Part shown: positions 1 to 35,836 of the stretch, piece after piece
Numbering within the stretch: the first letter of the stretch is position 1
Layout of the letters: each line of letters opens with the position of its first letter
NCBI GenBank assembly: GCA_021810525.1
Contig: JAJZIP010000011.1
Location: 1-35,836, forward strand
Origin: Actinomycetes bacterium
GTDB lineage: Bacteria; Actinomycetota; Acidimicrobiia; Acidimicrobiales; Acidimicrobiaceae
DNA: 35,836 nucleotides
Direction: 5' to 3'
The notes under the pieces: model-generated
Told to the model about the DNA's origin: nothing
The model's database searches: none
The model's input: the letters and a program-made list of their open reading frames with translations, nothing else
Position numbers and translations under genes: made by a program

Positions 1-61
1 CTGTCTCTCCTCTTTCGGGATGGGTTTATCGTGCCGATGCGATGAAGTTGAGGAGGTGCTT

Positions 62-802
62 TTGACGGAGACTGACGCCTATTTCAGCGATGGCCTGGAA
101 AGCGGCAACGCGGTCTTGCTTGTCCACGGTTTTACAGGCTCGCCACACTCCCTTTTGGGAGTCGCCAAACATCTCGAGTCGGGCGGTTTGAAAGTTGCAC
201 TCCCACAGTTGCCTGGGCATGGCACCAAGATAGATGACCTGCTCGACATGGAATTTGACGATTGGTATTCGAGCGCTGCAAATGTCGCGACAAGACTGCT
301 TGACAGCTGCGCTCGAGTGAATCTGTTTGGCTTGTCCATGGGCGGGTCGATCGTGCTCAAGCTTTTGGAGAGCTTCAGCGGATTTGGCAGGGCGGTTCTC
401 GTCAATCCGCTGGTCGAGCCTCCTGCCTCAAGTTTCCTTGATTTGATGAAATCGATCCTAGAGAGCGGGTTCACCGTGGCGCCCGGGATATCTTCGGATG
501 TCGCCAAGCCGGATTCTTTAGAACTTGGATACAAAGAGACCCCGATCAAAGCCGCGCTTTCGCTTTTCGACGCTCTACCGGATATCGCGAACAATCTGGA
601 CGTCATCAAGAACGATATTCTCCTCTTTTCATCCAGGCAGGATCATGTGGTGCCGAAGAGCTCAGGAGAGCTGCTGGTGAACTCTCTCAGGTCGGCAAGG
701 CTAAGAAGAGTCTGGCTTGATCGGAGCTTTCACGTAGCCACCTTGGATTATGATGCCGAACTCATCAGCCAACTGTCGTTCGAGTTCTTTAGAGGGCCGT
801 AG
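62..802 (+). CDS. Alpha/beta hydrolase, Est30-like carboxylesterase / monoacylglycerol lipase type
   Basis: This is a soluble alpha/beta-hydrolase of about 246 residues that probably hydrolyses short-chain esters or monoacylglycerols in the cytoplasm; the substrate cannot be told from sequence. Numbered from the TTG start, an oxyanion motif HGFTG lies near residue 22, the nucleophile elbow GLSMGG places Ser at 92, the acid Asp is at 194 (RQDHVVP) and the His at 224 (RSFHVAT). This length and spacing match the Est30 family from memory. The frame is open from an ATG at 20, but a perfect AGGAGG at 51-56 sits 5 nt ahead of TTG at 62, so I prefer TTG. The ATG at 20 would add 14 residues with two cysteines that the family does not need. 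It is a single gene, not obviously linked to gatCAB downstream. Confidence 0.85.
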   Translation: MTETDAYFSDGLESGNAVLLVHGFTGSPHSLLGVAKHLESGGLKVALPQLPGHGTKIDDLLDMEFDDWYSSAANVATRLLDSCARVNLFGLSMGGSIVLKLLESFSGFGRAVLVNPLVEPPASSFLDLMKSILESGFTVAPGISSDVAKPDSLELGYKETPIKAALSLFDALPDIANNLDVIKNDILLFSSRQDHVVPKSSGELLVNSLRSARLRRVWLDRSFHVATLDYDAELISQLSFEFFRGP

Positions 803-1450
803 GGCGCCCTTTGATTGGTGTTAATGGAAACGCTAGGACCACAGCCAAGCCTTCGCGCTGGTCAGATAAGATTGGATCGCATGGCGCGGCGGCGAAGCTG
901 TATCAGACCAGGGGCTGAAAGTCGCGTTCGTATAATGACGGGAGAACCCGATGATGATTCCTGATTTGTGGAGAGGGGCCATGAGGTGGGCTTCGAAAGC
1001 TTAACGGTTGGCTCCGTGGAGGATCATTTCTTGACTCTGGCGCCGGTGGGTTCTCCGCAAAGTAGTGCAACGCGGCGCCTGTGCCAAGATATTTGCTTTC
1101 TTCAATACAAAAAGGTCTCTAACGTGGACGGCACTGAAGGAATCGTTCGCTACTGTGATGATTTCGTGGCGTCAAACAGATTATCCAGACAACAGGAACA
1201 GGTTATTGGTGGGACTGATTCACGCCGCTTCTACCTGGCGGCGAATATGCGAGACATAGGCGTCTCAGCTAACCAGACCAGCCGTCTGGACAGGTTCGTG
1301 GTTTATGAACGGCGCTCATCCTGTCTCTATCTCGGCGGCATGGCAATTTCAGAAGGATCATTTTTAGGCGGTATGTGTAATCGCATACCCGGACTGAAAG
1401 GGGGACGGGGAATCGAGACCGCTCTGCGGCCATTGCGTCCCTGACTACCA
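803..1450. other. 648-nt intergenic stretch without a convincing gene
   Basis: No protein family is recognisable on either strand. An open frame at 968-1444 (158 codons) has no ribosome-binding site and no familiar motifs, so I do not call it. Visible items are a TATAAT at 931-936 followed by GGGAG and a tiny ORF (ATG 951 to TAA, 17 residues), a perfect 6-bp hairpin CCAGAC/GTCTGG near 1273-1289, and another hairpin GGTATG/CATACC near 1370-1389, about 60 nt ahead of gatC. These could be a gatCAB leader or decayed DNA. Confidence 0.4.
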
Positions 1451-1753
1451 ATGCCAGAAAGCATCTCCCGAAAAGAAGTGAAACATGTGGCAAGCCTTGC
1501 CAAGCTCGCGCTGAGCGATGAGGAGGAGCTGATGTATACCGATCAGCTTGCGGCGATCCTGGACCATGCCAGGGATATCATGGCTCTAGATACGGCCAAG
1601 TTCGCGCCAACCGCGCACCCCCTTGAACTCAATAATGTATTTCGCTCTGATGTCGAGAAAGCATCATTGGACCGCGATGAAGTGCTGTCGCAGGCACCTG
1701 CCTCCCAAGACGGCAGGTTCGTGGTCCCGCGGATTCTAGGAGAGGCACCATGA
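1451..1753 (+). CDS. gatC: Asp-tRNA(Asn)/Glu-tRNA(Gln) amidotransferase subunit C
   Basis: GatC is the small subunit that clamps GatA onto GatB in the transamidosome, which converts Glu-tRNA(Gln) (and often Asp-tRNA(Asn)) into the correctly charged tRNA. The 100-residue protein has the family's helical N-terminus (ISRKEVKHVASLAKLALSDEE), the central segment IMALDTAKFAPTAHPLE and the RSDV region followed by VLSQAP, all typical positions. Its stop overlaps the gatA start in an ATGA-type 4-nt overlap, which implies translational coupling. No good ribosome-binding site precedes ATG 1451. Length and context make the call secure. Confidence 0.95.
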   Translation: MPESISRKEVKHVASLAKLALSDEEELMYTDQLAAILDHARDIMALDTAKFAPTAHPLELNNVFRSDVEKASLDRDEVLSQAPASQDGRFVVPRILGEAP

Positions 1754-3213
1754 CTGCATCGACGATCGGGATGAGTGCATTTGAGATAGCCACTCTCGTC
1801 AGATCGAAGCAGGTTTCCGCTGCTGAGGTCACTCATGAACATCTTGCTCTCGTGAAAGCACGCGATGGAGATCTCAATTCGTTTCTACAGATCAGCGAAG
1901 AGGCAGCACTGGCTTCAGCCAAGGCTGTTGATGAGATGATTGCCAAGGGTGAGGATCCAGGAGCTTTGGCGGGAGTACCCATAGCACTCAAGGACAACCT
2001 GGTGACGAGGGGCATATCGACCACCTGTGCGTCACAAATACTTAAGGCATGGAAACCTCCGTATGATGCTACCGTGATCTTAAAGGCAAGGGCTGCTGGC
2101 GCCGTGGCTCTTGGCAAGACAAATCTGGACGAGTTTGCAATGGGTTCCTCCACGGAGAACTCCTCATTCGGCCCGACCAGGAATCCTTACGATCTTGGCA
2201 GGGTGCCAGGGGGATCTTCCGGAGGTTCCGCAGCAGCAGTTGCGGCGAAGTTTGCGCCTATTGCCCTCGGTTCAGATACGGGAGGATCTATACGCCAACC
2301 AGCTGCCCTCTGCGGGATAGTCGGGGTCAAGCCGACATACGGGCTTGTCTCGCGGTATGGTCTGATCGCTTTCGCGTCGTCTTTAGACCAGATCGGACCA
2401 TTTGCCCGGAACGTCAAGGATGCGGCACTTTTGCTTCAGGTCATTGCGGGGCATGATCGAATGGATTCGACAAGCCTCGGCGGCCCCGTGCCGGACCTTC
2501 TTTCCGATATTGAGAACGGCGTGGAAGGTCTAAGAATCGGAGTAATTGAGGAGTTGATAGATGGGGTATCGCCCATGGTTGGTACGGCGCTTGACTCGGC
2601 TGCAAATAGCCTCAGCGCCCAAGGGGCGCAAGTGGAGCACCTTTCGGTTCCTGCTGTCAAGTACGGTTTGTCCGCATACTACCTGATTGCACCTGCGGAG
2701 GCCTCGTCCAACCTGGCCCGCTACGACGGAGTTCGTTATGGACTCCGTGTGGAGGGCCAGGATATGAATGAAACCTACGTGGCCTCGAGGACCAAGGGCT
2801 TTGGGCCAGAGGTGAAGAGGCGGATCATGCTTGGGACCTTTGCTCTTTCTTCGGGCTACTACGACGCATATTACGGTAGGGCTCAGAGGGTGAGGACGAT
2901 GATAATCGACTCCTTTCGAAAGGCATATGAATCATTTGATGTCCTTCTCTCGCCAACTTCGCCGACTACAGCGTTTGAACTTGGCGCCAAAGCTGCTGAC
3001 CCCCTTTCCATGTATCTTTCGGACGTGTGCACGATTCCGACCAACCTTGCGGGCCATCCTGCGATTAGCGTGCCCTACGGTGAAGGTGAGAACGAGATGC
3101 CGATAGGAGTTCAGATCCTGGCGCCTGCGCTTGGAGAGGCAAATATGTTCAAGGTGGCGCGAGCCTTGGAAAGAGGGGCCCCCTTGATTGCAAAGAAGTT
3201 GTTCTGGGAGTAG
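1750..3213 (+). CDS. gatA: Asp-tRNA(Asn)/Glu-tRNA(Gln) amidotransferase subunit A
   Basis: GatA is the glutaminase subunit: an amidase-signature enzyme that frees ammonia from glutamine and channels it to GatB. The Ser-cisSer-Lys triad is visible as Lys81 (ALKDNL), Ser156 in GGSSGGS (154-160) and Ser180 in GSDTGGSIR, each offset by two from the known S. aureus residues 79, 154 and 178. The full length of 487 residues is normal. The gene overlaps gatC by 4 nt and is followed 36 nt later by gatB, so gatCAB is one operon. With only GluRS (gltX, 29,968) and a tRNA-Gln gene seen here, the complex is likely needed to make Gln-tRNA(Gln). Confidence 0.97.
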
Positions 3214-3249
3214 GTAGCGCACGGTAGTTGCAAGACGGGAGCAGGTTGA

Positions 3250-4719
3250 ATGGTTGAAGATTCTTTATCTTCCAACGCGGAGTTTCTTTCAGGCTGGGAG
3301 ATGGTTGTCGGACTTGAGGTCCACTGCGAGCTCAAAACAAGGACCAAGCTCTTCTGTGGCTGTATGAACGCCTTCGGGCAGGAGCCCAACACTAGCATCT
3401 GCCCGGTATGTCTTGGCCTCCCTGGCTCGCTTCCCGTTATAAACGAGCATGCTGTGGAGTTGGCAATCAGGATTGGGCTGGCTCTCAATTGCAGGGTGGA
3501 CGAGTCTATATTTCACCGCAAAAACTACTTCTACCCAGATATGCCCAAGGACTATCAGATATCGCAGTATGAAAAGGCTATCAATGAGAACGGCTATCTG
3601 GAGCTTCCTCTGTCAAAGAAGAGAGTAAGAATCGAGCGCGCTCACATCGAAGAAGACACTGGGAAGACTACCCACGTGGGTGGAGACGGAGGGCGCATCC
3701 ATGGAGCAGTTCATTCGCTGGTCGATTACAATAGGGCTGGGATCCCCCTTGTCGAGATCGTATCAGCTCCTGATCTGCGATCCGCGGAAGAGGCTCGGGA
3801 GTATGTGAGCGAGCTGCGATCGATACTGGTTGCTAGTGGAGCCTCCGACGGAAAGATGGAGGAGGGTTCACTTAGGGTCGATGCCAATGTCTCCGTACGC
3901 AGGAGCGGATCTCGGGAGTTTGGGACAAGGTGTGAGATAAAGAACCTCAACTCGCTTCGGTCCCTTGGCCGCGCCATCGCATATGAGGCTGAGCGCCAGG
4001 TGGAGCTGATTGAATCCGGTCAGGTCGTAGTACAGCAGACCAGACACTGGAACGAGGACCAGGGAGTTACGACGGCCATGCGCTCCAAAGAGGAGGCCTA
4101 CGACTATCGCTACTTCCCCGAGCCGGATCTTGTGCCTTTGTGCCCTTCGAAGGAGTGGGTATCTGAGATCGGAAGCAGGATCGGTCTACTCCCTGCAGAC
4201 CGCAGGAAGAGACTGACCTCTCTGTTCGAAGGGGTCGAATCCGGCTCTACTTTCGACCAGATCGTCACCGTGGTCGGTCTGGGTTTGGACGAACTGGTTG
4301 TGGGAGCTGTCGAAGGCGGGGCCGATCCGAGATTGGCTCTTGCCAGGGCTGCCAACGAGGTTGCCGCAAACATGGTCAACCAGGCCAACCTTTCGGTCGA
4401 AGCCTTTGGTGAGTTGATCAAGATGGAATCTGCGGGTCAGCTGTCTGCGACCCAGGCCAAGACCGTGCTTGGAAAAATGTTGGAGTCGGGCTACCGGCCG
4501 CAGGAAGTCGCCGCATCACTGGGATTCGAGGCTCTGGACACTGCGGTCTTAGAGGCATTGATTGACCAGGTGATCAGCACTTCGCCCAAGGAGTGGGAGA
4601 GATTCTCGAGCGGAGAGGACCAGCTGACTGGTTTCTTCGTGGGACAGGTGATGAAACTTTCAAAGGGAAGAGCCGACGGCAAGGTGGTCACAGCAGCATT
4701 GCACTCAAGACGGGCCTAA
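3250..4719 (+). CDS. gatB: Asp-tRNA(Asn)/Glu-tRNA(Gln) amidotransferase subunit B
   Basis: GatB binds the misacylated tRNA, phosphorylates the glutamyl or aspartyl carboxylate and aminates it with ammonia supplied by GatA. The 489-residue protein begins with the family signature GLEVHCELKTRTKLFC, then the zinc-type cysteine pairs CGC and CPVC near residues 38-58, the DMPKDYQISQYE motif, and ends in the YqeY-like helical tail that contacts tRNA (after about residue 330). ATG 3250 is preceded by GGGAGCAGG about 6 nt upstream. It is the third gene of gatCAB. No terminator hairpin with a T-run is visible behind it. Confidence 0.96.
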   Translation: MVEDSLSSNAEFLSGWEMVVGLEVHCELKTRTKLFCGCMNAFGQEPNTSICPVCLGLPGSLPVINEHAVELAIRIGLALNCRVDESIFHRKNYFYPDMPKDYQISQYEKAINENGYLELPLSKKRVRIERAHIEEDTGKTTHVGGDGGRIHGAVHSLVDYNRAGIPLVEIVSAPDLRSAEEAREYVSELRSILVASGASDGKMEEGSLRVDANVSVRRSGSREFGTRCEIKNLNSLRSLGRAIAYEAERQVELIESGQVVVQQTRHWNEDQGVTTAMRSKEEAYDYRYFPEPDLVPLCPSKEWVSEIGSRIGLLPADRRKRLTSLFEGVESGSTFDQIVTVVGLGLDELVVGAVEGGADPRLALARAANEVAANMVNQANLSVEAFGELIKMESAGQLSATQAKTVLGKMLESGYRPQEVAASLGFEALDTAVLEALIDQVISTSPKEWERFSSGEDQLTGFFVGQVMKLSKGRADGKVVTAALHSRRA

Positions 4720-4913
4720 AAATTGCCGGCGCCGCGCTTTAGCAGCTGTTCAGCGATAGATCATGCGGTCTTGAGTGAATGATGACCAGGTCCTGCAAAG
4801 AAAGGGTGAATAGAAATAGATGTTCATGTATTCTGCCCCGAGTAGCCGTGAAGATGCATGGTTTTCTCTAGTTGGATGTGCAACATTGGAGTTTTTACCT
4901 TAGTCTTGGAGCT

Positions 4914-6620
4914 ATGTCAAATGAGTCATCTGAGAAAGTACCCCACAGTCCTCTTAAGCCGCGAAGTTACGAAGTAACCGACGGATACCGCCGAGCACCC
5001 GCCAGAGCAATGTTGCGGGCGGTAGGCATGACAGATGATGATTGGGATAAGCCTCAAATAGGAATCGCCTCGTCATGGAACGAGGTCACACCGTGCAACA
5101 TGTCGCTGGACAAGTTGGCGAAAACATCGAGAGAGGGTGTGCTCTCGTCAGGCGGCTTCCCGTTCGAGTTCGTCACCATTGCGGTATCGGACGCAATTTC
5201 AATGGGCCACGAAGGGATGAGGGCTTCGCTGGTCTCTCGTGAGGTGATTGCGGATTCGGTCGAGACGATGATGCATGCAGAGCGCTTCGATGCCCTGGTG
5301 TCCCTGGCTGGTTGTGACAAGTCTCTGCCAGGAATGCTCATGGCGGCAGCTCGTCTAAATGTCCCTGCGATTTTTCTCTATGGTGGAAGCATTCTGCCCG
5401 GACACTTAGATAGCCAGGTCCTCGACATTGTCTCTGTGTTCGAAGCGGTTGGCGCGGTCGGAACCGGTGCTCTTACAGAGGAAGAGCTTTCGTTGATCGA
5501 GTCGCACGCTTGTCCGACGGTTGGGAGCTGTGCGGGAATGTTCACGGCGAACACAATGGCTTCGGTAGCCGAGGCACTTGGCATGTCTCTTCCGGGCTCG
5601 GCCGCCACCCCAGCGGTGGATCACCGCATGATGGATTATGCCTTCAGGTCTGGTCAGGCAGTCGTGGAACTCCTAAAGCGTGATATCAAGGCTCGAGACA
5701 TCATGACAAAGCCAGCATTCGAGAATGCAATTTCGGTGGTAATGGCTTTAGGCGGCTCAACAAATGCCGTGCTGCACCTGCTTGCAATCGCTTACGAGGC
5801 CGACGTGGACCTCACTATTGACGACTTCAACAAGATCGCGACACGCGTGCCGCACTTAGCGGATACGAAGCCACACGGTCGTTACCATATGTACGACATC
5901 GACAGAGTTGGCGGAGTAGCGGTCGTGCTGAAGCATCTTTTGGACCACGGTCTCCTAAATGGGGACTGCATGACGGTTACCGGCAAGACGATGGCAGAGA
6001 ATCTCGCAGAGATCAATCCACCCGCACCCGATGGTGAAGTGATTCATTCAATCTCAAATGCCATTCACCCCGTGGGAGGCATAGCGGTGCTGAAGGGATC
6101 GATGGCTCCCGGCGGTTCGGTCGTCAAGGTTGCCGGGATAGACACCACTTACTTCGATGGGACTGCAAGGGTCTTTGACGGCGAGGATGCCGCAATGGAC
6201 GCCATCCTTGCCGGAGAGATCCAGCCGGGAAACGTGGTGGTGATCCGCTATGAAGGGCCCAAGGGAGGGCCTGGTATGAGAGAGATGCTTGCTGTGACAG
6301 GCGCTATGAAGGGCGCAGGCCGGGGGTCTGACGCAGCTCTTCTGACCGACGGCAGGTTCTCTGGCGGAACGCACGGTTTTTGTATTGGCCATGTCGCTCC
6401 CGAGGCAGTTGACGGAGGGCCAATTGCATTTGTAAGAGACGGAGACAGGATCGTAATCGATGTTGACAACTACAGCATCGAGTTGATGGTGGATGAGAAA
6501 GAGCTGGAGAGGCGTCGCACGGAGTGGCGGTTGCCAGCCCCCCGTTACACCCGTGGAGTGTTGGCCAAATACGCGAGGCTTGTGAAAGGAGCTGACAAAG
6601 GGGCGGTTACCGAGCCGTAA
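4914..6620 (+). CDS. ilvD: Dihydroxy-acid dehydratase
   Basis: IlvD removes water from 2,3-dihydroxy-isovalerate and -3-methylvalerate, giving the 2-oxo acids for valine, leucine and isoleucine. Iron-sulfur ligands are visible as Cys61 (TPCNMS), Cys134 (GCDKSLPG) and Cys206 (VGSCAGMF), so the enzyme should be of the cluster-binding type. The C-terminal [14 protein letters not shown] loop carries the catalytic serine. The frame opens at ATG 4872, but I prefer ATG 4914 (568 residues): GGAG lies just ahead and the protein then has the usual short N-terminus before [17 protein letters not shown]. The next gene, ilvB, is separated by a 224-nt regulatory leader, so ilvD may be transcribed apart from ilvBNC. 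Confidence 0.94.
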
Positions 6621-6641
6621 GGTCTGTTGCGGAGGTCCGAA

Positions 6642-6679
6642 TTGTGGAAAATGGTGGGTTATACCGCTATTTTCCACAA
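6642..6679 (+). repeat. Perfect 11-bp inverted repeat upstream of the ilvB leader
   Basis: Arms TTGTGGAAAAT (6642-6652) and ATTTTCCACAA (6669-6679) are exact reverse complements around a 16-nt spacer. As RNA the stem could continue inward by five more pairs (two G-U), leaving a GUUAUA loop. It lies 22 nt after the ilvD stop but has no T-run, so it is not a canonical terminator. It may be an ilvD 3'-end stabiliser or a protein-binding operator. Confidence 0.7.
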
Positions 6680-6684
6680 AAACC

Positions 6685-6718
6685 GGACAATTCATTAGGT
6701 TTTCATCGAGAATTGTCC
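6685..6718 (+). repeat. 9-bp inverted repeat over the ilvB leader promoter
   Basis: Arms GGACAATTC (6685-6693) and GAATTGTCC (6710-6718) are exact reverse complements, again with a 16-nt spacer. The right arm abuts the proposed -10 box TATTGT at 6719 and the spacer covers the -35 zone. The centre is 41 bp from that of the preceding repeat. A repressor or activator site for the ilvBNC promoter is the natural reading, but no regulator is encoded nearby. Confidence 0.55.
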
Positions 6719-6733
6719 TATTGTTAACGTCAA
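6719..6733 (+). promoter_or_regulatory. Proposed -10 box of the ilvB leader transcript
   Basis: TATTGT (6719-6724) fits the actinobacterial TAnnnT pattern and ends 8 nt before the leader ATG at 6733, so the transcript would begin at or within a base or two of the start codon. No good -35 is seen, as expected if the overlapping inverted repeat binds an activator. Confidence 0.4.
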
Positions 6734-6768
6734 TGAGTAACAGTCTTTTGGTAGTAGTAATCGAATAG
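6733..6768 (+). CDS. ilvB leader peptide MSNSLLVVVIE
   Basis: An 11-codon ORF encodes M-S-N-S-L-L-V-V-V-I-E and ends in TAG. Six consecutive codons specify leucine, valine and isoleucine, the end products of the downstream pathway. The stop codon is the first three bases of the following hairpin. This is the classic design of ribosome-mediated attenuation: when charged branched-chain tRNAs are scarce the ribosome stalls at L-L-V-V-V-I and changes the folding of the leader. No ribosome-binding site is visible, which fits a leaderless start. Confidence 0.85.
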   Translation: MSNSLLVVVIE

Positions 6769-6797
6769 CACACGACGGGACAAATCTTCGTGTGCTA
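6766..6797 (+). promoter_or_regulatory. Pause hairpin of the ilvB attenuator
   Basis: TAGCACACGA (6766-6775) and TCGTGTGCTA (6788-6797) form a perfect 10-bp stem with a 12-nt loop. The 5' arm starts at the leader stop codon, so a ribosome stalled on the Val/Ile codons would block it. The loop contains GGGA (6777-6780), which could pair with TCCC (6805-6808) of the terminator as a short antiterminator. Confidence 0.75.
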
Positions 6798-6802
6798 ATT
6801 GG

Positions 6803-6824
6803 CCTCCCAATCGGGAGGTTTTTT
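6803..6824 (+). terminator. ilvB attenuator terminator
   Basis: CCTCCC (6803-6808) and GGGAGG (6813-6818) pair around AATC and are followed by six T (6819-6824). It lies 20 nt upstream of ilvB, too close to the gene to end anything but the leader. A competing small stem ATTGG/CCAAT spans 6798-6811. Confidence 0.85.
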
Positions 6825-6844
6825 AGTTTATCTGGGAGTGGGAA

Positions 6845-8563
6845 ATGAAGCTTACTGGAGCTCAGGCTTTGATTAAGAGTTTGGAGATGCAGGGCGTCGA
6901 TGTGATGTTCGGCCTTCCAGGTGGTGCCATATTGCCGGTCTATGACCCGATCATCGACTCGCCTATACGCCACATCCTGGTCAGGCATGAGCAAGGAGCT
7001 GGCCATATGGCCGAGGGGTATGCTCAAGCCACCGGAAGGCCTGGAGTGGCTATGGTCACCTCAGGTCCCGCCGCCACTAACATCGTTACCCCCCTGGCCA
7101 ATGCCTATATGGACTCGGTGCCGATCGTGGTCGTCACTGGGCAGGTGGCGACGGGCTCAATTGGATCCGATGCGTTCCAAGAGGCGGACATCACTGGTAT
7201 AACGATGAGTGTGACCAAGCACAACTGGCTGGTGACCGATGCCAATGACATTCCCAATGTTGTCGCAGAGGCCTTTCACGTGGCTACGACCGGGCGTCCT
7301 GGGCCTGTGTTGATCGACTTCCCGAAGGATGTTGCCAATGCCTCGATGGAATGGTACTGGCCGACTTCTGTGGATATGCCGGGCTACAAGCCGAACTCCA
7401 GGGGTCACTCTAAGATGATCGCTGCCGCTGTAAAGATGATGTTCGAATCAACGCGTCCGGTCTTTTACGTCGGTGGCGGCGTGTTGAAGGCGCGCGGCTC
7501 AGAGGCTTTGGCGGAGCTTGTCGAGCTCACGGGGATACCGGTCGTGACCACGCTGATGGCGCGCGGTGCCTTTCCGGACGACCATCCTCTTTGTCTTGGA
7601 ATGCCTGGAATGCACGGAAACTACACCGCGGTCACCTCGATGCAACAGGCCGATCTCCTCATAGCTTTGGGCAGCCGTTTCGACGACCGTGTCACTGGGA
7701 AGCTTGACGGCTTTGCGCCGAATGCCAAGATCATCCACGTGGATATCGATCCAGCGGAGCTTGGAAAGATAAGACGGCCGGATGTCCCGATTGTCGGTGA
7801 TTGCCGCAGCGTGATCGAGGATATCATAAAGGCGATAAAGTCCGATCCTGATGCATTCCAGCAGCGGGCAGATATAAGTGAGTGGGTTGGAACTGTCAAA
7901 GAATGGCAGCAGAAGTACCCTCTCAAGTATGAGCAGCCCTCACTTTCTGGCATTTTGAAGCCCCAGTACGTCATTGAGAAGCTACGCGATGCCGCTCCAA
8001 GTGATACCATTGTGGTCTCTGGGGTTGGCCAGCACCAGATGTGGGCCTCCCAGTACTGGAAGTTCAATCATCCCCATACTTGGATCAACTCAGGTGGTCT
8101 CGGGACGATGGGGTTCGCTGTTCCCGCTGCGATAGGCGCGAAGGTCGGCAAGCCGGATCGCACCGTGTGGGCCGTGGACGGGGATGGATGTTTTCAGATG
8201 ACCGCCCAGGAGCTGGTGACCGCTTCGATGGAGAGAATCCCAATCAAAGTCGCTCTTCTGAACAACTCGTATCTTGGCATGGTGCGCCAATGGCAGGAGA
8301 TGTTCTATGGTGAACGCTATTCCGAGGTCTATCTTTCTCCGGACCTTCCAGATTATGTCAAATGGGCCGAGGCGATGGGATGTGCGGCATTCAGAGTCGA
8401 GAGCGCAGAAGAGGTCGGGCCCGCCATCGAGAAGGCCAGTGAGATAAATGACCGTCCTGTTGTCGTGGAATTTCGCACGGATTCGAGTGAGAAGGTATTT
8501 CCGATGGTTCCAGCAGGAGTTTCAAATGACAACATTATTCTGGGCCCGGAAGGTTTGAACTAA
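6845..8563 (+). CDS. ilvB: Acetolactate synthase large (catalytic) subunit
   Basis: IlvB is the thiamine-diphosphate enzyme that condenses pyruvate with pyruvate or 2-oxobutyrate, the first common step of valine, leucine and isoleucine synthesis. The 572-residue protein has the N-terminal GVDVMFGLPGGAILPVYD motif, the catalytic Glu49 in RHEQGAGHMAEGYA, the FAD-binding middle domain, and the C-terminal ThDP motif beginning GDGCFQM and ending LLNNSYLG. GGGAGTGGG sits directly ahead of ATG 6845. It is the first structural gene behind the attenuator and is followed 2 nt later by the regulatory subunit ilvN. Confidence 0.96.
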   Translation: MKLTGAQALIKSLEMQGVDVMFGLPGGAILPVYDPIIDSPIRHILVRHEQGAGHMAEGYAQATGRPGVAMVTSGPAATNIVTPLANAYMDSVPIVVVTGQVATGSIGSDAFQEADITGITMSVTKHNWLVTDANDIPNVVAEAFHVATTGRPGPVLIDFPKDVANASMEWYWPTSVDMPGYKPNSRGHSKMIAAAVKMMFESTRPVFYVGGGVLKARGSEALAELVELTGIPVVTTLMARGAFPDDHPLCLGMPGMHGNYTAVTSMQQADLLIALGSRFDDRVTGKLDGFAPNAKIIHVDIDPAELGKIRRPDVPIVGDCRSVIEDIIKAIKSDPDAFQQRADISEWVGTVKEWQQKYPLKYEQPSLSGILKPQYVIEKLRDAAPSDTIVVSGVGQHQMWASQYWKFNHPHTWINSGGLGTMGFAVPAAIGAKVGKPDRTVWAVDGDGCFQMTAQELVTASMERIPIKVALLNNSYLGMVRQWQEMFYGERYSEVYLSPDLPDYVKWAEAMGCAAFRVESAEEVGPAIEKASEINDRPVVVEFRTDSSEKVFPMVPAGVSNDNIILGPEGLN

Positions 8564-8565
8564 AA

Positions 8566-9150
8566 ATGAGTATTTCATATATTCCCGGGAATGGGTCGCT
8601 GGTCGATTCCACCGAAAGCGCAAAAGTTATGCACCATCACGTTCTGTCGGTTCTCGTCGAGAACAGAGCCGGCGTGCTTGCCCGCATAGCTCAGCTGTTT
8701 TCTCGGAGGGGGTACAACATCTTTTCACTAGCGGTGGCTCCGACTGACGATAGCCGTTTCTCCCGCATTACCATCGTCGTTGACGTAGATTCGGCTCCGC
8801 TCGAGCAAATCACCAAGCAGCTCCACAAGCTGATTAATGTGATCAAGATCTCCGAACTTGATCCCGCAGACTCTGTCGAGTGCGAGCTTTTAGTCGCAAC
8901 TGTGAATGCCGACATCTCCGCGCGTGGCCATGTGATGGAGCTTGTAGCGCTATTTGATGGCAAGATCATCGACGTGGGGACAGACAAGTTGACGGTACTT
9001 GTCACTGGCGAGCCCGACAAGCTAGATGACTTCTCCGAACTCCTATCGAGTTTCGGAATTGTCGAGTTGCAGAGAACAGGTCGGGTTGCTCTGGCTAAGC
9101 TTGAGCGTCAATCAAACAAATTGAAGAATACTACTGGGAGGGCTGGCTGA
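8566..9150 (+). CDS. ilvN: Acetolactate synthase small (regulatory) subunit
   Basis: IlvN activates IlvB and confers feedback inhibition, typically by valine. The ACT domain is clear ([27 protein letters not shown] near residues 23-50 with [10 protein letters not shown]), followed by the C-terminal half with LVATVNA and GRVALAKL. The frame as called has 194 residues, longer than most IlvN at the N-terminus, and ATG 8566 has no ribosome-binding site. An internal ATG at 8629, just before [11 protein letters not shown], would give a 173-residue protein of standard size, so the start is uncertain. It lies between ilvB (2 nt gap) and ilvC (1 nt gap) and is surely co-transcribed. Confidence 0.93.
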
Positions 9151-9151
9151 A

Positions 9152-10177
9152 ATGGCCACTTTGTATTATGAGGCAGATGCTGACGCTTCTCTGTTGCAGG
9201 GCAAGAAGGTTGCGATAGTGGGCTATGGGTCGCAAGGCCATGCGCATGCGCTGAATCTTGCAGATTCAGGGGTTGACGTGGTGGTGGGGCTCAAAGAAGG
9301 ATCTTCGTCTAGAGACAAGGCTCAGAATGCCGGTCTCAAGGTCGCAAGCGTTGCCGCCGCCACAAAGGACGCCGACCTGGTTATGATTCTCGCACCCGAT
9401 ACCGCTCAGCCTGCAATTTATGAATCAGAGATAGCCCCGAACCTCAAGGCGGGGGCGGCTCTTTCCTTTGCGCATGGATTCAACATCCGTTTTGAGCAGA
9501 TAAAGCCGTCACCAGACGTTGACGTGATAATGATCGCCCCGAAGGGACCGGGCCATCTGGTGCGTCGTACCTACGTGGAGGGTGGCGGAATTCCGTCGTT
9601 GATTGCCGTTTCACAGGATGCGACGGGGAATGCCAAACAGGTCGCCCTGTCATATGCCCATGGCATCGGCTCCACTCGAGCCGGTGTGCTCGAGACGACA
9701 TTCGCGGAGGAGACAGAGACGGACCTGTTTGGAGAGCAGGTGGTCCTCTGTGGCGGATTGGCTGCGCTTGTGACTGCAGGATACGAGACTCTGGTCGGAA
9801 ATGGCTATCAGCCGGAATCGGCATATTTCGAGTGCCTTCATGAACTGAAACTCATCGTAGACCTTCTATATGAGAATGGACTTTCCGGCATGTGGTTCTC
9901 GGTCTCGGAGACGGCAGAATGGGGTGGACTGATCACCGGCCCTCGAATCATCAACGATAGCGTCAAGCAGGAGATGCAGAGGGTCCTTGATGAGATCCAG
10001 AACGGCAAGTTTGCTCAAGAGTGGGTTCAGGAGAACAAGAACGGCCAACCCAGATTCACCGAGCTTCGAAAGGCTGCTGCCTCGCATCCGATCGAAGCGG
10101 TGGGGGCACAGTTGCGGGCGATGATGCCGTTTATGAAGTCTGGCAGGCCGGGCCTCAAGGATGTTTCAGGGGGCTAA
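9152..10177 (+). CDS. ilvC: Ketol-acid reductoisomerase, class I
   Basis: IlvC rearranges and reduces acetolactate or acetohydroxybutyrate to the dihydroxy acids used by IlvD. The 341-residue size marks the short class I form. [12 protein letters not shown] (24-35) is the dinucleotide fold; the following [11 protein letters not shown] loop is rich in serine and Arg, as in NADPH-preferring enzymes. The metal-binding [10 protein letters not shown], the [18 protein letters not shown] segment and SETAEWGGL are intact. The start follows the ilvN stop by one base, and the TAA stop shares a base with the ATG of the next gene, so an exporter permease is coupled to it. Confidence 0.97.
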
Positions 10178-11751
10178 TGACACAGGCCATTGGGGTCGGA
10201 GCCCTCAGGGATCTGTCCAAAGCGCGTCGACACCACTTTGTTGAAAAAGTAGACCTGATAAACGCGATTTATAAGGCTTATCTCGTTGGAGCTGCTCTTC
10301 TGGTGGGCAGCTCCCTTTTGGTTGGCCTGGTGCAGGCAGCGCCCCTTGGGTCGGCAGCGCAAAGAGAGCTAGTGAGATACGGTCCCTCTTATGCCGGGCT
10401 CGCGTTGGGCTTGGTTATATTTGCGGGACTTAGGTCAGGGTCAAGAGGCGGACCGCTGGCTATTCAGGGTGCGGATGTGAGGATGATCCTGCTTTCAGGT
10501 GTGCCAAGATCGCACTTTCTTCGCTCAAAGGCTATTTCGCAGGTCCGCTCCACTGTTGCTCCGGCCCTGTTGGTAGGAGGGATTGTTGGAGGGATTGCCC
10601 ACCGTGCACTTGGAGCAGGTACATTTCGGCTGGTAGTTGAAGGCGCCCTGGTTGGGCTCGTCGGGATCCTAGCATTCTTTGGAAGCGGATACATAGCTTC
10701 CGGACTTCGAGTCAAAAAATGGCTCGCTTTGGCAGTTGGTGCCATTGTAGTTATCTGGGCCGCTGTCGATGTGTTCCATCAGAGCTCCTTCTTCCCGGGA
10801 ACCTGGCTTGGCCAACTATTCTTCAGCCAGGAGCATCTTCCTTATGCCATGGCTACGCTTGGGATAGGTTTGGCCATGCTTGCCGTTGGAATCTCCGTCA
10901 TATCAGGCTTGTCATTGGAGATGCTCGAATACAGGGCACGCCTCGTGGGAACGCTGAGGTTTGCTGCGACGATGCGCGATATCCGCACCGTGATCCTCCT
11001 CAGGAGGCAGCTTTCGGGCGAGAAGGCAAGAGCGGGGCGCTCCTGGCTATCGGGGATGTCCCTGGGTCGTGGCGAGACTGCGGTCGTTTCGAAGAGGTCT
11101 CTAGAGTCGCTCTACCGTTGGCCGCTTGCACGCGTGGGTCGATTCGTTGTTCTCGCTGTTGCTGCGGGATTAGCGGCTCGTCTAATGTGGTCAGGCTCTC
11201 TGTTTCCTCTTGCAGTGGCGATCATCGCTCTTTATGTAGGTGCGACCGACCTCTTGGAGCCGCTCTCTCAGCTTGCCGATCATCCCGACGCCGTCTCCGG
11301 GATTGGTGTGCCGATGGCTGGGGTCGAGTCGAGGCTGCTTCTGGTCCCACTGGTCGGAATGGTCATCTTCGTACTAATCGGGACTTTGGCGACATCGATA
11401 TTCTCTGGTTTCGGCGTTGCGCTTCATGTGGGCTTGATAAGTGCGATTCCTTTGGCAGCGTCTGCTACCACGGGAGCGGCTGTGTCGATTCTGCGCAGGC
11501 AGAAATCGTCGAACATGCCAGCCTTGATGCCTGAGGTCGTGGCTATCACCTCGGTCATAGTCGAAATACTTCCGTTCATAATCGTGGCGTCAGGATTTGT
11601 GGCAATGGTAAATGCATACAATTTGCACGTATTGAATACCTCATTGATCGATACGACTGCAGTATCGGCGGGCTCGTTCTCTCTGGTCTTTCCGTTGGCT
11701 GCGTGGACTTGGATCAGGCGTCGCAACGAATTCTTGCAGAAGAGTGGCTGA
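10177..11751 (+). CDS. Multi-spanning membrane protein, probable ABC exporter permease
   Basis: A 524-residue integral membrane protein with roughly a dozen hydrophobic segments in two blocks (about residues 33-245 and 325-520) separated by a charged cytoplasmic stretch with several Arg and Lys. I recognise no named family. It is called a permease because the next gene, 15 nt on, is an ABC ATPase. The frame is open from 10,021, but ATG 10,177 overlaps the ilvC stop in a TAATG junction, and the protein read from there starts sensibly ([15 protein letters not shown]). The coupling to ilvC suggests co-expression with branched-chain amino-acid synthesis; whether the substrate is an amino acid or unrelated is unknown. 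Confidence 0.7.
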   Translation: MTQAIGVGALRDLSKARRHHFVEKVDLINAIYKAYLVGAALLVGSSLLVGLVQAAPLGSAAQRELVRYGPSYAGLALGLVIFAGLRSGSRGGPLAIQGADVRMILLSGVPRSHFLRSKAISQVRSTVAPALLVGGIVGGIAHRALGAGTFRLVVEGALVGLVGILAFFGSGYIASGLRVKKWLALAVGAIVVIWAAVDVFHQSSFFPGTWLGQLFFSQEHLPYAMATLGIGLAMLAVGISVISGLSLEMLEYRARLVGTLRFAATMRDIRTVILLRRQLSGEKARAGRSWLSGMSLGRGETAVVSKRSLESLYRWPLARVGRFVVLAVAAGLAARLMWSGSLFPLAVAIIALYVGATDLLEPLSQLADHPDAVSGIGVPMAGVESRLLLVPLVGMVIFVLIGTLATSIFSGFGVALHVGLISAIPLAASATTGAAVSILRRQKSSNMPALMPEVVAITSVIVEILPFIIVASGFVAMVNAYNLHVLNTSLIDTTAVSAGSFSLVFPLAAWTWIRRRNEFLQKSG

Positions 11752-11766
11752 GTAAGGAGTCTCATA

Positions 11767-12447
11767 ATGGCAGCTCGTAGCGTGCTCGAGGTGAAAAAAG
11801 TATCCAAGGCATACGATAAGAACGAAGTTCTGAAAGAGGTCTCCTTTGCCGTGAGGGAGGGGGAGATCACCGTCCTCGTGGGTCCGAACGGCTCCGGAAA
11901 GACCACGCTGGTCCGCGCTGTTACCGGTCTCTCTGGTTACGACAGTGGTGAGATCTCCATACTCGGAGCAAAAGCTGGCTCCGATGATGCTCGTAGCGTG
12001 ACTTCGGTATCACTGGATGCGCCGGTCCTATATGACGACATAACCGCTCTCGAGCACCTCGAATTCTCAGCAAGGATTAACGGATTGGATGACTGGGAAG
12101 CCAGGGCGAAAGAACTCTTGTCGACATTCGGGTTGTGGGATCGTAAGGATGATCTGCCGAGCAGCTTCTCGAGAGGCCTGAGGCAGAAGGTTGCGATATC
12201 GATGGCGCTGATCCGTCCACACAAGCTTCTGATCTTTGACGAACCGTTCGTAGGGCTGGACCAAAAAGGCAAAACATCTCTGATCGACCAAGTAAAAGCA
12301 GAGGCAGGGCACGGTGTAGCAATTTTGGTTGCGACGCACTCGGAAGAGTTCCTCTCTGTCGCTGCTTCCATGGTCGGGATGTCCGAAGGTGAGGTTGTCT
12401 ACCGTGGCGCACCTTCAAAAGACCAGTACAACAAGTTAGTTGGCTGA
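11767..12447 (+). CDS. ABC transporter ATP-binding protein
   Basis: A single-domain ATPase of 226 residues with Walker A GPNGSGKT (39-46), a signature in the degenerate form FSRGLRQK (134-141), Walker B LLIFDE (154-159), D-loop GLD and switch His191 (ATHSEE). The usual Q-loop glutamine appears to be replaced in SVSLDAPVLYDD. FSRGL-type signatures are common in ABC-2-like exporters, so export rather than uptake is likely; no substrate-binding protein is nearby. It is preceded by GGAG ahead of ATG 11,767 and follows the membrane protein by 15 nt, making a two-gene exporter at the end of the ilvBNC operon. Confidence 0.88.
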   Translation: MAARSVLEVKKVSKAYDKNEVLKEVSFAVREGEITVLVGPNGSGKTTLVRAVTGLSGYDSGEISILGAKAGSDDARSVTSVSLDAPVLYDDITALEHLEFSARINGLDDWEARAKELLSTFGLWDRKDDLPSSFSRGLRQKVAISMALIRPHKLLIFDEPFVGLDQKGKTSLIDQVKAEAGHGVAILVATHSEEFLSVAASMVGMSEGEVVYRGAPSKDQYNKLVG

Positions 12448-12565
12448 TTCGGAGAAATCCCATCAATAATATAAGAAAAAATCTTCCGTTATATCTTCGA
12501 ATCGATGTACCTTAACAGTAGGGAATAGTTAGATTCCTGCGGCTTATTGGACTGTGGAGCCAGCG

Positions 12566-13255
12566 ATGAAGATAGCCGAACTTGGGCAGGTAAGTTCCGA
12601 TCAAATCTTTTACATGAGATGCACGGAGCATCGCGTGGATCTGGACGGACTTCGTCGTTGGTCGGACGAGCTTGACTCCATGAGCACTGAGGAGCTTATC
12701 GAGAGAGATATCTGTCCAGCCTGTCCTCCATGGTACATAGCTGACGGATTTCCAGTTCTCGAAGCCGTTCATCGAAGTGGCTGGCTTGATTGTGACTGCT
12801 GTGGAACCTCTTGGAGGGTCGTTCCTGGAGGTTGGGAGGCACTGTGCGGCGATGGACTCCTGGAGGAGGACGACGACCTGCGTGCAGAGGCTCGTTACAT
12901 AGAACCAGGCATGAGGCTCACTTCGTCGCAGTTCGAGATTGACACAATCAACCCGGTTGACGCGTCCCTGGATGTTCTTTTCGGTTCGGTTCAACGGTCG
13001 CTTTTTGGTGAGAGCACCACGATCAGCGAAGACGAGGAGCTGACTCGCGACATCTTGGTCTTCAGTCTCGAGCAGGCTTTGTGGGATATGGAGAATGCCG
13101 ATAGCATCGGCGACTTCATTCAAGAAGTTCTTTCGAACCTTGGAATGGACTCGAAGAGGTCGACTCGGATCTTGAACAGCGTGCTGTCCACCTTTCTGGA
13201 GCTGCGCAGGATTCTCGAGAAGGTTGGAAGTAGGGAGGCCAGTCGTCGAGATTGA
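12566..13255 (+). CDS. Uncharacterised cysteine-rich protein, possible zinc ribbon
   Basis: No family recognised. The 229-residue acidic protein has two close cysteine clusters, CPAC (50-53) and CDCC (76-79), 22 residues apart, arranged like a zinc ribbon or rubredoxin-like knuckle, followed by a tryptophan-rich strand (TSWRVVPGGW) and a mainly helical C-terminal half ending LRRILEKVGSREASRRD. I choose ATG 12,566 because GGAG lies 6 nt ahead; a GTG at 12,554 would add four residues but overlaps that site. About 120 nt separate it from the ABC gene and an AT-rich block with TAATAT-like boxes lies between, so it may have its own promoter. It converges on leuA. Confidence 0.65.
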   Translation: MKIAELGQVSSDQIFYMRCTEHRVDLDGLRRWSDELDSMSTEELIERDICPACPPWYIADGFPVLEAVHRSGWLDCDCCGTSWRVVPGGWEALCGDGLLEEDDDLRAEARYIEPGMRLTSSQFEIDTINPVDASLDVLFGSVQRSLFGESTTISEDEELTRDILVFSLEQALWDMENADSIGDFIQEVLSNLGMDSKRSTRILNSVLSTFLELRRILEKVGSREASRRD

Positions 13256-13269
13256 TCATCGACGGCTGG
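13239..13269. terminator. Stem-loop between convergent unknown gene and leuA
   Basis: CCAGTCGTCGA (13,239-13,249) and TCGACGGCTGG (13,259-13,269) form an 11-bp stem with one G-T pair and a 9-nt loop that contains the stop codon of the upstream gene. No T-run follows on either strand, so termination is plausible only from position between two convergent genes. Confidence 0.45.
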
Positions 13270-13307
13270 CTGCAGAAAAGAGCACCTTTCAGTCGGGAAG
13301 GATGCGA

Positions 13308-14852
13308 CTAGGGTCCGACCTCAGTATTGCGCACGTCTTTTCGTGTCATGGAACGGGCAAGGCGATTGACCGCATTGAGATAGGCCCTGGTTGACGCCTC
13401 AACAACATCTGTTGATACGCCGCGTCCTGAGACTTTGAATTCCCCGGACTCAAGCTGCACCACTACCTCGCCCTGAGCATCCTCTCCTCCTGTAACTGAC
13501 GAGACGGTGAAGCCGACCAGCTTGGTCTGGATACCGGTGGCTATCTGAATCGCCTTGCCGGCCGCGTCGATCATACCGTTTCCCTCGGCTCGTGCTTCTC
13601 TTCTCTCGTCGTCTTTTGTTATCACGACCCTTGCGCTTGGGGTCCCTACTGTGCCGCCGCCAACTTCGAGTTCCACGAGACTGTAAATGTTCGCAGCCTC
13701 CGAGCTGATCTCGTCTGCGACAAGGGCTTCGAGGTCTGGTTCTGTTATCTCCATCTTGCGATCAGCAAGTTCTTTGAATCTGAAGAATGCCTGGTTGAGA
13801 GCGTCTCCGTGGACTTCAAATCCCATGTTTTTAAGGGTCTCCGAAAATGCGTGCCTACCGGAGTGTTTTCCGAGCACGATCTGAGATCCCTTCTGTCCCA
13901 CGGTCTCGGCGTCGATGATTTCATAGGTCTCGCGGTCCATAAGGACACCGTGCTGGTGTATGCCGGATTCGTGAGTGAATGCGTTCTTACCCACCACAGC
14001 TTTGTTGTATTGGACCGGATATCCTGTAAGCCTTGACACTAGACGGGAGGTTCGGGCAAGCTCCTCGGTGTGAATCTGAGTTGCGATTGTGGGGAACTGA
14101 TCATGGCGTATCTTGACCGCCATTACTACCTCTTCGAGGGCGGCGTTTCCTGCTCTCTCGCCAAGACCGTTTACGCATACCTCGACCTGTCGGGCTCCTG
14201 CTTGGACACCCGCGAGTGAGTTGGCGGTGGCGAGACCCAGATCGTTATGGCAGTGGGTTGATATAACGTAGTTGCCAGAGATCTGAGACTTGACGTATTG
14301 GATCAAAGCTCCAAAATCCCAGGGTATCCCATATCCCACAGTATCTGGAATGTTCAATGTGGTAGCCCCGGAGTCCACCGCAATCTGGAGAACCTCCAGC
14401 ATGAACTCAAGCGGAGTGCGCGTGGCATCCTGGGGTGAGAACTCCACATCGTGGGTGTGTGACCTCGCTCTCTCGACGCCTTGCCTGGTTTCCGCGAGTA
14501 CCTGTTTGCGGTCCATCTTGAGCATGTGCTCCATGTGCGAAGGGCTGGTGGAGATGAATACATGGATCCGCGCTCGTTCGGCATCTTTAAGAGCCTCCCA
14601 GCATCGATCCACATCACCGAGATGAGTCCTCGAAAGGCCTGCAATTATCGGTCCGTGCACCTGTCGTGCGATTGCCTGAACCGCATCAAAGTCACCCTGG
14701 GAGGCGACAGGAAATCCTGCCTCTATGTAATCGACATTAAGTCGGGCAAGCTGTTCAGCGATCTCAAGTTTTTCGGCAACGTCAAGAGAGATACCGGGTG
14801 ATTGCTCACCGTCCCTCAAAGTTGTGTCGAAGATAATCAACTTTTCATCCAT
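13308..14852 (-). CDS. leuA: 2-isopropylmalate synthase
   Basis: LeuA condenses acetyl-CoA with 2-oxoisovalerate, the committed step of leucine synthesis. The 514-residue protein opens with FDTTLRDGEQSPG, has the metal-binding THCHNDLGLATAN and the GLGERAGNAALEE motif, and ends in a LeuA dimer regulatory domain (from about residue 390, with YLNAVNRL near the C-terminus) that normally gives leucine feedback inhibition. It is the compact bacterial form rather than the roughly 600-residue actinobacterial form. ATG 14,852 follows a purine-rich AGGAAAAGG. It is the only gene behind the leuA attenuator. CimA (25,139) is a separate paralogue with a different N-terminal signature. Confidence 0.95.
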   Translation of the reverse strand: MDEKLIIFDTTLRDGEQSPGISLDVAEKLEIAEQLARLNVDYIEAGFPVASQGDFDAVQAIARQVHGPIIAGLSRTHLGDVDRCWEALKDAERARIHVFISTSPSHMEHMLKMDRKQVLAETRQGVERARSHTHDVEFSPQDATRTPLEFMLEVLQIAVDSGATTLNIPDTVGYGIPWDFGALIQYVKSQISGNYVISTHCHNDLGLATANSLAGVQAGARQVEVCVNGLGERAGNAALEEVVMAVKIRHDQFPTIATQIHTEELARTSRLVSRLTGYPVQYNKAVVGKNAFTHESGIHQHGVLMDRETYEIIDAETVGQKGSQIVLGKHSGRHAFSETLKNMGFEVHGDALNQAFFRFKELADRKMEITEPDLEALVADEISSEAANIYSLVELEVGGGTVGTPSARVVITKDDERREARAEGNGMIDAAGKAIQIATGIQTKLVGFTVSSVTGGEDAQGEVVVQLESGEFKVSGRGVSTDVVEASTRAYLNAVNRLARSMTRKDVRNTEVGP

Positions 14853-14929
14853 CGGGCTTACCTTTTCCTTTCCCTACCGTTTGGCGGGTGCCTATCGCAA
14901 TTACATTCAGATCGCTGAACCGGGCTAAC

Positions 14930-14962
14930 AAAAAACCTCCTGGCCTACGGGCACAGGAGGTT
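14930..14962 (-). terminator. leuA attenuator terminator
   Basis: On the minus strand AACCTCCTG and CAGGAGGTT form a perfect 9-bp stem (plus-strand 14,954-14,962 and 14,934-14,942) with an 11-nt loop, ending in a run of six T (14,935-14,930). It lies about 77 nt upstream of the leuA ATG and directly abuts the preceding hairpin. Confidence 0.9.
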
Positions 14963-14987
14963 CTGCGAGCGTCGGAAACGCTCGCAG
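14963..14987 (-). promoter_or_regulatory. Pause hairpin of the leuA attenuator
   Basis: CTGCGAGCG and CGCTCGCAG form a perfect 9-bp stem with a 7-nt loop. The 5' arm begins at the base right after the leader peptide stop codon, and the 3' arm ends at the base before the terminator stem. Confidence 0.85.
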
Positions 14988-15026
14988 CTATCCAAGAAGG
15001 AGAGTGATCGCAAATGCAATATGCAC
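14988..15026 (-). CDS. leuA leader peptide (V)HIAFAITLLLG
   Basis: A GTG-initiated 12-codon ORF encodes (M)-H-I-A-F-A-I-T-L-L-L-G and stops with TAG directly at the pause hairpin. Three consecutive leucine codons (CTC CTT CTT) lie two codons before the stop, which suits sensing of leucyl-tRNA for leuA. The GTG sits 7 nt behind the proposed -10 box, so translation would start at the 5' end of the transcript. An in-frame TTG at 15,044 would extend it upstream, but it lies before the predicted transcription start. Confidence 0.8.
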   Translation of the reverse strand: MHIAFAITLLLG

Positions 15027-15033
15027 GTCTATA

Positions 15034-15062
15034 TGATTACGCAATTCATGTCCATTCGTCAA
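15034..15062 (-). promoter_or_regulatory. leuA leader promoter
   Basis: On the minus strand TTGACG (15,062-15,057) and TAATCA (15,039-15,034) are 17 nt apart, a good sigma-70 type spacing. The predicted start falls at the leader GTG (15,026). The -35 box lies only 13 nt beyond the stop codon of the methyltransferase gene. Confidence 0.65.
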
Positions 15063-15075
15063 GTCATTCTAGGGG

Positions 15076-15957
15076 TTAGCAGGTAATTTCACGAACATTT
15101 GTCATATCGATCCTGTTCCTGATGATCTTTATCGCCTCTGGGTTTGAGTCTGCTGCGATAAAGCGTCGTCCGAGCTTCTGAGCAACACTTGCAGTTGTCC
15201 CGCTTCCTGCGAAGAAGTCCAGCACCCACGATCCTGGGTTTGACGATGCCTCGACGATGCGCGTAAGGATTCCTTCGGGTTTCTGAGTAGGATAACCGGT
15301 CCGTTCAGCGCCTGCCGTATGGACTATTGTATGCCACCAGACGTCGGTAGGCAGCTTTCCTCTCTCGGCCTTCTCTTTTGTGACCAGTCCCGGCGCCATA
15401 TAAGGTATTCGCTCTATCTCGTTGTAGTTGAAGATGTGCTTTCCTAGCTCCTTGGCATATACCAGAATGGTGTCGTGTTTTGCCGGCCAGCGCCGTTTGG
15501 ATCTGCCGCCGAAGTCGTACGCCCAGATAATCTCATTCATAAAGTTGGACCTTCCAAAGATCTTGTCAAGCTCCACTTTTACGTAGTGAACCTCTCGATA
15601 GTCGAGATGTAGGTAGAGCGATCCGACTTTAGAAAGCAGCCGATGTGATCTCTCTAGCAGTGGTACAAGAAAGCCGCAGTAATCAGCGAATGAATCGTTG
15701 TACCAGTGGGACGACACCAGTCTTGTCCTGTAGGTTCTGCCGCCGAAGCCGGTGCGAGCCGAGTCCGCATCCTGTTCAGCTGTTATGGACGAGAGCCTTT
15801 GGACGGATCCGGTGTTGAACGGAGGATCGATGTAGATGAGATCGATGCTACCTTCAGGGATGGAATCGAGAACGTAAGCAGCGTCAGCCCCTATGACAAG
15901 GTCGGGACTGAGAGAGAGTTCTAGAACTGGCGGTTTTGCAGGTCCGAGACTGCTCAT
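15076..15957 (-). CDS. Orphan DNA methyltransferase (N6-adenine or N4-cytosine), beta-class order
   Basis: A 293-residue site-specific DNA methylase. Catalytic motif DPPF is at 44-47 (LIYIDPPFNTG) and the AdoMet-binding FAGSGT at 249-254; catalytic before AdoMet motif is the beta-class order, as in CcrM or type III Mod proteins. HDTILVYAK and TQKPEGILTRIV are also typical of the family. It lacks the C-terminal extension of CcrM, so target specificity cannot be predicted, and no restriction subunit is visible nearby. It lies 31 nt downstream of serA in the same direction and just before the leuA promoter. A housekeeping orphan methylase of this lineage is more likely than a restriction-modification system. 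Confidence 0.88.
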   Translation of the reverse strand: MSSLGPAKPPVLELSLSPDLVIGADAAYVLDSIPEGSIDLIYIDPPFNTGSVQRLSSITAEQDADSARTGFGGRTYRTRLVSSHWYNDSFADYCGFLVPLLERSHRLLSKVGSLYLHLDYREVHYVKVELDKIFGRSNFMNEIIWAYDFGGRSKRRWPAKHDTILVYAKELGKHIFNYNEIERIPYMAPGLVTKEKAERGKLPTDVWWHTIVHTAGAERTGYPTQKPEGILTRIVEASSNPGSWVLDFFAGSGTTASVAQKLGRRFIAADSNPEAIKIIRNRIDMTNVREITC

Positions 15958-15988
15958 CGTCTTTGTGGTCGAGCTATCTGGGTTTTTC

Positions 15989-17554
15989 TTAGCACGATGC
16001 GACGTGGGCGTCGATGATTCCAGGCGCCGCGGCTATCTCACCCAGGATCTCATCAGAGAGCTGGGTGTTTACCGTGAGGACCATCAGCGCTGTCGGGCCC
16101 TCCTCGGAGGGGCCGACAGCCATGGATGAGATCGAAATTCCTGCGTTGCCGAGGATGGTCGCCACGAGACCGATTTTCCCAGGAGTGTCGTCGTTTCGTA
16201 CCAGCAGCATGTTTGCGCTAGGCGGCACTTCTACCCTGTGGCCATCGATCATTACGATACGAGCTTCCGACTTGGGACCGGTGAGGGTCCCGGACACTGA
16301 GTGGTCGCCGGCGGTGATTGTGACGAGGTTGACGTAGTCCTTCGCCGTGGTGGACGTGCTCTCCTTCACACTCAGTCCACGATCCTGGGCAAGCTGTGGA
16401 GCGTTGACATACGATACCGGTTCAGTGGTCCCTGTTCCGAAGAGCCCTTTCAACACTGATAGCGTGAGGATCCTAGTATCATCCTCGGCTATCGCCCCCT
16501 GGTAATCTATGTCGAGCTGTTCTGGAAGCGACTGGTTCAACGAGCCCATGAAGCGGCCTAGTGATTCTGCGAGATTCTGAAAAGGCCTAACGGTCTCACT
16601 TGCTTCCGCCGCGTTTATGTTGACGGCGAACGGAACGAAATCGCCCGCGAGGGCCAGCTGGACCTGTTCTGCTATCTGCACTCCCGCCTTGTCCTGGGCC
16701 TCCACGGTGGAGGCTCCTAGGTGCGGCGTGACCACAACGGAGGGAAGAGTGAACAAAGGAGAGTCGGTGCAAGGCTCTGATTCGAATACGTCTAGGCCGG
16801 CTCCTTGGACCCTTCGCGAGTTTATAGCGTCATAAAGAGCCTTCTCATCGATTAGGCCGCCTCGTGCGGTGTTGATTATACGAAGACCTGGCTTGGCCTT
16901 GGCCAGCATGTCCGCGTCGATGAGTCCCGCGGTCTCCTTTGTCTTCGGGAGGTGGATGGAGATGAAGTCGGCCTGAGAAATCAGCTCTTCGAGCGAGAGC
17001 AGTTCTACTCCCATCTGACGTGCGCGCTCTTTGGATACGAAGGGATCATAGGCGATTAGGCGCATTCCGAAGGCGAGGGCCCGCTGAGCAACGAGAGCGC
17101 CCACCCGTCCCAGGCCGATTATTCCCAAAGTCTTTCCGTACAGTTCAACGCCTTCCCACTTCGAGCGCTCCCACTTTCCGCTCACAAGCGCGGCGTGAGC
17201 CTGTGGAACGTTTCTGGCTTGCGCCAGGAGCAGCGCCATGGCCTGCTCGGCGGCTGAAAGAATGTTCGATTGGGGCGCGTTGACGACCATCACCCCTTTT
17301 TTGGTTGCATAGGGCACATCCACGTTGTCGAGTCCGATACCCGCCCTGCCGACAACAATGAGATCCTTCGCAGCGTCTAGGACCGGAGCAGTCACCTTGG
17401 TCGCCGACCTGATTATCAGGGCCTGAGCGCCTGGGATTGCAGCGATCAGCTGTTCCGGTGTGAGATTCAGAGCCACGTCGACGATGTGGCCGGCTTGCCT
17501 CAGTTGATCGAGACCGGTTTCGGCAATTTCTTCAGTTACCAAAATGCGTGCCAT
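15989..17554 (-). CDS. serA: D-3-phosphoglycerate dehydrogenase, long form
   Basis: SerA oxidises 3-phosphoglycerate to 3-phosphohydroxypyruvate, the first step of serine synthesis. At 521 residues it is the long type: substrate- and NAD-binding domains (IIGLGRVGALVAQRAL as the nucleotide motif), catalytic Arg in NTARGGLIDE and His in TPHLGAST, then an allosteric substrate-binding domain and a C-terminal ACT domain (MLLVRNDDTPGKIGLVATILG onward) for serine feedback. GAGGACTC lies ahead of ATG 17,554. A 207-nt gap separates it from aspC upstream; no serine-rich leader peptide is found there. SerC at 19,017 supplies the next step; serB is not in the window. Confidence 0.96.
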   Translation of the reverse strand: MARILVTEEIAETGLDQLRQAGHIVDVALNLTPEQLIAAIPGAQALIIRSATKVTAPVLDAAKDLIVVGRAGIGLDNVDVPYATKKGVMVVNAPQSNILSAAEQAMALLLAQARNVPQAHAALVSGKWERSKWEGVELYGKTLGIIGLGRVGALVAQRALAFGMRLIAYDPFVSKERARQMGVELLSLEELISQADFISIHLPKTKETAGLIDADMLAKAKPGLRIINTARGGLIDEKALYDAINSRRVQGAGLDVFESEPCTDSPLFTLPSVVVTPHLGASTVEAQDKAGVQIAEQVQLALAGDFVPFAVNINAAEASETVRPFQNLAESLGRFMGSLNQSLPEQLDIDYQGAIAEDDTRILTLSVLKGLFGTGTTEPVSYVNAPQLAQDRGLSVKESTSTTAKDYVNLVTITAGDHSVSGTLTGPKSEARIVMIDGHRVEVPPSANMLLVRNDDTPGKIGLVATILGNAGISISSMAVGPSEEGPTALMVLTVNTQLSDEILGEIAAAPGIIDAHVASC

Positions 17555-17761
17555 GTTGAAGAGTCCTCGCTAAATTCTCAAATGCAGCTACATATGGGGC
17601 TTCTAGGATCTTGTCGCCAATTTCCTGATCAAGACATTAGTTGATATATAGTCTGTTCATACTTCGAGGTAGCGTTTGTATCACGCGCTTCTCCTAGCCT
17701 GAGCTTGCATGAGAGGCTCACGCTCGACGCAGAATGGTTCGCGGCCAAGACGGATTCAATT

Positions 17762-18985
17762 CTACATTGAGCGTGAACCGGCTACCAGTTCAGCGATCCT
17801 TCCGACACCTTTGGCGATGTCTTCCTCGCCCATCGCATAGCTGAAACGGGCATATCCCGGGGTTCCGAATGCCTCTCCGGGAACGATCGCCACCTTTGCC
17901 TGATCCAGGATTACCTCGGCCAGTTCAGCCGTGGTTGTCGGCACGATCCCCGAGTAGTCTCGCTTCAAGAGACCCTCAAGACTGGCAAAGGCGTAGAAGG
18001 CTCCTTCCGGCATGGGGCACTCCACGCCCGGTATAGCGTTCAAGAGCCCATGGATAAGCACTCTTCGTCGATCGAAAGCTACCTTCATGGTCGCCACGTC
18101 GTCAAGCGGGCCTTCGAGCGCTTCGATGGCGGCTCTCTGAGCGATGTTAGATACGTTCGAGGTGGACTGGGATTGCAGATTGGTGGCAGCCCCAATGACG
18201 TCATGAGGTGCAATCATCCAGCCGACTCTCCAACCGGTCATGGCATAGGTCTTCGCAACTCCGTTGACTACCACCGCTTTGTCCAGCAGGCGCGGCTCAA
18301 CTACAGGGAGAGACCATGCCTTGTGGCCGTCATAGACAAGGTGCTCGTAGATCTCATCAGCCATGACCCAAAGGTCGTTGTCGACGAGCCATTGCGCGAC
18401 CTCCTTCGACTCCTCCAGGTTGTAGACGGCACCGGTCGGGTTGGACGGTGAGACGTGTACAAAGAGCTTTGTTCGTGGACTCAGATAATTGTTCAATTCG
18501 CTGACTCTGACCTTGAAGCCATTCTCCAATGTCGTTGGCACCTCGATGGGTATGCCACCGGCAAGCTTCACCGCCTCAGGATATGTGGTCCAATAAGGGG
18601 AGGGAATCAAGACTTCGTCGCCCTCACCGACAAGTGTGGCAAAGGTGTTGAAGATGGCGTGTTTTCCCCCGTTGGTCACTAAAACCTGAGATGAAGAGAC
18701 TTGAAGGCCCGAGTCCCTCTTGGTTTTTTCAGCTATTGCTTCGCGGAGTTCCGGTAGTCCAGCGGTCGGTGTATAGCGATGATTCTTGGGATCGAGGCAT
18801 GCTTGGGCTGCGACGCGGGCAATTCTCTCAGGAGTTGGAAAGTCGGGTTCTCCGGCCCCGAATCCGATGATGTCTATGCCCTGTGCCTTTAGCGCCTTTG
18901 CCTTGGCGTCGATTGCTAATGTGGCCGACTCGGCTACATTTTCAATTCGGGTAGATATCCTTGGTTTTGTCGGTTGAGTTTCCAA
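17762..18985 (-). CDS. aspC: Aspartate aminotransferase, class I/II (AspC/AspB family)
   Basis: A PLP-dependent fold-type I aminotransferase, most likely glutamate:oxaloacetate transaminase. The 1-gamma family signature ESATLAIDAKAKALKAQG and GFGAGEPDFPTP lie at the N-terminus, the PLP lysine is in VNGVAKTYAMTGWRVGW, and the substrate-binding Arg is in YARFSYAMGEED. The frame is open to an ATG at 19,138, far inside serC. Two better starts exist: ATG 19,042 (overlapping the serC start) and TTG 18,985, which has GGAG 5 nt ahead and gives a normal 407-residue protein; I use the latter. It diverges from serC. Other substrates (aromatic or branched-chain keto acids) cannot be excluded. Confidence 0.85.
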   Translation of the reverse strand: METQPTKPRISTRIENVAESATLAIDAKAKALKAQGIDIIGFGAGEPDFPTPERIARVAAQACLDPKNHRYTPTAGLPELREAIAEKTKRDSGLQVSSSQVLVTNGGKHAIFNTFATLVGEGDEVLIPSPYWTTYPEAVKLAGGIPIEVPTTLENGFKVRVSELNNYLSPRTKLFVHVSPSNPTGAVYNLEESKEVAQWLVDNDLWVMADEIYEHLVYDGHKAWSLPVVEPRLLDKAVVVNGVAKTYAMTGWRVGWMIAPHDVIGAATNLQSQSTSNVSNIAQRAAIEALEGPLDDVATMKVAFDRRRVLIHGLLNAIPGVECPMPEGAFYAFASLEGLLKRDYSGIVPTTTAELAEVILDQAKVAIVPGEAFGTPGYARFSYAMGEEDIAKGVGRIAELVAGSRSM

Positions 18986-19004
18986 TTGGGCTCCAGAAAT
19001 GTGA

Positions 19005-20147
<1,143 letters not shown>

Positions 20148-20198
20148 ATTCCAAAGCGCCTTCCAAAAAGATGCCGTGACGGAAGTTGGTAAAGAAAG

Positions 20199-20230
20199 AA
20201 TCAGACCGCACCAGTTGACGCGGTCTGATT
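20199..20230. terminator. Bidirectional terminator between serC and leuD
   Basis: AATCAGACCGC (20,199-20,209) and GCGGTCTGATT (20,220-20,230) form a perfect 11-bp stem with a 10-nt loop between convergent genes. On the minus strand it is followed by the T-rich TCTTTCTTT, so it should end leuCD transcription well; the plus-strand tail is weaker. Confidence 0.85.
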
Positions 20231-20253
20231 GTATTATCGAGAATCGATGCAGG

Positions 20254-20850
20254 TTACGTCGCCATGGCTGGCAACCAAGATTTCCTTTGTGACTCGTAGT
20301 CGGTTATCTCCTGGGCAGATCTGAGCGTAAGGCCGATGTCGTCGAGTCCCTCTAGCAGGCGGTACTGTGTGAAATCGTCCAGAGGAAAGCTGGCGACAAG
20401 TCCTGCTGCAGGAACGGACACTGTCCTTGCAGCGACGTCCACGATTATTTCAGTGGCAGGGTCCCTCTTGATCTGCTCGGTGATCGAGTCGACTTCTGCC
20501 TGGGTCAACACGATAGGCACAAGACCGGCTTTGGTGGAGTTGTTCCGGAAAATGTCTCCGAACCGCGGCGAAATGACCGCCTCGAATCCGTAATCTGTCA
20601 GCGCCCAGACTGCATGTTCACGAGAAGAGCCGGTGCCAAAGTTGGGTCCCGCTACAAGGATCTTTGCGTTCTTGTATACGGGGTCATTGAGCACGAAGTC
20701 GGGGTCCTCCCTCCATTCCTCAAACAGACCCGCGCCGAATCCGGTTCTTTCCACCCTCTTCAGCCACTCTGAAGGGATTATCTGGTCTGTGTCAACGTCG
20801 CTTCGTTCGAGCGGGAGACCCGTACCCCGAATCTCTTTGATTGGTCGCAT
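20254..20850 (-). CDS. leuD: 3-isopropylmalate dehydratase small subunit
   Basis: LeuD is the swivelling small subunit of isopropylmalate isomerase; with LeuC it converts 2- to 3-isopropylmalate and, with CimA product, citramalate to methylmalate. The 198-residue protein contains RSDVDTDQIIPSEWLKR and NFGTGSSREHAVWAL, both hallmarks. The frame is open from 20,913, overlapping leuC, but ATG 20,850 has AGGA just upstream and gives the standard N-terminus MRPIKEIRGTGLPLERSDVDTD. It follows leuC by 28 nt and ends before a strong terminator. Confidence 0.95.
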   Translation of the reverse strand: MRPIKEIRGTGLPLERSDVDTDQIIPSEWLKRVERTGFGAGLFEEWREDPDFVLNDPVYKNAKILVAGPNFGTGSSREHAVWALTDYGFEAVISPRFGDIFRNNSTKAGLVPIVLTQAEVDSITEQIKRDPATEIIVDVAARTVSVPAAGLVASFPLDDFTQYRLLEGLDDIGLTLRSAQEITDYESQRKSWLPAMAT

Positions 20851-20878
20851 CTGAAAATCCTTTGTTAAGCTTGGAAGA

Positions 20879-22276
20879 TTAGATCTGGTCAGGTGTTGCA
20901 AAATGTCCGGCAATGGCTGTGGATGCTGCTACGGCCGGCGAGACGAGGTGCGTTCTCCCGCCCTTGCCCTGGCGACCCTCAAAATTTCGGTTCGAAGTCG
21001 AGGCTGCTCGTTGTCCAGGTGAGAGGTGATCCGGGTTCATGCCAAGGCACATGGAACAGCCCGGCTCCCTCCACTCGAAACCTGCATCCAAGAAGATCTT
21101 GTCAAGCCCCTCTTGTTCTGCTTGCTTTTTGATGTGCTGTGATCCTGGGACGACGAGCGCCCGAATCCCGGGCGACACCTTTTTGCCCTTTGAAACACTG
21201 GCGGCAAGGCGGAGGTCCTCGATTCGCGAGTTGGTGCACGAGCCTATGAAGACGGTGTCGACATAGATTTCGGAGATCGGCGTTCCAGCCTTGAGGCCCA
21301 TATATGTAAGCGCCCTTGCAGCAGCCTCTCTCGCCGCCGGTTCGCTGAAGCTTTCAGGGTCTGGTACCGAGGCTGAGATCGGAACGACTTGAGAAGGGTT
21401 TGTTCCCCACGACACAAAGGGGGTGAGTTTGGATGCGTCTATGAACACCTCTTTGTCGAATGTGGCGCTTTCATCGGTAACCAAGGACTTCCAGTAGGCG
21501 ACAGCCTCGTCCCATTCGGCTCCTTTGGGAGCGTGCGGCCGTCCCTTGATGTATTCGAAGGTCGTATCGTCCGGAGCTATGAGTCCGGCTCTGGCGCCAG
21601 CCTCGATACTCATGTTGCTCACGGTCATCCTGCCTTCCATCGATAGAGATCGGATGGTTGAGCCGCGATATTCGATTACATACCCGATTCCCCCGCCGGT
21701 ACCGATCTCTCCGATGATTGCCAAGATGAGATCTTTTGCGGTCACGCCCTTTGGCAACTCTCCTTCGACGGTGATTGCCATGGTCTTGGGACGCTGTTGT
21801 GGGAGAGTCTGGGTGGCGAGCACATGCTCGACCTCTGAGGTTCCAATACCGAACGCAAGCGCACCAAAGGCTCCATGGGTTGCGGTGTGACTATCTCCAC
21901 AGACGACGGTCATCCCCGGCAGGGTCAGTCCCTGTTCGGGCCCAATCACATGCACTATTCCCTGGTTCTTGTCACCCATGGGGTAATGAGTAATCCCGAA
22001 CTCTTTGCAGTTGTTGGCGAGCACGTTGAGCTGCTTTGCCGCAATGGGGTCGGCGACAGGCTTGTCGATGTCGGTTGTCGGAACATTGTGGTCGGCAGTG
22101 GCCACTGTCAGATCAGGTCTTCTTACCCTTCGATTGTTCATTCGCAGGCCGTCAAATGCCTGTGCGGAGGTAATCTCATGGACCAGATGCAGGTCGATGT
22201 ATAGGAGATCCGGTTCGTTGGCCGCAGAGTGAGCCACGTGGGCGTCCCAGACCTTTTCGCTAAGAGTTTTACCCAT
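20879..22276 (-). CDS. leuC: 3-isopropylmalate dehydratase large subunit
   Basis: LeuC carries the [4Fe-4S] cluster and the active site of isopropylmalate isomerase. In 465 residues it shows KVWDAHVAH at the N-terminus, [22 protein letters not shown], and cluster cysteines in [13 protein letters not shown] and [20 protein letters not shown] precedes ATG 22,276. It is co-transcribed with leuD. Unlike ilvB, leuA and leuB, no leader peptide with a terminator is found ahead of it, so leuCD may be controlled differently. Confidence 0.97.
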
Positions 22277-22315
22277 TATTTTCCCTGTCTAATCGGTAAC
22301 CAGTAAATAAAGAGA

Positions 22316-22360
22316 ATTGTATCGGTCCTTCCAACAGAGACTTGGCCTGTGTCTCTCTGA
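22316..22360 (-). promoter_or_regulatory. Candidate leuC promoter with nearby inverted repeat
   Basis: On the minus strand a good -10, TACAAT, occupies 22,321-22,316, about 40 nt before leuC. Upstream, near the expected -35 zone, AGAGAC/GTCTCT (22,336-22,341 and 22,351-22,356) form an inverted repeat with a 9-nt spacer. A 13-bp palindrome TCGAAG-T-CTTCGA lies farther up at 22,415-22,427. These are possible operator sites; no clear -35 was seen. Confidence 0.35.
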
Positions 22361-22434
22361 CGGGTTCAGACAATCCAACTATTGCACTCGATGCTAGTCG
22401 ATACCAGGAGCGGTTCGAAGTCTTCGAGGCGAGG

Positions 22435-22465
22435 AAAATGGCACTGTTCTAGGCGAGACAGTGCC
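22435..22465 (-). terminator. greA terminator
   Basis: GGCACTGT (plus 22,440-22,447) and ACAGTGCC (22,458-22,465) form a perfect 8-bp stem with a 10-nt loop, 15 nt after the greA stop, followed on the minus strand by ATTTTCC. The short T-run makes it a moderate terminator separating greA from leuCD. Confidence 0.7.
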
Positions 22466-22479
22466 AGCCAAGCTTTGAA

Positions 22480-22947
22480 CTAGACGCCTATTTTCACAAT
22501 CTCTACCCGGAGAAAGCCCCCAGGCGACTCATACTCGACTATCTGGCCTTCACTCTTACCAAGAATGGCCTTGCCAAGAGGAGAGTTTGGCGATACGACC
22601 GCTACATCGGGCCTCTTCTCCTCGATTGAGCCGATGAGGTACTGCTCCGAATCCTCATCACCCTCGTATCGAAGGTGGACAATCGAGCCAGTGGTGATCA
22701 TCATGGACTGGTTCTCGTCCTCTACGATCTCAGCTTCGGCCAAAAGAGCCTGGATCTGGCGGATTCGAGCCTCCATCTTCCCTTGGGTATCTCTGGCGGC
22801 GTGATAGTCCCCGTTTTCTCGCAGGTCGCCCAGAGCACGCGCGGCTCCGATTGCAGCAGCAATCTCGATCCGTCCTCGTGTGGTGAGGTCGTGAAGTTCT
22901 GCTTCGAGTCGTTCGAAGGTTTGACGGGATAGTCTCGTTTCGGTCAC
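22480..22947 (-). CDS. greA: Transcription elongation factor GreA
   Basis: GreA rescues backtracked RNA polymerase by stimulating transcript cleavage. From GTG 22,947 it has 155 residues: an N-terminal coiled coil with the acidic tip motif GDLRENGDYHAAR, and a C-terminal FKBP-like domain with PNSPLGKAILGKSEGQIVEYESPGG. The frame stays open for 263 more codons across leuB antisense, but that extension has no GreA similarity and is rejected. TACTTT lies 7 nt before the GTG, so the mRNA is probably leaderless. It is divergent from the leuB leader and upstream of leuCD. Confidence 0.93.
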   Translation of the reverse strand: MTETRLSRQTFERLEAELHDLTTRGRIEIAAAIGAARALGDLRENGDYHAARDTQGKMEARIRQIQALLAEAEIVEDENQSMMITTGSIVHLRYEGDEDSEQYLIGSIEEKRPDVAVVSPNSPLGKAILGKSEGQIVEYESPGGFLRVEIVKIGV

Positions 22948-22954
22948 GTAATAC

Positions 22955-22960
22955 AAAGTA
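22955..22960 (-). promoter_or_regulatory. Proposed greA -10 box
   Basis: TACTTT on the minus strand ends 7 nt before the greA GTG, a spacing that would put the transcription start on the start codon. A weak -35 (GTTACA) lies 17 nt farther upstream. Confidence 0.45.
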
Positions 22961-23027
22961 GTAGCTAGGATCGGTTTTGTAACTGCACTGGACAGTGGTC
23001 TCGGCATGAATTTCAGTAAAATTCTAT

Positions 23028-23055
23028 TTGACATTGGTCTTTTTAGACGTAAAAT
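23028..23055 (+). promoter_or_regulatory. leuB leader promoter
   Basis: TTGACA (23,028-23,033) and TAAAAT (23,050-23,055) are 16 nt apart, the best sigma-70-like promoter I see in the window. The predicted start is near 23,062, about 12 nt before the leader ATG at 23,075. Confidence 0.75.
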
Positions 23056-23074
23056 TGTTTGGCTTTGAACAAAA

Positions 23075-23098
23075 ATGGATTTGCTTCGTATAACGTAA
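23075..23098 (+). CDS. leuB leader peptide MDLLRIT
   Basis: A seven-codon ORF encoding M-D-L-L-R-I-T with stop TAA, placed just behind the TTGACA/TAAAAT promoter and 10 nt ahead of a hairpin and terminator. Leu-Leu and Ile are products of the pathway, matching the leuB-ilvE-cimA genes downstream. With only three branched-chain codons it is weaker evidence than the ilvB and leuA leaders, and there is no clear ribosome-binding site. Confidence 0.6.
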   Translation: MDLLRIT

Positions 23099-23108
23099 TT
23101 ATTCTGTG

Positions 23109-23133
23109 AGCTTGCGCTAATTTGGCGTGAGCT
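23109..23133 (+). promoter_or_regulatory. Pause hairpin of the leuB attenuator
   Basis: AGCTTGCGC (23,109-23,117) and GCGTGAGCT (23,125-23,133) pair over 9 bp, two of them G-U, with a 7-nt loop, starting 10 nt behind the leader stop. Confidence 0.6.
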
Positions 23134-23138
23134 GTTGC

Positions 23139-23170
23139 GACCGGCCACCCTAGTGGGCGGTCTTTTCTTT
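23139..23170 (+). terminator. leuB attenuator terminator
   Basis: GACCG-G-CCAC (23,139-23,148) pairs with GTGG-G-CGGTC (23,153-23,162) apart from one G-G mismatch, with a 4-nt loop, followed by TTTTCTTT. It lies 32 nt upstream of the leuB GTG. Confidence 0.8.
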
Positions 23171-23202
23171 ATAGCTGGATTATCTGACAGTGAGGTTGAT
23201 GG

Positions 23203-24222
23203 GTGGCGCGATACAGAGTTGGTTTGATCGGCGGCGACGGAATCGGTCCGGAGGTCATTGGTGAGACCGTCAAGGTGATCAAGGCTGCTGGCGTAGAGCT
23301 CGACACCGTAGAGTACGATCTCGGTGCCGACAGGTATTTGCGTACCGGAGACGTGCTGCCCGACGACACCCTTCTCGAGATAAGGGCCTTGGACGCAGTC
23401 TTGTTGGGTGCAGTTGGGCCGCCGATAGGCTCTACGCAGGTGCCCTCTGGAATTTTGGAACGAGGTCTGTTGCTCAAGCTCCGCTTCGAGTTGGACCTCT
23501 ATGTAAATATGCGGCCGTTTGTCACCCCAAAAGGCTGGAACCGCTTCAACATCGAGCCAATGGATATGGTCGTGATCCGTGAGAATACCGAGGGACCATA
23601 TGTCGGCGAAGGTGGTTTGCTCAGAAAGGGCACTAAGCAGGAGGTCGCGACCCAGGGATCGCTGAACACGAGATTTGGCGTAGAGCGAGTTGTTCGTTAC
23701 GCTTTCGAGCTGGCTTCCTCGAGGCCGAGGAGGCATCTAAGCCTGGTCCACAAGACGAATGTGCTGACATATGCGGGCGATCTATGGCAGAGGACGTTCA
23801 ATGACGTTGCAGCTGAATTTCCGGATATCGAGACCGCTTACAGCCATGTCGATGCTGCTTGCATTCACATGGTCGAGAATCCCACCAGGTATGACGTCAT
23901 AGTCACGGACAATTTGTTTGGAGACATTCTTACGGATCTCTGCGGGGCCGTATCAGGTGGCATTGGCCTGGCTGCTTCAGCAAATCTGAATCCTGATCGG
24001 ACCGGCCCCTCTCTTTTTGAACCGGTGCACGGTGCGGCGCACGACATCGTTGGTACCGGTAAGGCAAATCCCATGGCAGCGATCCGGTCGGGGGCTCTGA
24101 TGCTTGAGTTTCTTGGTGAGAGAGAGGCTGCTTCGAGAATTAACAGGGCCTTGGAAGAGTATGAGATTCCTAGAGTGGCCAAGACCAGCGCCATTGGTGA
24201 TGCAATTGCGGAAAGGGTGTAG
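23203..24222 (+). CDS. leuB: 3-isopropylmalate dehydrogenase
   Basis: LeuB oxidatively decarboxylates 3-isopropylmalate to 2-oxoisocaproate and, in the citramalate route, 3-methylmalate to 2-oxobutyrate. The 339-residue protein has GGDGIGPEV at the N-terminus, VIRENTEGPYVGEGG, LVHKTNVLTYAGDLW and EPVHGAAHDIVGTGKANP, placing it in the isocitrate/isopropylmalate dehydrogenase family. Tartrate dehydrogenase relatives share these motifs, but operon context decides. The start is GTG 23,203, with GAGG about 9 nt ahead. It is the first gene of leuB-ilvE-cimA behind the third attenuator; the ilvE start is 3 nt after its stop. Confidence 0.93.
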   Translation: MARYRVGLIGGDGIGPEVIGETVKVIKAAGVELDTVEYDLGADRYLRTGDVLPDDTLLEIRALDAVLLGAVGPPIGSTQVPSGILERGLLLKLRFELDLYVNMRPFVTPKGWNRFNIEPMDMVVIRENTEGPYVGEGGLLRKGTKQEVATQGSLNTRFGVERVVRYAFELASSRPRRHLSLVHKTNVLTYAGDLWQRTFNDVAAEFPDIETAYSHVDAACIHMVENPTRYDVIVTDNLFGDILTDLCGAVSGGIGLAASANLNPDRTGPSLFEPVHGAAHDIVGTGKANPMAAIRSGALMLEFLGEREAASRINRALEEYEIPRVAKTSAIGDAIAERV

Positions 24223-24225
24223 AAG

Positions 24226-25149
24226 ATGCCGATTACTGAGACTGAAAAGATTTGGATGGATGGACGACTGGTTGATTGGAAAGATGCCAACATCCATGTC
24301 CTTACGCACGGCCTCCACTATGGTTCGGGCGTATTCGAGGGTATAAGAGCATATCAGACGGACAATGGCCCCGCTATTTACCGCCTTGAAGACCATGTTG
24401 CGCGACTTTTCGACTCGGCGAAGATTTTCATGATTGAGATCCCCTTCTCCCAGTCCGAGATAGTCGAGGCGGCCAAAGCCGTGGTCAGGGAGAACAAGCT
24501 CGAGAGTTGTTATATGAGGCCGATTGTCTTTCTCGGCTACGGGGAGATGGGGCTGAATCCCTTGTCATGCCCTGTTTCTGTCGCAATAGCAGCATGGCCC
24601 TGGGGAGCTTACCTCGGGGACGACGGCACCCAGAATGGTATCAGGCTCAAAGTCTCCTCATGGCAAAGGCATGATCCCAATGCGCTGCCGCCGGCTGCCA
24701 AGGGGACTGGCATGTACCTGAACTCGTCAATGGCTAAGGTTGAGGCCGTGAAAGCAGGATATGACGAAGCGATATTGATGTCTCCACAGGGGTACGTCTC
24801 TGAATGTACCGGTGAGAACCTTTTTGTGATCAAAAAGGGGAAGATCTTTACTCCACCAACCTCCGCGGGTGCTCTCGAAGGCATCACCCAGTCGTCAGTG
24901 ATCCGTTTTGCCAAGGATCTGGGTTACGAAGTCTCCATCGAGAACCTTCTTCGTAGCGATCTTTACACGGCTGACGAGATCTTTCTCTGTGGCACCGCAG
25001 CAGAGGTTGTTCCGGTGTCGTCGGTTGACGACAGAGTTGCTGGCGACGGAAAGCCGGGTCCGATGACCAAGGCTTTACAGTCGATGTATTTCGACGCAGT
25101 CAGGGGTCGCCTGGATGCGTATAAAGACTGGAATACCTATGTCAGTTGA
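24226..25149 (+). CDS. ilvE: Branched-chain amino-acid aminotransferase
   Basis: IlvE carries out the last step of valine, leucine and isoleucine synthesis using glutamate. It is a fold-type IV PLP enzyme of 307 residues with SGVFEGIRAY near residue 35, the PLP lysine at 159 (PPAAKGTGMYLNSS), GYDEAILM and ECTGENLFVIKKG, the usual order. The lysine number equals that of E. coli IlvE. It starts 3 nt after leuB and its end overlaps the proposed cimA start by 11 nt, so the three genes should be translated together. Confidence 0.95.
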   Translation: MPITETEKIWMDGRLVDWKDANIHVLTHGLHYGSGVFEGIRAYQTDNGPAIYRLEDHVARLFDSAKIFMIEIPFSQSEIVEAAKAVVRENKLESCYMRPIVFLGYGEMGLNPLSCPVSVAIAAWPWGAYLGDDGTQNGIRLKVSSWQRHDPNALPPAAKGTGMYLNSSMAKVEAVKAGYDEAILMSPQGYVSECTGENLFVIKKGKIFTPPTSAGALEGITQSSVIRFAKDLGYEVSIENLLRSDLYTADEIFLCGTAAEVVPVSSVDDRVAGDGKPGPMTKALQSMYFDAVRGRLDAYKDWNTYVS

Positions 25150-26740
25150 GCATGTACCAGGTCTGCCGAAACGGGTTGAGATCTATGACACGACGCTGCG
25201 TGACGGTTCCCAGCAGGAGGGGCTTTCGCTTAGCGTCGACGACAAGCTGAAAGTTGCGCGGCAGCTCGATAGTCTTGGTGTTGCATATATAGAGGGCGGC
25301 TGGCCCGGGGCCAATCCCAAAGATGAGGAGTTCTTCAAGAGGGCACCCAATGAGCTAAAGCTTACGACTGCGAAGCTTGTGGCATTTGGCTCGACAAGAA
25401 GGGCGACTACGAGAGCAGATCAAGACCCAACTCTGAGATCATTGGTTGAAGCCAATACTTCGAGCGTCTGCATCGTGGGCAAGGCATGGGACTACCACGT
25501 GGAGAAGGCTCTCAGAACGACCCTTGACGAAGGCGTAAGAATGGTGGCGGACTCAGTCGCTTTTCTGCATGGCCAGGGAATTGATGTCTTCTTGGATGCC
25601 GAACACTTTTTCGACGGATACAAGTCGAATCCCAAGTTCACTCTGGAGATTCTCAAGGCTGCCGAGGACTCAGGGGCGAGGACGCTTGTCCTTTGTGATA
25701 CCAACGGGGGCACCCTGCCGCATGAGGTCGAAGAGATCTTGGGAACCATCGGTCCTTTATACTCTGCCGAAATTGGAGTCCACTTCCATAACGATTCCGG
25801 CTGCGCTGTTGCAAACGCCCTCGCAGCGGTGAGAATGGGTGCTACACATGTCCAGGGTTGCATAAACGGTTATGGGGAGCGCACCGGAAATGCGGATCTC
25901 TCTGTGACAATTCCCAATCTCTCGCTAAAGATGAGCGTGGAGTCGGTTCCTCGTGACCGGATCGAACTGATTTCTGCAGTTTCGAGGCACGTAGCAGAGA
26001 TCGTAAACATCAACCTGGATCCGCAGAAGCCCTACGTAGGGACATCTGCTTTCGCTCATAAGGCAGGTCTTCATGTTAGTGCAATTACCAGGAGAAAAGA
26101 TGCCTACGAGCACATCTCTCCAGAGCTCGTAGGCAACGGATCCCGTTTTGTAGCCTCAGAGTTGTCCGGCAAATCCACTCTGGCAATCAAAGCAGCCGAA
26201 CTGGGGCTGGAACTCAACTCGGACGAGCTTGCAGGCGTAGTAGAACACCTTAAGGAGTTGGAGCACAAGGGATACCACTTCGAGGCCGCAGATGGCTCTC
26301 TGGAACTTCTGATGCGGGAGGCCAGCGGTTGGAAGCAGCACTTCTTCACCCTTGAGTCTTTCAGGGTGATCACTGATCATCGTGAGGATATAGGCGTGGT
26401 GACAGAAGCGACAGTCAAGGTCATTGTCGAGGGTAGCAGAATGATCGCCACCGCCGAAGGAAATGGTCCTGTAAACGCCCTTGACACCGCATTGCGTAAG
26501 GCGCTGTCCCCGTATTTCGAAAAGCTATCGAAGGTGCATCTCACAGATTTCAGAGTGAGGGTGCTCGACTCTGCGCTGGGCAGCGGAGCAGTGGTGAGAG
26601 TCTTGCTCGACAGCTCCGATGGGAATGACACGTGGTCGACCATGGGCGTCTCGGAGAACATCATCGATGCTTCATGGCAGGCACTGGTTGACTCAATTGT
26701 CATGGGGCTTATCAAGGTGGCAGAGAAGCCGTCGATCTAG
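25139..26740 (+). CDS. cimA: (R)-citramalate synthase
   Basis: CimA condenses acetyl-CoA with pyruvate to citramalate, which LeuCD and LeuB turn into 2-oxobutyrate, so isoleucine can be made without threonine deaminase. The 533-residue protein shows YDTTLRDGSQQEGLSLSVDDK and the CimA-typical YIEGGWPGANPKDEEFF, where LeuA has YIEAGFPVAS; HFHNDSGCAVANALA and GCINGYGERTGNADL are also present, plus a C-terminal regulatory domain. I use ATG 25,139 (11-nt overlap with ilvE) rather than ATG 25,115 because it gives a standard N-terminus. Substrate choice is inferred from subfamily signature and the leuB neighbourhood; no ilvA is in the window. Confidence 0.9.
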   Translation: MSVEHVPGLPKRVEIYDTTLRDGSQQEGLSLSVDDKLKVARQLDSLGVAYIEGGWPGANPKDEEFFKRAPNELKLTTAKLVAFGSTRRATTRADQDPTLRSLVEANTSSVCIVGKAWDYHVEKALRTTLDEGVRMVADSVAFLHGQGIDVFLDAEHFFDGYKSNPKFTLEILKAAEDSGARTLVLCDTNGGTLPHEVEEILGTIGPLYSAEIGVHFHNDSGCAVANALAAVRMGATHVQGCINGYGERTGNADLSVTIPNLSLKMSVESVPRDRIELISAVSRHVAEIVNINLDPQKPYVGTSAFAHKAGLHVSAITRRKDAYEHISPELVGNGSRFVASELSGKSTLAIKAAELGLELNSDELAGVVEHLKELEHKGYHFEAADGSLELLMREASGWKQHFFTLESFRVITDHREDIGVVTEATVKVIVEGSRMIATAEGNGPVNALDTALRKALSPYFEKLSKVHLTDFRVRVLDSALGSGAVVRVLLDSSDGNDTWSTMGVSENIIDASWQALVDSIVMGLIKVAEKPSI

Positions 26741-26799
26741 AAAGTAGATAGGCGGGTTCGAGGCGGTGAAATTAACGAAGTCAACAAATCTGAGCTAGA

Positions 26800-27315
26800 G
26801 TGTCAGTTGTGAGCCAGCCAAATTATGTTTCGAGTCCAAAGCACCCTACAGAACTGGGTTTAGTGGAGCTGCCTGTTTCGCACAGTTGGGTTCGCCCAAG
26901 AGTAGGAGTCATCACCCCCACCGACCGCAGCAAGAGAAGGCTGATCGGCGCCCCTTGTCCAGGAGAAGGTTACGCCTTAAAGCTTCTCAGGGAACGTTCG
27001 GCGAAGATCGAGCTTGCGGAGGGTGAGGAGCGCGAGGATGTGCTTGTCGGCCTCAGCATGATTGTTGGCAAGAGGGCTGGGTTATTCGGCAGAAGCCCGA
27101 TCTCATATGATGTTGACTTCTTCGCCAAGCTGTTTGGATTTGACGGTACCGCAGACGCCTCTTTGATCGAGTTTCGCAAGATGTACTTCAAGGGGGCGGC
27201 CCATAGCTATGTCGTTCAGAGACAGCTGGCCGACGCGCTGCCCGAGTCGACCCTGAAATTGACAGTCGACGCGCTTTCCTCTGTGAAGAACCGGCGGGAG
27301 CTTTTCAAAATCTAA
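26800..27315 (+). CDS. Uncharacterised conserved-looking protein
   Basis: Not recognised. The 171-residue basic protein has no signal peptide or membrane segment; it has a central acidic stretch (KIELAEGEEREDVLVGLSMIVGKRAGLFGR) and ends VKNRRELFKI. Codon use looks coding and there is no overlapping alternative. GTG 26,800 is the first start; a second GTG at 26,809 is equally possible. Its TAA overlaps the stop of the convergent acyl-CoA dehydrogenase by 4 nt. It follows cimA by 59 nt without a terminator, so it may be read from the leuB operon. Confidence 0.6.
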   Translation: MSVVSQPNYVSSPKHPTELGLVELPVSHSWVRPRVGVITPTDRSKRRLIGAPCPGEGYALKLLRERSAKIELAEGEEREDVLVGLSMIVGKRAGLFGRSPISYDVDFFAKLFGFDGTADASLIEFRKMYFKGAAHSYVVQRQLADALPESTLKLTVDALSSVKNRRELFKI

Positions 27316-28526
27316 CCATTCGGCGGCATGTAAAATGGAGCATCACTATCTGCTCTAGGTTCGCGTGGCAATCCGAGGACCCTCTCGCCAATTATGTTTT
27401 TCATGATCTCCGAGGTTCCACCCTCGATCGAGTTAGCTCGTGATCTAAGAAACGACTTTGAGATGTCCAGGCTGCCGTCTTCGAGTTCGATCTTGATGGA
27501 GCCGGGTCTTTTCATTTCGTAGCTTGAGTACGTCGTGCCTTTCGGTCCAAGAATATCGACGCAGAATTCGTAGATCTTCTTGTTCAGCTCAGCGCTGATG
27601 AGCTTGCCGACCGAGCCCTCTGGTCCCGGTGTTCCAGCCATCCTCAGCTGTGATGCACGGATGTTTGTAAGTCGGCTCACCTCAGCCTCGATCCACAATT
27701 GGGTGAGCCTGTCACGATCAAACTGGAGCCTCTCGCTCGACCTCTGCCAAAGCCTCACTGCGTCCCCGATGGATCCCGATTCCCTTTCTGAGATTGTTCC
27801 GCCGAGCGAAACGCGCTCGTTCATCAGCGTCGTAAGCGCCACATTCCAGCCTTCTCCCACTTCACCTAGGCGGTGGGAATCCGGGATTCTGACGTCAGTT
27901 AGGTACACCTCATTGAATTCCGCGTCACCAGTCATCTGACGCAATGGCCTAACCTCTACTCCAGCGGCCTTCATGTCCAAGATGAAGTAGGTCATACCTG
28001 CATGTTTTGGAGCTTTGCGATCGGTTCTAGTGAGCAACATTCCCCATCTCGACACATGTGCAAGAGTTGTCCACACCTTTTGTCCGTTTATAATCCATTC
28101 ATCGCCATCTCGGACGGCGGTCGTCCTGAGAGATGCCACATCTGATCCAGCTCCGGGTTCAGAGAATAGCTGACACCAGATCTCGTCGCAGGTGAAGATT
28201 GGCTTGAGCAGCCCTTCTGCGAGCTTCTTGGAGGCGTGGGCCATTACGGTTGGCGCGCCCATTCCGATGCCTATTGGATTTGCCAAAAAGTTCGAAGGGA
28301 CTCCTGCCTCACTCAGCCGATTTGTTACCAGCTCTCCTAGGGCGGGGGAGACCCCGAGCCCGCCGAAGCCTTCTGGAAAGTGCACCCATGCCAACCCGAG
28401 ATCGTATTGCATTCCCCAGAACTCCCGGTCGCTCATCTTTGCCGGTTCGAATCTTTTGAGAAGGGTTTGGATCTGGGCCTCAACAAGGTCTGACTCTTGG
28501 CGGCGAAGGTCGGAATCGTGAGCCAT
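27312..28526 (-). CDS. Acyl-CoA dehydrogenase (FadE type)
   Basis: A FAD-dependent acyl-CoA dehydrogenase of 404 residues that introduces a trans-2 double bond into an acyl-CoA. Visible motifs are FSEPGAGSDVASLRTTA, GQKVWTTLAHVSRWGMLL and the C-terminal IEGGTSEIMKNIIGERVLGLPRE. The chain length or branching of its substrate is unclear. The frame extends to 28,586, but AGGAGT lies 5 nt ahead of ATG 28,526, which I choose. It is divergent from a second, shorter dehydrogenase, and its stop overlaps that of the upstream unknown gene. Proximity to branched-chain genes hints at branched acyl-CoA but does not show it. Confidence 0.9.
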   Translation of the reverse strand: MAHDSDLRRQESDLVEAQIQTLLKRFEPAKMSDREFWGMQYDLGLAWVHFPEGFGGLGVSPALGELVTNRLSEAGVPSNFLANPIGIGMGAPTVMAHASKKLAEGLLKPIFTCDEIWCQLFSEPGAGSDVASLRTTAVRDGDEWIINGQKVWTTLAHVSRWGMLLTRTDRKAPKHAGMTYFILDMKAAGVEVRPLRQMTGDAEFNEVYLTDVRIPDSHRLGEVGEGWNVALTTLMNERVSLGGTISERESGSIGDAVRLWQRSSERLQFDRDRLTQLWIEAEVSRLTNIRASQLRMAGTPGPEGSVGKLISAELNKKIYEFCVDILGPKGTTYSSYEMKRPGSIKIELEDGSLDISKSFLRSRANSIEGGTSEIMKNIIGERVLGLPREPRADSDAPFYMPPNG

Positions 28527-28634
28527 CTGAACTCCTTGATGTACGGTCTCACCAAGCGTATCAAAGACGCGGATCGGATTCGCCACCTGAAGTTACTATT
28601 GCGTAGGCTAATCGTTCACAATTCAACTCTTTCC

Positions 28635-28662
28635 TTGCTAATTAACTCTGATCTACTAAAAT
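28635..28662 (+). promoter_or_regulatory. Promoter of the second acyl-CoA dehydrogenase
   Basis: TTGCTA (28,635-28,640) and TAAAAT (28,657-28,662) are 16 nt apart. The -10 box ends 7 nt before the GTG at 28,670, so the mRNA should be leaderless. Confidence 0.6.
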
Positions 28663-28669
28663 CGTTTAG

Positions 28670-29812
28670 GTGCAAACATTTCAGCTGACCTCAGACCATA
28701 GAGATTTTCGGGATTCAATTCGAGCCTTTGCGAACCAGAAAATTGCTCCCAGAGCAGCGGAAGTCGATGCCAAGGCTGAGTTTCCTTGGGAGAACTTTCA
28801 CGACTGTGTAGAGATGGAGCTCCCAGCGCTTTGGGTGCCCGAACAGTACGGCGGCTCAGGAGCGGATCACGTCTTTCAAGCGGTCATGATAGGGGAACAG
28901 GCACGTGTTTGTGCTACGACAGCGCTCGTCATGCTGATCTCCAAGCTGGGGATGATTCCGATTCTTTACTGGGGTTCAGAGGAACTCAAGCGTAAGTACC
29001 TTCCACGCATAGCCTCTGGTGAGGCACAGGCGAGCTACTGCTTGTCAGAGGCCGATGCCGGTTCTGATGTCGCTTCCATGAGTACCAGGGCGGTTCGTAG
29101 CGGCAATGACTACATCATAAACGGAACCAAATACTGGATCACTAACGCCGGGATTTCCAGCACCTACACAGTCTTTGCGAAGACGGATCCTGGTGCAGGC
29201 CATAAGGGAATCTCGGCGTTTCTGGTCGAAGAGGAGATGGGCGTGAAGGTTGCCAAGCTCGAACAAAAGCTTGGGATCAAGGGCTCTCCTACGGGTGAGG
29301 TTGTGTTCGACGAGGTTCGTGTTCCTAGGGAAAACCTCATCGGCGAGGAAGGTCAGGGCTTTTATATTGCGATGGGTACGTTGGACCGATCGAGGCCGAC
29401 CATCGGTGCGCAAGCAGTGGGTATAGCTCAAGGTGCGATCGACTATGCGGCGCAATATATGAAGAACCGGAATCAGTTCGGCCATCCGATAGCAGAGTTT
29501 CAAGGACTTCAGTTCATGCTCGCGGATATGGCCACCAAGACAGAGGCAGCTAGAGGCCTCGTTTACAGGGCTTGCTCACTAGTGGATTCTGATCCCATGG
29601 GAGAACTCAGCAAGATAGGTGCCATGGCGAAGATGTTCGCCTCCGATACTGCTATGAGTGTGACGACCGATGCTGTTCAGCTCCTGGGTGGATATGGCTA
29701 CACGAAGGATTTTCCGCTCGAACGCTACATGCGAGATGCCAAGATCACCCAGATCTATGAGGGAACCAATCAAATCCAACGAGTTGTCGTAGCGAAGCAG
29801 CTGCTCAGCTAG
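28670..29812 (+). CDS. Acyl-CoA dehydrogenase (short/branched-chain type)
   Basis: A 380-residue flavoprotein of the butyryl-CoA / short-branched-chain dehydrogenase group. It has YCLSEADAGSDVASMSTRA and NGTKYWITNAG for FAD and substrate binding, AQYMKNRNQFGHPIAEFQGLQ, and the catalytic Glu in QIYEGTNQIQRVVVAKQLL, the position used by MCAD/SCAD enzymes. An electron-transfer flavoprotein partner is not in the window. The start is GTG 28,670 immediately behind a promoter, without a ribosome-binding site. A terminator follows the gene. Confidence 0.92.
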   Translation: MQTFQLTSDHRDFRDSIRAFANQKIAPRAAEVDAKAEFPWENFHDCVEMELPALWVPEQYGGSGADHVFQAVMIGEQARVCATTALVMLISKLGMIPILYWGSEELKRKYLPRIASGEAQASYCLSEADAGSDVASMSTRAVRSGNDYIINGTKYWITNAGISSTYTVFAKTDPGAGHKGISAFLVEEEMGVKVAKLEQKLGIKGSPTGEVVFDEVRVPRENLIGEEGQGFYIAMGTLDRSRPTIGAQAVGIAQGAIDYAAQYMKNRNQFGHPIAEFQGLQFMLADMATKTEAARGLVYRACSLVDSDPMGELSKIGAMAKMFASDTAMSVTTDAVQLLGGYGYTKDFPLERYMRDAKITQIYEGTNQIQRVVVAKQLLS

Positions 29813-29852
29813 GGTGCGCTTGGAAATCGTACTGCTTGGCAATTTCGCAACG

Positions 29853-29890
29853 CCTCCCTATCGCGCCGCCAGGCTGAGTGGGGAGGTTTT
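29853..29890 (+). terminator. Terminator after the acyl-CoA dehydrogenase
   Basis: CCTCCC (29,853-29,858) pairs with GGGAGG (29,881-29,886), extended by three weaker pairs, around a long loop and followed by TTTT. Confidence 0.7.
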
Positions 29891-29955
29891 GCCATGCCGG
29901 TCTGATTTGCATTTGGAACCTGGTCCTTTTTGAATTTTTTGGAGGTCTCGGCGGC

Positions 29956-29961
29956 TAACTT
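29956..29961 (+). promoter_or_regulatory. Proposed gltX -10 box
   Basis: TAACTT fits TAnnnT and ends 6 nt before the gltX GTG at 29,968, suggesting a leaderless mRNA. No clear -35 at normal spacing. Confidence 0.4.
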
Positions 29962-29967
29962 TGAAGT

Positions 29968-31380
29968 GTGGATAGTTCTCTCAAGGTTCGGTTCGCGCCG
30001 TCTCCCACTGGCTACTTTCATGTAGGTGGAGCGCGAACGGCGCTGTATAACTGGTTGGTTGCCCGAAAAGCGGGCGGGAAGTTCGTCTTGCGTATAGAAG
30101 ATACCGACGAGACAAGGAACGCAGAGGAGTGGGTGAAAGGAATAATCTCTGCTCTCTCATGGCTCGGGATCACTTGGGACGAGGGGCCATACAGGCAGAC
30201 CGAGAGATCTGAATACTACCAGAGGGCGGTAGACCGCCTGATTGCAGATGACAAGGCGTACTGGTGCGACTGTACCCGAGAGCAGATCGACCAGCGCGCG
30301 AAAGAGCGCGGCGGACCTCCCGGCTATGACGGATACTGCAGGGACAGGTCCAAGGCGAAGATTCCTGGAGCCGCTCTCAGGTTCAAGATTCCGCGCCCGG
30401 GAAAGACTGTGGTGCATGACAAGATCCGCGGGGAGGTCGTTTTCGACCATGACAATCTCGATGATTTCATCATTGTGAAATCCAACGGGTCTCCCTTATT
30501 CGTGCTGGCTAACGTTGTGGACGACATCGAGATGAAGATTACCTACATTATCCGAGCGGAGGAGCACTTGCCGACTACGCCGAAAGCAATCCTGCTCTTT
30601 TACGCACTTGGAGTCGAAGAGCCTCCGCTCTTTGCTCATCTTCCGGTCCTGGTCAACGCCAAGCGGCAAAAGCTCTCGAAGCGACGAGACAGGGTAGCAG
30701 TTGAGGATTATCGCGAGATGGGCTACATTGCGCCCGCTATGGTGAACTATCTAGCCCTACTGGGTTGGAGTCCTGGTGGAGATAGGGAGTTCCTGACAGT
30801 TCAAGAGATGATAGAGCTCTTTGACATCGATCAGGTCAACCACTCTCCCGCATTCTTTGACGAACAGAAGATGCAGCATTTCAATGGTGTCTACATCAGG
30901 GAGCTCACTATCGACCAGTTCGTCAAGGAATGCATGCCGTTTCTAGAAAAGCATGACTGGTGGGTGGGCAGCCCCACGCAGCTCCGGTCCTTTCGCCAAA
31001 TAGCGCCATTGGTTCAGGAGCGGGTGTCGTTGCTGATAGAAGCTCCGGAGATGGTGGCATTTTTGTATCGGCCAGTGGAGATCCCAAGTGACCTTGTAGA
31101 GTCCGTGTTTCGCAAAGACGCTGCATCAGCACGGATTCTAAAAGAGATCAGCGAGGTCTATGCGAATCTGCCTGAGTTCACTGATGATGCGCTGAACGAA
31201 GTCACCCGTGCTTACTGTGAGAGGATCGGTACTCCGCTTCGAAAGGTCCAGGCTCCCATTCGAGTGGCACTCACGGGATCAAAGATTGGTCCACCGTTGT
31301 TCGAGTCCATTGAACTTTTGGGAAGGGATGTCACTTTGCAGAGGCTGGCGTCTGCCGGTGCGCTGATAGGGACGTTGTAG
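29968..31380 (+). CDS. gltX: Glutamyl-tRNA synthetase
   Basis: A class I synthetase that charges tRNA-Glu and, in organisms using GatCAB, also tRNA-Gln. The 470-residue protein begins RFAPSPTGYFHVGGARTALYNW, where HVGG is the HIGH-type motif, and has KRQKLSKRRDRV near residue 233 as the KMSKS equivalent, followed by the anticodon-binding helical domain. A CDC motif (YWCDCTREQ) lies near residue 98. The start GTG 29,968 is required because the conserved N-terminus follows at once. GatCAB is in this window and tRNA-Gln and tRNA-Glu follow within 1.1 kb, so a non-discriminating enzyme is likely, though sequence alone does not prove it. Confidence 0.96.
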   Translation: MDSSLKVRFAPSPTGYFHVGGARTALYNWLVARKAGGKFVLRIEDTDETRNAEEWVKGIISALSWLGITWDEGPYRQTERSEYYQRAVDRLIADDKAYWCDCTREQIDQRAKERGGPPGYDGYCRDRSKAKIPGAALRFKIPRPGKTVVHDKIRGEVVFDHDNLDDFIIVKSNGSPLFVLANVVDDIEMKITYIIRAEEHLPTTPKAILLFYALGVEEPPLFAHLPVLVNAKRQKLSKRRDRVAVEDYREMGYIAPAMVNYLALLGWSPGGDREFLTVQEMIELFDIDQVNHSPAFFDEQKMQHFNGVYIRELTIDQFVKECMPFLEKHDWWVGSPTQLRSFRQIAPLVQERVSLLIEAPEMVAFLYRPVEIPSDLVESVFRKDAASARILKEISEVYANLPEFTDDALNEVTRAYCERIGTPLRKVQAPIRVALTGSKIGPPLFESIELLGRDVTLQRLASAGALIGTL

Positions 31381-31385
31381 ACGTA

Positions 31386-32018
31386 ATGTGTCTGCCAATC
31401 TTGGTGCTGAAGATAGTTCGGCGCGTAGTCACATTGGCGTTGGCGGCCGCGATCGTCTACCTCGGGGTGACCCTGTACCAGGTATATAAGGAAGCCGTCA
31501 CGGCCAAGCCGGTTCATTCACAGGCAATAGTTGTGATGGGCACGGCAGAGTACAACGGAGTTCCCTCTCGCGACCTCGCCGCAAGGCTGAATGAAGCCGA
31601 CTTGTTATTCAAAGAGAAGTACGCGCCAGTTATCTACCTGACTGGCGGTTCGTCCCCCGGCGACAAGTTCACTGAGGCCGGCGTAGGTGTGACATATCTT
31701 GCGAACAAGGGTGTGCCGGCTGCTTCGCTTGTTGCGGATCCTGTCGGCAGGGACACCTGGGAGTCTCTGACCGCTGTTGCAAAGGTTCTTTCGGCTCACA
31801 AGATTCACAGCATCATCATTGTCTCCGATGGATTCCACCTTTTGCGCTGTACACAGATGATGACCTCTCTTGGATTCAAGACAAGTGCTGCCGCGTCTAC
31901 GAACTCCCCAGTCAAGGGCGCGCAGTTGGCCATCGACTACGGGCGGGAGACTCTGGCTGTTGGGGCGGCCCGAATCGTTGGCTATAAAATCCTTTCGATA
32001 GTTCGGCATGGGAGTTGA
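31386..32018 (+). CDS. DUF218 (YdcF/ElyC/SanA-like) membrane-anchored protein
   Basis: A 210-residue protein with one N-terminal membrane segment (about residues 12-32, VVTLALAAAIVYLGVTLYQVY) and an extracytoplasmic DUF218 domain. The domain pattern is visible: QAIVVMGTAEYNGVPSRDLAARLNEAD, VIYLTGGSSPGDKFTEA, KGVPAASL, RDTWESL and the SDGFHLLRCTQMM segment with its His. Relatives act in envelope integrity, but the biochemical role is unsettled. ATG 31,386 lies 5 nt after the gltX stop, so it is read with gltX. Confidence 0.82.
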   Translation: MCLPILVLKIVRRVVTLALAAAIVYLGVTLYQVYKEAVTAKPVHSQAIVVMGTAEYNGVPSRDLAARLNEADLLFKEKYAPVIYLTGGSSPGDKFTEAGVGVTYLANKGVPAASLVADPVGRDTWESLTAVAKVLSAHKIHSIIIVSDGFHLLRCTQMMTSLGFKTSAAASTNSPVKGAQLAIDYGRETLAVGAARIVGYKILSIVRHGS

Positions 32019-32057
32019 GTTCTCGTCGCTAAATTTAACTAGTCATTCGCTCACCTT

Positions 32058-32129
32058 TCGGGGGTGGTGTAATTGGCAACACTGCAGGTTCTGGTCCTGT
32101 CATTGAGGGTTCGAGTCCTTCCCCCCGAG
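32058..32129 (+). tRNA. tRNA-Gln (anticodon CTG)
   Basis: A full cloverleaf can be drawn: acceptor TCGGGGG with CCCCCGA, D stem GTGT/ACAC, anticodon stem GCAGG/CCTGT with loop TTCTGGT (anticodon CTG at 32,091-32,093), a 4-nt variable loop, T stem GAGGG/CCTTC with loop TTCGAGT, and discriminator G at 32,129. CCA is not encoded. It is probably charged via GluRS and GatCAB. Confidence 0.95.
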
Positions 32130-32360
32130 CGTTGTTGGATCGTTGGAGCAATTCGAGGTTAGATCCCGTTCTCCGGTTTTGGGTAGCCACAGGTTTCTAA
32201 GCCTGTCCCAGTATTGCCGGTTCATTTTGGGGTAAAGCTTATAATTCTGACGGGCGGCGCGAATCGGAGACGGCCCGGTGAAAGATTTCGCCAAATTGGT
32301 GACAACCGACCAACCAAAGTATGTGACGGCTAAGATTTATTAGCTGACAACCACATCAGT

Positions 32361-32436
32361 GGCCCCATCGTCTAGAGGCCTAGGACACTACCCTCTCAAG
32401 GTAGAGACACGGGTTCGAACCCCGTTGGGGCTGCCA
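32361..32436 (+). tRNA. tRNA-Glu (anticodon CTC), CCA encoded
   Basis: Acceptor GGCCCCA pairs with TGGGGCT (one G-T), the anticodon stem CTACC/GGTAG holds loop CTCTCAA with anticodon CTC, and the T arm is ACGGG/CCCGT with TTCGAAC. Discriminator G is at 32,433 and CCA is encoded at 32,434-32,436, unlike in the neighbouring tRNA-Gln. The composition change of the window starts directly behind this CCA. Confidence 0.95.
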
Positions 32437-32563
32437 GTCTTGAGCGTGTTCGAACCGCGCCCGGTACCCGCAAACGGGGCTGGATGAGGCGGCCGTCGTG
32501 CACGTCGACCGAGGCGATCAGTTCGCGCAGCACCGATTTGACAGTGGCGGTCTCACCATGGGT
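32396..32563 (-). pseudogene. C-terminal remnant resembling a serine recombinase
   Basis: A minus-strand frame without a usable start reads ALTHGETATVKSVL, RELIASVDVHDGRL and IQPRLRVPGAVRT, a pattern I know from the C-termini of large actinobacterial serine recombinases. It continues into the antisense of tRNA-Glu as LAAPTGFEPVSLP before a TGA at 32,396-32,398. Upstream of about 32,563 the similarity is lost and no catalytic domain is present. Its position at a tRNA 3' end is that expected of an integrase next to its attachment site. The identification rests on pattern memory over about 45 residues, so it is tentative. Confidence 0.45.
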
Positions 32564-32828
32564 CAAGGCAGCGCCGAGCGCGATGGGCCCTGCCAGGCGG
32601 AGACGCCTCCGCCGATGACCGCCAGGTCGATAGGCACGGCCGCAATGGCCACTGCCAGAGCCAGTGCGCCGTCAATTACAACAACAACGGGAGTCGAAGG
32701 GCGTCGCCTCCTGCCGGGCCGGCAAGCTGGGATGCTGCTCCGGTGGCCATGACTGCTCCAAACGGCAGCCACGGCTGGTCGCTGGCCATAGTTCGGCCAG
32801 GCGGTGCGGCGCCTGTCGCGTGTGTCGT
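32437..32828. other. GC-rich stretch between tRNA-Glu and the UspA remnant
   Basis: 392 nt with no intact gene. The part next to the tRNA holds the recombinase-like fragment. A minus-strand frame at 32,563-33,249 is Arg/Pro-rich in its first half and is mostly a shadow of the UspA reading frames; its tail (VVVVIDGALALAVAIAA, then VPIDLAVIGGGVSAW) looks more protein-like but I cannot assign it. The region reads as decayed DNA. Confidence 0.5.
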
Positions 32829-33265
32829 TCAATGCCGGAACACGAGGACGGGGCAGTGCGGGTGGGCGATGCAGTGCTCGCTGACCGAGCCGAGGAGCAT
32901 GCCGGTGAACTCGCCATGGCCGCGGCTGCCGACGACGAGGAGGTCCGCGCCTACGGATGCCTCGACGAGGATCTGGACCGTGTGACCCTCGGTGACCGAG
33001 GTGTGGATCTCGATGCTGGGGTACCCGGCGTGCAGCTTGGCGACGGCGTCGTCGAGCACCTTGGTCGCTTCGGCGGCAGGATCGAAGCCTTCGGGATGGG
33101 CATGGGGTAGCCGAAGCTGGTCGGCGAATGCCACGTCGTGATCGCGTGCAGGCTGTGGGTGAGCTCGGCTTGGCGGGTTGCCCACTCGGCCGCCGCAATC
33201 GATGCTGACGAGCCGTCGATACCGACGACGATTCGCTTGGCCGGATCACTGCTCGGGCTGGTCAT
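32829..33265 (-). pseudogene. Universal stress protein (UspA family), frameshifted
   Basis: The first half, from ATG 33,265, reads MTSPSSDPAKRIVVGIDGSS and continues to WHSPTSFGYPMP; the second half lies in another frame as HPEGFDPAAEATKVLDDAVAKL and ends with ADLLVVGSRGHGEFTGMLLGSVSEH and CPVLVF. Joined at about 33,090-33,115 they make one standard UspA domain with the ATP-binding GxxGH-G(9)-GS type motif (GSRGHGEFTGMLLGSVS). A single-base indel in the run TACCCCATGCCCATCCC would explain the break. It is either a real pseudogene or a sequencing error. Confidence 0.8.
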
Positions 33266-33439
33266 GATCCCATTCTGCACGGCCTGTCGGGCGTCTGGCA
33301 CATCCCGATCCTCCCGGCGGCGACCACGGTGATCGAGCCCAGGGAACATCGTTCGGTCCGAGCCGACGCATCCGTGAGCGAGCTGCCGGCAGCGCCGACT
33401 GGCATTGCCCAGGACGGGACGAAACCTTGTCGAGTCCGC

Positions 33440-34357
33440 TCACGGTCGTAGGACGAGGCGGCCCTTGACCTGGTGCTCGTCGAGCAGTCGGTGTGCTCGT
33501 GCGGTCTCGGACAGCTCCAGGATCTCGGCGATGCGTGGCTGCCACGGCGTGGTGTGCAGCAGGCGGGTGACGCCGTGCGCGGCGTCGGCGAGGTCTGTGA
33601 CGGGGGCGTTGCTGATGGCGAAGCCGACGATGCTGGCGTCTCGGGTGTAGAGCCGGCCGAGCGGCACGGTTGGCGTCGCGTGCAGTCCGGCCATGACGAC
33701 GAGGCGCCCGCCGCTGGCGAGCCGGTCGATGGCGACGGCGGGCTCAGCTGTCCCCGAGGTGTCGAGGTAGAGGTCGTAGCCTCCGGACGCGGCCCGGTCG
33801 ATCCGTTGGGCGGCGTCGCTCGACGCGTAGTCGATGACCTCTGTCGCGCCGAGCGAGGAGACGAAGTCGAGGTCGTCTGCTCGGGCGCTGGCGATCACCC
33901 TGGCCCCGGCGGCTGCCGCGAAGGCGACGGCGACAAGTTGGGTGGGGTCGAGGTCATGCGGCACCGCATACAGCCGGTCGCCGGGGACGAAGGCGTACTC
34001 GGAGAAGGATCCCTGGCGGCCGGCGTGGCCGAGGCTGTTGGACCACACCTTCTGGCCCCGGCTGTAGGCGGTGGCGCCCGAGCCGGCGGCGATGACCTCG
34101 CCGACGAGGTCTCGGCCGACGACGAAGGGGGTCGGCATGGCGGTTTGATAGGCGCCGGAGCGGACGAAAGTGTCGACGGGGTTGGCGGCGACCGCTGCGA
34201 TCCGCACCAGGTAGTCGGTCGGCCCTGGCTCAGGCAGGGGCAGCTCGCCGTAGCGGATGGACTCGGCAGGGCCCGGTCCGCTGACGTAGGCCGCCCGCAT
34301 CGTCGCCGGAAGCGTCGTGTCCGACCGTGCCCGCAGGCTTCCCTCGGAGTCGGTCAC
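33440..34357 (-). CDS. Zinc-less alcohol dehydrogenase / quinone oxidoreductase-like protein with internal deletion
   Basis: A medium-chain dehydrogenase/reductase relative of 305 residues. The N-terminal GroES-like half (MRAAYVSGPGPAESIRYGEL to QGSFSEYAFVPGDRLYAVP) and C-terminal LDTSGTAEPAVAIDRL, GGRLVVMAG and LYTRDASIVGFAISN are normal. Between DPTQLVAVA and FAAAAGARVIASAR about 40-45 residues are missing, including the GAAGGVG-type nucleotide-binding loop every member needs. The deletion is in frame. The enzyme is unlikely to bind NADPH as it stands. It overlaps the GNAT gene by 4 nt and both read leftward. Confidence 0.75.
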   Translation of the reverse strand: MTDSEGSLRARSDTTLPATMRAAYVSGPGPAESIRYGELPLPEPGPTDYLVRIAAVAANPVDTFVRSGAYQTAMPTPFVVGRDLVGEVIAAGSGATAYSRGQKVWSNSLGHAGRQGSFSEYAFVPGDRLYAVPHDLDPTQLVAVAFAAAAGARVIASARADDLDFVSSLGATEVIDYASSDAAQRIDRAASGGYDLYLDTSGTAEPAVAIDRLASGGRLVVMAGLHATPTVPLGRLYTRDASIVGFAISNAPVTDLADAAHGVTRLLHTTPWQPRIAEILELSETARAHRLLDEHQVKGRLVLRP

Positions 34358-34722
34358 GTCGGGTCGGTGAGGGAGGCGGCGAAGTGGAAGGCGGTGACGC
34401 TCATGCGATGGGCGAAGTAGAAGCGGTGGGCGGCAGCGTTGGTCACCCCGGAGTCGAGCTCGATGGCGGTCGCGCCCGACTCCCGACCGATGACCTCGAC
34501 TGCGTCGAACAGGAAGGCGCCGATCCCTTTCGAGCGAGCATCGGGGTGTGTGACGAGGTCATCGAGGAAGAGGATCCGACCTCGGGTGGTGGCGATCACG
34601 CGGTATCCGGGCGCAGCCTGGGGCGTGCCGTCGCTGTGGTAGGCGACGAGATAACGCAGCCCTTGCACATACCCCTCCGAGATGAGCGCGTCGAACGAGC
34701 GTGGGGTCAGGCCGGGGTGCAA
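34354..34722 (-). CDS. GNAT-family N-acetyltransferase, start unclear
   Basis: A GCN5-related acetyltransferase; the acetyl-CoA site is visible in FLDDLVTHPDARSKGIGAFLFDAV (R-x-x-G-x-G/A), followed by IELDSGVTNAAAHRFYFAHRMSVTAFHF. The substrate is unknown. TTG 34,722 gives 122 residues, but the frame continues upstream in good family sequence (GLDDPRIEADLYPLLRQLHPGLT) without ATG, GTG or another TTG before a TAG. The true start is therefore missing or in a shifted frame: an ATG in another frame near 34,873 is a candidate. Its stop overlaps the following oxidoreductase by 4 nt. Confidence 0.75.
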   Translation of the reverse strand: MHPGLTPRSFDALISEGYVQGLRYLVAYHSDGTPQAAPGYRVIATTRGRILFLDDLVTHPDARSKGIGAFLFDAVEVIGRESGATAIELDSGVTNAAAHRFYFAHRMSVTAFHFAASLTDPT

Positions 34723-34909
34723 CTGGCGAAGGAGGGGATAGAGGTCCGCCTCGATGCGAGGGTCGTCCAGGCCCAGGCCATGGATCTCGAGGCCACTGGT
34801 TACGGTTCGACCTGCCGACCGCCTGAAGGCCGGCGGTCGAACAGCCGCCGGGGCGGCACCGAGGTGGATGTCATCGAGTGACCCCTACTCTTCGACGAGA
34901 TGCCGAGCG

Positions 34910-35671
34910 CTACTTGACGGTTCCGAACGGGTCAGCGACGGCGTGCTGGTTGGCGTTGTTCCAGAAGTTCTGGATGACGAAGCCGTACTCGGGGAGCTGG
35001 TCGGTGAAGGGCTCGAACATGGCATTGCCCGAGGGAAGCTTCCAGTCCGCCTGCAGTTCACAGCCGAGCGCGAACACCGTGACCAGTTCGGCTCCGGAAC
35101 GTGCCATGCGGGACATGGCGGCTTGGGCCTCGTAGTCGTCCCACGCCCCGCAGGCGTCGACGACGGGGAAGACCTTGTAGCCGTCGTTGAGCATCGACAA
35201 GGTGGGCATGGCACAGCACGTCCCGATAGTGACCCCTGCGATGATGACGTGGGTACGTCCGGTCGAACTGAGCAGTTGCTCAAAGGCACTGCGGAAGCTC
35301 GGGTCCTCATAGCAGTTGATGATCCCGGTGCGGCGGTAGATGGGATCCTCGGCGAAGATCTCCTTCAGCTCGGGGAGGGTGTCCCCGTTCTGCCACTGGG
35401 CATTCGACGAGCTCACCAGCACCGGTATACCGAGGGCTTTGGCCATCTTGGCGAGGGCAACGACGTTCGCCTTGTAGGTGGCTAGGTTGGCGAAGTCGCG
35501 TACCCCGACCATGAGGCCGATCTGATGGTCGATGAAGAGCATGACTGAGTTGTCCGGCGTCGGCTTGTCGTAGGGGACGCGGCCCGCGGCAGCAGCGTCG
35601 GCGGACGTCACTTTGGTGGGTAGGACGCTGTCGGTGGTGGGGCTCACGATGTCTTCGGGCCGCTCGGCCAT
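34910..35671 (-). CDS. Isochorismatase-family cysteine hydrolase, YcaC-like
   Basis: A 253-residue hydrolase of the isochorismatase superfamily. The catalytic Asp lies in VMLFIDHQIGLMVGV and the nucleophilic Cys in VTIGTCCAMPTLSML; the layout AGVTIGTCCAMPTLSMLNDG resembles YcaC and related hydrolases of unknown physiological substrate. The frame opens at 35,692, but GGAGGAG lies just ahead of ATG 35,671 (MAERPEDIV), so I take that start. About 50 N-terminal residues precede the domain and are probably flexible. It is the only gene of the GC-rich segment that seems fully intact. Confidence 0.88.
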   Translation of the reverse strand: MAERPEDIVSPTTDSVLPTKVTSADAAAAGRVPYDKPTPDNSVMLFIDHQIGLMVGVRDFANLATYKANVVALAKMAKALGIPVLVSSSNAQWQNGDTLPELKEIFAEDPIYRRTGIINCYEDPSFRSAFEQLLSSTGRTHVIIAGVTIGTCCAMPTLSMLNDGYKVFPVVDACGAWDDYEAQAAMSRMARSGAELVTVFALGCELQADWKLPSGNAMFEPFTDQLPEYGFVIQNFWNNANQHAVADPFGTVK

Positions 35672-35692
35672 GGCTTCTCTCCTCCTGTCCAA

Positions 35693-35836
35693 GTGGGAAG
35701 CACCGCGATTGGAGGCGCTTCCGGTGGCGATCGTGGCCGCGCTGCGCCCCCCGTCGAATCAGGGAGTCCCGGGTCCCCTCCCCGGTCCCGTCCCGAGGAC
35801 CGCGCCCAACTCGCCGCGAGTGCGGATCCCGAGCTT
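35693..35836. other. GC-rich upstream region at window end
   Basis: 144 nt ahead of the YcaC-like gene, C/G-rich with no recognisable gene, repeat or clear promoter. It is cut by the window end. Confidence 0.4.

Follow-up and report, generated by a model that had tools for sequence, protein, structure and literature searches.

What joins the last 3.4 kb of an acidimicrobial contig to the rest of it? The stretch of DNA analysed here (the window, 35,836 nucleotides) is one whole contig, C58, of a metagenome-type assembly of 343 contigs and 3.57 Mb (3,572,381 bases) that is 90.7% complete with 3.2% contamination. The original prediction, made from the letters of the window, had described an abrupt change in composition exactly at the 3' end of a tRNA-Glu gene and had proposed either an integrating element or an assembly misjoin as its origin. 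Both proposals stand: the cause is one of two ordinary things, a genomic island or a chimera.

Composition of the contig changes abruptly at tRNA-Glu

Upstream of the break the contig carries native genes, namely acyl-CoA dehydrogenase-like frames, gltX and a DUF218 gene, which lead into two tRNA genes:

29,968 to 31,380, plus strand: gltX (glutamyl-tRNA synthetase), native (Pfam tRNA-synt_1c, 4.8e-88)
31,386 to 32,018, plus strand: DUF218 membrane protein, native (Pfam DUF218, 6.3e-21)
32,058 to 32,130, plus strand: tRNA-Gln (CTG), native (ARAGORN, Rfam)
32,361 to 32,436, plus strand: tRNA-Glu (CTC), full gene including CCA (ARAGORN; Rfam, 60 bits)

From the DUF218 gene through tRNA-Gln the DNA is 70-77% identical to that of most congeners, and the tRNA-Gln itself is 100% identical in five of them. 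The G+C content rises from 54.3% before tRNA-Glu to 67.8% after it, and the counts first reported for two short segments are exact (34 of 60 bases at 31,861-31,920 and 44 of 60 at 34,081-34,140). The best single change point, located by maximum likelihood, is position 32,420 (log-likelihood gain 117.6), with positions 32,341-32,490 falling within 3 log units of it. As a baseline for the composition of the genome we used 1.02 Mb of the same assembly, comprising 95 contigs and 884 two-kb windows with a mean G+C content of 53.5% (sd 3.07, maximum 60.9%). The tail of C58 reaches 68.8%, approximately 5 sd outside these windows, and the change point of C58 is by far the strongest among the 95 contigs (117 vs 33 for the runner-up). 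GC at the third codon position likewise moves from 58-64% to 82-88% across the break. The composition break is real and far beyond chance.

The tRNA-Glu gene is probably a hybrid

The point of exchange was located by comparing about 50 tRNA-Glu genes base by base. The window gene and those of all eight congeners share T29/A43, while full-length tRNA-Glu genes of other lineages possess C29/G43 or, in one case, G29/C43. At position 60 the window has C, a base also found in several other lineages, where 8/8 congeners have T. The tRNA-Glu of the window is therefore probably a hybrid of a native 5' part and a foreign 3' part, the latter marked by one base. On this comparison the join most likely lies between 32,404 and 32,420, inside the 3' half of the gene, an interval in agreement with the GC change point at 32,420. 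The predicted break and its tie to the tRNA hold, and its position directly after CCA is replaced by this internal one. It is possible, at perhaps one chance in ten given 0/8 congeners, that C60 is a private native change in the species, in which case the interval would widen to the end of the tRNA.

32,404 to 32,420, no strand: junction interval (last genus-specific base 32,403, position 43; first non-genus base 32,420, position 60)
32,405 to 32,563, minus strand: 53-residue antisense reading frame that extends into the 3' end of the tRNA, kept in genome G086

The antisense frame recurs in bases 23-124 of G086 contig C293 with 74% identity (E 4e-13). It matched no family in Pfam or NCBIfam and may be what is left of a recombinase C-terminus beside an attachment site.

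The tail matches a GC-richer actinobacterial lineage

The DNA beyond the tRNA encodes four genes, all on the minus strand:

32,437 to 35,836, no strand: foreign tail, 67.8% GC, reaching the contig end (DNA matches to another lineage)
32,829 to 33,349, minus strand: disrupted universal stress protein gene (Pfam Usp in each half)
33,440 to 34,357, minus strand: quinone oxidoreductase / zinc-type alcohol dehydrogenase (Pfam ADH_N, ADH_zinc_N)
34,354 to 34,722, minus strand: GNAT acetyltransferase (Pfam Acetyltransf_1, 1.3e-10)
34,910 to 35,692, minus strand: isochorismatase-family hydrolase, YcaC-like (Pfam Isochorismatase, 5e-19; NCBIfam YcaC, 2e-46, below cut-off)

No match to the tail is present in any of the eight congeners, and 27 further genomes of the host's family yielded one weak match only. 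In a scan of named genomes the nearest dehydrogenase was found in the metagenome-assembled genomes (MAGs) LSA5.bin8 and MAS3.bin166, both labelled Actinomycetes bacterium. These two genomes, G060 and G061 (69% GC), are 80-87% identical to the tail at the DNA level over 32,822-34,953 and show the same gene order of stress protein and dehydrogenase, with the acetyltransferase following in one of them. Two further genomes match other parts: G092 covers the isochorismatase part of the tail, 34,658-35,701, at 92% identity, and G086 covers 32,438-32,578 at 84%. The start of the matching G086 contig falls one base past the window's tRNA boundary, as is expected beside a repeated attachment site. Among 35 genomes of the foreign family none qualifies as the donor, with no match exceeding 92% over a part. 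On the strength of these DNA matches the tail is assigned to a different, GC-richer (69% GC) actinobacterial lineage of another family. This is the outcome of the taxonomic placement of the downstream genes, which had been proposed earlier as a check.

Two other sources were considered and rejected. No relative of the dehydrogenase or the isochorismatase gene was found in a viral collection. Plasmid records gave scattered single-gene matches only (20 at 60-80% identity and two at 80-90%), none of them containing most of the tail.

Compared with their relatives, two of the tail genes look broken, like decaying island cargo. A one-base deletion near 33,095 disrupts the stress protein gene, which is a single 158-residue frame in G060 and G061, and a 111-base in-frame gap relative to G061 leaves the dehydrogenase short of about 37 residues, among them its glycine-rich NAD(P) loop. 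Such decay says little about which genome carries these two genes.

In the GC-rich family, integrating elements favour tRNA-Glu

In G060, a gltX-like frame also directly precedes tRNA-Glu. Contig C190 of this genome contains a full tRNA-Glu at 31,725-31,800 followed by partial 3' copies at 34,736, 36,122 and 40,930; partial copies in the foreign family span position 30 or 33 to position 76. Directly after the copy at 36,122 comes a tyrosine integrase (Pfam Phage_integrase, PF00589); the full tRNA-Glu of G061 contig C36 is directly followed by integrase N-terminal and central domains. The two genomes are 99% identical in shared parts and differ by one whole element: in G061, which is without the first element, the full tRNA leads straight into the DNA that G060 has after its second copy. 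In both genomes the stress protein-dehydrogenase block lies just beyond the tRNA-Glu array. tRNA-Glu is thus a hot spot of integrating elements in this family.

Tandem copies of the tRNA-Glu 3' end were located in G060:C190:25000-44999 at 6726-15974 and in G061:C210 at 2779-3364. G086 carries a Cas3 gene with HD and helicase domains 84 bases after its tRNA-Glu (G086:C68, 188-2503).

The native continuation is present in the source genome and unjoined to C58

In congeners with long enough contigs, tRNA-Glu is followed by DNA of approximately 51-54% GC that encodes an amidohydrolase, an aldolase-like protein, a PabC-like aminotransferase, an XdhC-like protein and a transketolase, names assigned by reading the translations. 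The source genome contains the amidohydrolase (88% identity) and the aminotransferase (80%) in the congener arrangement on contig C203 (3,696 bases, 54% GC). This contig starts inside a cupin gene, a cupin gene also being located near tRNA-Glu in the congener G007, and overlaps contig C286 at its other end. The native continuation is therefore kept in the source genome (C203/C286), unjoined to C58. The original prediction held that continuous coverage with homologous gene order in relatives would refute a chimera; gene order is discontinuous across the break, which leaves the chimera reading unrefuted.

A search of the source assembly recovered neither the native DNA between tRNA-Glu and C203 nor the genes for a PadR-like protein and a membrane protein with which some congeners continue after the tRNA. 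Of the glyoxalase-like gene it yielded a distant relative only, and the cupin gene was found in C210, in C88 and as the fragment at the end of C203. The start of the cupin gene is duplicated as 103 identical bases (C210, 2931-3033, and C203, 1-103), one copy leading to the amidohydrolase and the other to a dehydrogenase/peptidase operon. This duplication is probably where the assembly broke.

A genomic island is slightly favoured over an assembly chimera

The two causes make overlapping predictions. Both an island and a chimera place the join inside a conserved tRNA, and both bring in DNA that neighbours tRNA-Glu in the donor. Between them we slightly favour the island: the tail is, at slightly better than even likelihood, the tRNA-proximal end of a genuine, partly sequenced genomic island at tRNA-Glu. 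This weight and the one given to a chimera below are judgements and not computed probabilities.

tRNA genes are the usual target of genomic islands, as outlined for Islander-type islands (PMC4383910). Two properties of such islands are observed here, an abrupt foreign composition that starts in the 3' end of a tRNA gene and an uninterrupted site in close relatives, where the native block follows tRNA-Glu. Overlaps of exactly 126 bases, with divergence beyond them, recur at several contig ends of the source assembly and imply an assembly word length k of about 127. Since this exceeds the 76 bases of the tRNA, the tRNA alone could not have joined two contigs, and real molecules should carry the junction. 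The join could nonetheless have been inherited from an earlier assembly round with shorter words.

In the favoured scenario, an island from a GC-rich actinobacterial lineage would sit in the tRNA-Glu of the sampled population, with C58 carrying only its first 3.4 kb. The tail would have arrived by site-specific recombination that exchanged the 3' part of the tRNA while leaving a full gene. The integrase and a second attachment copy would be located in the unsampled part of the island, beyond which the native block (C203) would resume. The more specific proposal of a cross-family island, with parents approximately 14% GC apart, tRNA-Glu as a common attachment site, exchange at the 3' (T-arm) side and a hybrid tRNA recording both parents, is tentative, its likelihood falling a little short of even.

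Absence of an att repeat and of an integrase had been named in advance as weakening an island. No displaced copy of the tRNA-Glu 3' end is present in the window or in the rest of the 3.57-Mb assembly, itself incomplete, and a Pfam search of the 3.4-kb tail detected neither an integrase nor any other mobility gene. The source genome has ten integrases, whose identity to the foreign family's integrases is low (30-37%). These results do weaken the island reading, which has at the same time gained new support from the probable hybrid tRNA, from a donor-like lineage with a tRNA-Glu hot spot and from a word length greater than the tRNA. Either the contig, ending after 3.4 kb, stops short of the fragment and integrase, or the join itself is not real. 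The position of the tail at a contig end, its unseen far boundary and a possibly composite genome also count against an island. The tail resembles the left end of an island without counting as a proven one.

The strongest rival, to which we give an appreciable but lesser weight, is a chimera formed during assembly or in the library, in which C58 switches at the conserved 3' end of tRNA-Glu into a co-sampled GC-rich actinobacterium and C203 is the true continuation. Two unrelated lineages on one contig, with the break near a contig end and at a universally conserved gene, are what a chimera would produce. The missing att repeat and integrase, the native block present but unjoined and the lack of any comparable stretch in 1.02 Mb of the same genome are in line with it, as is the fact that the matching DNA of the foreign family likewise adjoins a tRNA-Glu copy. 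Contig C95 has an abrupt shift as well, its first 600 bases, beside a transposase-like gene, reaching 68.7% GC, and the assembly is possibly composite. Against a chimera, the bridge would consist of only 16 identical bases (32,404-32,419) if the native tRNA has T60, or about 33 with C60, as judged from relatives of the donor, and a k of about 127 exceeds the whole tRNA, although a smaller k is possible in earlier rounds. Misassembly is moreover described as relatively rare in MAGs (PMC8201837).

A mixed population, in which a real island is present in only some co-binned strains and the assembler took the minority path, is improbable. Single-base differences between contig ends within long overlaps point to strain variation, and the genome exceeds those of its congeners in size (3.57 Mb compared with 1.9-2.6 Mb), but the assembly shows no direct sign of two tRNA-Glu versions. 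Least probable of all, and rejected, is a native high-GC accessory region reflecting an ordinary local composition change: stretches of up to 61% GC do occur elsewhere in the genome, but the tail is a composition outlier, has no homologue in the congeners and finds its best DNA matches (80-92%) in another family.

Relation to known islands and chimeric contigs

As outlined for Islander-type islands (PMC4383910), the junction lies in a tRNA gene that remains complete, composition is foreign and the genes are accessory; the same tRNA is moreover a hot spot in a related family. In contrast to that outline, neither an integrase nor a tRNA fragment displaced to a far end is seen at the locus. It resembles the tRNA-Glu arrays of the GC-rich family (G060:C190, G061:C210) in the tRNA used, in the side of it that is occupied and in the stress protein-dehydrogenase block, which there follows the array. 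Unlike the window, those arrays possess partial tRNA copies and adjoining tyrosine integrases. Chimeric MAG contigs (PMC8201837) similarly combine two lineages, with the switch at a conserved gene close to where the contig ends, but the shared bridge here is far shorter than the inferred word length.

If the join is real, the locus adds a further cross-family case to the known islands at tRNA genes, and the hybrid tRNA would narrow the exchange site to 17 bases. If it is not, four genes have been wrongly credited to the species. Either way, the last 3.4 kb is unfit for describing the gene content of this genome without read support.

Other contigs of the source genome, including C13, C88, C90 and C150, have 47-49% GC compared with 54% in the majority. 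Together with the oversized genome, they suggest that two or more populations may be merged in the assembly. In contig C95, the GC-rich first 600 bases lie upstream of the transposase-like gene and the rest has 51.5% GC. A second chimera with the same donor is not supported at this end, whose matches are short and weak (best 75% identity); it may be another contig end that is foreign or misjoined.
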